Program-made: the position numbers and the translations under genes | DNA from: Atherinomorus stipes | Taxonomy: Eukaryota; Chordata; Actinopteri; Atheriniformes; Atherinidae | NCBI GenBank assembly: GCA_023101725.1 | Contig: JALJCO010010480.1 | Span: 62,001-126,000, forward strand | Reading direction: 5' to 3' | DNA: 64,000 bases | Shown: positions 1 to 64,000 of the stretch, in pieces | How the letters are laid out: each line of letters opens with the position of its first letter | How positions within the stretch are numbered: position 1 is the stretch's first letter | The notes under the pieces: generated by a model | What the model was told of the DNA's origin: nothing | Seen by the model: only the letters and a program-made list of their open reading frames with translations | The model's database searches: none

Positions 1-3000
1 GCAAAAGGGTTGGAAGCAGCTCCGGGGTCGTTCCTGGGAAGCAGGAGCGAAACTTCCCCAATCGCAATATCTCGGCGAGAAACGCTTAACCGGGCATTTT
101 CAACACAGGAGCGTGTTAACCGTGCCTTTGTGACTTGAATGAGGATGAATTCATGTCTGGGACTCAGACACTATTAGAAACCTGCAAAAAGTTGGGCCTC
201 TGTTGCTTTTTGCAACCGTAGGAGACGCGGTGTGACTTGCAACACTCAGGCCGCTTGTGAGCACCCGTAAAGCGGACAAGTTTCTGCGCGAGAGCCGGTG
301 AAAAAGCAGAGCTCATAACTTTCTTTCTGAACATCCGATCTTGAAAATTCCAAATGTAGCTGGTAGCTAGTGTCCAAAATAAGAAGGGCAAAAGGGTTGG
401 AAGCAGCTCCGGGGTCGTTCCTGGGAAGCAGGAGCGAAACTTCCCCAATCGCAATATCTCGGCGAGAAACGCTTAACCGGGCATTTTCAACACAGGAGCG
501 TGTTAACCGTGCCTTTGTGACTTGAATGAGGATGAATTCATGTCTGGGACTCAGACACTATTAGAAACCTGCAAAAAGTTGGGCCTCTGTTGCTTTTTGC
601 AACCGTAGGAGACGCGGTGTGACTTGCAACACTCAGGCCGCTTGTGAGCACCCGTAAAGCGGACAAGTTTCTGCGCGAGAGCCGGTGAAAAAGCAGAGCT
701 CATAACTTTCTTTCTGAACATCCGATCTTGAAAATTCCAAATGTAGCTGGTAGCTAGTGTCCAAAATAAGAAGGGCAAAAGGGTTGGAAGCAGCTCCGGG
801 GTCGTTCCTGGGAAGCAGGAGCGAAACTTCCCCAATCGCAATATCTCGGCGAGAAACGCTTAACGGGGCATTTTCAACACAGGAGCGTGTTAACCGTGCC
901 TTTGTGACTTGAATGAGGATGAATTCATGTCTGGGACTCAGACACTATTAGAAACCTGCAAAAAGTTGGGCCTCTGTTGCTTTTTGCAACCGTAGGAGAC
1001 GCGGTGTGACTTGCAACACTCAGGCCGCTTGTGAGCACCCGTAAAGCGGACAAGTTTCTGCGCGAGAGCCGGTGAAAAAGCAGAGCTCATAACTTTCTTT
1101 CTGAACATCCGATCTTGAAAATTCCAAATGTAGCTGGTAGCTAGTGTCCAAAATAAGAAGGGCAAAAGGGTTGGAAGCAGCTCCGGGGTCGTTCCTGGGA
1201 AGCAGGAGCGAAACTTCCCCAATCGCAATATCTCGGCGAGAAACGCTTAACGGGGCATTTTCAACACAGGAGCGTGTTAACCGTGCCTTTGTGACTTGAA
1301 TGAGGATGAATTCATGTCTGGGACTCAGACACTATTAGAAACCTGCAAAAAGTTGGGCCTCTGTTGCTTTTTGCAACCGTAGGAGACGCGGTGTGACTTG
1401 CAACACTCAGGCCGCTTGTGAGCACCCGTAAAGCGGACAAGTTTCTGCGCGAGAGCCGGTGAAAAAGCAGAGCTCATAACTTTCTTTCTGAACATCCGAT
1501 CTTGAAAATTCCAAATGTAGCTGGTAGCTAGTGTCCAAAATAAGAAGGGCAAAAGGGTTGGAAGCAGCTCCGGGGTCGTTCCTGGGAAGCAGGAGCGAAA
1601 CTTCCCCAATCGCAATATCTCGGCGAGAAACGCTTAACCGGGCATTTTCAACACAGGAGCGTGTTAACCGTGCCTTTGTGACTTGAATGAGGATGAATTC
1701 ATGTCTGGGACTCAGACACTATTAGAAACCTGCAAAAAGTTGGGCCTCTGTTGCTTTTTGCAACCGTAGGAGACGCGGTGTGACTTGCAACACTCAGGCC
1801 GCTTGTGAGCACCCGTAAAGCGGACAAGTTTCTGCGCGAGAGCCGGTGAAAAAGCAGAGCTCATAACTTTCTTTCTGAACATCCGATCTTGAAAATTCCA
1901 AATGTAGCTGGTAGCTAGTGTCCAAAATAAGAAGGGCAAAAGGGTTGGAAGCAGCTCCGGGGTCGTTCCTGGGAAGCAGGAGCGAAACTTCCCCAATCGC
2001 AATATCTCGGCGAGAAACGCTTAACGGGGCATTTTCAACACAGGAGCGTGTTAACCGTGCCTTTGTGACTTGAATGAGGATGAATTCATGTCTGGGACTC
2101 AGACACTATTAGAAACCTGCAAAAAGTTGGGCCTCTGTTGCTTTTTGCAACCGTAGGAGACGCGGTGTGACTTGCAACACTCAGGCCGCTTGTGAGCACC
2201 CGTAAAGCGGACAAGTTTCTGCGCGAGAGCCGGTGAAAAAGCAGAGCTCATAACTTTCTTTCTGAACATCCGATCTTGAAAATTCCAAATGTAGCTGGTA
2301 GCTAGTGTCCAAAATAAGAAGGGCAAAAGGGTTGGAAGCAGCTCCGGGGTCGTTCCTGGGAAGCAGGAGCGAAACTTCCCCAATCGCAATATCTCGGCGA
2401 GAAACGCTTAACCGGGCATTTTCAACACAGGAGCGTGTTAACCGTGCCTTTGTGACTTGAATGAGGATGAATTCATGTCTGGGACTCAGACACTATTAGA
2501 AACCTGCAAAAAGTTGGGCCTCTGTTGCTTTTTGCAACCGTAGGAGACGCGGTGTGACTTGCAACACTCAGGCCGCTTGTGAGCACCCGTAAAGCGGACA
2601 AGTTTCTGCGCGAGAGCCGGTGAAAAAGCAGAGCTCATAACTTTCTTTCTGAACATCCGATCTTGAAAATTCCAAATGTAGCTGGTAGCTAGTGTCCAAA
2701 ATAAGAAGGGCAAAAGGGTTGGAAGCAGCTCCGGGGTCGTTCCTGGGAAGCAGGAGCGAAACTTCCCCAATCGCAATATCTCGGCGAGAAACGCTTAACC
2801 GGGCATTTTCAACACAGGAGCGTGTTAACCGTGCCTTTGTGACTTGAATGAGGATGAATTCATGTCTGGGACTCAGACACTATTAGAAACCTGCAAAAAG
2901 TTGGGCCTCTGTTGCTTTTTGCAACCGTAGGAGACGCGGTGTGACTTGCAACACTCAGGCCGCTTGTGAGCACCCGTAAAGCGGACAAGTTTCTGCGCGA

Positions 3001-6000
3001 GAGCCGGTGAAAAAGCAGAGCTCATAACTTTCTTTCTGAACATCCGATCTTGAAAATTCCAAATGTAGCTGGTAGCTAGTGTCCAAAATAAGAAGGGCAA
3101 AAGGGTTGGAAGCAGCTCCGGGGTCGTTCCTGGGAAGCAGGAGCGAAACTTCCCCAATCGCAATATCTCGGCGAGAAACGCTTAACCGGGCATTTTCAAC
3201 ACAGGAGCGTGTTAACCGTGCCTTTGTGACTTGAATGAGGATGAATTCATGTCTGGGACTCAGACACTATTAGAAACCTGCAAAAAGTTGGGCCTCTGTT
3301 GCTTTTTGCAACCGTAGGAGACGCGGTGTGACTTGCAACACTCAGGCCGCTTGTGAGCACCCGTAAAGCGGACAAGTTTCTGCGCGAGAGCCGGTGAAAA
3401 AGCAGAGCTCATAACTTTCTTTCTGAACATCCGATCTTGAAAATTCCAAATGTAGCTGGTAGCTAGTGTCCAAAATAAGAAGGGCAAAAGGGTTGGAAGC
3501 AGCTCCGGGGTCGTTCCTGGGAAGCAGGAGCGAAACTTCCCCAATCGCAATATCTCGGCGAGAAACGCTTAACCGGGCATTTTCAACACAGGAGCGTGTT
3601 AACCGTGCCTTTGTGACTTGAATGAGGATGAATTCATGTCTGGGACTCAGACACTATTAGAAACCTGCAAAAAGTTGGGCCTCTGTTGCTTTTTGCAACC
3701 GTAGGAGACGCGGTGTGACTTGCAACACTCAGGCCGCTTGTGAGCACCCGTAAAGCGGACAAGTTTCTGCGCGAGAGCCGGTGAAAAAGCAGAGCTCATA
3801 ACTTTCTTTCTGAACATCCGATCTTGAAAATTCCAAATGTAGCTGGTAGCTAGTGTCCAAAATAAGAAGGGCAAAAGGGTTGGAAGCAGCTCCGGGGTCG
3901 TTCCTGGGAAGCAGGAGCGAAACTTCCCCAATCGCAATATCTCGGCGAGAAACGCTTAACCGGGCATTTTCAACACAGGAGCGTGTTAACCGTGCCTTTG
4001 TGACTTGAATGAGGATGAATTCATGTCTGGGACTCAGACACTATTAGAAACCTGCAAAAAGTTGGGCCTCTGTTGCTTTTTGCAACCGTAGGAGACGCGG
4101 TGTGACTTGCAACACTCAGGCCGCTTGTGAGCACCCGTAAAGCGGACAAGTTTCTGCGCGAGAGCCGGTGAAAAAGCAGAGCTCATAACTTTCTTTCTGA
4201 ACATCCGATCTTGAAAATTCCAAATGTAGCTGGTAGCTAGTGTCCAAAATAAGAAGGGCAAAAGGGTTGGAAGCAGCTCCGGGGTCGTTCCTGGGAAGCA
4301 GGAGCGAAACTTCCCCAATCGCAATATCTCGGCGAGAAACGCTTAACGGGGCATTTTCAACACAGGAGCGTGTTAACCGTGCCTTTGTGACTTGAATGAG
4401 GATGAATTCATGTCTGGGACTCAGACACTATTAGAAACCTGCAAAAAGTTGGGCCTCTGTTGCTTTTTGCAACCGTAGGAGACGCGGTGTGACTTGCAAC
4501 ACTCAGGCCGCTTGTGAGCACCCGTAAAGCGGACAAGTTTCTGCGCGAGAGCCGGTGAAAAAGCAGAGCTCATAACTTTCTTTCTGAACATCCGATCTTG
4601 AAAATTCCAAATGTAGCTGGTAGCTAGTGTCCAAAATAAGAAGGGCAAAAGGGTTGGAAGCAGCTCCGGGGTCGTTCCTGGGAAGCAGGAGCGAAACTTC
4701 CCCAATCGCAATATCTCGGCGAGAAACGCTTAACGGGGCATTTTCAACACAGGAGCGTGTTAACCGTGCCTTTGTGACTTGAATGAGGATGAATTCATGT
4801 CTGGGACTCAGACACTATTAGAAACCTGCAAAAAGTTGGGCCTCTGTTGCTTTTTGCAACCGTAGGAGACGCGGTGTGACTTGCAACACTCAGGCCGCTT
4901 GTGAGCACCCGTAAAGCGGACAAGTTTCTGCGCGAGAGCCGGTGAAAAAGCAGAGCTCATAACTTTCTTTCTGAACATCCGATCTTGAAAATTCCAAATG
5001 TAGCTGGTAGCTAGTGTCCAAAATAAGAAGGGCAAAAGGGTTGGAAGCAGCTCCGGGGTCGTTCCTGGGAAGCAGGAGCGAAACTTCCCCAATCGCAATA
5101 TCTCGGCGAGAAACGCTTAACCGGGCATTTTCAACACAGGAGCGTGTTAACCGTGCCTTTGTGACTTGAATGAGGATGAATTCATGTCTGGGACTCAGAC
5201 ACTATTAGAAACCTGCAAAAAGTTGGGCCTCTGTTGCTTTTTGCAACCGTAGGAGACGCGGTGTGACTTGCAACACTCAGGCCGCTTGTGAGCACCCGTA
5301 AAGCGGACAAGTTTCTGCGCGAGAGCCGGTGAAAAAGCAGAGCTCATAACTTTCTTTCTGAACATCCGATCTTGAAAATTCCAAATGTAGCTGGTAGCTA
5401 GTGTCCAAAATAAGAAGGGCAAAAGGGTTGGAAGCAGCTCCGGGGTCGTTCCTGGGAAGCAGGAGCGAAACTTCCCCAATCGCAATATCTCGGCGAGAAA
5501 CGCTTAACCGGGCATTTTCAACACAGGAGCGTGTTAACCGTGCCTTTGTGACTTGAATGAGGATGAATTCATGTCTGGGACTCAGACACTATTAGAAACC
5601 TGCAAAAAGTTGGGCCTCTGTTGCTTTTTGCAACCGTAGGAGACGCGGTGTGACTTGCAACACTCAGGCCGCTTGTGAGCACCCGTAAAGCGGACAAGTT
5701 TCTGCGCGAGAGCCGGTGAAAAAGCAGAGCTCATAACTTTCTTTCTGAACATCCGATCTTGAAAATTCCAAATGTAGCTGGTAGCTAGTGTCCAAAATAA
5801 GAAGGGCAAAAGGGTTGGAAGCAGCTCCGGGGTCGTTCCTGGGAAGCAGGAGCGAAACTTCCCCAATCGCAATATCTCGGCGAGAAACGCTTAACGGGGC
5901 ATTTTCAACACAGGAGCGTGTTAACCGTGCCTTTGTGACTTGAATGAGGATGAATTCATGTCTGGGACTCAGACACTATTAGAAACCTGCAAAAAGTTGG

Positions 6001-9000
6001 GCCTCTGTTGCTTTTTGCAACCGTAGGAGACGCGGTGTGACTTGCAACACTCAGGCCGCTTGTGAGCACCCGTAAAGCGGACAAGTTTCTGCGCGAGAGC
6101 CGGTGAAAAAGCAGAGCTCATAACTTTCTTTCTGAACATCCGATCTTGAAAATTCCAAATGTAGCTGGTAGCTAGTGTCCAAAATAAGAAGGGCAAAAGG
6201 GTTGGAAGCAGCTCCGGGGTCGTTCCTGGGAAGCAGGAGCGAAACTTCCCCAATCGCAATATCTCGGCGAGAAACGCTTAACGGGGCATTTTCAACACAG
6301 GAGCGTGTTAACCGTGCCTTTGTGACTTGAATGAGGATGAATTCATGTCTGGGACTCAGACACTATTAGAAACCTGCAAAAAGTTGGGCCTCTGTTGCTT
6401 TTTGCAACCGTAGGAGACGCGGTGTGACTTGCAACACTCAGGCCGCTTGTGAGCACCCGTAAAGCGGACAAGTTTCTGCGCGAGAGCCGGTGAAAAAGCA
6501 GAGCTCATAACTTTCTTTCTGAACATCCGATCTTGAAAATTCCAAATGTAGCTGGTAGCTAGTGTCCAAAATAAGAAGGGCAAAAGGGTTGGAAGCAGCT
6601 CCGGGGTCGTTCCTGGGAAGCAGGAGCGAAACTTCCCCAATCGCAATATCTCGGCGAGAAACGCTTAACCGGGCATTTTCAACACAGGAGCGTGTTAACC
6701 GTGCCTTTGTGACTTGAATGAGGATGAATTCATGTCTGGGACTCAGACACTATTAGAAACCTGCAAAAAGTTGGGCCTCTGTTGCTTTTTGCAACCGTAG
6801 GAGACGCGGTGTGACTTGCAACACTCAGGCCGCTTGTGAGCACCCGTAAAGCGGACAAGTTTCTGCGCGAGAGCCGGTGAAAAAGCAGAGCTCATAACTT
6901 TCTTTCTGAACATCCGATCTTGAAAATTCCAAATGTAGCTGGTAGCTAGTGTCCAAAATAAGAAGGGCAAAAGGGTTGGAAGCAGCTCCGGGGTCGTTCC
7001 TGGGAAGCAGGAGCGAAACTTCCCCAATCGCAATATCTCGGCGAGAAACGCTTAACGGGGCATTTTCAACACAGGAGCGTGTTAACCGTGCCTTTGTGAC
7101 TTGAATGAGGATGAATTCATGTCTGGGACTCAGACACTATTAGAAACCTGCAAAAAGTTGGGCCTCTGTTGCTTTTTGCAACCGTAGGAGACGCGGTGTG
7201 ACTTGCAACACTCAGGCCGCTTGTGAGCACCCGTAAAGCGGACAAGTTTCTGCGCGAGAGCCGGTGAAAAAGCAGAGCTCATAACTTTCTTTCTGAACAT
7301 CCGATCTTGAAAATTCCAAATGTAGCTGGTAGCTAGTGTCCAAAATAAGAAGGGCAAAAGGGTTGGAAGCAGCTCCGGGGTCGTTCCTGGGAAGCAGGAG
7401 CGAAACTTCCCCAATCGCAATATCTCGGCGAGAAACGCTTAACGGGGCATTTTCAACACAGGAGCGTGTTAACCGTGCCTTTGTGACTTGAATGAGGATG
7501 AATTCATGTCTGGGACTCAGACACTATTAGAAACCTGCAAAAAGTTGGGCCTCTGTTGCTTTTTGCAACCGTAGGAGACGCGGTGTGACTTGCAACACTC
7601 AGGCCGCTTGTGAGCACCCGTAAAGCGGACAAGTTTCTGCGCGAGAGCCGGTGAAAAAGCAGAGCTCATAACTTTCTTTCTGAACATCCGATCTTGAAAA
7701 TTCCAAATGTAGCTGGTAGCTAGTGTCCAAAATAAGAAGGGCAAAAGGGTTGGAAGCAGCTCCGGGGTCGTTCCTGGGAAGCAGGAGCGAAACTTCCCCA
7801 ATCGCAATATCTCGGCGAGAAACGCTTAACGGGGCATTTTCAACACAGGAGCGTGTTAACCGTGCCTTTGTGACTTGAATGAGGATGAATTCATGTCTGG
7901 GACTCAGACACTATTAGAAACCTGCAAAAAGTTGGGCCTCTGTTGCTTTTTGCAACCGTAGGAGACGCGGTGTGACTTGCAACACTCAGGCCGCTTGTGA
8001 GCACCCGTAAAGCGGACAAGTTTCTGCGCGAGAGCCGGTGAAAAAGCAGAGCTCATAACTTTCTTTCTGAACATCCGATCTTGAAAATTCCAAATGTAGC
8101 TGGTAGCTAGTGTCCAAAATAAGAAGGGCAAAAGGGTTGGAAGCAGCTCCGGGGTCGTTCCTGGGAAGCAGGAGCGAAACTTCCCCAATCGCAATATCTC
8201 GGCGAGAAACGCTTAACCGGGCATTTTCAACACAGGAGCGTGTTAACCGTGCCTTTGTGACTTGAATGAGGATGAATTCATGTCTGGGACTCAGACACTA
8301 TTAGAAACCTGCAAAAAGTTGGGCCTCTGTTGCTTTTTGCAACCGTAGGAGACGCGGTGTGACTTGCAACACTCAGGCCGCTTGTGAGCACCCGTAAAGC
8401 GGACAAGTTTCTGCGCGAGAGCCGGTGAAAAAGCAGAGCTCATAACTTTCTTTCTGAACATCCGATCTTGAAAATTCCAAATGTAGCTGGTAGCTAGTGT
8501 CCAAAATAAGAAGGGCAAAAGGGTTGGAAGCAGCTCCGGGGTCGTTCCTGGGAAGCAGGAGCGAAACTTCCCCAATCGCAATATCTCGGCGAGAAACGCT
8601 TAACCGGGCATTTTCAACACAGGAGCGTGTTAACCGTGCCTTTGTGACTTGAATGAGGATGAATTCATGTCTGGGACTCAGACACTATTAGAAACCTGCA
8701 AAAAGTTGGGCCTCTGTTGCTTTTTGCAACCGTAGGAGACGCGGTGTGACTTGCAACACTCAGGCCGCTTGTGAGCACCCGTAAAGCGGACAAGTTTCTG
8801 CGCGAGAGCCGGTGAAAAAGCAGAGCTCATAACTTTCTTTCTGAACATCCGATCTTGAAAATTCCAAATGTAGCTGGTAGCTAGTGTCCAAAATAAGAAG
8901 GGCAAAAGGGTTGGAAGCAGCTCCGGGGTCGTTCCTGGGAAGCAGGAGCGAAACTTCCCCAATCGCAATATCTCGGCGAGAAACGCTTAACCGGGCATTT

Positions 9001-12000
9001 TCAACACAGGAGCGTGTTAACCGTGCCTTTGTGACTTGAATGAGGATGAATTCATGTCTGGGACTCAGACACTATTAGAAACCTGCAAAAAGTTGGGCCT
9101 CTGTTGCTTTTTGCAACCGTAGGAGACGCGGTGTGACTTGCAACACTCAGGCCGCTTGTGAGCACCCGTAAAGCGGACAAGTTTCTGCGCGAGAGCCGGT
9201 GAAAAAGCAGAGCTCATAACTTTCTTTCTGAACATCCGATCTTGAAAATTCCAAATGTAGCTGGTAGCTAGTGTCCAAAATAAGAAGGGCAAAAGGGTTG
9301 GAAGCAGCTCCGGGGTCGTTCCTGGGAAGCAGGAGCGAAACTTCCCCAATCGCAATATCTCGGCGAGAAACGCTTAACGGGGCATTTTCAACACAGGAGC
9401 GTGTTAACCGTGCCTTTGTGACTTGAATGAGGATGAATTCATGTCTGGGACTCAGACACTATTAGAAACCTGCAAAAGTTGGGCCTCTGTTGCTTTTTGC
9501 AACCGTAGGAGACGCGGTGTGACTTGCAACACTCAGGCCGCTTGTGAGCACCCGTAAAGCGGACAAGTTTCTGCGCGAGAGCCGGTGAAAAAGCAGAGCT
9601 CATAACTTTCTTTCTGAACATCCGATCTTGAAAATTCCAAATGTAGCTGGTAGCTAGTGTCCAAAATAAGAAGGGCAAAAGGGTTGGAAGCAGCTCCGGG
9701 GTCGTTCCTGGGAAGCAGGAGCGAAACTTCCCCAATCGCAATATCTCGGCGAGAAACGCTTAACCGGGCATTTTCAACACAGGAGCGTGTTAACCGTGCC
9801 TTTGTGACTTGAATGAGGATGAATTCATGTCTGGGACTCAGACACTATTAGAAACCTGCAAAAAGTTGGGCCTCTGTTGCTTTTTGCAACCGTAGGAGAC
9901 GCGGTGTGACTTGCAACACTCAGGCCGCTTGTGAGCACCCGTAAAGCGGACAAGTTTCTGCGCGAGAGCCGGTGAAAAAGCAGAGCTCATAACTTTCTTT
10001 CTGAACATCCGATCTTGAAAATTCCAAATGTAGCTGGTAGCTAGTGTCCAAAATAAGAAGGGCAAAAGGGTTGGAAGCAGCTCCGGGGTCGTTCCTGGGA
10101 AGCAGGAGCGAAACTTCCCCAATCGCAATATCTCGGCGAGAAACGCTTAACCGGGCATTTTCAACACAGGAGCGTGTTAACCGTGCCTTTGTGACTTGAA
10201 TGAGGATGAATTCATGTCTGGGACTCAGACACTATTAGAAACCTGCAAAAAGTTGGGCCTCTGTTGCTTTTTGCAACCGTAGGAGACGCGGTGTGACTTG
10301 CAACACTCAGGCCGCTTGTGAGCACCCGTAAAGCGGACAAGTTTCTGCGCGAGAGCCGGTGAAAAAGCAGAGCTCATAACTTTCTTTCTGAACATCCGAT
10401 CTTGAAAATTCCAAATGTAGCTGGTAGCTAGTGTCCAAAATAAGAAGGGCAAAAGGGTTGGAAGCAGCTCCGGGGTCGTTCCTGGGAAGCAGGAGCGAAA
10501 CTTCCCCAATCGCAATATCTCGGCGAGAAACGCTTAACGGGGCATTTTCAACACAGGAGCGTGTTAACCGTGCCTTTGTGACTTGAATGAGGATGAATTC
10601 ATGTCTGGGACTCAGACACTATTAGAAACCTGCAAAAAGTTGGGCCTCTGTTGCTTTTTGCAACCGTAGGAGACGCGGTGTGACTTGCAACACTCAGGCC
10701 GCTTGTGAGCACCCGTAAAGCGGACAAGTTTCTGCGCGAGAGCCGGTGAAAAAGCAGAGCTCATAACTTTCTTTCTGAACATCCGATCTTGAAAATTCCA
10801 AATGTAGCTGGTAGCTAGTGTCCAAAATAAGAAGGGCAAAAGGGTTGGAAGCAGCTCCGGGGTCGTTCCTGGGAAGCAGGAGCGAAACTTCCCCAATCGC
10901 AATATCTCGGCGAGAAACGCTTAACCGGGCATTTTCAACACAGGAGCGTGTTAACCGTGCCTTTGTGACTTGAATGAGGATGAATTCATGTCTGGGACTC
11001 AGACACTATTAGAAACCTGCAAAAAGTTGGGCCTCTGTTGCTTTTTGCAACCGTAGGAGACGCGGTGTGACTTGCAACACTCAGGCCGCTTGTGAGCACC
11101 CGTAAAGCGGACAAGTTTCTGCGCGAGAGCCGGTGAAAAAGCAGAGCTCATAACTTTCTTTCTGAACATCCGATCTTGAAAATTCCAAATGTAGCTGGTA
11201 GCTAGTGTCCAAAATAAGAAGGGCAAAAGGGTTGGAAGCAGCTCCGGGGTCGTTCCTGGGAAGCAGGAGCGAAACTTCCCCAATCGCAATATCTCGGCGA
11301 GAAACGCTTAACGGGGCATTTTCAACACAGGAGCGTGTTAACCGTGCCTTTGTGACTTGAATGAGGATGAATTCATGTCTGGGACTCAGACACTATTAGA
11401 AACCTGCAAAAAGTTGGGCCTCTGTTGCTTTTTGCAACCGTAGGAGACGCGGTGTGACTTGCAACACTCAGGCCGCTTGTGAGCACCCGTAAAGCGGACA
11501 AGTTTCTGCGCGAGAGCCGGTGAAAAAGCAGAGCTCATAACTTTCTTTCTGAACATCCGATCTTGAAAATTCCAAATGTAGCTGGTAGCTAGTGTCCAAA
11601 ATAAGAAGGGCAAAAGGGTTGGAAGCAGCTCCGGGGTCGTTCCTGGGAAGCAGGAGCGAAACTTCCCCAATCGCAATATCTCGGCGAGAAACGCTTAACC
11701 GGGCATTTTCAACACAGGAGCGTGTTAACCGTGCCTTTGTGACTTGAATGAGGATGAATTCATGTCTGGGACTCAGACACTATTAGAAACCTGCAAAAAG
11801 TTGGGCCTCTGTTGCTTTTTGCAACCGTAGGAGACGCGGTGTGACTTGCAACACTCAGGCCGCTTGTGAGCACCCGTAAAGCGGACAAGTTTCTGCGCGA
11901 GAGCCGGTGAAAAAGCAGAGCTCATAACTTTCTTTCTGAACATCCGATCTTGAAAATTCCAAATGTAGCTGGTAGCTAGTGTCCAAAATAAGAAGGGCAA

Positions 12001-15000
12001 AAGGGTTGGAAGCAGCTCCGGGGTCGTTCCTGGGAAGCAGGAGCGAAACTTCCCCAATCGCAATATCTCGGCGAGAAACGCTTAACGGGGCATTTTCAAC
12101 ACAGGAGCGTGTTAACCGTGCCTTTGTGACTTGAATGAGGATGAATTCATGTCTGGGACTCAGACACTATTAGAAACCTGCAAAAAGTTGGGCCTCTGTT
12201 GCTTTTTGCAACCGTAGGAGACGCGGTGTGACTTGCAACACTCAGGCCGCTTGTGAGCACCCGTAAAGCGGACAAGTTTCTGCGCGAGAGCCGGTGAAAA
12301 AGCAGAGCTCATAACTTTCTTTCTGAACATCCGATCTTGAAAATTCCAAATGTAGCTGGTAGCTAGTGTCCAAAATAAGAAGGGCAAAAGGGTTGGAAGC
12401 AGCTCCGGGGTCGTTCCTGGGAAGCAGGAGCGAAACTTCCCCAATCGCAATATCTCGGCGAGAAACGCTTAACGGGGCATTTTCAACACAGGAGCGTGTT
12501 AACCGTGCCTTTGTGACTTGAATGAGGATGAATTCATGTCTGGGACTCAGACACTATTAGAAACCTGCAAAAAGTTGGGCCTCTGTTGCTTTTTGCAACC
12601 GTAGGAGACGCGGTGTGACTTGCAACACTCAGGCCGCTTGTGAGCACCCGTAAAGCGGACAAGTTTCTGCGCGAGAGCCGGTGAAAAAGCAGAGCTCATA
12701 ACTTTCTTTCTGAACATCCGATCTTGAAAATTCCAAATGTAGCTGGTAGCTAGTGTCCAAAATAAGAAGGGCAAAAGGGTTGGAAGCAGCTCCGGGGTCG
12801 TTCCTGGGAAGCAGGAGCGAAACTTCCCCAATCGCAATATCTCGGCGAGAAACGCTTAACCGGGCATTTTCAACACAGGAGCGTGTTAACCGTGCCTTTG
12901 TGACTTGAATGAGGATGAATTCATGTCTGGGACTCAGACACTATTAGAAACCTGCAAAAAGTTGGGCCTCTGTTGCTTTTTGCAACCGTAGGAGACGCGG
13001 TGTGACTTGCAACACTCAGGCCGCTTGTGAGCACCCGTAAAGCGGACAAGTTTCTGCGCGAGAGCCGGTGAAAAAGCAGAGCTCATAACTTTCTTTCTGA
13101 ACATCCGATCTTGAAAATTCCAAATGTAGCTGGTAGCTAGTGTCCAAAATAAGAAGGGCAAAAGGGTTGGAAGCAGCTCCGGGGTCGTTCCTGGGAAGCA
13201 GGAGCGAAACTTCCCCAATCGCAATATCTCGGCGAGAAACGCTTAACGGGGCATTTTCAACACAGGAGCGTGTTAACCGTGCCTTTGTGACTTGAATGAG
13301 GATGAATTCATGTCTGGGACTCAGACACTATTAGAAACCTGCAAAAAGTTGGGCCTCTGTTGCTTTTTGCAACCGTAGGAGACGCGGTGTGACTTGCAAC
13401 ACTCAGGCCGCTTGTGAGCACCCGTAAAGCGGACAAGTTTCTGCGCGAGAGCCGGTGAAAAAGCAGAGCTCATAACTTTCTTTCTGAACATCCGATCTTG
13501 AAAATTCCAAATGTAGCTGGTAGCTAGTGTCCAAAATAAGAAGGGCAAAAGGGTTGGAAGCAGCTCCGGGGTCGTTCCTGGGAAGCAGGAGCGAAACTTC
13601 CCCAATCGCAATATCTCGGCGAGAAACGCTTAACGGGGCATTTTCAACACAGGAGCGTGTTAACCGTGCCTTTGTGACTTGAATGAGGATGAATTCATGT
13701 CTGGGACTCAGACACTATTAGAAACCTGCAAAAAGTTGGGCCTCTGTTGCTTTTTGCAACCGTAGGAGACGCGGTGTGACTTGCAACACTCAGGCCGCTT
13801 GTGAGCACCCGTAAAGCGGACAAGTTTCTGCGCGAGAGCCGGTGAAAAAGCAGAGCTCATAACTTTCTTTCTGAACATCCGATCTTGAAAATTCCAAATG
13901 TAGCTGGTAGCTAGTGTCCAAAATAAGAAGGGCAAAAGGGTTGGAAGCAGCTCCGGGGTCGTTCCTGGGAAGCAGGAGCGAAACTTCCCCAATCGCAATA
14001 TCTCGGCGAGAAACGCTTAACGGGGCATTTTCAACACAGGAGCGTGTTAACCGTGCCTTTGTGACTTGAATGAGGATGAATTCATGTCTGGGACTCAGAC
14101 ACTATTAGAAACCTGCAAAAAGTTGGGCCTCTGTTGCTTTTTGCAACCGTAGGAGACGCGGTGTGACTTGCAACACTCAGGCCGCTTGTGAGCACCCGTA
14201 AAGCGGACAAGTTTCTGCGCGAGAGCCGGTGAAAAAGCAGAGCTCATAACTTTCTTTCTGAACATCCGATCTTGAAAATTCCAAATGTAGCTGGTAGCTA
14301 GTGTCCAAAATAAGAAGGGCAAAAGGGTTGGAAGCAGCTCCGGGGTCGTTCCTGGGAAGCAGGAGCGAAACTTCCCCAATCGCAATATCTCGGCGAGAAA
14401 CGCTTAACGGGGCATTTTCAACACAGGAGCGTGTTAACCGTGCCTTTGTGACTTGAATGAGGATGAATTCATGTCTGGGACTCAGACACTATTAGAAACC
14501 TGCAAAAAGTTGGGCCTCTGTTGCTTTTTGCAACCGTAGGAGACGCGGTGTGACTTGCAACACTCAGGCCGCTTGTGAGCACCCGTAAAGCGGACAAGTT
14601 TCTGCGCGAGAGCCGGTGAAAAAGCAGAGCTCATAACTTTCTTTCTGAACATCCGATCTTGAAAATTCCAAATGTAGCTGGTAGCTAGTGTCCAAAATAA
14701 GAAGGGCAAAAGGGTTGGAAGCAGCTCCGGGGTCGTTCCTGGGAAGCAGGAGCGAAACTTCCCCAATCGCAATATCTCGGCGAGAAACGCTTAACGGGGC
14801 ATTTTCAACACAGGAGCGTGTTAACCGTGCCTTTGTGACTTGAATGAGGATGAATTCATGTCTGGGACTCAGACACTATTAGAAACCTGCAAAAAGTTGG
14901 GCCTCTGTTGCTTTTTGCAACCGTAGGAGACGCGGTGTGACTTGCAACACTCAGGCCGCTTGTGAGCACCCGTAAAGCGGACAAGTTTCTGCGCGAGAGC

Positions 15001-15177
15001 CGGTGAAAAAGCAGAGCTCATAACTTTCTTTCTGAACATCCGATCTTGAAAATTCCAAATGTAGCTGGTAGCTAGTGTCCAAAATAAGAAGGGCAAAAGG
15101 GTTGGAAGCAGCTCCGGGGTCGTTCCTGGGAAGCAGGAGCGAAACTTCCCCAATCGCAATATCTCGGCGAGAAACAA
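1..15177. repeat. 387-bp satellite DNA, tandem array (39 copies plus a partial)
   Basis: A 387-bp unit repeats head to tail from the first base to about 15177 and continues off the left edge. By eye the copies are nearly identical. The one recurrent difference is C or G at the fifth base after 'GCTTAA' (19 C, 20 G; the last five copies are all G). A single A is missing from a 5-A run near 9475, making that copy 386 bp. Because 387 is divisible by 3, each copy shows the same 96-codon reverse-strand open frame. That frame has no coding features and I treat it as a by-product. The array ends inside a unit, just after 'CGGCGAGAAAC'. Such uniformity implies very recent amplification or strong homogenisation. 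Centromeric or pericentromeric origin is possible but cannot be read from sequence. Confidence 0.98.
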
Positions 15178-15321
15178 CACATCTTACTTCCGGTATTTGG
15201 CAGCGGAGTGATATCAACTGCCGTTAAGTGTGCGAAGGAATTTGATTTACAGTATCGGCTACTGTAAATCAAATTCCATCGTACACGTAGGTCACTGAGT
15301 ATCCCAGTCAATTTGAAAAAA
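15178..15321. other. Junction between satellite and P2X7C gene A
   Basis: About 144 bp separate the last satellite unit from the first ATG of the P2X7C gene. The sequence is unique within the window. It contains the 18-bp hairpin described separately and is probably the promoter or 5' UTR of that gene. No Kolobok-type terminus matching the one at 29386 is present here, so the left end of element A is either outside the window, beyond the array, or lost. Confidence 0.6.
15237..15277. repeat. Perfect 18-bp inverted repeat (hairpin)
   Basis: GGAATTTGATTTACAGTA (15237-15254), loop TCGGC, then its exact reverse complement (15260-15277). It lies 45 bp upstream of the ATG at 15322. It could be a structured 5' UTR, a sub-terminal transposon palindrome or a protein-binding site; sequence alone does not decide. 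Confidence 0.9.
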
Positions 15322-16259
15322 ATGGCTACTACTGACAGGCATGAGGATATGTCGGATTTTGAAGACGATTTAGAATTTGTTTCAAACGAACCATCAGCAT
15401 ATTGTTATGAACCGGAATATACTGACGCAGAACTAAGAGAGATGGATGCTCAAAGGAAAGCAAGAGAAAGAGCGTCTGTAGCAACGCTCCCCACTAGAGG
15501 TGCGGTGGACGACCAGGACAGGAGATCCGGAGACTGGTGGTGCCAATGCAAAAAATGTATAAACATGCCAACAGAGGATGAATGTTTTTGCTGCGGGGAG
15601 TGGGACTTAGTTATTTCACAAATTGAAGAACTACAGCTCAGTACCAATAAAGATCCAACTGTGTCTGGGCACAGCGCCTCCAGAGCCAGATGTGTCTGCA
15701 TAACGGAGCATAGGACTTCCAGCCGCTTCTAAGCCGTGGAGTGCTCAGAAAAATTTTTTTTTAGAAGAAAAAAACAGGAGGAAGAAAGAGAAAGGCGGAG
15801 GAACGGACGGGGTGTGAAGGAAGTGGAGGAAGAAAAAAAAAAAAAAATTAGTGCGGGTGGTTATAAGAGGGTGGTTGCTCCCCAACCCACAAATAGAAAA
15901 ATCTGTGTGTAAGAGTCTCAGCATATTTTTGTTTACTTTACAATGTAAAATTGCATAATCAACTTTGATCATATTAATGATTTCTAGAAATCATACTCTG
16001 CTTTTTTCATTTTACTCCAACTCTTTGGGCAACTGTTTTAACAAAGTGTGACAAATAAATATGCTTGGTTGATTTATTCATTGTCTGCTTTAGGTTAGGC
16101 TAATACTACTCACCTTGTACGACCAAAAGCCTCCACAGCAGGGGTCTGCAACTTTTGCAATCCAAATAACTAATTTTGCCATCAACTCTATTAAATGAAA
16201 TCAATTATAGCTGTAGATGTCACAGCATCTTTTTCCAGATAAGAAATCCTACACACATT

Positions 16260-16297
<38 letters not shown>

Positions 16298-16920
16298 TTT
16301 TTAAATACAAATTCTTGCTTTGGCTTCTGTAGAATATACTGTAGTTATTTGTGAAAGTTATTTTAAAAAATTGCCAAGCTAATGACAAGAAAAAATAGAT
16401 CTAAAACAATAACTGATACTTTTAGTGTTATTGCACTACAGAAATTCAATCCAAATATTGCATGAAAAAAGCTAAACACAACATTTGTGTCTTTATCTTT
16501 ATTTTAGAAACATTAGTTGGTTATTTACCATTTGAAACTAGTCATTGAGAGCCACTGAAGGTCCAAATATCCACTGCTAAACCTACAATCCAGCAAATCA
16601 GATTACCACCTGTCTAAACAGCAGCTATCATCCTTATGTGGGCCATCACCAAAGTGGTCTTTGTATTAAAAAAACAAAACAAAATAAGTTACCTACTCTA
16701 TTTCTAAAGTCTAACTTGTGTTCCATTTTGTTTTAGGCAGTACCGACTGGTGGCTTACAGAATTGTTCTGGAGTGGGGACTGAAGGGAATGCAGCTGGGA
16801 AGAGGCAACCGACATGTTCTTCCATCATGTGTAGTGACCTGCATCCGTAACAAATATCCTTCAGCCACTGGACGATATGTTGGTTTCAAGGAAACCCAAG
16901 ATTCTCTGAATCTGTTCTGA
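15322..16920 (+). CDS. P2X7 C-terminal (ballast) domain protein, copy A, two visible exons, one frameshift
   Basis: Homologous to the cysteine-rich C-terminal domain of P2X7 receptors, which also occurs alone in many fish and invertebrate proteins and is thought to bind zinc. Exon 1 starts at ATG 15322: an acidic leader, an AYCYEPEYTDAELREMD-like motif, then WCQCKKCINMPTEDECFCC and CVCITEH. At about 15711 one base appears to be missing: the next family residues (DFQPLLSRGVLR) continue in another frame, and the original frame stops at 15732. The last exon is 16737-16920 (acceptor TTTTAG), encoding YRLVAYRIVLEWG, LPSCVVTCIRNKYP and GFK, then TGA. The roughly 1-kb gap contains A-rich sequence and an (AT)n run; the middle of the domain is poorly resolved. 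AATAAA lies at 17105. No transmembrane segment is seen, so this is not an ion channel. It converges on the transposase gene at 19098-28923. The family call is firm; whether the protein is functional is uncertain because of the frameshift. Confidence 0.75.
16262..16294. repeat. (AT)n microsatellite
   Basis: Uninterrupted TA/AT dinucleotide run inside the intron of P2X7C gene A. Confidence 0.95.
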
Positions 16921-17104
16921 ACATAACACCACTTTAACTACTACACCATATTTGTTGCTGATCCATATCGCTTCAACAACCAATGTCTTTTCACTAAGAA
17001 CACACATTTGTTTTCACTTTGTTTTTATTTTACTGCTTAACATAAACAAAATTCTGAAAAAACAAGAGATGTCAACAGTGTTCACAGGTTTACAGAAACA
17101 TTTC

Positions 17105-17110
17105 AATAAA
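17105..17110 (+). terminator. Candidate polyadenylation signal AATAAA for P2X7C gene A
   Basis: AATAAA 185 bp after the TGA at 16918-16920, followed by A-rich sequence and immediately by the large palindrome. Confidence 0.55.
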
Positions 17111-17415
17111 GAAAATAGAGAAAAAAATATACTTTATAATCCCAATTGGGGTGCCAATTAGGAAATTCATTCTCTGCATTTTAACCATCTCAGGTTGAAC
17201 CTGAGAGCAGTGGGCTGCTATTTAAAGGCATATGCCACCCCTGGGTTAAATTTCGCCTCCCCCTCAGCCCCTGAATTGAACAAGTGGGCAGAAACGTTTT
17301 CTACCCCAACCCAGTCATTCTCTGAATCTGGCAGCACTGACTTTAGCTTAGCTTAGCATAGTTGCTGTAATCTGGTGTTGCCAACTAGCACCACTTGACA
17401 AAAGTGAACTAATTA

Positions 17416-17698
17416 ACTCGAAATTTTTTCCAATTTTGTTTAGTGACCTGCATTCTGATCGAGTACAAACGAGAAGCCGATTTCTCATTTAGTACAGGCC
17501 AATCACAGGGAAGCGCTGCCTGCATGTGCTGCCTTTGCTACTATCCACGGTGCTTCCTTGTGATTGGCCTGTACTTCCGTGTCAGATAGTTATCCTATTG
17601 AATGCCACCCAGTCAGTCCTTTGATGTGAAATCGGCTTCTCATTTGTACTCTATCAGAATCTGCGGGTCATGAAATGTAATTGAGAAAAATTTCGAGT
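17416..17698. repeat. Inner foldback nested in the left arm of the palindrome
   Basis: ACTCGAAATTTTTTCC at the left pairs with a near-complement ending GAAAAATTTCGAGT. The inner arms share CATTCTGATCGAGTAC-like, GAGAAGCCGATTTC and AGGCCAATCACA blocks. This smaller palindrome must predate the outer duplication because it occurs in both arms. Confidence 0.85.
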
Positions 17699-18305
17699 TT
17701 GTAAGCCTGCTGCACACAAGAGCTTTCTGCTGAGCTAAAAGTCTCTTGAGGCCGTTTGCTCAGCAGATCGTCACCGTGTGCACCTGGTTTTTGGTGAGTT
17801 TTCTGCCTCACGAGGCCTTGAAGTGAAAATCAAACACGTTTGATATTTTTGCCTTGCGGGCGAAAAACTCTCTCCGTGTTAACTCAACTAGGCTGTCTGC
17901 TGAGGCAAGAAGATCTCACGACCAATCAAAACACGTCCACACATCCTTTGCATAATATAGGATGAATTAGTGGAAATACGGCCAGACTCTACCTGCTTAT
18001 ATGATGTTTCGTCGGACTTCAAAAACATCCATCATCTCTGTATAAGTGTTTATTCTATAAGTGTTGTATAAGACGTGTTTTGATTGGTCGTGAGATCTTC
18101 TGCCCTCAGCAGACAGCTCAAGTTGAGCACCTGGAGAGTTTTTCTGCCGCAAGGCAAAAATATCAAACGTGTTTGATTTTCCCTTCAAGGCCTCGTGGAG
18201 GCAGAAAAGCTCACCAAAACCAGGTGCACACGGTGACGATCTGCTGAGCAAACGGCCTCAAGAGACTTTTAGCTCAGCAGAAAGCTTCTTGTGTGCAGGA
18301 GCAAT

Positions 18306-18592
18306 AAACTCGAAATTTTTTCCATTCCATTTCATGACCCGCAGATTCTGATAGATTACAAATGAGAAGCCGATTTCCATCAAAGGACTGACTGGGTGGC
18401 ATTCAATAGGATAACTATCTGACACCGAAGTACAGGCCAATCACAAGGAAGCACTGTGGATAGTAGCAAAGGCAGCACATGCAGGCAGTGCTTCCCTGAG
18501 ATTGGCCTGTACCAAATGAGAAATCGGCTTCTCGATTGTGCTCGATCAGAATGTGCAGGTCACGAAATGTAATTGGAAAAAAATTTCGAGTA
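18306..18592. repeat. Inner foldback nested in the right arm of the palindrome
   Basis: Counterpart of the 17416-17698 inner foldback in inverted position, with the same CTCGAAATTTTTTCC ends and the same GAGAAGCCGATTTC and AGGCCAATCACA blocks. Confidence 0.85.
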
Positions 18593-19097
18593 AATAGTTC
18601 ACTTTTGTCAAGTGGTGCTAGTTGGTAACACCAGATTACAGCAACTATGCTAAGCTAAGCTAAAGTCAGTGCTGCCAGATTCAGAGAATGACTGGGTCGG
18701 GTAGAAAAACGCTTCTGCCCACTTGTTCAATTCAGGGGACTGCGGGGGGAGGCGAAATTTAACCCAGGGGTGGCAAATGCCTTTAAATAGCTGGCCACTG
18801 CTCTCAGGTTCAACCTGAGATGGTTAAAATGCAGAGAATGAAATTCTAATTGGCACCCCAATTGGGATTATAAAGTATATTTTTTTCTTATTACCATTAA
18901 AGCGCCCAGGGAGCAGATGGTGGGGGCTAAGGACCTTTACTCAGGGGTCCACAGTGGTCCCCTGAGCGATAGCAATAGCTGCACTGTTCACAAATGCTTC
19001 AATAAAAATAAGTTTGGTGTTGAGTCGTTTGGCCTTTTACTAATAACTACAGAAAGTAGCACCATACAAAGCCACAGTTAACTTTACTTTCTTTTCC

Positions 19098-22000
19098 TTA
19101 TGTTTTGAATCGGGAGATGTGCTCTGAAATACTTTGGTTTTTGTCTGGTCTTGGAGTGCTAGCTATGTTACTGGGTAATGTAGCTGGCTGCTGAAGATAA
19201 AACTCCGGATCTGCAAACTTCACAGTAACATCTTTGCGTCTTTCCAGGACTCGCTCCACCAAATCCATCCTGAATGTCTGGGTGGTTGGCTCGTACCTCT
19301 TCCTGGTCACCCACCTTTTACTTTGCTTGGGAAAGACCAAATTATAGCTCGGCATGCCTGAGGGGGCAAATTTTAAAAATGCACAGAAATGTAAACAAAG
19401 GAAGGACTACCAGGTGAATTTCCAGTACACTTGTTACAGAATTAGAGATAGATTGCTTACTATTTTACAGTGATATATTATGAATAGACCTACCACCTCT
19501 GGTCATTGCTTGCTGTCGTCCGACATTCTCGTTGTGGTCCATCACAGAGAGTAGGGTGCGGGCCTTCATAGAGTTGTAGGAGAAGTGGAGCCTCTTCTGA
19601 GTGTACTTTAGCATTGCACTATGGTACACTTCCAGGTCTCCTACCGTTTACATTTGTGGTTAATACACGTTATCTTAACTGTTGATATTTCAAAAACTTA
19701 ACAGTATTTCTTCAGTCATTGAATTACAAACGGCTACATAGTAGAAACTCTCAGTGGTAGAAGTCTATATCTAAAGCATATGTAAGCTTATTTTGAGCAG
19801 GGCATTAGAAAGAATTCTTTTTTTGAGTGGCATATCCAATAGTAATGTCCTGATCCAGATTTTTTTTGTATCCGGTCCGATATTTTAAAGGGACTAGAGG
19901 CAAGGATTGCGAAAGAATAAACAAGCATGTCCAGTTTTGTAATACTAATGGGTGATGAAGTGCTGAAACCCAAAAAGAACAAGCCCACCCACGTCTCTCT
20001 CCGTTGCCTTAAACAGGCTGTGTGCTGCAAAAAAGCACTGCAGTTTGGTGGCTGAATTTCCGCGCTGTCCTGCAGATGTGATGTCAAATGACGCTGCATT
20101 CACATTCCCGACAGCTTTAATACAGGAAGAAGACGCTCGCGGTAAATTCAAACACTGCAAGGGATAATTATGGATTCTTCTGCCGTCAGCAAACGATCCA
20201 GATCAACTAAAACACAATAAAAAGTGGAACTAGGAAGAAAAAAACTTTAACAGCGTAGTAAACAACGTTATAGCTTCAGTTTGTGCTCCCATGACCGCTT
20301 CGTGGTGGCTGCAGTTACCCGCAGTGCCAGTCGCGCCAGTCACAAGTCTCATTTCTTTATGTTGCCTCTAGTCCCTTTAAATTATTTATTTTGCAGATAC
20401 AGATCCGATACCTATATTTTCACAGTAATAAAATATAACAAGCATTGCTTAAAAGTTTTAATTTGAATCTTAACTTTCAATTTGTTTAAAACAACAGTAA
20501 TAACGAAATAGATCAAACATTTCCATAAATAACCCACTCTCATACAGAAGTGCTGGTGCTGAACTTCCCACCGCAATTACAGTTAACTGCAACTGTTCTT
20601 TCCATCTGTTCATCCCTTTTACACAGAAGCTTTGTTTCAATGCAGGGAATGTGAACCAATTAATGATAATAAATCTAAATTCTGATTTAAAGAGACTTGA
20701 GGCAAGATTAAGAAACGAAACTCGCGACTGCCGCGACTGGTGCTTCAGGTAACTGCAGCCACGAGCCAAGCCGTCATGGGAGCGTGCACAAACTGAAGCT
20801 ATAATGTTGTTTACTCACCTTTTTCTCCGTAGTTACACTTTTTAGTGGTCCTTCAGTTGATCTGGATCGTTTTCTGACGGCAGAAGAATCCATAACAATC
20901 GCGCACAGTGTTTGAATTTACCGCGACCGGCTTCGTCCTATATCAAAACAGCGGATGGAGCGTCATGTGACGTCACGTCCGCATGGCAGAGCTGGAAAAC
21001 TATAATGTTGTTTACGAAGTTTTTTCTTCGTAGTTATACTTTTTAGTGGTCTTTCATTTGATCTAGATCGTACTCTGACGGCAGAATAATCCATAACTAT
21101 CGCTTACAGTGTTTTTATTTAACGTGACCGTCTTTTTTCTGCATCAAAACTGCGGATGTAGGTCATTTGACGTCACGTCCGCAGGAAATTCGGACACCGA
21201 ATTGCAGCGCATTTTGCAGCACACAGCCTGTTCAAGGCAACGGAGAGAAACATGGGTGGAAACGTTATTTTTGGTATTTAGCGCTTCATCACCCATTAGT
21301 ATGAAAAAAAGGGACATTCATGTTTGGTTTTTTTCAAATTCCTGCCTCAAGTCCCTTTAATTAATATCAAAGCAGTTTTGTCTTCGTGAGTAGCAGATGA
21401 AGTGTAAAATGTTCCTGACTTTTCCTCCAGTTCAAATCTATATTGATAATATCTTTGTGCTAATTCTTTATTGTGTTTACATTAGATACATTTTCACCAA
21501 ACTAAGTGCTGTTTACCCTATTATGACTTGTATTTGTGATGTTTTTTTTTTTTTTTATCATCAAATCAAAACTTACTTGATAAAGTGCTTTTCAAACAAA
21601 GTTGTAGCTCAAAGAGCTTTAGAGTTGAAATCATAATCATTATTACATTGTCGAATTTCCCTTCTGGGATAATGACATGCCTTTTAGTTTTGTTTCTTTA
21701 GCTGCTGCACAGTTGAATATTAATCAGGATGAAAAAGTATTTATTTACCTATGTTTCGTTTCATTATCGCTGCAATAACTGTAAAAGTCATTATATGGCC
21801 TTTATTCAGCTTCTCTGTGTAAATATCAGGTTTTCTATTTGATGATTTTTTATTATTTCATTATTTCAGCTGAACTTGTGGGGAGGAAAGCTACAGGTGG
21901 ATGAGAATTTGTAAAACAACACGTGAAATAGCGCCACTTGCTGGAGCCAGTCAGGAGCGATGATGCAACGAGCACACATTTACATGATAAAGCCCGACTT

Positions 22001-25000
22001 AGAGACGCGGAGCAGAGCTGCAGGGGGAAATCCAGTACGAGAAAATTTGTACTTTGGGGATTTGATTTGTAACCTGACTCCCGCCACCTGGTATTTGCAA
22101 TACCATCTGGGGAGGGAGTTAACCCGATGTCATTTCAAATTAGTCTTTTTTTTTCTAAAACTCTTGCATGTGATTGGATAGAAGATCTGTCCGTCATCTT
22201 GACTGACACGCTACTTCAGCCACTCACGTTGAACCGAATGACGCAACCCGTGACGCAACTCAGAGCGACACCAGAGCCACCACGCATAGAGGATCGAGTT
22301 ATCAAAACATGTTATCAAGCTCAAAAAGCTTCAGTCAAACAACATGGCGGCGGCGGCGACAGCTAGTACGAGCGGTGTACAGTCTGTGAACGACTTTTTG
22401 TCGAATGTGCAAAGAAAACACTGAAATAACTGACTGACTACACTGCTGTCGCCTGTGCTTCTACATCACATCCGGCCAAAACGCCGCCCATCCTTCAAAA
22501 GTCCCACCCGCGATTAGTGATTGGCTCCTACTATTCTCTAACCAGACGAAATCACCTATAACTGTCGCCTTACTCAGATGGAGTGCGTGAGGAAAGGGAA
22601 CGCCCCAGCGTGTACTTGTTGAACGCACCCAGATGATGTAAATCAGGTTATTTGATTTGTACTTCACGTAACTAAACACGATCCTACCAGATACTGTGAA
22701 AATAGCAGTATCAGCTTGGGACATCCCTTATATCCAAGTTGTGTGAAGATTTATCAAATGGTAGCATTAGACATACCCGTATGTTTGAAGAGGGTCATGT
22801 GGTTTAAGTCTTTCAAAAGGTTTTTGTCCAGCACATGGTCTGAGAGTGCCTTGAATGCAGGAGAGTCCTTTTGTAGCCATCTCTTTCTCATCTGCTGCTC
22901 TTCAGTGAGGTCCTGGTGGTAGCAAGTCCTTTCTTGCCCATCTTCCTCCCACCGATGGATGCCACAGATGTGGTGGAGAATTGATGTCCAGCGGTGTTTC
23001 AACTCCTGGCAAAGTATATGAATTTCAGAAACAAACACTTTTTTTTTTTTTTAAGTGCTTTTAGCCTAATACAGAAACCAAGAAAAATGTCACTTGCCTC
23101 TGGATCACCACCGCATGTCTGGCAAGACCACCACAGGTGATTGGCAATGGACTTGAGCCAAGGCTGCAGATCCATGTTTTTTTTGTTGTTTGCAGCTGCA
23201 GTCAACTTCTTCTTTAGTCCTAAAAGTACAAATTATTGCTAAAAATATCATTTTCAGCCTGCATTTTGCTTCAAAATAACATATATAATACCATAGCTGT
23301 CAATTCTCCCATTTTGGAAACTACAATATTTTAACCCTCTTTCCCACTGACTTCCCATATTGTCCCAGAAATTTCTCGTATTTAGTTCAAGTAATATATC
23401 AATAATAATTATACTGTAATTGTAGATCAGCTACATATAACCATAAGGTAGTAACAAGAGTATGCCAGTAGATGGCACTATTGCATCATAAACCAGGCAA
23501 AATCTAATGTGCTGTTTGTCCTTCAGAGACACTATAGTAGGCATTGACAGATACATTGGCCAGCCTACATTTTAGGCCGATATTTGCGTTTTTGGCTGGT
23601 ATCGGCATCGGCCGATACAATGGGTGCATTGGCCGATACGCGTCCCTCGGCATAATTTACAGACAGGCATCAATACAGGCAGCAGTTGCTGGAGACGCTG
23701 CATCGTGTCCTTCATCATATTGAGTGAAACGTGCCGCCTGAGTTTACTACACAATCAACTAAAATGAATTTTACGAGGGTAAAAGGCTCAAATGTGTTCA
23801 AAATCGTTTTCATTATCCATCAGCTTATGGATCATGAGTCTCGGACTTAGCGCTGCGGTGAAGTAAAGCGCACTGCAAACAGAAAATAAGAAATCTGTAT
23901 TTAGGTACAGTAACCTGTTTACTGTATTTTACGATAGATAGAAAGATAGATAGATAGGTAGATAAAGAGATAGATTTAGAGCTAGAGAGATAGAGATATA
24001 GAAAAAGATATAGAGACATAGACATAGAGATATATATATAGGGAGAGATAGATATAGAGATAAAGATATAGATAAAGAGAAATAAATATATAGAGAGATA
24101 TAGGGATATAGATATACAGAGATATAGAGAAACAGATACAGAGATATAGAGAGTGATAGAAAGATAGATATAGAGAGATAGAAAGTTAGATATAGAGATA
24201 TACACCGCCATCTGCTGGATTAGATGAAAACTACCGAAAAAATTATGATGAGCCCTTGGTTCTCTCTGACAAGCTCCTCCAGGGATTAAAACAGCTCCCC
24301 CGATTAAGACCCTTAATTAACGTGGAAACACGTGAATGGCAGCCAGTGAGTTAATTATGTGTAATTTCAAGATTAAATAACATCTAAAGGGATGAGTTAA
24401 AAGAAGAAATTCACCCCCCTCACAGTTGATATGAAGGTAAACTTGACCTATAAAACCTAAAATGATTTTTTGAACCAGGCTGTAAACATGTTTATTTCTG
24501 CTGTAAACATGTTTATTTCTGCTGTGCAGTTGGTCTTTTTACATTGAAGTCTGAGGTAGAGATGTTCCAATCAGGGTTTTTTGCCCCCAATTCCGAGTAC
24601 GAGTCATTTGATTTTGAGGATCGGCCGATACCGAGTCCCGATCCGATACTTCTATAATAAAATGAAAATTTAAGAGAAAAAGACAGTGTTTCCCCTACAG
24701 CAGTGGTCTGTAGGGGAAACACTGCTGCCTAATCTGATTCTGAATCCTATCAGCTCGAAGGTGCAATTGGGGAATCAGGAGGTGCCATATTTGTTGTATT
24801 TTTTCGTTTTATTTATTCTTATTTTACTTTATTATGACACCTCCTCTAATCAATTACATTCTTTCAGCCATATTCTAAAAAAGAAAACATATTTATTATA
24901 CATTTATATACCAAACTAACGTTAAATTAATGAGTAAGTAATCATTTATGCATGTCTGTGGAAATCACAAAGGAAGCTGATTATGATGATTATTTTTGGA

Positions 25001-28000
25001 CAGCAAATAAAACCAACACTAGATTTCAAATAAACTCTGAAACAACAGATAGGCCTAATGTAATGTGTGCTTCGGTTTTACTCCGTTCATTAATGGCAAA
25101 CAAAGTTTAAGCAGCTTTCTTTTCTTTTTTCTGTCACTTCTCCGCGGGTCACGTCAACCAGCAGCCCCGTCAAACCCGCAGCGATGCACGCGCTGCACAA
25201 CTAACGTTAAACCAGCACATTGTCGCGTTGCTTCGCTAAATATGAACCACATGTTACACGTTATGTTGACTTATTGTTGTTTGCTTTGATTAATGGATCA
25301 AATCTTTTAAAAGCGGCTCATCAGTTCAGCTGCAGCCGCCTTCCCTGTAGTTATGTCTGAGTGAACAGGCTGCTGCCTGCTGGTGCGTTACATTTAAACT
25401 CCTGCACCGTCCGGTGATGCTGTAAACAGCTCTGAGCTGCGTGCAGGACGGGGCGGTTCACATGAGGCAGAATCAAACCAACCGCTGGTCATAAAACCGA
25501 AACTGAGAGGAAACCACGCAGAGGAAAAAGAGGAGCAGCCCGCTGCTGCCGTATCAGTAAAGGAAACACTTAACCGATCCCTGATCGGGAAGTAACAGCC
25601 GATTCCGATCGAGTCTGAAATCACGTGATCGGGCCCCGATCCCCGATCAGGTGATAGGATCGGGACATCTCTAGTCTGAGGATTTGCTCTGTTTTTGATG
25701 CTCTAGTGGATGAAGGGAGAATTACAATTATTTAACTCAACTTCAGGATCTCACACTTTTCCAGTGGAGTTTGCCCATTGGAATATACACACACTCAAGA
25801 AGTTATGGTGTATGTATTGCAAGAAAACGTGATTAAAATAAAATGTGTTTAATTTACAGACAAGCAGCTTAATGTGAAATAAACAGTAACTATGTCAATA
25901 AGCTGAAAATGTAAAATAGATAGGTGTGCTTCATATAACTTTGTCTATTTTATTTATGCTGTAATATAATGTAGGAATGTCAACAGCATCTCTGTCAACA
26001 AAGATCGATGATCAGAATCTGATCGGGCTGATTGTAGTTGACAAGTTTTTTCTATATTTCTTGTAGACAACACTTGTCTTGCAATGTAAGGAAGCTGAAC
26101 TTTGGTTGAGTTGGTAGAATGGCTTGCGGTGCGTGAAATTTTCCTTATTTTGAAATCCAAAACTTGAGAGGTATTAGAATACTGATGTTCATACCAGGCA
26201 AATTTTATTTCAGTTTGCAGATTTTCGAGATGCAGTGACACCTGAAGTTGGCCAGCAAGATGTAGTTTAGTTGTAAGCAGAAATTGAATGACTATGGAGT
26301 GGGAAACTTTTTAACAGAATCTGACTGCATGTAGTAAAAAGCTTACCTTTCACAACATGCCACGGATCAAATTGATGCTGGATGTTAGAGTAGGTCTCTC
26401 TCATAAGCTTCCTGATGGAAGGGCACCTGTCGGTAGCAACAACACCCACTTGAACTCCTGCCTGAAGCAAACGGTCCAGGGCCCTTCGAAACCCCAATGT
26501 TTCCATGGCTGATGAGCTGGTCGCCTCTGTAACCTTTGTTATGACAATTAGTGTACAGTATGAAGAGTTATTCAATTCTTCAGTCCCTCAATTGCTTCTC
26601 CTCTCAACACACAAAACTACAATGAGAGTATAATTATTATACATATATTGATGTATTACCTGAACTAAATCCACCATGATGATTTCCTTTGATTCATCAC
26701 TCATAAAACTGTATGTAGTGTACTTTGCACTAAATCCAGGGGAATCTGAACGCCCATCACCGCAAACTGAAATCCCTCCATCAACTGTCTGTAGTTGTAG
26801 TTTTGCCATTATATCTTTTTGGTGGTCACGGTATGCATACTCAATCACTGGTATGAGGTAGGTGGATTGCAAGGAGTAAAATGTTGTCTTTGTTGGAATT
26901 TGAAGATTCAGTAGTTCAGCCCAATCAAAGATTTCGGTGTAAGTTGAACCCGTGAACAGAATAGATGAGGCAACCAACAGGTTATTTTCTGGCATTCCAC
27001 GCAGCAGAGGACATGACTCCCATTCTCCCGAGTGTCCCCTCAAACAGCTCCACTTGATCTGTATACGAGTCCCAGCAGTAGACACCTTCTTGTCTTCCTC
27101 TTCAATGACAATTCCACACTGGTGACATGTTGTAAAGAGCTGCATTAGCATGGACTCGTTGACTAGCCATTTTTTTTCTGACCAGCTCTTGGTTTCTGCC
27201 GTAGAGGGCAAGTCTGTGGAGGGGCTGCTTGAAATGTCTGAGATGCTGCTTGGTGGAATAAAGTTGCTGTCAAGTCCCTGACTTAATGGGGCTTCATCTG
27301 AGCTCATACTCTGATCCAGTGGGTTGTCATCTTCAGCTACTGTGTTCTCATCCTGTATGAAAAACATAAAACAAATAAATATGCAAGCAAATCTAGCAAT
27401 AATATGTTAAACAACCGATGTCCACTGCCAGTGAGCCTAAGAGCAGAGGTCATGTTAAATGTAACTGTGAACTTGAATTTGTTGACACTGTATGGTTCTT
27501 AAACATGTAGCTCTTTATCAGTTTAATAAAAATTGTTTAAATCTATGTTCAGAAGTAACACATTACAACCATTTATTTTCAGGTCAATCTCTTATTTGTG
27601 CTGGTGGCAGCAGCATTTGCTGCACCATAGGAGACCTTTACAAAATATTATAGACATTAGGATAGTAATAAATCAATGCAAATCTATACATCACACAATT
27701 ACCTCATTTCGCTCCAGTTTATGTGTGAGGGGACGGTAGGCAAAATAGAACCCAGATGAAGAATTCTTTTTCCGTGGTTGTGAGGCTGACTGTACTGGGG
27801 TACTGATGAGTAACTTCAGTGGAACAGGAGAACCTTGGGATGACACTGTTCTAGGGGAGTCCATTTTAGGGGTGGACTGCTGTGTTATAGTGGACAATGT
27901 CTGTAATTCCTGTTCAGACAACATAAAGATATAATCAATGTATTGAAGCACACAACATGAAGTCATCATACATCACACAGTCAACTTAACTTTGTTTATA

Positions 28001-28923
28001 AAGACCTCTAAAACTACAGCTGTAAACAAAGTGCTGTACACATCAGGTAGTCAAGTCTGAGGTTTGATACCAATTAACCCATTTATAAATCACCATCTTA
28101 AAGTTAATTGACGGATGCATCCATGATGGCCATCTGTAGGCCTTACAGTATATTACAGTATATCATTCTCTACTGCCAATACAAATAATGATAATAAACT
28201 TGTAATCTGGGGGAATTGGCATGAGCACGTGAGAGTTTTTAATAAAGTACTTTTCATGTAAAAAGCAACACAAAGTGCTTTACATACGCACACACACGCA
28301 CACATGTGAGTATGTATGTGTGTGTAAATAAATAAAACAATCCATGCACAATAAAACACACGCCTTAGCACAACTAATTCCTCCGTGCTTATCACACAGC
28401 ACGTTACCAGTACATGAAAGCACACTAGTTAGTTTCCAACCGTATTTGATTTTTCTGTCAGCAAGCAATCACCTAATGTTGGCGCTTAGCCCAGCCAGGT
28501 AAATACGGACAGTATAATTATAGTGTTAGCCAGCACTGTCACTCTCAAAAAATAAATAGAAAATGTGGACCACTCAAGGAGATTTATCAGCAGGCAGAAA
28601 GGGCTAGCTTTTAGCTATACAAGTATCATTACCTGTCCCTCTGTAGCTGCTGGTAAGTCTTGAAAGACGGATGGCACTGCATTCTTTCTCAGCATCCTGG
28701 ACTCTTTTTGCTTGTAGGTTTTGACGAAGTCCTCATGGCTGAAATGATCACTACATATTCTCAAGTTTTGTATAGTCTCCGCCGGAGTGTTGATGTCCAA
28801 GCCAGCAAGAAGTAGCCATAGTTTCATCCTCTCTTTATCGTTCTCTGGAAATTTGTGGAAACTTTGCTGTGCCCATTTACGGTATCTGTTTCTACAGTTT
28901 TTAAACGAACACTTATAAACCAT
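19098..28923 (-). CDS. THAP-domain Kolobok-type transposase, copy A, eight exons, apparently intact (711 aa)
   Basis: Exons (high to low): 28923-28633, 27909-27703, 27352-26660, 26533-26347, 23219-23098, 23005-22777, 19640-19494, 19357-19098 (stop). Phases agree at every junction, giving 711 codons. Exon 1 is a complete THAP zinc finger: C5, C10, C57, H60, with P26, W36, F61 and AVP at 82-84; it binds DNA in this family. Exon 3 carries an acidic/Ser-rich linker and then VCGDGRSDSPG (D365) and AKYTTYSF. Exon 4 has VVATDRCPSIRK (D432) and QHQFDPWHVVK. Exons 5-7 have NHLWWSCQTCGG, LLKDLNHMTLFKHTG and DLEVYHS (E580, candidate third acid). Exon 8 has YNLVFPKQSKRW. The exon 5 donor is a GC site (AG/GCAAGT); all others are GT. 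Introns hold a hAT element, two TTAA MITEs and microsatellites. A TTAA-flanked terminus lies 463 bp upstream at 29386. It could be an active transposase or a domesticated gene. Confidence 0.88.
19889..20376. mobile_element. TTAA-flanked MITE, copy 1 (488 bp)
   Basis: Flanked by TTAA at 19885-19888 and 20377-20380. Ends are AGGGACTAGAGGCAA and its exact reverse complement (15 bp). Non-coding. TTAA duplication fits Kolobok or piggyBac superfamilies. It lies in the intron between transposase exons 7 and 6. Confidence 0.85.
20691..21356. mobile_element. TTAA-flanked MITE, copy 2 (666 bp)
   Basis: Flanked by TTAA at 20687-20690 and 21357-21360. Ends AGAGACTTGAGGCA and, inverted, AGGGACTTGAGGCA. 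It shares internal blocks with copy 1 in opposite orientation (GCAGCACACAGCCTGTT against AACAGGCTGTGTGCTGC; the TTCTGCCGTCAG block). Non-coding; same intron as copy 1. Confidence 0.82.
21638..21676 (+). mobile_element. Short LINE 3'-end fragment
   Basis: CATTGTCGAATTTCCCTTC and TGGGATAAT resemble the 3' tail of the LINE whose reverse-strand copy ends near 45225 (TTGTCGAATTTTCCTCCTGG read on the other strand). Only about 35 bp is recognisable. Confidence 0.45.
21677..22776. other. Intron sequence with a GC-rich promoter-like patch
   Basis: Part of the intron between transposase exons 7 and 6. At 22344-22424 a 26-codon frame begins ATGGCGGCGGCGGCG in a CpG-rich setting and ends at TGA. It resembles a stranded first exon or 5' UTR carried by an inserted element. 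I cannot assign it, and nothing else here is recognisable. Confidence 0.3.
23041..23053. repeat. Poly(T)/poly(A) run
   Basis: T tract on + at 23041-23052, in the intron between transposase exons 6 and 5. Confidence 0.8.
23220..23930. other. Intron sequence, hAT-like debris
   Basis: Most of the stretch is unremarkable. Around 23540-23640 there are repeated GGCCGATA and CGGCATCGGCCGATAC blocks, typical of degraded hAT-type terminal regions, but no paired ends or target duplication could be placed. Confidence 0.35.
23931..24205. repeat. GATA-rich compound microsatellite
   Basis: Long imperfect run of GATA, AGATA and TATAGAGA units on +. The reverse-strand open frame here is simple Ile/Ser/Tyr/Leu repeat and is not a gene. 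Confidence 0.95.
24557..25673. mobile_element. Non-autonomous hAT element (1117 bp) with perfect 8-bp TSD
   Basis: The target duplication GTCTGAGG lies at 24549-24556 and 25674-25681. Ends are TAGAGATGTTCC and GGACATCTCTA with GATCGG/CCGATC-rich sub-termini. Eight-bp duplications and TAG...CTA ends fit hAT. No transposase frame is recognisable. It sits in the intron between transposase exons 5 and 4. Confidence 0.9.
24684..24724. repeat. 17-bp perfect hairpin CAGTGTTTCCCCTACAG inside the hAT element
   Basis: CAGTGTTTCCCCTACAG, a 7-base loop, then its exact reverse complement. CAGTGTTTCCC is a common hAT end, so this may be two abutting element ends with nearly everything between them lost. 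Confidence 0.8.
25674..26346. other. Intron sequence between transposase exons 5 and 4
   Basis: AT-rich non-coding sequence after the hAT insertion. I see no other element or gene. Confidence 0.5.
28287..28327. repeat. (CA)n/(TG)n microsatellite
   Basis: ACACACACGCACACATG followed by TATGTGTGTG, in the first intron of transposase copy A. Confidence 0.85.
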
Positions 28924-29360
28924 GTTGACTGACTGTACAGTTCTCTAAACTAACGAGCGAAAAAATGTGCGAAGACTGTGACGCGCTTCTGTTTGTTTTG
29001 ACATAACGGTTTTAACCGCATCGCTCTCCTGTCTTACCACCCAGAAGCAATGTATCATTCCGCTGCTGCTGATAAACTAGTTCCTCAAAATGTATGGGTA
29101 ATTTGTGATGCAAGGTAAGTTTTAATTGTAATATTATTTGGTTAACACGGCATTTGCACAGATAGTCTTGTGTTATAGCTGATTTGCCTCTGGTGTTCTG
29201 TGGAGGGGATAAAATCGTCATTGATGACAGGCTAGCAGATTCCTATTGACTTACGCTAGCATTAGCATTGGGGACCACCGGTAACAAAAATATGAGATGA
29301 AATAAGATGAAACTGTCTCCAGTGATTGTTAGTACCCTGGCTTAATTGAAAATGAGGCCC

Positions 29361-29390
29361 TATGTCAAAAATCCTGAACTTCCCCTTTAA
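29361..29390 (-). mobile_element. Terminal inverted-repeat end of Kolobok element A, with TTAA
   Basis: Read on the reverse strand, TTAA (29387-29390) is followed by AGGGGAAGTTCAGG and TTTTTGACATAGGG. It lies 463 bp 5' of the THAP start codon, where a transposon end is expected. The end resembles the TTAA-AGGGATAGTTCAGG end at 39868. No partner was found near the satellite/P2X7C junction. Confidence 0.7.
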
Positions 29391-29518
29391 GCCCCACCCA
29401 GTTCCACTCAAACCACACCCACTTCAGGTTTAAGCCCCGGCCCATCCCCAACTCTTCAAGGAGAGAAGTCACTATTGGCTGGTCCGAAGTCCACTGCTGC
29501 GTTTATATGTGTTTTTAG
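29391..29518. other. Short flank between element A and hAT MITE
   Basis: CCCCACCC/CCACACCC-rich sequence; nothing recognised. It ends with the left hAT target copy GTTTTTAG (29511-29518). Confidence 0.4.
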
Positions 29519-29960
29519 TAGTGATGGGCGATATCGACTAAAAAATGTATCACGATAATTTCTATTATTTATCACGGTAATGATAAGTGACGATAAAAAA
29601 AAAACTACTAGCAAAATATTTTGTATTATAAATGCCTGTCACTAAATTCTGTATTGAAAGCCCTAAAAAACACTAGAAGCCACTAAACTATATCAATTAA
29701 GTTCAAGGAGTGCACCTGTATTGCAAAACTGTAGTGAAACCATTCAAACAAGTCTGAAATATGAGAGACCAAATTCCACATTTATCTAAACGATGCAAAC
29801 GGCAACACTAACTTGGCTTATTAAAAAAACCAAAGTAGTGAAACTGCAAACACAAACTGATAAATTGTCATCTCACGATAAAAACGATAAATTCAAATTG
29901 TTATTGTGGGGAATTTCTTTGACGATATATCGCACACGATAAAATATCGCCCCATCCCTA
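29519..29960. mobile_element. hAT MITE (442 bp)
   Basis: TAGTGATGGGCGATATCG at the left and CGATAAAATATCGCC-CCATCCCTA at the right, flanked by GTTTTTAG and GTTTTTAA (7 of 8 match). Rich in CGATA motifs; non-coding. Confidence 0.85.
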
Positions 29961-31277
29961 GTTTTTAATGCATATTTGCACAGGTAGAGTTTCCACCATA
30001 TGTAAATCTGGAGTGTGATAGAAAAGCAACAACATTTTCAAATAAATCATGTCGGTTCCGTTCTGGATATTGATTAGCATCAGATATGATGATGAGTTTA
30101 TCTCCTTGAACTGTCCTTCAAACTCATGGTGCAACTTTAACATCCAAACTTAACAGACTTTCTCAGCAACTTCTGAATGTGAACATATCAAAGGCAGTAA
30201 ACACTTAACTCAAATTTATAGGAGAACAATCATAAGAGGGTCATTTCTGTTGAATTTGCTTTTCCCATGAGCCTTTGTGGTGCTGATATGTTGTGTTTTG
30301 AAAGTAGCCCCCGCCCCCTTTGTTGTTAATGCATGCTGAGCTAAAACAACAACATAATAAATAGTTTGAGTGAAAGTAAAAACATGTTTCGGATTAGAGA
30401 GAGGAGTTTTTAAGTTGATTTGACTAAAATAATAATAATAATAATCCCCAAACCAAAATAATTAAGTTAGATCAATGTAAAGAATTCTTTAATATCAACT
30501 ACAGCACAGATGCTCTTTTTAGTGTAAATACATGAAATTACCAAAAAACATTTTTCTTTTGCTAAGAAGAAATTTTTATCAGGAAATGATATGAAAATGT
30601 ATTTTAACATTCTTTCTTATGTGAAATGAAATGGCATCTTCTTTAAAAAAAAAAGGAAACTTCATGTCTTTTTACAGTTACAGACTTTTCATGTTATTAC
30701 ATGAGACTTGTGAATTCACAGCCTATTTCCATAATTTTATCATTATTTTCCGGATTTTTGAAAAATGGGGAAAAAATGTTAAATATCACTGAAAAAAATC
30801 TGTGATATCAGATTTTTTTAACAGTGTATATTTTGATTCTGATTATAAAGGGCACATCACAAGATGCTCAACGACGAATGCGTCACAGTGAAGATCAACC
30901 AGAGGCTCGACCATTGATCACTCCCCAGTCATTTCAGTTGGAGTCCAAACCTCCCGGAGTTCTGTGCTGACCAGTTTCCACACAGCTGTCTGCTGCTGCA
31001 CCTTTGAGATTACATCATTTGTGGAGTAAAGGTATGTTTAGTTAACCAAATAAGAAGAATTATTTCTATTTGAATGAATATGACTTGATTATATCTTGTT
31101 TGTCAAGGTGTTAAACACTGATAGTATGGGGGATAATAGTGGTACTGGTATGATGAGAATCGCATTAAATTAATTTAAAAGGATATAAGATGTTGACTAT
31201 CTGTTTACATAATGTATCCATCAATGTTTGCTTTATTTTAATTTTCACTAAATACAACTGTTTTTTGTATTATCTTT
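29961..31277. other. AT-rich non-coding region upstream of transposase B
   Basis: No THAP-type exon was found on + here, so the N-terminus of copy B is missing or unrecognisable. A possible donor (TAAAG/GTATGTTT) lies at about 31031. No TTAA end matching the one at 37336 could be placed, so the left boundary of element B is undefined. Confidence 0.45.
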
Positions 31278-33217
31278 GTGTTCAACATCCTTTTTTTCAC
31301 AAGCCAGACCTGCTACTTTGAATTATACAGAAACACAAAAGAAGGGTTTTATTTTACATCAACTCCAGTCAAGCCTACAACATCTGGTCAAAGACCCTCA
31401 AAGAGACCACGTCTGGAAGAGGAAGAAGAGGAGGAGGAGGATGTGGAAGACATGGACATTTCTGATGCATTTCTCCCACATGACTCCACATATGAGCCAG
31501 GGAGACTCTACAGCAGCCTCAACAACAGCAACATCCTTCCCAGAGGAATCTGAAGTGAGGTAAGTTGTGGTTTTCAAAATCAGTTTCTTTTTTGTGTGCA
31601 ATTTAAAATTCTAAAATGCTAATTATCTGTTTCACATTGCAAAGTGAGCCTTCAGCCCTGGAAGAAGATAAATATATTGTTTTTTGAGAGTTGTCTAAAG
31701 GAGCTCTTTGATACTTGCCCAGTGTGCAAGCACCGCTGTAAAGTCATCAAAACAAAATGTGGCACTTTTGTTGCTTTCCAGCAAAACTGCCCACACTGTC
31801 AGTACAGCCGGAAGTGGCAGAGCGGATCTGTGATTGGCAGCACGCCAGTTGGAAACCTTCAATTTTCTGCTGCTGTTTACTTTTCGGGGGCTTCCTTTGC
31901 AAAAGTCACAAAGGTAATTAACTAAATTTAATCATATGATCTAAATTACAGATACACAACACTGAGTAAATTATGCAGGTATGCAATGCAATGAACCTGA
32001 GAATCCACAAGTATAACACCTTCAGGAGGCATTCCCGCTGTTACCCAGAGCCAGCAATCTTTCACAAATGGATCGGGGATCAAACGTGCTTTTTGAGGAG
32101 TTGAAGGAAAGAGGGGGAAGGTTGCTGTCAGCGGCGATATGAGAGTGGATTCCCCAGGTAACAAAACACCACCACTGTTATCAGATAGTGTACAAAAGGC
32201 ACTTGCATTGGATGCATCATAACATAATATGTTAAATATGTTACACATCATAACTGTTGAGCTTGCATCTTACATCTACTCATCTTTATTTAGGGCACAG
32301 CGCAAAATATGGGAGTTACACTTTGATGGATGTCCACAGTGAAAAAATTCTGGACATTAAACTTGTACAGGTATGGGTTCACCTCTTTGCATGATTTATT
32401 TTGGCATTGGCAACAGATATACATAACTACATTTAAGATTAATCTTTTTGGGTAGAGTAATGAGGTTGGTGGAAGTTACCACATGGAGAAGGAGGGACTG
32501 CGCAGAAACCTGGACTTTCTAGAGGCCAAAAGTCTGGAGGTGGACTGCATTGTGACTGACCGCCATCCTCAAATTAAAAAGTATCTTCAGGATCAAGACT
32601 ACCCAGTACTACGACGTTTGGCGTGTTGTAAAAGGTTATATCTTGCATTTATGTTTGAGTGTGTGTCTGTCTATAGAAGTTATATTTACACCTTGTATAT
32701 GTGGTTTGAAATGAGGTTTTTTTAGGAGCTGTTTATCATAATTTGCCTCTGTCATTTTACAGGTTTATCCAAAAACTTGGATGCCTTGGCTAAAAACAAG
32801 GATTGTCAGCCGTTACAGAAGTGGTCAGCAGCCAAAAAAACCACATGTACTGGACTGCATCCTCTTCAAAATCAGGACCTGAGAAGGTAGCCAAGTGGAC
32901 ATCATTACACAACCACATACAAGACGTCCACACTCAGGATGACCCACTGTACCCAAAATGCCTCCACCCAGATAAGACATCAAGAGATCCAAATAAGTGG
33001 TTTCGATCTGGGGCCTGTACGACCAAGCCGGATTTTCTCTTATCGAGGAAATTTCAGGGTTTTTCGTTCTATGACGCTGGTTCACTTCTGATCGGGTTCT
33101 ATCTCCCCGGTAACTTATGCTGAACGCCTAACCTGGTCTGGACCAGGTTAAGTTCTGGATAAGAGATCACAGAGTATAAAAGCACCACCCCCCCCGACCA
33201 ATCAGCACTCTTGGAAA

Positions 33218-33450
33218 ATGGCCTGCCCATTTTTAGAAGATTCTGTCGACACTGGTGCAGATTGTGAGAGGGTTTTAGAAGAGAAAGAATATTCAGAGAT
33301 GGTGCAACCCTTTTTGATCTGCCAGATGACATTTTATATGAAAGATGTCGGTTTTCCTCTGCTGGACTCCGTTACATCTGTCAGCTGTTAGAAATGCAGC
33401 CGCACTGACTGCACCACAGATGCTCTGCATCACCCTGAGGTTTTATTAAT
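33218..33450 (+). pseudogene. N-terminal remnant of HARBI1-like Harbinger transposase
   Basis: ATG at 33218 opens MACPFLEDSVDTGADCERVL, the usual N-terminus of fish Harbinger transposases. After frame changes the family motifs YERCRFSSAGLRYICQLL and ALTAPQMLCITLRFY can be read up to about 33450. The catalytic core is absent. This identifies the surrounding element as a deletion derivative of an autonomous copy. Confidence 0.75.
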
Positions 33451-33588
33451 GTTACACTAATTAAATTAATTTTGATAAACCAACGCCTCACCTCGAGTGA
33501 AAAAAAAATTAGTGCTGTAGCCTACTGATGTAGCTAAATAGCATAATTTTTGTAGCCAAATTATGCTCACGGTCCCACTCAGTAAAAC

Positions 33589-33616
33589 GTCATTCATTCA
33601 TTCATTCATTCATTCA
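33589..33616. repeat. (ATTC)n microsatellite
   Basis: Tandem CATT/ATTC units inside the Harbinger element. Confidence 0.9.
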
Positions 33617-34412
33617 CTGGTAGTTTGATGCACACCGTTGGCGACGCTGAAAACGTATGCAAAAACATGTCTTTGTAATAAGTGTGGTGACCCAGAATCT
33701 CATCACTGACCAGTTTGGATTATATATTTTTGGATTTGTTCTTTACTTGTTCCGATCGTCTTACGCCGCTGGGGTTGCATCTGAAATAATGTGATTAAAA
33801 GGTCACACATGCAGAAAACATGGATTTATGGAGCGCACACCCACCCATGCTGTCATGGTGAAGTGTTACAACACGTGCACGATATGAGCCTGAAAATATC
33901 TACATGCACAGTATGAGAAGCAAATACACTGAGGAAGCGCTGTAGTGTGATGAACACTCAATGATCAGAGTCCGATATTGTTCCATGATTGTACAATCGC
34001 ACGGACTTGCTGCGCATTAACAGCCAGCAGTCATTCCTGGCTTTTGCTGCGGCGACTGTGTTGCCGCAGCATAAATGGAGCCATTTATTATCATTCCTGA
34101 ATCATAATGTCGTGTTATCATTCAGGAATGATGATCCTGAATTCTTCATATTTGTTAAGTATCATCATCTGCTCCTCCATGGTGAAATATGTCGCTCTCT
34201 GTTTCTCCATGTCTGCGTCTGGTCAGACGCTTCAAACGCCGCCTTTTTTATGTGAGCGCGCACTGATTAAGATTGGAAAACCCTGGGTTGAGTTACCGAG
34301 TTGATAACCAGCTTCATAGTACCGTTTATCAAGACCGCGGATGTCTGGTTAAGTCAACCCAGGTAACTGAAGAAATCCCGGGCATGTTAATCCGGCTTCG
34401 TCGTACAGGCCC

Positions 34413-35046
34413 CTGGTGAGTAATAATTTTCTCCATTTGTTTACACCAAGCTCACCATCGAAGATATTTAGAAAAATGAAAGCATTCCAGTTAATAAATT
34501 ATCTCAATGGTCACGCATACTATTAGTTAATAATGTGTTTAACCTGTTATCAGACAGTTTGTTATGATCCTAAGTGACATGTTTCGGGGTTATTCCGTCT
34601 TCATCAGAGCTGATGTAAACGGAAAATCCACGGAAACATGTCAGTCAGGATCATAACAAAACCATTTGTATTCAGTATGTTATTGAAATACTGTTGCTGT
34701 TTTTGTTTTGTTTTTTGTGATTATTAGATTAAGTCAAGCTTTCCATGGTGCACTCCAGTTTAAAAAGGATCAAAGTTGCCAACACACTTTTAGTTCATGT
34801 CTTTTTCATTATTATTACATCAAGCCAAGATTTAGGTCATCCAAATATTACCTAAAAAAAAAAGAAAAAGAAAAAAGAAATTTGGCTTGACATAAAAGCA
34901 TGTACTGGAAGTGTGCCAGCAATTTAGATGTTTTATTTTCCATTTTATAAAATGAACATTTCCGCAGAGCTCTTAAAGGTGTCATAACCTGCTGTTTTAC
35001 ATACACAATCCTTCTTAAATTATCTTCAAATGAATTTTTAATTATA
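34413..35046. other. Intron-like sequence of transposase B with an imperfect inverted repeat
   Basis: At 34556-34664 TTTGTTATGATCCTAAGTGA and ACATGTTTC pair with GAAACATGT and TCAGTCAGGATCATAACAAA. The repeat has the look of element ends but no target duplication is clear. The C-terminal core exon expected here (equivalent to copy A exon 7) was not recognised. Confidence 0.4.
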
Positions 35047-35556
35047 GTTGGGTGGACGAAAATTGAATGAGCTCATTTTAACCTCTTTTTATCCCCAACT
35101 TTTGTTTGTCGCGAGAACACGTACGAGAGTTAGAGCTGTCTGTAAGCGCGTTCACGGGAAGTTCAAGGGAAGCTTTCATATAAAGTCTCTTATCCAAAGT
35201 ACAAAAACGGCCAAGGCACTGCAAAAGTAGTGAAAACCAAACCCACATTTGGTAAGCAACGTGAATCATATGCTAAATAAACACACTAAAAACACGTGAC
35301 ACATTTTTATAAATTAAAAAGATGTTTTTATTTAGAACAAAATGGCAAAATATATATTTTTGTAATTACACAACTGTACACTTTGTGCTGTTGGGATATG
35401 TTGCAGCACTGATGTGCGTCGTCTTCAGTGAGGTCTTCCCTGATCCCTCATTGTTTGTGGCAGAGCTGAAGACTGTCGTCGTGCCAGAGGACCTCGTTGC
35501 ACAGTACGAGAGGGCACCAGCAGCAGATGTCACTCATGCTGCCCATGTGTCAAGGT

Positions 35557-37049
35557 TTAGTCGAGCGGAGGCCGAACCTGGGGAGGTGCAACAGCAGGAA
35601 GACAGCCGATGTGCTGTCCCCCAGGATCAGGAAACTCCCGGCGGATCGTCGGCACCGCACATGCAGGAATGACCACCCTCACTCGGGCTCCAAGTAGTCC
35701 CCAGCACCAGCTCACAAAGCTTCTGTGCGCCAGGAAACGTGTGCGCCTGCAAAAGAAGATGGACTTCTTCAGCAGTGATTTCAAATAATGATGACTCTTT
35801 CCTGTATATAATAAAGAAAAAATATTTTGTGTTCTTCTAGGTAGTGGTCCATAGTCTGCACGATAAATGTTGTTTATATTTTGAAGGACGTAAGCATTCA
35901 GACAATCAACCTCAAACCCAGGATGGGCAGTGATACTATTAGGTGGTAGTGTTTCTTGATTTATTCGCTTCATAACCTGAAAAGAAAAGAAATTGTAGTA
36001 AATGTAACAAAGTTATTAATCTAATTCTTTAATTGATTAACAAACATTTCCAAAACCTTTGACCTGAAAAGTAAATCAAAGAGTAATGTATTGTCATGGT
36101 AAACTTTGTAAATAATGATCATGACAATAACGTGTCAAAGAAGATTTGCACATGCAAATTAGGTTAGGACGTCACATTCCTGCTGTGGGAAGTGCACAAA
36201 AAGGTAGTACATGGCAGCACATAATTAATCATAGGGCCTTTTGCTGCATTATCTAATGACGTTTGATCATTTGCACGCAAGTAGTGCAAGAAAGATGTTT
36301 ATTTTATGGTCTGAGCGATGCACATTCAAAAATCAACCCTGCACAAAGAAAATTAAGTTGCTAATTTTTAAGCACTTTGTTCACGACCTGAACGTGACCA
36401 AATAGTCGTAATATTACAGTTCACAAGGCCAATGGTCAGGACCATTCCACTGTAATCATTGTCACCAGTTAGAAGATTTTTTTTCCACTGTCATAACATT
36501 GGAATACTTTGTGACAGGCACAGTTCGAGGGAAAGTATTTTCCTCCAAAGGTTTCCTTCAACACTTATCATAACGTGGCTACTATGAAATTGTTCTAATT
36601 CTGATGACATACTAGCCTATATGAACATTTGTAATATAAAATATATAATATAAAACGTTTACCACAACTTAAGATTTTTCTTAGATGGTCTATGGTAACA
36701 ACGTATTATTTTCGCCAGTCACCGGATTGGTTAATTTTACAATACGTTTACAACATAGAAGTCAAAGTATTATTGCAACTCCAGAGCTACCTGTGTTATT
36801 TCTCCGCAGCACAGGTTTTCCTCCTCGATGGGCATCGTCTCGCAATTTCCACACGAACACCTACAAATGCAATAAACATTAGCCTATAACAACGAAATTC
36901 TGCTACAGATGCAATGGAGAAAATACAAGCAGTTTAGTTTCTTTCCTGTCAGAAACGTCTTGTAACGTTCTTCTAGGTCTCGCCGGCATTTCGTGTACTT
37001 CAACCTCCGGGTCGAGAACGTAAGGCTCCAAAGTCAGTCGCTCCGCCAT
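35557..37049 (-). CDS. P2X7 C-terminal (ballast) domain protein, copy B
   Basis: Candidate start ATG at 37049 gives MAERLTLEPYVLDPEVEVHE, the usual EPY leader; the donor of this exon is unclear. Exon 36860-36791 (acceptor TTTGTAG, donor CAG/GTAGCT) encodes CSCGNCETMPIEEENLCCGE and ITQ. The last exon 35976-35557 (acceptor CTTTTCAG) encodes SITAHPGFEVDCLNAYVLQ, NIYRADYGPL, then FLAHRSFVSWCWGLLGARVR and IPACAVPTIRREFPD. The cysteine pairs and TAHPGF, SWCWG and CAV..IRR..FPD motifs are those of the P2X7C domain. Between PLPRR and RTRFLAH about 30 residues look like a retained intron ending CTTTTGCAG without a GT donor, but the frame stays open. There are no transmembrane segments. The 3' end overlaps the C-terminal region and AATAAA (35810) of transposase B on the opposite strand. 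Confidence 0.75.
35810..35815 (+). terminator. Candidate polyadenylation signal for transposase B
   Basis: AATAAA in the + direction, lying inside the last exon of the opposite-strand P2X7C gene B. The two transcription units would overlap at their 3' ends. Confidence 0.45.
35977..36790. other. Intron of P2X7C gene B
   Basis: AT-rich sequence bounded by CAG/GTAGCT on the 5' side and TTTTCAG on the 3' side, reading the reverse strand. No further gene or element is recognised. Confidence 0.55.
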
Positions 37050-37067
37050 GTTTTCCTACAGTATTCA

Positions 37068-37088
37068 TGCCCCCACCCCCCACCCCCT
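37068..37088 (-). promoter_or_regulatory. G-rich tract (possible G-quadruplex) upstream of P2X7C gene B
   Basis: On the reverse strand GGGGGTGGGGGGTGGGGG lies about 20 bases before the candidate ATG at 37049. Such a run can form a quadruplex in DNA or 5' UTR; a role is speculative. Confidence 0.4.
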
Positions 37089-37310
37089 GCTGCGTTTACA
37101 ATTTTCTTCGTGGGCATGCTGTTGTGCCCGTTCCGCGGAACGTCATAACATGCAAATATGGTAAGGGGCCTGGTATTAGTGAGCTCGAGTCGTTGGGACT
37201 TCCATGTTGAAAAGTGGGCAGATAGAATTACTAACATTACATGATCGAAAATTACTACACAGTGCCACGGGTGCTAAAATAGTATATTATTGCCTGTAGC
37301 TGACTTACAG

Positions 37311-37340
37311 GCTTGGAAAAGCATGATACAGCTCCTTTAA
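37311..37340 (-). mobile_element. TTAA-flanked end of element B
   Basis: Read on the reverse strand, TTAA (37337-37340) is followed by AGGAGCTGTATCATGC and TTTTCCAAGCC. It lies 287 bp 5' of the P2X7C gene B start, as expected for a transposon terminus. Beyond it the sequence is a broken Harbinger intron and exon, so the element landed in, or next to, that older element. Confidence 0.55.
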
Positions 37341-37382
37341 CACATGTAACCTATAATATAACCAGCATTTCTTATTCTGCAG

Positions 37383-37870
37383 GAGAGTTCAATGGGGTCC
37401 TGCTGGGGGACAGGGAGGTACGCATGCATGCTATACCTCCTCACGCCATATCCTGATCCATGAACAGAGGCGGAGAGGACATTTAACCATACGCATACTC
37501 AAACAAGGACACGAATAGAAATGACCTTTGGCCAAATGAAATCCAGGTTAAATGACATTTCCCAGGTTGACTTCTGCCAGTTATTGTAATAGTATATTTT
37601 TGTACATACCTTATGGACAATTCTTCAGGATCAAATTTGCTCGATTCCCTGCAGGTTCCAGTGCTTGAAAGGACGAGTTTCTCCTGATCAGGCCTGTGGC
37701 AGTCATTGCCTGTGCTGTCCTCCACAATATCGCGGACATTCGCAGTGAGACTGCCCACAGTGACTGAGGAACTGTGGGAGGACATAGACGCAGCCATTCC
37801 TGACCAAATAGATGGAACAGTGAGAGATCTATACAGGGACACATTTCAGTTAATCCTTGAGACCTTTTGA
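37383..37870 (+). pseudogene. PIF/Harbinger (HARBI1-like) transposase, C-terminal half, broken
   Basis: Exon with acceptor TTCTGCAG: EFNGVLLGDRE, then after a frame change YLLTPYPDP, an in-frame stop, and RTRIEMTFGQMKSRLNDIS. LLGD and RIE.TFG hold two of the catalytic acids. A second exon (from about 37655) gives FQCLKGRVSPDQ, RPVAVIACAVLHNIADIR and, shifted, TVTEELWEDIDAAIPDQID. At least two frame changes and one stop. N-terminal exons are absent to the left, where element B begins. Confidence 0.8.
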
Positions 37871-38199
37871 GTTAAATCTTTGAGCACCCCTGCCCATTTT
37901 TTTTTACTTGTCCTGTCCAGCGTTGTAGCGGCAGAATGATGGTGTCTGGACAGCTTTGCTTTTCAAGGGAAGCTTATGACTATATGAATGCATTCTTAAA
38001 TTTAGCATTGCCACAGTAGCAGTTAGAGCAAGTGAAAGACAACCCATTTAAGATTGTCATGGGACCAAACTGTACAAATTGACCACTTGAAAATATAATT
38101 ACACAAAGAAACCTTGATCCCACGAAGGAAATTGTAGTTCATTGTAGAAATGAACTAGACAAGGAAAGTTTTGTGTTCAAATTGTGTTTTATTCATGGT

Positions 38200-39010
38200 T
38201 TACCAAGCTGTGAAGAGAAAACAGAATTGAATACAATTCATACAATAATCTTCTCCATTTTTAGAGTTTATACTTACATCCCTCTCCAGTTTCAGGATCT
38301 CTAGTTTGACCTTTATTTTCAATTTCTTGTATTCCATGTCAAGCTTTGCACTTTCAATACCCAACATCAGCTTCCTTTTGTACAACGTTCGGACATCCTG
38401 TGACAAGAAGTGGCAGTGAGCGAGGAGTATGTAGGAAGTGATAGCCTACTAATGTGAAGTTTTTCACTTCGCTCTTTGCTGCTGGAATGTGTGTTCCTGT
38501 TGCAACCTGTAGTACGGTGCATTGGTGACTGTTAGGTCCATTGTGTAGAGAATAAAACTCTACATTTTCAATACATACCTCTGGCATTTCTGTATTTACA
38601 GACAGTTTCATCATCAAAAGCCTGAAAACTGATGTACTGGGGCCTTCAAACTGCAACTAGAGACAAAGATTTAGGGATGCAGGAGATGCAATTTCCACCT
38701 AAAGAAAAGACAAGTACTTACACATGGATTATGGGTGTCCTGTGTGGTCTGTGGATCAAGCAGCCTGATGGTGTCTCCCACCACTGGCAGTTAGGCACAC
38801 CATTAGTCATAAGTGAGACCGACAATTTGAGGGGAATTAGTGAGCCCACCTTCTACATACTGATCCCACACACTTTGGTGAACCTCTCTGGAGGAGGTCC
38901 CTCCAACTATTCCTCCAACCAGTGGCCGCCCCTGATTGCTGGCAAGAGCAAGTTCTTCTGTCGGGAGGGGGCCCACCACCAGTGGCAGTGGACTCTGTCC
39001 TTTTTTTGGT
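38200..39010 (-). pseudogene. Harbinger MYB/SANT-like accessory protein, degraded
   Basis: Convergent with the transposase remnant, as in two-gene Harbinger elements. Recognisable: PTEELALASNQGRPLVGG and IVGGTSS (about 38990-38880), then near the C-terminus a charged helix VRTLYKRKLMLGIESAKL followed by YKKLKIKVKLEILKLERDV (38400-38280). Frames change between segments and stops interrupt. The family assignment rests on the EELAL..N.GRP..GG..GGTSS motif and the terminal coiled coil. Confidence 0.6.
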
Positions 39011-39404
39011 TGCTACAGTGCAACAGATTTACAGCTCAACACATTTTATGGAGAACTATATTTCTTCAAAGGCTGGGCTAGTATACTTACTGCTCTGAAA
39101 TATATTCTTGTATTTTATTTTAACCTGCTGCCAGGTACGCTTCTTATTGTTAGGATTGCACCTGTTGAGATGACAGTGAACAATATGTAGGCTACATCAC
39201 ACACACGTCAAAAGTATAATATGTCAATTATATTAGGTTACATGGTAAATGAACAGCACTTCTCCGGTCATACTGATTACTTTACTGCTTTTATTATTCT
39301 TATTCTCATTATTATCTTTATTTGATTTTAATTTTAATTTCTATTTTTCGCTTACCTGTACAGCACTTTACCTTTGGTGTTAAAAGCGCTTTATAAATAA
39401 AGCT

Positions 39405-39407
<3 letters not shown>

Positions 39408-39435
<28 letters not shown>

Positions 39436-39441
39436 GTTGGT
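39408..39441. repeat. (GATT)n/(GGTT)n microsatellite
   Basis: GATTGATTGATTGATTGATT followed by GGTTGGTTGG. Confidence 0.95.
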
Positions 39442-39871
39442 AACCTCGGTGATTGTTCTGCTTCTGGTTCTAGTAAGACACCAGAATGAGCCGAGAGAGA
39501 GAAAGACTGTTGTTGCTGGTGCTGAATAACATTGAAACTTTTGATGAAAAATGTAGACAATGAAGAGATTTTGATATTTCCTCACTTCTTTGGTCAAACG
39601 TTCTTGGGTTGGACTCATATCTGCGTCTTTGTAGGCTAGCCAGTGTTTTAAAAATGGCGCTGTTAGTGTTTACATTGTGATAGACCAATCACAGCCCTTG
39701 CCATCTCCGTTGTCCCTTGACGGAGTGACGGACACTTGAAAAATATCTCGTGCAGCTGGAGACGACAGAAAGGCTCTCTGACACCTACATAAAGCACTTT
39801 ATGGGCAACTATAAATTAGCCTTAAAGCAGGGCTCCAGACTGTGACCAAATGGTCGCATTTTGCGACTTAA
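39442..39871. other. Unassigned sequence
   Basis: No gene or element is recognised except a short CpG-containing patch; it ends at the TTAA at 39868. Confidence 0.4.
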
Positions 39872-40222
39872 AGGGATAGTTCAGGTTTTTGGACATGAAG
39901 TTGTGTGAAACATTCAGCGTCTGCAGCTCTGATGCAACAGTGTCTCTACTGTCACCGAGCCTCCTGCTCTGAGAAAAGGCCAGTAATGTACCGGAGAAAA
40001 AGTAGTGCTGGAGCCGTATGGAGGCCGTTCTCCAAAGATTTCTAAGCTAGAAAAGTATGCATGTGTTTTGTTAGACTATTTCAAGACTTTTAAAACATCC
40101 CGGCCTGATGGCAGACCTTGATTTAAATTCTGACTATTTTTTGTCTGATATCACTCCGCCACCTAGCTGTGCAAGCCGTTACCTGGAAACAGAAATCAGT
40201 TGGGACCGCGCCTCGCAAACTT
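39872..40222. mobile_element. Kolobok-type terminal fragment, truncated by LTR element
   Basis: TTAA (39868-39871) followed by AGGGATAGTTCAGG and TTTTTGGACATGAAG, about 21 of 25 positions like the end of element A at 29386. No partner end follows; similarity to the LTR begins at about 40223. Non-coding. Confidence 0.65.
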
Positions 40223-40572
40223 CATTATTTTCACTGGTAGTTTGGAGTTGGGATAGCTAGGTCTTTTGTTGTAGTTTGGTTTTGGTTACAGGTCTTAGTT
40301 TATGGTGCTGCTCATTACCTTTTTGGTTCATAGCCTAGGTTTGTGTTTTTCCCCATTTAGTTCCCCTTTTTAGTGTTAGGCTTTGTCTGTCTCTTTATTT
40401 GTTCCTTTGAGCAGCATCGCTAACCCCATCTCCTTTTCCGTTACAGTTTTCCAGGTTTTTGTTAATGCTTTAATTCATCCCTGAACAATAAAACATCTTC
40501 ACTCCACCTTTTCCATCTTGAAACCAGTCTTTTGTTTGTGTCCCTAACCCCTAGCAGAGCTGGGATGTAACA
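40223..40572 (+). mobile_element. 5' LTR (3' portion only) of a non-autonomous LTR retrotransposon
   Basis: Nearly identical to 42324-42674 (TTTTCACTGGTAGTTTGG, GATAGCTAGGTCTTTTGTTG, GAGCAGCATCGCTAACCCC blocks) and ends GATGTAACA. The first roughly 330 bp of the LTR are missing here. Confidence 0.9.
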
Positions 40573-40575
40573 AAG

Positions 40576-40593
40576 TGGGGGCTCGTCCGGGGT
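40576..40593 (+). promoter_or_regulatory. Primer-binding site, tRNA-Pro type
   Basis: TGGGGGCTCGTCCGGGGT lies 3 bases after the LTR end and matches the well-known proline tRNA primer site (TGGGGGCTCGTCCGGGAT) at 16 of 18 positions. Confidence 0.85.
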
Positions 40594-41983
40594 CTATTTT
40601 CACGTGTTACTGGTTTTTGTGTCGAGTCTTTTGTTCTGTGGTGTGTTAAGGCTAGTTATGGCCACAATGTGTTGCTGGGGGAGTTGTTTTTCTTCCTCCT
40701 CTTGTGGAGTCCTTGTTGGCTGCTGTGCATCTGGCATGTCGTGGTGGACTTGCTTCAGATTCCCCTAGCTACCGAATGGTAAGACTGAGGCTAGTTTAGT
40801 GGAACAGTTGGGTGTTATTGGAGTGCTGGGGTGCCTGGTGTGATGCAGAGAAAAGGGCACTCTGGAAAGAGTGACCCTGGGGACTCAGTGTCTCTTGTGT
40901 TAAATGCTGAGGTGGATAATGTGGAAGCTGAGCGGGGCGGAGTACCAGTTGAGCTTCCCATGCTAAACCGCTTTCTGTCAGCTTTGGAAGCCCATGGTGG
41001 GGCTTGCCTGACACCAGCATCAGCTTGAGCTGGAGGCTCAAAGCTTTGGCACCCTCCACCTACACTGGTGGTTTTTGGGTGTTGCACCGTCTGTGTCCAC
41101 TGCCTTTGGTGTGAGCACGTGTTGCTCTGGTGCCTGTTTTGGGAATCTGAGGTTGGTATATGAATGCATGTTTGGCCTTTTGTTGCAGCACTGTCTAGGG
41201 TGGAACTAGAGGTGGTAGCAACAGTCCCTTTTGTCTTTTGTAGCGCAAGTATTTGAATTGGTTCTGATGCATCAACTGCTTTTGCCAGGAGTTGAACTGT
41301 TTGGCTTTGGTTGTTTTTTTGTGGACTGCTTTGGCAGTTTGGTCACCTTTTTGTTGTGTTGGCTGGCCTCCTGTGTGTAGTGTTTTGGTCTTTGGTAGTA
41401 GGCCTTTTAGTCTTGTCATAGGCCTTCTTTTTGTGTTTATAGGTCTTCGTTTCGCCAAAACGCTGTTTTGGACAGGCCTTTGTTTCTGTGATCTTTGTCT
41501 TAACCTGGTTTTGACAGGCCTGTGAGGCCTTTGCTTTGCAGAACCTCGTTTTGACAGGACTTTTGTGTGTTTTGGACCTTCGGTTGAGTAAAACTTTGTG
41601 TGGCCCTCCGTCTTACCAGCTCTGTGGAGCTTCGGTATGGTAAGACTCATTCCCCCTCTGTTTTACCAGATCTGCCTTGCAGAGCTTCAGTGGGTAAAAC
41701 TCGTTCCCTTTGTGTTTTGTTCGGTCCATTTTGTAGATCTTTGTGTTCGAAACTCGTGTCCCCATCGTTTTGCCAGATCTACGTTGAATGTAGATCTTTG
41801 GTTTTGCAAAACTTTTGTTCCCCCGTTTTGCCAGATCTGTTGTGAGCAGGTCTTCGGTTCGGCAAAACTTCTGTTCCCCCTTCGTTTTGCTAGACCTACT
41901 GTGTCGGTTTTGTGTGTTCTGTCATTTTTGTGGGTTTTGTTTTTTTTTTTGGTTGCAAAACCCCTGTGTGGGGTTTTGTAACT
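40594..41983 (+). mobile_element. Internal region of LTR element, no gag/pol, diverged tandem repeats
   Basis: Only about 1.4 kb separates the LTRs and no gag, protease, reverse transcriptase or integrase motif is readable in any frame. From about 41440 to 41930 a diverged repeat recurs roughly every 60-85 bp: GTTTTGCCAGATCT, GAGCAGGTCTTCGGTT and GCAAAACTTTTGTTCCCCC variants. The open frames across it are Cys/Phe/Leu-rich repeats, not recognised proteins. This looks like a parasitic element mobilised by another retroelement. Confidence 0.8.
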
Positions 41984-41995
41984 TAAGGTGGGGAG
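41984..41995 (+). promoter_or_regulatory. Polypurine tract
   Basis: AAGGTGGGGAG immediately precedes the TGTTAC start of the 3' LTR. Confidence 0.7.
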
Positions 41996-42674
41996 TGTTA
42001 CAGCCACCTGGTTACTAACCCTTTGTCTTTCATTTTACATGCCAATCCTCCTACTTGATCCCTCCGTTCTCCTTGGCCTGGCTCCCCACCACCATCATCT
42101 CCTCCCTCACCTTCTGATTGCTGATCAGACACACCTGGAACTACTTCCCTACAAACACAAAAGAACCCAGCACACCATCAGTCCTTGGCAATTGCTTGGC
42201 CTGGCAACAGTTGTCTTTAGTTTATGTTTTGGTTACTTTAGTTTGACTAACTTTGTCTTCTAGTTTTGATTTCCAGGTGTTTTAGTTTGGTTAATGGTTT
42301 AGTCACTAGATTCCTTTGTCTTTGTCATTTTCACTGGTAGTTTGGAGTTGGGATAGCTAGGTCTTTTGTTGTAGTTGGGTTTTGGTTACAGGTCTTAGTT
42401 TAAAGTGCTGCTCGTTCCCTTTTTTGGTTCATAGCTCAAGGTTTGTGTCTTTCCCCATTTGGTTCCGCTTCTTAGTGTTAGGCTTTGTCTGTCTCTTTAT
42501 TTGTTCCTTTTGAGCAGCATCGCTAACCCCATCTCCTTTTCCGTTACAGTTTTCCAGGTTTTTGTTAATGCTTTAATTCATCCCTGAACAATAAAACCTC
42601 TTCACTCCACCTTTTCCATCTTGAAACCAGTCTTTGTTTGCGTCCTGAACCCCTAGCAGAGCTGGGACGTAACA
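41996..42674 (+). mobile_element. 3' LTR, complete (679 bp)
   Basis: Starts TGTTACAGCC and ends GACGTAACA, giving the TG...CA ends and a short TGTTAC/GTAACA inverted repeat. AATAAA lies near 42589. The right target duplication cannot be checked because a foldback element starts 3 bases later and the 5' LTR start is lost. Confidence 0.88.
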
Positions 42675-42677
42675 ATA

Positions 42678-43815
42678 GGGGATTATCACGCTTACCGGAA
42701 GTTGCCGGCTTTTGACACTTCCTCTTCCGGGCCATGTTAACGACAGCCGTTCCTGCTCTGTTATACTGTTTAAATCGGATAAACTCCAAACATATTTAAG
42801 TTTTCATTCTAGACTGAAGTGATACTGGATCAAAAGCTGGATCAAAGCGATCGATTTGCCGCGGTGAAGGGCCGAACTTTATAATAAAACACACGTTTGT
42901 TTGTCGCCGATGGGGCACAACACCGGCACTTCACAGCATGCTAGCATTAGCCAGCTAGCGTTTACTGACGTGCTTAACATTGTGCGTCTTAAAACACACA
43001 AACATCTGAAAATCGGGTCTGTACCCCCCCGTTTCCAGTGGAACAACTGGGGACTGCCAAGAAAGGAGACGCTTTCAGATGCTTGTGTGTTTTCAGCCGC
43101 ACAAAGTTAGGCACGTTATCGAGCTGGCTAATGCTAACCTGCTAACACGACTGCGCTGTCTGCCGGCCACAAACAAACGTGTGTCGTTTTATTATAAAGT
43201 TCGGTCCTTCACAGCGGCGAATCGGTCGTTTTAATCCACTTCTTCCTCAGCATCACTTCAGTCTGGAATGAAAACTTGGCATTGGCATTTATCCGATTTA
43301 CAAAGTTTAACAGAGTAGTAGCTGGCGGACTTTTGTTAGCAGGTTAGCATTAGCCAGCTTGATAATGTGCCTAACTTTGTGCGGCTGAAAACACACAAGC
43401 ACCTGAAAGCGTCTCCTTTCTTGGCAGTCCCCAGTTGTTCCACTGGAAACGGGGAGGTACAGACCCGATTTTCAGATGTTTGTGTGTTTTAAGACGCACA
43501 ATGTTAAGCACGACAGTGAACGTTAGCTGGCTAATGCTAGCATGCTGTGAAGTGCCGGTGTTGTGCCCCACCGGGGATAAACAAACGTGTGTTTTATTAT
43601 AAAGTTCGGCCCTTCACCGCGGCAAATCGATCGCTTTGATCCAGCTTTTGATCCAGTATCACTTCAGTCTAGAATGAAAACTTAAATATGTTTGGAGTTT
43701 ATCCGATTTAAACAGTATAACAGAGCAGGAACGGCTGATGTTAACATGGCCCGGAAGAGGAAGTGTCAAATGTTTCAACTTCCGGAAACCGGAACGCGGA
43801 AATGTGATAATCCCC
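42678..43815. mobile_element. TA-flanked foldback element, copy 1 (1138 bp)
   Basis: Ends GGGGATTATCAC and GTGATAATCCCC, each bordered by TA (42676-42677, 43816-43817). Most of the element is a long inverted repeat (GCCGCGGTGAAGGGCCGAAC, GAAAATCGGGTCTGTACC and GCGTCTCC blocks appear in both orientations). Non-coding. Inserted next to the 3' LTR end. A second copy lies at 55712-56812. Confidence 0.92.
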
Positions 43816-43989
43816 TATTAGTTTTATCTAGATCACCATTAAGCACTGGATTGTTTACCTATGGCTTCTCTCCCTATAATCACTGCTTCAGTTTTAATAA
43901 AATCTTAGGAAAAAAATGGAACAATTCTGACACCTTCAGTTTAATTTCAAAAGCTTCATTTTCTTCTTGTGCCTGTGTTTTGTCCGTCT

Positions 43990-45190
43990 GTGTATCTGTG
44001 CTTGTTACACATCACAGTTACAGCACCAACTTCCTGTTGCCAATGCTCTTAAAAATGTCTATGACTTCACTGTGGTTGATTGGAATATCCTTTTCAATTG
44101 CCAGTAAAAGGAGCTCTGACAATCTCTCCTCTGTGCAAAGGGTGCAAAGTTTTGTCTTCACCAGCTTCAGTTTTGGAGAGAGAGTGTTTCACAGTTGCTG
44201 TAGACGCTGGAAGAGTGCCGTATGTCTTCAACAGCTCCGTCAAGTTGGGGAAAATCAGATGTGCATTGTTTTCTTTGACCACTGAAAAAATAGATGCCAC
44301 ACTGATTGGTGGGGGGCATGAGTATGAAGTATGGAAAACTTTCAGTTCTGTCAGCAATCTGTCCTCTTCTTAAATGTTGTAAAACTGACAGTTTCTTTAC
44401 AGCTTGCAGTGCCTCTGTTGGATTTTTTGTTGTTTTCCAGTTCTCTGGGACTGTCAGGCAGTGGAGGGCTTTCAGTATCTCCCATGTGGAATTATTTTCT
44501 CCTTTAAAGCATCTCTGAAGCTCTTGCGTCATCGTGTCCACAAAAATGTAATACACTTTAACCCGGTAGTAGTCTTGAAAAGTTGGGAAAGTGTGGTCAG
44601 TGGTAGCTGTTGTGGCAGTCATCTTAAACTTTGCTGGCATTTTTCTCCTCCTAGCTTGACCAGGAATCTCAGTTGGGAGATCCAGTCCCACTGATGCAGC
44701 TTTCTCTGTAGCTTGTTTGTAGATGTTCTCAAACTCCTCCTCTGTTCTGCTGTGGGCCAGCATCTCAAAAAACCCATCAACATCTCTGTATGCAGCAGCC
44801 AGGTCTATGGTTTTCTGTTGCAAAGCAACAGAGGCCATTGCAGTCATCTGGAAGATTGGACAGGTGATTTCCAGACACAGGAAGAACTCAAAGTCGATGC
44901 TCTTTAGAAGGATCGCTGCATCACCTGCTGAAGAGTCTGGGGGGTCTTGTTTAGCCATTTCCTCAAGAAACTGCATGACAGCTGGGAGGACCTTCCTCAG
45001 AGTGCGAAGAGCAGTTTCTCTGCAGGCCCACCGCGTGTCTGATAGCTTCTGCAGCTCCAGTGGACGCTGATCAGGGTACATTTTCTTCCAGGATACCTAT
45101 GACTGCCTTTTCCAAGGCATCTCCACTTGTGGCATGCACATCACACACCTGAAGAAAGCGCTCCTTGATTTGCATGTTATGCACATACCT
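43990..45190 (-). pseudogene. hAT transposase (ZMYM1-like/DUF4371 type), truncated and frameshifted
   Basis: Reverse strand: RYVHNMQIKERFLQVCDVHA and TSGDALEKAVIGILEE (45190-45085). It then jumps, with the catalytic middle apparently missing, into QKLSDTRWACRETALRTL and a roughly 280-residue stretch ending near 44260. In another frame come the dimerisation-end motifs FPNLTELLKTYGTLPASTAT and KTEAGEDKTL, with the usual AIEKDIPINHSE tail to about 44030. At least one frameshift and one internal deletion. The 5' part is cut where the LINE 3' tail begins (about 45222). Confidence 0.82.
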
Positions 45191-45221
45191 GATAACGAAA
45201 GAAACTTGTTCAGTGTGTGCA

Positions 45222-46465
45222 ACATGAAATGAAATGAAAAATACTATACTTATCCCAGGAGGAAAATTCGACAATGTAAAAAAGCTCTTTTTAAAAAATA
45301 TATATATAACATTGATGATGATAATAATAATAATAAGTCAGTCAGTCAGTCAGTCTTGTTCTTTAGGGTGATGGTTGCTGGCAGGAATGAATTTCTGTAT
45401 CTCTCCGTCCTACAGCGAACCTGATGCAGCCTCCCACTGAACACACTCTGTTGATTCTTCACCGTGTTGTGGAGAGGATGGGAAGAGTCCTCCATCATCT
45501 TCATCAGCTTGTGAAGCATTCTTTTTTGAACGATCATCTCCAGCGGCTCCAGAGTTCTCCCCAGCACAGAACCAGCTTTCTTGATCAGCTTGTTTAGTTT
45601 CTTCAAGTCTCTGATTCTGATGCTGCTTCCCCAGCAGATGCTGCAAAGCTAATTGCACTTTCCACAACAGACTTGTAGAAGATCTGCAACATCTTGGTGC
45701 AGACGTTGAATGATCTCAGCTTCCTTAAGAAGTAGAGTCTGCTCTGACCTTTCTTGTAGATGTAGTCAGTGTTGCATTTCCAGTCGAGTCTGTTGTCCAG
45801 CTGAACTCCAGGTATTTGTAGTTCTCCACCACCTCCACCTCCTCTTCCAGGATGTAGACAGGACTATGCTGCTTATTCTTGCTCCTCCTGAAGTCAGCAA
45901 TCATCTCTTTAGTCTTGCTGGTATTTAAGATGAGCTGATTGTTACCATTTCACAAACTGACTGACCAGTTCCTTGTACTCGGCTTCTTGTCCATCACTGA
46001 TACACCCCACAACAGCAGAGTCATCAGAATATTTCTGCAGATGACAGGACTCAGAGTTATACTGGAAGTCTGAGGTGTACAGTGTAAAGAGAGGAATGGT
46101 GAGAGTACAGTCCCTTGTGGTGCTCCAGTGCTGCTGACCACCATCTCAGACACAACCTTTCAGTCTCACAAACTGTGGTCTGTTTGTTAGGTAGTCGTAA
46201 ATCCAGGTGGTTGTGGAGGATCCACCTGGAAGTTATGGAGCTTCTGACATAGCAAAGCAGCTGAATCGTATTAAAGGCACTTGAAAAATCAAAGAACATG
46301 ACCCTCAAAGTGCTGCCTGACTGGTCCAGATGAGAGTGGGCTCTCTGAAGCAGGAAGAAGGAAGATGATGGCGTCTTCAACCCCAAGCCCATTACGATAT
46401 GCGAACTGTAATGGGTCCTGAAAGGTGTTCACTTGCTTATTGAGGTGAGCCAGTAAGAGTCTCTC
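45222..46465 (-). pseudogene. LINE (CR1/L2/Rex-type) reverse transcriptase, 3' part
   Basis: Reverse strand, high to low: ERLLLAHLNKQVNTFQDPLQ and FAYRNGLGVEDAI; VMFFDFSSAFNTIQ (RT motif with the first Asp); VVSSTGAPQGTVLSPF; a core with the active-site region degraded; then LKKLNKLIKKAGSVLGRTL and RRCRTERYRNSFLPATI-like C-terminus (about 45370). The 3' tail ends with TTGTCGAATTTTCCTCCTGG-like sequence and short TGAAA repeats near 45225, as in CR1/L2-type LINEs. Several frameshifts. The RT is interrupted by the Harbinger MITE at 46469. Confidence 0.82.
45335..45356. repeat. (GTCA)n microsatellite
   Basis: GTCAGTCAGTCAGTCAGTC preceded by an AATAATAAT run. Confidence 0.9.
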
Positions 46466-46468
46466 CAG

Positions 46469-47520
46469 GGGTCTGCTGCACGAAGCAGGTTTAATGAAAA
46501 CCCTGAGTTGTTTTACCCCGAAATTCGGGAAACTCTTGAGTTTTTCGTAACACAAAGGTAGGTAACCCAACCCAGGGAAAGAGGAGTAACTCTAGCCTGT
46601 TGCACGAAGAGGGGCAACTTAAACCCTCGGTCAGTTACCATGGTAACAGACTCTCTGAAACTAACCTGGTCGGGAGCAGGTTAGTGTGGAGAAACCTTGA
46701 GTTTCTCACTGTCTCCACCCACTTTTAGTCACACTCGCCGTTTCCTTTCCTCATTCATTCATTAAGTCAGCGGTGAGTTTTGGCTGCTGCCGTCTTAAAT
46801 AAAACATGTTAAAAAATAAATCGGAGTCGGTAGGTTACATCCTTATCTTTTGATGAGGATTTTATGGATTAAGATGCTGCATGAAGGGTTAAATATTCAG
46901 AGATCATTATCAGACCACGGATAGAAGTTTAATTTCCCGACAGTTGTCATTTCTGACGTTACAGTTACACATCACGGTCAGTTATCTACATACACGAGCT
47001 GATCCGTCCGTACATTTATAATATCACCAGCCATACGTGATAGTTGGAGGTCCTGTCTCTCCGTTTACAAAAGATGCTTTAACATGATCATTTGACGGTC
47101 CAGCTGTTCCTGTCTACTCTATAACATCGTTGTGATTGTAAAGGAGCATTTAAACTTAAGTCTTCTCCCATGCCGTCTTTCTTTCTTTCATTTTTTATTT
47201 TTTTGCTTGCAGCAGCGGCAGCAGTTTAAACTCGCCATATGAGGCTTTGAAAGTTATATCTCCATTCAATGGCGAGCGCAGCCCCGCCCTCGCGTCTACG
47301 TTACCATGGTGACTCGTAGAATCGGTGCTCAATTGATGTTGGCTTTTTATCTTGGTGGCGCCTGGTTAAAACCCCGGGTCGAACTACTCTGAGTTGATTA
47401 AACCAACTCAAATCAGCTGTTATGGGACTGAAAATTCAGAGTTTCGAATCTCCGAGTAGGTCAACTCAGAGTTCAGAGTTACTCTCGGAGTTTGTTGAAC
47501 CTGCTTCGTGCAACAGACCC
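46469..47520. mobile_element. PIF/Harbinger MITE (1052 bp) inserted in the LINE, CAG target duplication
   Basis: Ends GGGTCTGCTGCACGAAGC and GCTTCGTGCAACAGACCC, bordered by CAG at 46466-46468 and 47521-47523 (CWG-type). Sub-terminal sequence is rich in ACTCTGAGTT/CAACTCAG. Removing the insert and one CAG rejoins the LINE frame (LTSHIMKVLERLLLAHL across the site). Confidence 0.9.
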
Positions 47521-47609
47521 CAGAACTTTCATGATGTGAGATGTCAGTCCAAGATGCCAAGACACAATGGCTTTAACCGGGCAGCACTCAAGTAGTTACA
47601 GAGACCCCA

Positions 47610-47910
47610 AGCTGCTTCCAAACTACTTTTCTTTCTTATTTTGAACACTAGCTACACTATACTGTTGGAATTTTTAAGATCGAACATGCAGAAGTTAAAA
47701 ATCCCACTTTTAAGCTTTTCTCGCTGAGATATTGCGATTGGGGAAAGAAAACTTTTGCTTCACAGGGGAGGCCCAAAACCTGTTTCCAAACCATATTACC
47801 TTCTTTTTTTCGTCATGAACTACCTCATGCAGTTGGAATTTTTAAGATTGGACATGCAGAAGTTGAAAATCCCCCTTTTGAACTTTTCTCGTTGAGATAC
47901 TGCGATACAC
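47610..47910 (-). repeat. Diverged relative of the 387-bp satellite, period about 168 bp
   Basis: On + the block AGCTGCTTCCAAAC, TTCTTATTTTGAACACTAGC, TTGGAATTTTTAAGATCG and TTTTCTCGCTGAGATATTGC matches the reverse complement of the left-hand satellite at roughly three quarters of positions. The TTTTCTCG(C/T)TGAGATA motif recurs at about 47716 and 47884, so the spacing here is near 168 bp instead of 387. Confidence 0.75.
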
Positions 47911-48050
47911 TTGCAACTGTTCCCCCTGCTATGACTGACTATTTATTAAAAAGTAATCCTATAATTTTTTTTATTATTGTATGGGGGTGGTTGCATCCTT
48001 TTTTTTACATTTTTAAAATGTAAAAAATACTGTTTGCAGCATTCTTTTTT

Positions 48051-48067
48051 GGGGGGGGGGGGGGGGG
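48051..48067. repeat. Homopolymer run, 17 G
   Basis: Seventeen consecutive G on +, preceded by T6. A typical sequencing and assembly weak point. Confidence 0.95.
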
Positions 48068-48330
48068 CTTCAAGTCCTTTTTGCTTGGGGCCCCATGTAA
48101 CGGCCCTGTGTAGTGTGTTGGGTTGTCGGCAAGGGGGGAACTGAACCTATTGAAGAACATGTTCAGTTCGTTAGCTCTGTCCAGACCTCCGTCAGTCTGG
48201 TCCCCCTTTAACTTGAAATCAGTGATCTATTGGGGAAGCACCTCACTGTTCTTGTTGGAACGATGTTGTCCACACAGAAGTTTATGTAATCTGTCACACA
48301 CTCAGTCATGGTGTTGATGTCATCTTCATG

Positions 48331-49011
48331 AGGTTCACAGAGGACAGAGGACATGGTTGGCTAGGATGTCCCATTTCAGCAGCTACCGTTTCAGGAGGCT
48401 GCTTCAGAGTGCGTGGACTACACAGTCTGCAACGTGAGACACGGCTTCAGAGTTTCTGTCAGGACTGTTTAGGTGGGAAACCTTTAGCCCCACCAATTCC
48501 ACGTCCACCAGTGTGGATTTTAAGATCATTATCTACAGAGGTCGCTCTCCTTCCATCCTTTACCCCTGCATTTACGTTTGTGGAGATTTTTTTTTTAAAT
48601 CCATTCTTCCCTCTACCTGTGAAATGCTCCCTGGGCCATCAGCTGCAACCCAAAGCATGACTGACCACCCCCCTCAGTTAAATGGTTGGACGGGTTGAAG
48701 AGAGTGGTTCGGATTCACCTCTGGTCCTCTGAAATCTGACCTCCAGACCTCATCTTGTATCCACTGGTCCTGATAACGGTCTCTCCAGAACTGCTTCAAG
48801 CCATTGTTCCAACCTTACCCAAGGAGAATATGTGGAGAGGGGGAAGATGTAACGAGGGTTCCAAATTTCGAGGCCCCCCATTAAATAATTGCCCCCCCCC
48901 AAATAACAGAGAAGACAGGATTTGGGTGAGGGGCAATGCCTTTAGTTGAGTCATCATAATTTGTTCATTAGTACTTTAAAAATATGCCCATTTTTGTTGG
49001 AAGTGCAAAAA
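48331..49011. other. Unassigned sequence
   Basis: Possibly more degraded LINE 5' sequence at the left. A C-run with CCCCCCCCC near 48893. No frame with recognisable motifs. Confidence 0.35.
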
Positions 49012-49581
49012 CACACTCAAAAACAGAAGTACCAGTTTGTACTTAAAAGGGTACAAAGCTTGTTGCTGGGGGGGGGTTCCTTTTTTAAAGACATTTCTAA
49101 ACCTTCGGTCCTGGTCCATTTTTGTACCTTATCAAGCTGTATGAGTTAATAAAGTACAATTAAACCAATTAAAAATGATGAATAAAAGTCAATAAAATAG
49201 AGATTATGACAACAATCAAAGATGCTAATAATAAATGAATAATTATAGAAATATTAGGCCAAACACATATATAATTATACATATAATTATCACTATGATT
49301 ATTATGAAAATCATAGTATAATAACTATAATTATACTACTGTTTAGAAGTACTGCTATTTATAGTTATTGCACAAGCTACACACATTTTTCAATGCTGCA
49401 GGTACCCTTAGGGTTGAAATGGTACAAATTTGTACTTTATATTACTTTGGACCCTTTTTCATAGTATATAGGTACTTCTGGCCTCAAAAAGACCAATATT
49501 GTACTTTTGAGAGAACATTTGTAAAACATGTACCTACAGGTACAGAAATGATCCTGTATCGTACCTCTGTTTCTGAGTGTG
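49012..49581. mobile_element. Candidate MITE with CACACTCA inverted repeats (570 bp)
   Basis: CACACTCAAAAACAGAAGTAC at the left pairs with GTACCTCTGTTTCTGAGTGTG at the right with a few mismatches. GTACAAA/TTTGTAC blocks recur inside. AACA occurs on both flanks and may be a 4-bp duplication. Superfamily not assigned. Confidence 0.6.
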
Positions 49582-50023
49582 AACAATACTTTTAGCCGGG
49601 GGGGACGACACACACACACACACTGGTGTAGCAGATCAGATGGGTCAAACTGCAGCCATCCTCTGAGGCTGGAAAACTGTCAGAATCCTCATGAATAACA
49701 AGGATAAAGGAGTTTTTGCTGGATTATGTTAATGCTGTGACAAAGCACCTACATGCCAAAAATCTGCTTCTTTCACCAAGTGAGGATCAAGTTTGTTTTT
49801 TTAAGGAGCCCCAGTCATAACTTCATGCCTAAATAAAAATACATCACATTTCACAAATGAATGCAGCCTGAATCAGAATCACAAGTGTATCTGATGAATG
49901 TAGGTCAACACCTGGAACGGTCTTGGGACCCCCCGTCTGGGTAAGGCCAGGAACCCATGACTGCTGATTGCTGGGACAAGATGTTATTCGTAAAACTTTG
50001 ACACAAAGAGCTACAACAGGGAC

Positions 50024-50417
50024 TAGGGCTGGACGATTATGGAAAAAATTATAATCACGATTATTTTGACTGATATTGAAATCACGATTAATATACACGA
50101 TTATTTATTGATTTTATAAAAAGTGTCTATTGAACCACATAACTCAACTTGAAATATAACTTTTAAAATTTTTTTACCAAAAATAAATTAGAAACAAGTA
50201 AAGGAGTAAGATAAGAACACTATTCAATATAATAGCAATAAAAATGAATACTAAGTCTACATGCATTCCTGTTCTATACTCCCTGCAGTTTGCTTCCTAT
50301 ATTCCACCAGTCTGTTCACTTCAGGATTAATTGTTTTTCTTCAATTACAGTGTTTTTATGATTGTGAAAAGGCAAAATTTAAATCACGATTAAAATTCGA
50401 TTAATTGTCCAGCCCTA
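50024..50417. mobile_element. hAT MITE (394 bp) with perfect 8-bp TSD
   Basis: ACAGGGAC at 50016-50023 and 50418-50425. Ends TAGGGCTGGACGATTA and TAATTGTCCAGCCCTA; repeated ATCACGATTA motifs inside. Non-coding. Confidence 0.93.
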
Positions 50418-50425
50418 ACAGGGAC

Positions 50426-50795
50426 CCCTGTCAACCTCATCCCAGAGCTCATATCTACGGGGGTTCCCATACTTCTGCAGGTGCTGCCTCTGGAAGTTTC
50501 CAGCATCTTACAATCACACAACTTGCAGGTTTCATTTTTTATTAGCATCTCTCTGTCATATAAGGTCAACCCTTGAGTCCTTGCAAAATTCAGTTCCCAG
50601 AAATGTACAGCTTGATCTTCAAACCTGCCTTTTCTTCGTTAACACGAGCGTCTCACAGCAGCCTGAAGAGCGCTTGGTGTGGCTGTCCAGGCTCTCAGCA
50701 ACGAGCTTCGCTCCTACTCCGCTTAAAAAGGACAGGATGAGTATATCGGGCCTCGCATGAACGGAGGCGCTCGGTAACGTTATATACAAACAGGA
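50426..50795. other. Unassigned sequence
   Basis: No gene motifs or element ends recognised. Confidence 0.35.
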
Positions 50796-50796
50796 A

Positions 50797-50830
50797 GTGT
50801 GTGTGTGTGTGTGTGTGTGGGGGGGGGGGT
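50797..50830. repeat. (GT)n microsatellite followed by G run
   Basis: GTGTGTGTGTGTGTGTGTGT then about eleven G. Confidence 0.95.
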
Positions 50831-50995
50831 TCTGTGGTCCCAAGTGGACAGGAGCTCAGTTCCCTGTGTGGTCCACCATCCCAGGATGGTTCGTGAGGGA
50901 GCGTGTGAAGGGGGTGAAGGAATTGAGGGGAGATGTTCACTCCGATGCCCTGCAGCTGCAGAATGACTCCTTTTTTATTGTGTGTGTTCCTGTAC

Positions 50996-51375
50996 TTGCT
51001 ACACTGTGAGGACCATTTTGCATCTTTAACCAACAAAGTGAGGACATTTTGGCTGGTCCTCGCTAAAAAAGCCGAAGAAAAAAACATTTTTGAGGGTCAA
51101 GATTTGGTTTAGTTTGGGCCTGTGGCCTTTTACAACAGGTATAGTGAAGGAAAGGGGAGAGAGGGGGAGTGACATGCAGCAAGGGTCCTCGACCGGAATC
51201 GAACCGGGCCGACTGCGCTGGGAACTGTGGCCTTGTTCATGGGGCGGCTGCTCAACCAACTGAGCTAATCACCACCCCAAGATTTGGTTTTAGAGTTTAG
51301 GTTAGAATTAGGTTTAGGTTAGGGGCTAGGGAATGCATTAAGTCAATGGATGTCCTCACTAAGATAGAAGTACGA
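50996..51375. repeat. Interspersed repeat (GTGAGGAC family) hosting a SINE
   Basis: GTGAGGACATTTTGGCTGG at the left and TTAGGTTAGGGGCTAGGG with GATGTCCTCACT at the right, typical of a dispersed fish MITE-like repeat. It carries the SINE at 51111-51278. Confidence 0.5.
51111..51278 (-). mobile_element. tRNA-derived SINE with 12-bp target duplication
   Basis: Flanked by AAGATTTGGTTT at 51099-51110 and 51279-51290. On the reverse strand the head reads TTAGCTCAGTTGGTTGAGCA (A box-like) and later GGTTCGATTCCGG (B box), then CTTGCTGCATGTCACTCCCC, a tail seen in fish tRNA SINEs. Confidence 0.9.
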
Positions 51376-51548
51376 GGATGTGTGTGTATGTGTGTGGTTT
51401 TTTGCTTCACCACTGCAGGAAAGGGCAAACATTCAGTTTCAGGGCTGGGTGGCAGCAGAGCAAGCAGCCAGACTCCAGCCTGCTCCGACAACATTCTCCA
51501 CCTCTGCGGTGCATCAAACGTCGCAGAATTACTCATAAATGTTCTTTA

Positions 51549-51919
51549 TTATCTTACAAGATTCCCTGATGGCCAGCGCAGAGAAACACAAATAGAAAAA
51601 ATCGGGAAGAAAAGAGGCTTGTCCAGTTTAGTTTTACATGAGTAGAAAGAGAAGAGGAAGAGGAAGGTGCAGAGCCAGGATTGGTCCACAGGGGGAGCAC
51701 TGTCTGGTCTCCTCTCAGAGGGAAGAGACGGTGGCAGGGGGGGGGCTGATGGAAGAGTGAGGGGAGCAGAGTCCCCGTCAGATTCTTCTGTTGGCTCGTC
51801 TGGGTTGTTGACATGTTTGTGACCTCCTCCCCCCCTCCCCCAACCCTCCAGGGTCAAGGTGAGCAATCGACGGTGGTCCGACTGGCGGCGTCTTCCAGAC
51901 AGGAGGACAGATGATGTCT
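51549..51919 (-). other. Possible 3'-terminal exon of an unknown gene
   Basis: Reverse strand: polypyrimidine tract and CTCAG acceptor before 51919, then open frames (one to 51778, one to 51549), and AATAAA at 51550-51545. CpG and GC content are higher than in the surrounding repeats. No domain is recognised and the upstream exon could not be placed, so this is a suspicion only. Confidence 0.25.
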
Positions 51920-52174
51920 CTGAGGGGAGAAGACAAGCTGTGAGCAGGGTGGGGGTGTCTGGTGCAGGGATGCTGCAAATGGAAAATGCTTCTACGTAAA
52001 CACGTTCAGATCATCTGGCGGTGTTTCGTAACCGCAGCTCCTCGCTGCATGAACCCCGTACACCTGATCAGGTCAACCTTCTCGTACCGAGTTACCCCCC
52101 CGTCCCTCCAGACCTGCCAGACTTTCCTCAGAGACGTTGCTCCGTACCCACATGACAGCGTCGCATCCCGTTAG

Positions 52175-52616
52175 TCACCGGGGAAACTCGAGGAGGACGC
52201 TGCTACATGCATTTTTTTTGTTTGTTTAAACTTGTGCCATGTTTTTGCCTTAAATATGTTTAAAAGCCTAAAAGCATTCAAGTTAGTAATTATAGCGACA
52301 TAAATTGGCTATATTTAATTGTTTTATACACTGTATCGGTGTTAAATTTGTGTAAAATGATAAAACAGGAATTCTCAAAAATTAAAAACAGAAATACACC
52401 AAAAATGGGAAAAAAAATTAAAACGGAATTTAAAAAAAAATAAAACGTATTTCATAGAGCTCTACGTCTGGGGCAGGGCCACATCATGGTTTAACCCTCA
52501 TCGCTCCCGAAGAAAAAGTTACATTCAGCTTCTTAAGGTCACAGATTGGCCAATGTCAGTTAACGGCCTGTAAATATCATCTAAAAATGAAAAGTTGCCA
52601 GTTTCTTATAATTGTA
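52175..52616. other. Unassigned AT-rich sequence
   Basis: No gene or element recognised. Confidence 0.4.
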
Positions 52617-52755
52617 AAAAAAAAAAAAAAAAATAATTTAAATTAAAATTAAAAGTGAAAAAAAAAAAAAGGGAAAAAAAAAAAGAAAAAAAAAAAAAAA
52701 GATAAGGAAAAAAAAAAAAAAAATAAAAAATTTTTTTTTATTTTTTTTTTCTTTT
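52617..52755. repeat. A-rich then T-rich low-complexity tract
   Basis: Runs of A with interspersed G or T, changing to T runs at about 52731; can pair as a weak hairpin. Confidence 0.9.
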
Positions 52756-52909
52756 TTTTCTTGTGTTTTAAAATTTATGTAAGTTTTAAGGTGAAGAAAA
52801 ATAAAAAATTAAAAATTTCATGGGTGTCATCACTGACTTTTGGCCTAACCATCAATACCAAAAAATCAATGAGTTTCAAAATTTAACCCTTTAAGTTCCA
52901 GTTTGTACA

Positions 52910-54292
52910 CACAATGGCTCCTCAAACGATCATAGAAATGATCGCATATCTGATCGTAAAAAGGATTGTACGATTGGACCCACATATGATTTATTAAAAC
53001 GTTCGTATCAAACCAATCTCGTCGTACGAGCAAAAGAGTCTTGATAAATACCACAGCTGAAATCCATCGTCATTAAATGTCACGCCCACGGTTACGCCCT
53101 TAAACATGCATGATAATGAGGCTTCGCCCAGCGATGTTGAACCGTAGAGAGGAGATATTCTGCCAAAAGAAACTTTTGGTGTGATCAAGACAGAATTCCT
53201 CATTTGTGAGGTGGGAAAGATTAAAGAGGTGTTTGGCAGCTTAAAAACCGGAGTCAGAGACGTGCACAAAAACGCTGCTTGGAGGAAAATCAGTCGGCCT
53301 CGGCTGAGATATTTATAAAAGTCTCAATTAGGCTGGCTTATATGGTTTATTCGTTTTATTATGAAGTTTAATAATTGCCCACATCCGGTAGCAACGTCAC
53401 AATTCTTTAGCCAATGGGTCAAGAAGAAGTGGTCCGGCACCCTCCCCGTCATGACAAACCGCGGCACACTAACAGGTGGATGCCGGTCAGATCCGAGCCT
53501 GACCCAGACAGGTACAGAAAAAAAGATAACTTGCATTAGCAAAGCTGAGGAACAGTCTACTGACTGAGCACTTATACAACTTTAAGGTATAGATTACTTA
53601 TTAGAAATGACGGATCAGCTGCTGTCTCCTCCGTATAGCCCAGTGGGGGCGGCAGGGCGGCTCTCGGCGCATCTTCTCCTCTGACTGCGCATCAAAACCC
53701 TCCGTCAGCTGTCTGAGCGATGATCAGCACTGCACAGTACAGGACTGTATTGTAGATTTTCTCCGAGTCTAAAGCAGCGTTTCATCCTGCTGCTCCTACA
53801 CCCACCTGGGCACCTGCGCGTGTGTGCGTACTGATGCCGACCTGCGCTCCTATGTGGCAGGTTTACCAGCGGGGTGATGAGATGCACGAAGACTGCAAAG
53901 CACTTGTCTCCTAGAACTACATGTTAATGATTTTAATAATTTGTTGAGATAAATGGAGGAATTAAATTCAGTCAGCTATTTTTGTAATTTTGGGAATACA
54001 TTCTACATTCCAGTTTTCCTTTTTCTTTGCAAATGGGTTCATTCTTAGTGCTGATTTGTGAATACTTATGTTTAAATGACAGTTTGTGGTTTGGTTAATA
54101 AATATTTTCATGTTCTGCTGCGCTGCAAACCCTCACTGACTCAAACTTACCTACAAGAACTCAGAGCTGTCGTGAGATTTGATCGTATCCTACGCTCACG
54201 TCCAAAAATTGCAGTCTTGCGTGGAAATGGTCCGATACGAACGTTTTAATAAATCACACGTGGGTACAATCGTTTGATAAATGAGGGCCACT
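52910..54292. mobile_element. Inverted-repeat element (about 1.38 kb), possibly PIF/Harbinger MITE
   Basis: The left arm (TCAAACGATCATAG, TGATTTATTAAAACGTTCGT) pairs with the right arm (ACGAACGTTTTAATAAATCA, CAATCGTTTGATAAATGAGG). Ends with CCTCATTTATCAAA are common in fish Harbinger-type MITEs, but no target duplication was confirmed. No coding remnant recognised. Confidence 0.6.
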
Positions 54293-55094
54293 GTTCCCAC
54301 TGCCTAAAACTGAAAAGTGTGCTAAAAAAAAAGTTTTAAAAAACTAGCCTGTAGGTGGCAGGCCATTATTAGGTATACAGAGCAGACCTTAGCATAGATT
54401 ATAGCAACCACAATTAAAAAAGCTCAATGAGAAGCGGTTTCGACAAAAATGCAAAAAAAATGTGGGAAAAATTCCAGTTTGAACTGGAATGGCAGCATTA
54501 CAGAGAGGGAACTAAATTCCCTGCAAAAGACTGAACTAAATAATTAGCATGTGATGTGACTGATCAAAATATTTGAAAAAAACAAACACCAAAATTACAA
54601 ATTTGAGACCCTTTCACGCTCAAATAACCTCACATGAAAGAAGAAAAAGATTGTTTACTTCATTGGATGTGTTCAGCATTTTTGAGTTTTTGAAAGACTC
54701 TGATTGGCTGAAATAATGAAGTTTCTGGTTTCATCACTAAGATAAAAAGCGGGGGCCTCTTCTGAGTAAATGGTCTTATGTCATGGAAAACAGTTCAAAC
54801 TACATCATTGAAGTGTAGAGCAAGTGTGTGAGGAGAAAAATGTTCTCCTAAACATTTATTCTGGAATAACATTTGATTCTAGAAAGGTCCTTTTCAATGC
54901 AAGTCAATGTGGCACGGATTGGCTCTAAGGAGGAAATGAGGAGGATTTTAGTTAGAGACCTTAGAGAAAGAGTTACACCCCCCATCTTCTAGAAGATCAT
55001 GAGTCAAACCAAAAAACACACCTGGACCAAGTTTATGATATTTGCATTAGTAGAAAAAAGTAACATAAAAAGGTGATTCACTACCTCTTCAGAA
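54293..55094. other. Unassigned sequence
   Basis: AT-rich; no gene or element ends recognised. Confidence 0.4.
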
Positions 55095-55275
55095 AGCTTA
55101 GGGAGCTGCGAGGGTTAATCACGATACGATATCATATCCATACGGTAGATATCTGCCGATATCTCAAACTGAGTCACGATACGATTTTGATTTGATTTGA
55201 TTTGATTTGGGATCCATGATCAGTATAAAACGATATGACAATTATATTAAATATTTTTGTTTGTTGACGTGACTG
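55095..55275. repeat. hAT-like fragment with CGATACGAT motifs
   Basis: Repeats of CACGATACGATA and GATATCTGCCGATATCTC followed by (GATTT)n. Resembles hAT sub-terminal repeats; the boundaries are unclear. Confidence 0.45.
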
Positions 55276-55645
55276 GAAGCTCTGCAACAATCTCCCCACG
55301 TCACATCGAGCCACCGCACAACTACAAACGTGGATGTTGTTGTGAAAATGTGTCAGAGGGCCCACAACAGAACTTTAATCAGTTTTCTCAGTGACCCCTC
55401 CATCGACGGCTAACCATCATCTTCATTGTACCTTCATTGATCCCGCTGTGTTCATGTCTGGTTCATATCCGTTTGCTAGTAAATGCTGCAACGTCACGGC
55501 CACGTCCCGCATGGAGAACTTACATACTGCAGTTTCTGAGCCTCGGGACGCCGCTGGACGATGAATAATGAATGTTGGTGTGCCATCAGAACAAGTCAGA
55601 AACACAGATTTTTAAGGTCTGAAAAGTTACACTGTGTGTATTTTA

Positions 55646-56860
55646 GGGCTGTAATGATACACTAAATCACGATTCGATTCGTATCACAATTTTTGACCCC
55701 ACAATTCAATAGGGGATTATCACGCCCGCGTTCCGGTTTCCGGAAGTTGAAACATTTGGCACTTCCTCTTCCGGGCCATGTTAACGACGCCGTTCCTGCT
55801 CTGTTATACTGTTTAGATCGGATAAACTCCAAACATATTTAAGTTTCCATTCTAGACTGAAGTGATACTGGATCAAAAGCTGGATCAAAGCGATCGATTT
55901 GCCGCGGTGAAGGGCCGAACTTTATAATAAAACACACGTTTGTTTGTCCCCTGACGTGTTTGTCCCCTGACGCACTGACGTGCTTAACATTGTGCGTCTT
56001 AAAACACACAAACATCTGAAAATCGGGTCTGTACCTCCCCGTTTCCAGTGGAACTGGGGACTGCCAAGAAAGGAGACGCTTTCAGATGCTTGTGTGTTTT
56101 CAGCCGCACAAAGTTAGCCACGTCATCAAGCTGGCTAATGCTAACCTGCTAACAATAGTCCGCCAGCTTCTACTCTGTTAAACTTTGTAAATCGGATAAA
56201 CGCCAATGCCAAGTTTTCATTCCAGACTGAAGTGATGCTGAGGAAGAAGTGGATCAAAACGACCGATTCGCCGCAGTGAAGGACCGAACTTTATAATAAA
56301 ACGACACACGTTTGTTTGTAGCCGGCAGACTGCGCAGTCGTGTTAGCAGGTTAGCATTAGCCAGCTCGATAACGTGCCTAACTTTGTGCGGCTGAAAACA
56401 CACAAGCATCTGAAAGCGTCTCCTTTCTTGGCAGTCCCCAGTTGTTCCACTGGAAACGGGGGAGGTACAGACCCGATTTTCAGATGTTTGTGTGTTTTAG
56501 GACGCACAATGTTAAGCACGTCAGTAAACGCTAGCTGGCTAATGCTAGCATGCTGTGAAGTGCCGGTGTTGTGCCCCACCGGGGACAAACAAACGTGTGT
56601 TTTATTATAAAGTTCGGCCCTTCACCGCGGCAAATCGATCGCTTTGATCCAGCTTTTTGATCCAGTATCACTTCAGTCTAGAATGAAAACTTAAAAATGT
56701 TTGGAGTTTATCCGATTTAAACAGTATAACAGAGCAGGAACGGCTGTCGTTAACATGGCCCGGAAGAGGAAGTGTCAAAAGCCGGCAACTTCCGGTAAGC
56801 GTGATAATCCCCTATACAGACGATTTTTTTATTTGAAAAGTATTTCATTTAAATAACGTG
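55646..56860. mobile_element. hAT-like MITE split by foldback copy 2
   Basis: TAGGGCTGTAATGATACAC and CACGATTCGATTCGTATCAC (55646-55690) resemble a hAT end. After the foldback, sequence resumes with TACAGACGATTTTTTT. The matching right end was not found. Confidence 0.4.
55712..56812. mobile_element. TA-flanked foldback element, copy 2 (1101 bp)
   Basis: Same GGGGATTATCACGC ends and TA borders (55710-55711, 56813-56814) as copy 1 at 42678, but in the opposite orientation: its left end matches the right end of copy 1. About 37 bp shorter through internal deletions. Confidence 0.92.
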
Positions 56861-56863
56861 GCG

Positions 56864-57225
56864 TGGTGGTTAGCACCGCAGTCTCACAATAAGAAGGTTG
56901 CTAGTTCGATTCCTGGCTGGGGCAGGGGTTCGAACAGTTCCAACAGTGGCCTTCCTGTGTGGAGTTTGCATGTTCTCCCCGTGTATGCGTGCTGGGTACT
57001 CCAGCTTCCTCCCACCATCCAAAGACATGCATGTTAGGTTAATTGACCACTCTAAATTGTCCCTAGGAATGAATGTGAGTGTGAATGGTTGTCTGTCTCT
57101 CTGTGTTGCCCTGCGACAGACTGGAGACCTGTCCAGGTGTTCCTGCCTCTCACCTGATAATAGCTGGGATAGACTCCAGCAACCCCCGCGACCCTGAACT
57201 GGATAAGCGGTACAGAAAATGAATG
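56864..57225 (+). mobile_element. tRNA-derived SINE (fish V-SINE-like)
   Basis: The head GTGGTGGTTAGCACCGCAGT has an A-box-like start and GGTTGCTAGTTCGATTCC is the B box. The body has GCATGTTCTCCCCGTGT, CTTCCTCCCACCATCCAAAG, TTGTCCCTAGGAATGAATGT and TGGATAAGCGGTACAGAAAA, then a GAATGAATG tail, the standard order of a common fish SINE. Confidence 0.88.
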
Positions 57226-59236
57226 AATGCATGAACATGTAATTAAATGTAACAAATAACCTGAACATGTTTTAAAAAAGAATAAACTAAATGAATGAAT
57301 AAATAACCATAACATTTCTCTCTTCTCTTAGAAAATAATGCTTTTGAAAAATAAAAATAAAAATAAAAAGCTGAAGTGTGCCGTTCAACCAAAAATGAAA
57401 TTAAATAGGCTAACAAACACTCGACAGCTTTCTACATCAAACCTGTTTGATTGAAAACTAGAACTATATTTCAGGAACAGCATCATGTCCACGTGTCAGG
57501 TGAGAGACTGCTCTGCTCCCTGCAGTGGAGAGTTTAAATGGGAAGATGTCGGGGAGATGGTGGCGTTATGATGGTCGAGCATACGCCAACTTTAACTCCA
57601 CATCCGTTGAGTGGAGAAGCTGATTTCAGCTGCATTGGTGGAAACTCCAACATGCTTGAAAAGCCTCTGTTCCAAAGTTAAACAGAACCGGACGTCTGGA
57701 TGCTTTCACCGCTTCGCAGGGATCCACCGTTGCATCAGGTCTTATTTGTTAAGGCTGGATCGAAATCTAAGATTATGTAAGCTAATGAAGAGAACGAGGG
57801 TTCATTTTTAAAAAAATAGTTTTTTCTCTTTACACCCGTGGCGCATAAAAATAATCACAGGAACGGACAGTCCCAACTACAGAAGCTGGGTACAGGTGAA
57901 GCCCTTAAACATGCAGCGTAACGTATGCTGACAAAGAAAAACAGATGGATCCAAAGTTTGTTAAACTGAAACAAACAAACAAAAAAAAAAAAAAGAGTTA
58001 AAATGTTCCCTAAACGGCATCAGTTGAACGTCCTACAGCACGGCTTCCACGGGGAGTCCCCGCTCCCTCTCTGCAGGTCGCTCCCATCTCCAGGCTCAGA
58101 AGGTGGGGGCGACCTGCGTGAGGGTCAGGCCGTGCCTCAACAAACTGGTGGCAGCGCCAGCACGTGCTGCTTCGTCGTTCAAACCCATTTTTTGCTAATT
58201 TTTTTCATAGAAACACTCAAAAATGACGTCGGGACTGAAGCTGTATGTTGTGACGATGTAGTAAAACCAAGCAGTAACAGAAAAAGACTATAAATGTAAA
58301 GATACTTTACATCTGTTATATTCAGTGATGTCGCCTGTCACAATAATGCGACTTTGGCACCTAGAGGGTTAATTATGTAGCCTGATGTAAACCTTCACAA
58401 TACCTTAATCAACTCAAGTATAGGATGCTGACAGATTCACATGCTGTATCTATCACTCCGTTTACATGCAGCCATTAACCCTTTCATAACCAGAATATTA
58501 GCAATAACCCGGTTCGCCCACGGCCATTTAAACACGGGAAAAACCCGAATATGCTCATGTTCTGCTTTTTAACTAAAAGCCCTAAAGTTCCCCTTGAAGT
58601 TTAGCACCTAGCTTGTTAAGCAGGTGAGCAGTCGGCTAATTAATGCTCAGCTGTGCAACTGCAGACGGCTACTTCACCACAGAGACAAATAAATCATGAA
58701 TGCAAGTTATAACTTAACAGAGGGCACATGAGGGGGCAAACGGTACACTCAACTCATTTATTTATGTATTACCTGGTTGGTGGGGCACGGGAGGAGCGGG
58801 TCGTGGGTTGCAGCTGCGCATGTCTGCTGCACGTTTGTGTTCATGTTGACCAGGGAAGAGAGGCGAGCGCAGGTGGGGAGGGGGTGGAGAGAATATTAAC
58901 TGGGACATTATTATCACACCCTTTTAATCCCAGAGCTTTTTTTAGGTGATCATTTCAGCATGGGCCACATACACTGAAGAAAAAGAAAAAAAACGAACTT
59001 TCAAAAGGGCACTTGCTCGGTCCAGAGGGCAACCTGTCTACCTGTGCAGGCCACTGGCTATCATGTCAGTATGGAGCACATCTCTGAGGAATGTTTCCAA
59101 CACCTGCTTGGATCTGTGACACCAAGAATAAAAGGTGTTTATGATGGAAGATGGGGTCCAGCTCAGTTCTAGAAGGTGGACCTGACAAAGTGGTCAATAA
59201 ACTGTTTGGAAAGTTACTTTCCAAAAAAATCAATTA
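57226..59236. other. Unassigned sequence
   Basis: No recognisable gene. Several weak open frames of 60-96 codons lack motifs. Moderate GC around 58020-58140 might be an exon remnant but no splice-consistent frame was found. Confidence 0.35.
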
Positions 59237-59794
59237 TACCGTATTTTCCGGACTAAAGTCGCTCCTGAATACAAGTCCCATCAGTCAAAAAGTGCATCAT
59301 GAACAGGAAAAAAACATATAAGTCGCACCGGACTATAAGTCGTATTTATTCATTGAAAATAGGGTGAAAATAGGGTGAATTTTCATATCCTACTTGTTAC
59401 CGCTAAAATTTACCCAATCAATCTAATTCCAAAGTCAATTCCTGTAAATGATCTTAAATATTGTAACTAAGAAGGATAAACATGCTTTTTGAGGATTTGT
59501 TCCACGACACAGGCAGAACAGCCAGATGTTCAAAATGAACTCCTCTCACTGAGATAAGGCTATTTTGGGATTTTTGCCTGTGGAGCAGAATATGTAGTTA
59601 TCACAAGCCTGGATCGCCCTCTTTTGACATTAGATGGTAATATTTACTCCTTGGTTTATGTCAGTCAATATGAATTGATACTTAAAAATGAGAAATTGTA
59701 TATTTTGATAAATAAGTCGCACTGGACTATAAGTCGCACAAGCTGCCAAACTATGAAAAAAAAGTGCGACTTATAGTCCGGAAAAAATACGGTA
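59237..59794. mobile_element. MITE with TACCGTATTTTCCGGACT ends (558 bp)
   Basis: TACCGTATTTTCCGGACT at the left and AGTCCGGAAAAAATACGGTA at the right. CTATAAGTCGCAC and its complement recur inside. Non-coding; TA at the borders fits a Tc/mariner-like target but is part of the repeat. Confidence 0.8.
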
Positions 59795-60045
59795 GTTACA
59801 AAATACATCTCCCAAAAAGTAACAATGTAAGAAATAGTTACAGTGAAATAAAAATAAGTAATTACTCTGTACTTTTTAAAAAGTTGCCTTTGATGGAATA
59901 ATTTAATCTCTATGTGGAATTATTCATGATGAAAGTGAATATTAGATCTCACTAAATGAACTTAAATCATATAAATCACAGACACTCAGACTGATGAATG
60001 TACACTCTTGTACAGCTGACCAGTAAATAAGACATCACTGATGTA

Positions 60046-63004
60046 TAAAGCCAGGATCAGACGACACGATGGTTCACGACGGTCGCTATGTCAGATTAAC
60101 AGACATTGTGTCATAAAATCGAACGGTGTCTTGTTACTCGCGAGTGGTCACACGACAAGAACGGCACCAGACAGACAACCGTCTGATCATCGGGAGGCGG
60201 GACAAGCAGCTGTCAATCACTTGGTTTGGAGCCTCTGAATTGACTGTTTGGGTCACTCATGAAATGCTAAGTGGATGTGAGACATCAGTTCCTGTCCATT
60301 ATTGAAGTGTTGGACTTGTGACAAAGATGTTTTTCCCAACATAATCTGTTTACTGGTATTCTGGCAACTCTGCTGTTCCAGTTTCACTGTGGAGCCTGTT
60401 TTTAGTTGGAAACAGGATTAAATCCACGATGCACATCCTCACTGCTTATCTTTGAAAAAGAGCTCGCTGAGAAACTGGACTCTGATCAGCGCTGTTGCTT
60501 CCACCAGGAGCATCACGCACTGAAGCAGGACCATCAGGCTGACCACAGTCCTGCCACCAGAGTAACGTCCGGCCGACCCAGTGATGCCATTTTATAAACT
60601 GCCATAAAGTGAAATAAAGTGTGTTGTTCTATACAAATGCACACGCATGCATCCTCACAGGTGTGCGCTCCATCAGTGCCGCCAGCAGAACGTGCGTCGG
60701 AAACCACGGCAACCACATGAAATCACACACATGATGAATTAAGAGCTGCTGAGTGCACGAGTACGTACATGAGTGTGTCGTATTTGTTCATCTCATTGAG
60801 CGCAATGTCAGTTATGTTGCGGTGTTTTTATTTAAACACAAAAGCCCTATTCTGACAGGATTAGTATTACCCAGGGACCACATGTAATTTGTAATAATTA
60901 CAGAGGTTGTCTGTGATTTTAATCCCGTGTGAATCGGCCATGTCTGTGATTTGCGATGTAATAATTCCCCCGCAAATTACCTGCTATAATTTGCTAAACT
61001 CAGAGGTCCTCTGATGATACTAATCCAATGTGAATAGGCGTCTCTGTGATTTGGAGAGAAATGACACGCGATTTGGCGGTACCGGATGCATTTCATTTCC
61101 TTTTTGGTGAAGAATGGACGCTGAAAATAGGTTTTCCTTCCAAATAACAATGTTGATAATAATTCATAAAGCATTAACTTTGGAGTCGGAGTGATCAGGG
61201 GTAGTTTCAACAGTCATATGGCCGTAAATGGCACTTTCCCACAATGACAAACATTTGTTTTGGACAACATGCAAACAGGGTGCAAGTTCTCAAAGGAACA
61301 CTGTAATCGGGAGCAGCTCCCTCGTACTTTTCATGCTGCATTCGCGTGAAACCGGGCAGACCGACGACATCCGCTGCATGTAAAGTTATCACCAGCCTCT
61401 ATGTGAAGACGTGGTCCATCAGTTACAGTGACATCAGTCCACATCTGTTCGGTTGTCATGGCGATGTCGTATTGTTTTCCCTGACCCACGTTTTACCGTC
61501 TTTCGCTCGGCTTCATTGATTAAAATGACATCTGGTTTGTTACCAACGGCCGTCTGCCCGACTGCACGTGAACGCAGCATCAGTGAGACGCTGGTTTCTC
61601 CCACTGCAGCGCGGTGACTTTTCAAAGGCATTACCTCGAACTGAGCTGAAAACTCCGGTGTGTCCGGTGAGTTTCTGTGTTTTCCTGCTGTCACGCTTCT
61701 CCCGAACGCAAAAACATGGCGATACGACATGGCAGCCCCCACCGAGCCGCCCCGCTCGATGTGTAAATGAATGATACGAACGGCAAATTTAGAACTTAGA
61801 GGAGCACTTCAGTTTGTTGATGGGAGTGATTACTGATTAATGAAAAAACACTTTTGAACCAAATAATCAGTTTTTGTGAATAAATAACAGGAGAACTTAC
61901 ACAATATCCCTTTAAAGCATTGGTAATGACGGTCCGCGAGTGAAACACATTTGTCTCTGAATGATCGTGCGCTGGTGATGGAAACGCAACTCGTATGAGA
62001 AGACGTTGGGCAATACGCAGCGAATTAATATCTGCTGCATGTCTGTGAATTTCAGTGAAATCTCAGACTTCAGCCAGCCTGTGTGAATGTGCCACAGAAA
62101 AAACAGACGTCGGGGGTAATTTATTACATGTGGTCCCTAAATAATACTAATCCCGTCAGAATACGGCTAAAGTGTGCTTTTTCTATGACCTCTGAGTTTA
62201 GCAAATTATAGCAGGTAATTTGCAGGGCAAATATTATATTGCAAATCACAGACATGGCCGATTCACACGGGATTAAAATCACAGACAACCTCTGTAATTA
62301 TTACAAATTACATGTGGTCCTTAAGTAATACAAATCCCGTCAGAATAGGGCTTTTGTCATAGATTAGAGAGTCACATACGTGAATGCTTGGTGCTGTGAA
62401 CTACTGTTGACTACTAGTGATAGAAAGTACACATCGTGTGGAGATGTTTCCAGTTAATAAAGTATTGGAGAGAGATACACTCTTGAATGTTCGTGGAAGT
62501 GTAACACTGTTGAAAATAAATTTGGCACACCCAGTATTGTTTTTTTTCTGCTTCCAGTAGTTTGGGCTCTCCATTCTGCACATCTTAGAGGAGGAAACTG
62601 ATGCCACAGCTCCACAAATCTCTCCTCCGCTCCACCGGACAGCGACTGCGTCTCTCCTCCTTTCCTCCATTGTTGTTTGTGTACTGGCGCTCCTGAGTGT
62701 CTGTCTGGTGGAAGCGAGAGGCGTGCTGTCCTCCTATTGGTCAATATGTAGGGACACGTCGCAGGACATGTCACACTAGACGGACAAAACCAAAATATTC
62801 TGACACGCCAGTCTTCCTGCGTCGTGGTCGTGAAGCGTAGCAGACGGCAAATCGTCAATCACTGATTATGTCACACTACACGGAGTGAAGACGCGACGTC
62901 CTGTTATCCCACAGCGCAGAATCGGGTAGAACAGTGAGCGACTGTCTGCAACGTCTCCGTCGGGCCAAAATCGGTCTGAATTCGTGTGGTCTGATCCAGG
63001 CTTT
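60046..63004. mobile_element. Outer inverted-repeat element (about 2.96 kb)
   Basis: TAAAGCCAGGATCAGACGAC at the left and, inverted, TAAAGCCTGGATCAGACCAC at the right. Sub-termini are GC/CG-rich with ACACGACAAG-type blocks. No transposase is recognisable. It contains the inner foldback at 60838-62356. It ends only 29 bp beyond the psmd11 stop codon. Confidence 0.7.
60838..62356. mobile_element. Inner foldback element with repeated termini (about 1.52 kb)
   Basis: ACAAAAGCCCTATTCTGACA at the left pairs with GTCAGAATAGGGCTTTTGT at the right. The terminal block GACCACATGTAATTTGTAAT occurs once on the left and, inverted, twice on the right (62114-62172 degraded, and 62285-62350), with CTCTGAGTTTAGCAAATTAT between. 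Non-coding. Confidence 0.75.
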
Positions 63005-63032
63005 AATGAATAAATAATCCAGGGGGCTGACC

Positions 63033-63670
<638 letters not shown>

Positions 63671-63708
63671 ACAAGGTCCAGGGGGACAGGACAGCCGTGA
63701 AACATCAC

Positions 63709-64000
63709 AGTACATCTCTTTTTGTCTTGGGACTAGATAGTACAGTTGTCTCTGGTCTATTCCTACCCTCCCATGACAGAACAGGCTAAATTCACAAGTG
63801 ACAAGAAAATGAAAAAGTCCAAATGAATACTATTTGCTAAATTATGATTCAGTGAAATCTCACTTGTGACTGTGGTTGGAAAGAATATCAATAAATAAAT
63901 GCATAAATAAAATCAGATGACACTGGAAACTCTCTTGTTCTGTCCCACTTCTCTTTCTTCCCTGTCTTCTCTGATAATGTCTTCTCTAAAGGTGGGACTT
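63709..64000. other. psmd11 intron, non-coding
   Basis: AT-rich with no exon recognised on either strand. Confidence 0.5.

Follow-up and report, generated by a model that had tools for sequence, protein, structure and literature searches.

Two probable copies of Kol0-type Kolobok transposons in a fish genome, each pairing a transposase gene with a tail-to-tail KolX gene

In the window analysed here, the whole 64-kb stretch of Atherinomorus stipes DNA, a gene for a protein with the P2X7C (ballast) domain lies tail to tail with a gene for a Kolobok-THAP transposase, and this arrangement occurs twice. The locus raises the question of whether the pair is a chance association or the gene content of one transposon. 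Elements of the Kolobok superfamily move by cut-and-paste transposition at TTAA sites, catalysed by a THAP-DDE enzyme. The region very probably consists of two old, incomplete copies, referred to here as A and B, of two different Kol0-type Kolobok families, each with a gene for a THAP-DDE transposase, whose THAP part is seen in A only, and a tail-to-tail KolX gene. What is observed in favour of this reading is the presence of both genes, their order and homology, the catalytic motifs of transposase A, the cysteines of KolX and one TTAA/AGG end per copy, and the pairing itself has been published for Kol0. We infer that each two-gene copy moved as one unit, as well as the role of KolX discussed below.

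According to the available text of Kojima and Bao (2022, PMC9587614), Kolobok families of the Kol0 lineage encode, in addition to the transposase, a protein named KolX, which has the fold of the cytoplasmic ballast domain of P2X7 and includes seven cysteines as well as two zinc ions. The same source derives P2X7 from a P2X4-like gene that became fused to KolX, and regards the zebrafish gene nanor as a likely domesticated KolX. Kolobok lineages besides Kol0 are described there as having other partner proteins or none, a difference that concerns those lineages and leaves the Kol0 pairing unaffected.

The transposase gene of copy A was confirmed at the position given in the initial annotation, 28923 to 19098 on the minus strand. 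In the splice model, it consists of eight exons with 711 codons and no stop inside, separated by six GT-AG introns and one GC-AG intron. Exon 1 (28633-28923) encodes the THAP domain (Pfam, E 7e-17), and exon 2 (27703-27909) is defined by the splice model. Exons 3 to 7 were placed by alignment and tblastn as well as by the splice model. Exon 3 (26660-27352) includes the first catalytic D region (GDGRSDSP, position 364 of the protein), and exon 4 (26347-26533) the second D (TDR, position 431) followed by the DxxH motif (DPWH). After exon 5 (23098-23219), exon 6 (22777-23005) carries, between DxxH and E, an H-H-C-H region resembling a zinc finger, and exon 7 (19494-19640) the catalytic E, with the motif HTGDLE (position 575) lying across exons 6 and 7. 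Exon 8 (19098-19357; tblastn and splice model) ends at the stop codon. In an alignment with 13 homologues, conservation extends over both D regions, DxxH, the zinc finger and the E region, and the H, H, C and H positions are almost invariant; all four are present in transposase A. Copy A thus has the features by which a Kolobok transposase is recognised, namely a DDE triad with a C/DxxH motif between the second D and E, a zinc finger between that motif and E, and the usual THAP domain. In the translation, no C or H residue lies between the two catalytic D regions, and the CCHC finger past the first D that marks KolobokP, D, E and 5 is absent, as in Kol0.

The P2X7C gene annotated at 15322-16920 on the plus strand was likewise recovered as the KolX gene of copy A. 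Its first exon (15322-15732) was delimited by alignment to P0146 and is matched by 60 of the 80 KolX homologues in tblastn; by itself it reaches only E 0.31 against PF20478, and the same alignment places a frameshift near 15705, past the CITEH motif, where the frame is lost. The last exon (16738-16920), which has the stop codon at its end, is matched by PF20478 at E 3.1e-8 and by 72 of the 80 homologues. Seven cysteines are near-invariant in the KolX alignment (50 sequences), and as predicted zinc ligands all seven are kept in copy A. To the left, a 387-bp satellite array (TRF and sequence; 39.2 copies in the window) occupies positions 1-15175 and stops 146 bp ahead of the KolX start codon. 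The stop codons of the two genes of copy A are separated by 2177 bp, 1770 bp of which are a fold-back insertion (17119-18888), and the remainder is 407 bp.

Copy B is more degraded. Its transposase gene had been annotated at 31278-35560 on the plus strand; the strand was borne out, since 85 of the 94 homologues found for transposase A have matches inside 29388-33100 (+) (tblastn, E 1e-3), but the limits proved approximate, as homology begins at 31476 and the frame continues to 35672. Both catalytic D regions and the H-H-C-H region were recognised in remnants at 31476-33093 (tblastn clusters 31476-32216, 32287-32388 and 32411-33093, and reading of the frames). The gene is broken by frame changes, and the position of DxxH reads DVWR. 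An insertion with inverted ends GGGGCCTGTACGAC lies within the gene at 33010-34413. C-terminal remnants at 35164-35672 (+) were assigned from the frames and a weak tblastn match to P0107 (35164-35247, E 0.089), and the final open frame reaches its stop at 35670-35672. Neither a THAP domain nor the exon with the catalytic E was matched in copy B by the 94 transposase homologues (tblastn, E 1e-2).

The KolX gene of copy B spans 37049 to 35557 on the minus strand, in agreement with the initial annotation. Exon 1 (36946-37049) has a donor site other than GT; exon 2 (36791-36860), supported by tblastn, includes the C-C-C...CC motif; and the 3' part (35557-35976) contains the last exon from 35746, the donor of the last intron being provisional. 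PF20478, which also matches the KolX of copy A, matches the gene at E 1.3e-6, homologues match its two stretches (71 and 43 of the 80 in tblastn), and six of the seven predicted cysteine ligands are kept. These features of the two genes are those of KolX with the ballast fold. The stop codon TAA at 35557-35559 lies inside the opposite-strand transposase frame, which continues to 35672, and hence the coding frames overlap on opposite strands. Given the decay of copy B, the transposase frame may ancestrally have stopped close to 35560, and the gene ends are for this reason described as abutting or overlapping.

The TTAA-flanked ends noted at 29386 and 37336 were found one base further on. The right terminus of copy A (29346-29390, minus strand) abuts a TTAA at 29387-29390 and reads inward AGGGGAAGTTCAGG, and that of copy B (37297-37340, minus strand) abuts a TTAA at 37337-37340 and reads inward AGGAGCTGTATCATG. 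The single TTAA-abutted end of each copy begins AGG, with the RR start (AG), and both fit the TTAA and AGGRR termini given for the XKol elements of Xenopus in the available text of Hikosaka et al. (2018, PMC6004289); the two termini differ from each other. The XKol A5 terminus AGGGGAACTATCATGA has AGGGGAA in common with the end of A and TATCATG with the end of B, as a bare string match. When the right ends were compared with the left flanks by BLASTN and local alignment, no left end exceeding shuffled queries was detected for either copy; the best candidates were matched by 226 and 282 of 300 shuffled queries in two search ranges for copy A, and by 184 and 141 of 300 for copy B. An inverted match to the end of A at 39862-39896 was rejected as its left end, because it reads as a left end, whose element would extend to the right, and the left end of A is expected to the left of 15322.

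The extent of the two families in the window was defined by tblastn with the 80 KolX and 94 transposase homologues (E 1e-2). KolX clusters were located at 15253-15762, 16672-16944, 35455-36009 and 36773-36898. The transposase gave six clusters on the minus strand, within 19074-28923, and three on the plus strand, within 31476-33093; no further cluster of either family was detected elsewhere in the 64 kb at that threshold. Copies A and B are 36% identical in KolX and 38% in the transposase, the latter with the joined fragment standing for transposase B, whereas the corresponding proteins of Merluccius polli are 63% and 72% identical to those of copy A. Across 10 comparisons (n=5 pairs), the KolX and transposase identities fall roughly in step from 63/72% to 36/38%, with one comparison off the trend (52/41%).

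The initial annotation had held that the convergent pairing was unlikely by chance, and genes in other fish support this. The protein relatives found for the window also mark it as fish DNA. KolX and transposase are encoded by consecutive genes in Mugilogobius chulae (WMY93_014378 and WMY93_014379) and in Cirrhinus molitorella (QQF64_035823 and QQF64_035824), as judged by locus tags, which cover gene order. The pair in M. polli, the species that also has the top-scoring relative of transposase A (a protein with 77% identity across 77% of the query), is based solely on contigs of equal size (1,687,896). Among the matches listed, 2 of 14 locus-tag comparisons were consecutive and 12 were not (six species tagged on both sides). 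Relatives of transposase A were sought among the 7992 candidates with the most words in common, so that an absent neighbour carries little weight. Searches for two-gene loci in non-fish collections, which are silent on fish, gave no confirmed case in viral contigs (143 pattern matches with the transposase alignment and 10 with P0146) or in bacterial and archaeal genome contigs (18 with P0001).

Compared with known systems, the copies are closest to the Kol0 lineage, typified by Kolobok-1_XT (PMC9587614), with which they have in common the DDE transposase, the ballast-fold KolX, the zinc finger between DxxH and E and, at the one end seen in each copy, TTAA and the RR start; they differ from it in being incomplete and decayed. 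The XKol elements resemble the copies in the THAP domain, seen here in A, in the H2CH and DDE domains, and in TTAA and AGGRR at the termini, but the terms 'KolX', 'ORF2' and 'second protein' do not occur in the available text (PMC6004289). The KolobokP, KolobokD, KolobokE and KolobokH lineages also combine a Kolobok transposase with a second protein, which in KolobokP is likewise downstream on the complementary strand; however, in place of the KolX seen in the window, that partner is a nuclease or a helicase (PMC9587614). The ballast domain has been described across animals (Rump et al. 2020, PMC7016195), and nanor and the C-terminal ballast of P2X7 have the same cysteine domain and fold as KolX, though they are presented there as host genes, and 'transpos' is absent from the main text.

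The latter treatment of zebrafish nanor leaves room for the view that genes of the nanor type are host genes that came to lie beside unrelated Kolobok copies by chance, and it could be added that no pair of ends encloses both genes in the window and that most of the listed locus-tag comparisons were not adjacent. Such an origin is nevertheless very unlikely given that the same convergent order is seen in two copies as diverged as A and B, that the genes are consecutive in two other fish, that both KolX genes are damaged, as expected of an abandoned element, and that published Kol0 families encode KolX. Even less probable is the inverted duplication of a single ancestral two-gene locus in place of two separate transposon insertions. 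The copies are indeed mirror images, with only about 2 kb from the right terminus of A (29387) to the first transposase match of B (31476), but the identity between them is far below that of copy A to M. polli in both proteins, and their termini are unlike.

The TTAA at the ends, together with the mention of piggyBac versions of KolX in PMC9587614, might point to piggyBac-type elements with KolX instead of Kolobok. This is the least credible alternative, as it is contradicted by the THAP domain and DxxH motif of the transposase sequence, by a Mutator-like Pfam domain among its relatives, which exceeds the curated cut-off in three of six scanned proteins, by termini that begin AG, as described for Kolobok, and by the retention of cysteines that are reported to be mostly missing in the piggyBac versions. 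Two insertions of different Kol0-type families are the preferred reading.

In such Kol0-type elements, the THAP domain would bind close to the ends of the element, cutting and insertion at TTAA would fall to the DDE domain, and KolX would be an accessory factor that assembles, localises or tunes the transposase-DNA complex. KolX is judged to be an accessory transposition factor because it is linked to the transposase and because other Kolobok lineages have second proteins. Its contribution is probably non-catalytic, in assembly, localisation or regulation, an enzymatic role being less probable. A further, rather doubtful proposal is that the convergent, near-abutting order is a conserved control, in which messages overlapping at their 3' ends would damp each other and so limit the transposase, and KolX, binding zinc and perhaps guanine nucleotide, would license assembly of the complex. 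If this were true, the ballast of P2X7 would be a captured transposition regulator.

The data support the proposal that a Kolobok transposon carries the P2X7C gene as an accessory gene, but the novelty implied for it is not supported. The association of KolX with Kolobok is right and was already published in 2022 (PMC9587614), where ballast-only proteins such as nanor are assigned to KolX. What may have gone unstated for Kol0 is the tail-to-tail order, with gene ends abutting or overlapping, which is seen directly here in two families; the orientation of the Kol0 genes was not found stated in the available text of that source. Raw fish sequence supports the view, already in print, that the ballast domain of P2X7 natively belongs to a transposon. 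Many of the short fish proteins labelled 'P2X purinoceptor 7-like' are probably KolX or its relics and not receptors, and the automatic label is in that case misleading.

The KolX and transposase genes of copy A, a decayed Kolobok transposon in which KolX is the P2X7 ballast-domain protein encoded beside the transposase, are separated by a fold-back element of 1.77 kb (17119-18888), the arms of which are 90-100% complementary in the main blocks. A further element with inverted ends AGGGAC...GTCCCT (19885-21360) is located in the transposase intron between exons 6 and 7; this element is non-autonomous, with Kolobok-like ends and TTAA retained on both sides. The KolX start codon lies 146 bp beyond the end of a satellite array at 1-15175, which consists of 39.2 copies of a 387-bp unit (99% match), and the satellite had no match in Rfam at the gathering score.

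An additional Kolobok-like end, TTAA AGGGATAGTTCAGGTTTTTGGACAT, oriented rightward, was found at 39868-39900 and is 83% similar across 35 bases to the right terminus of copy A. A short element at 29519-29960 has the ends TAGTGATGGGCGATATC...ATATCGCCCCATCCCTA and the flanks GTTTTTAG/GTTTTTAA, as an 8-bp duplication of the hAT type would give. The segment at 40225-42670, where by eye a direct repeat near 40225 and near 42325 flanks a T-rich middle, looks like a small LTR element. A palindromic element occurs twice, at 42675-43832 and 55726-56815, the copies being mutually inverted and 97-99% alike in the main blocks. An open frame of 309 codons on the minus strand (44170-45096) matched no Pfam family at E 0.1.

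Most of the KolX proteins aligned share, close to the N-terminus and not within the ballast part, a motif resembling Y-x-Y/F-E-P-E, which is a candidate transposon-specific feature.
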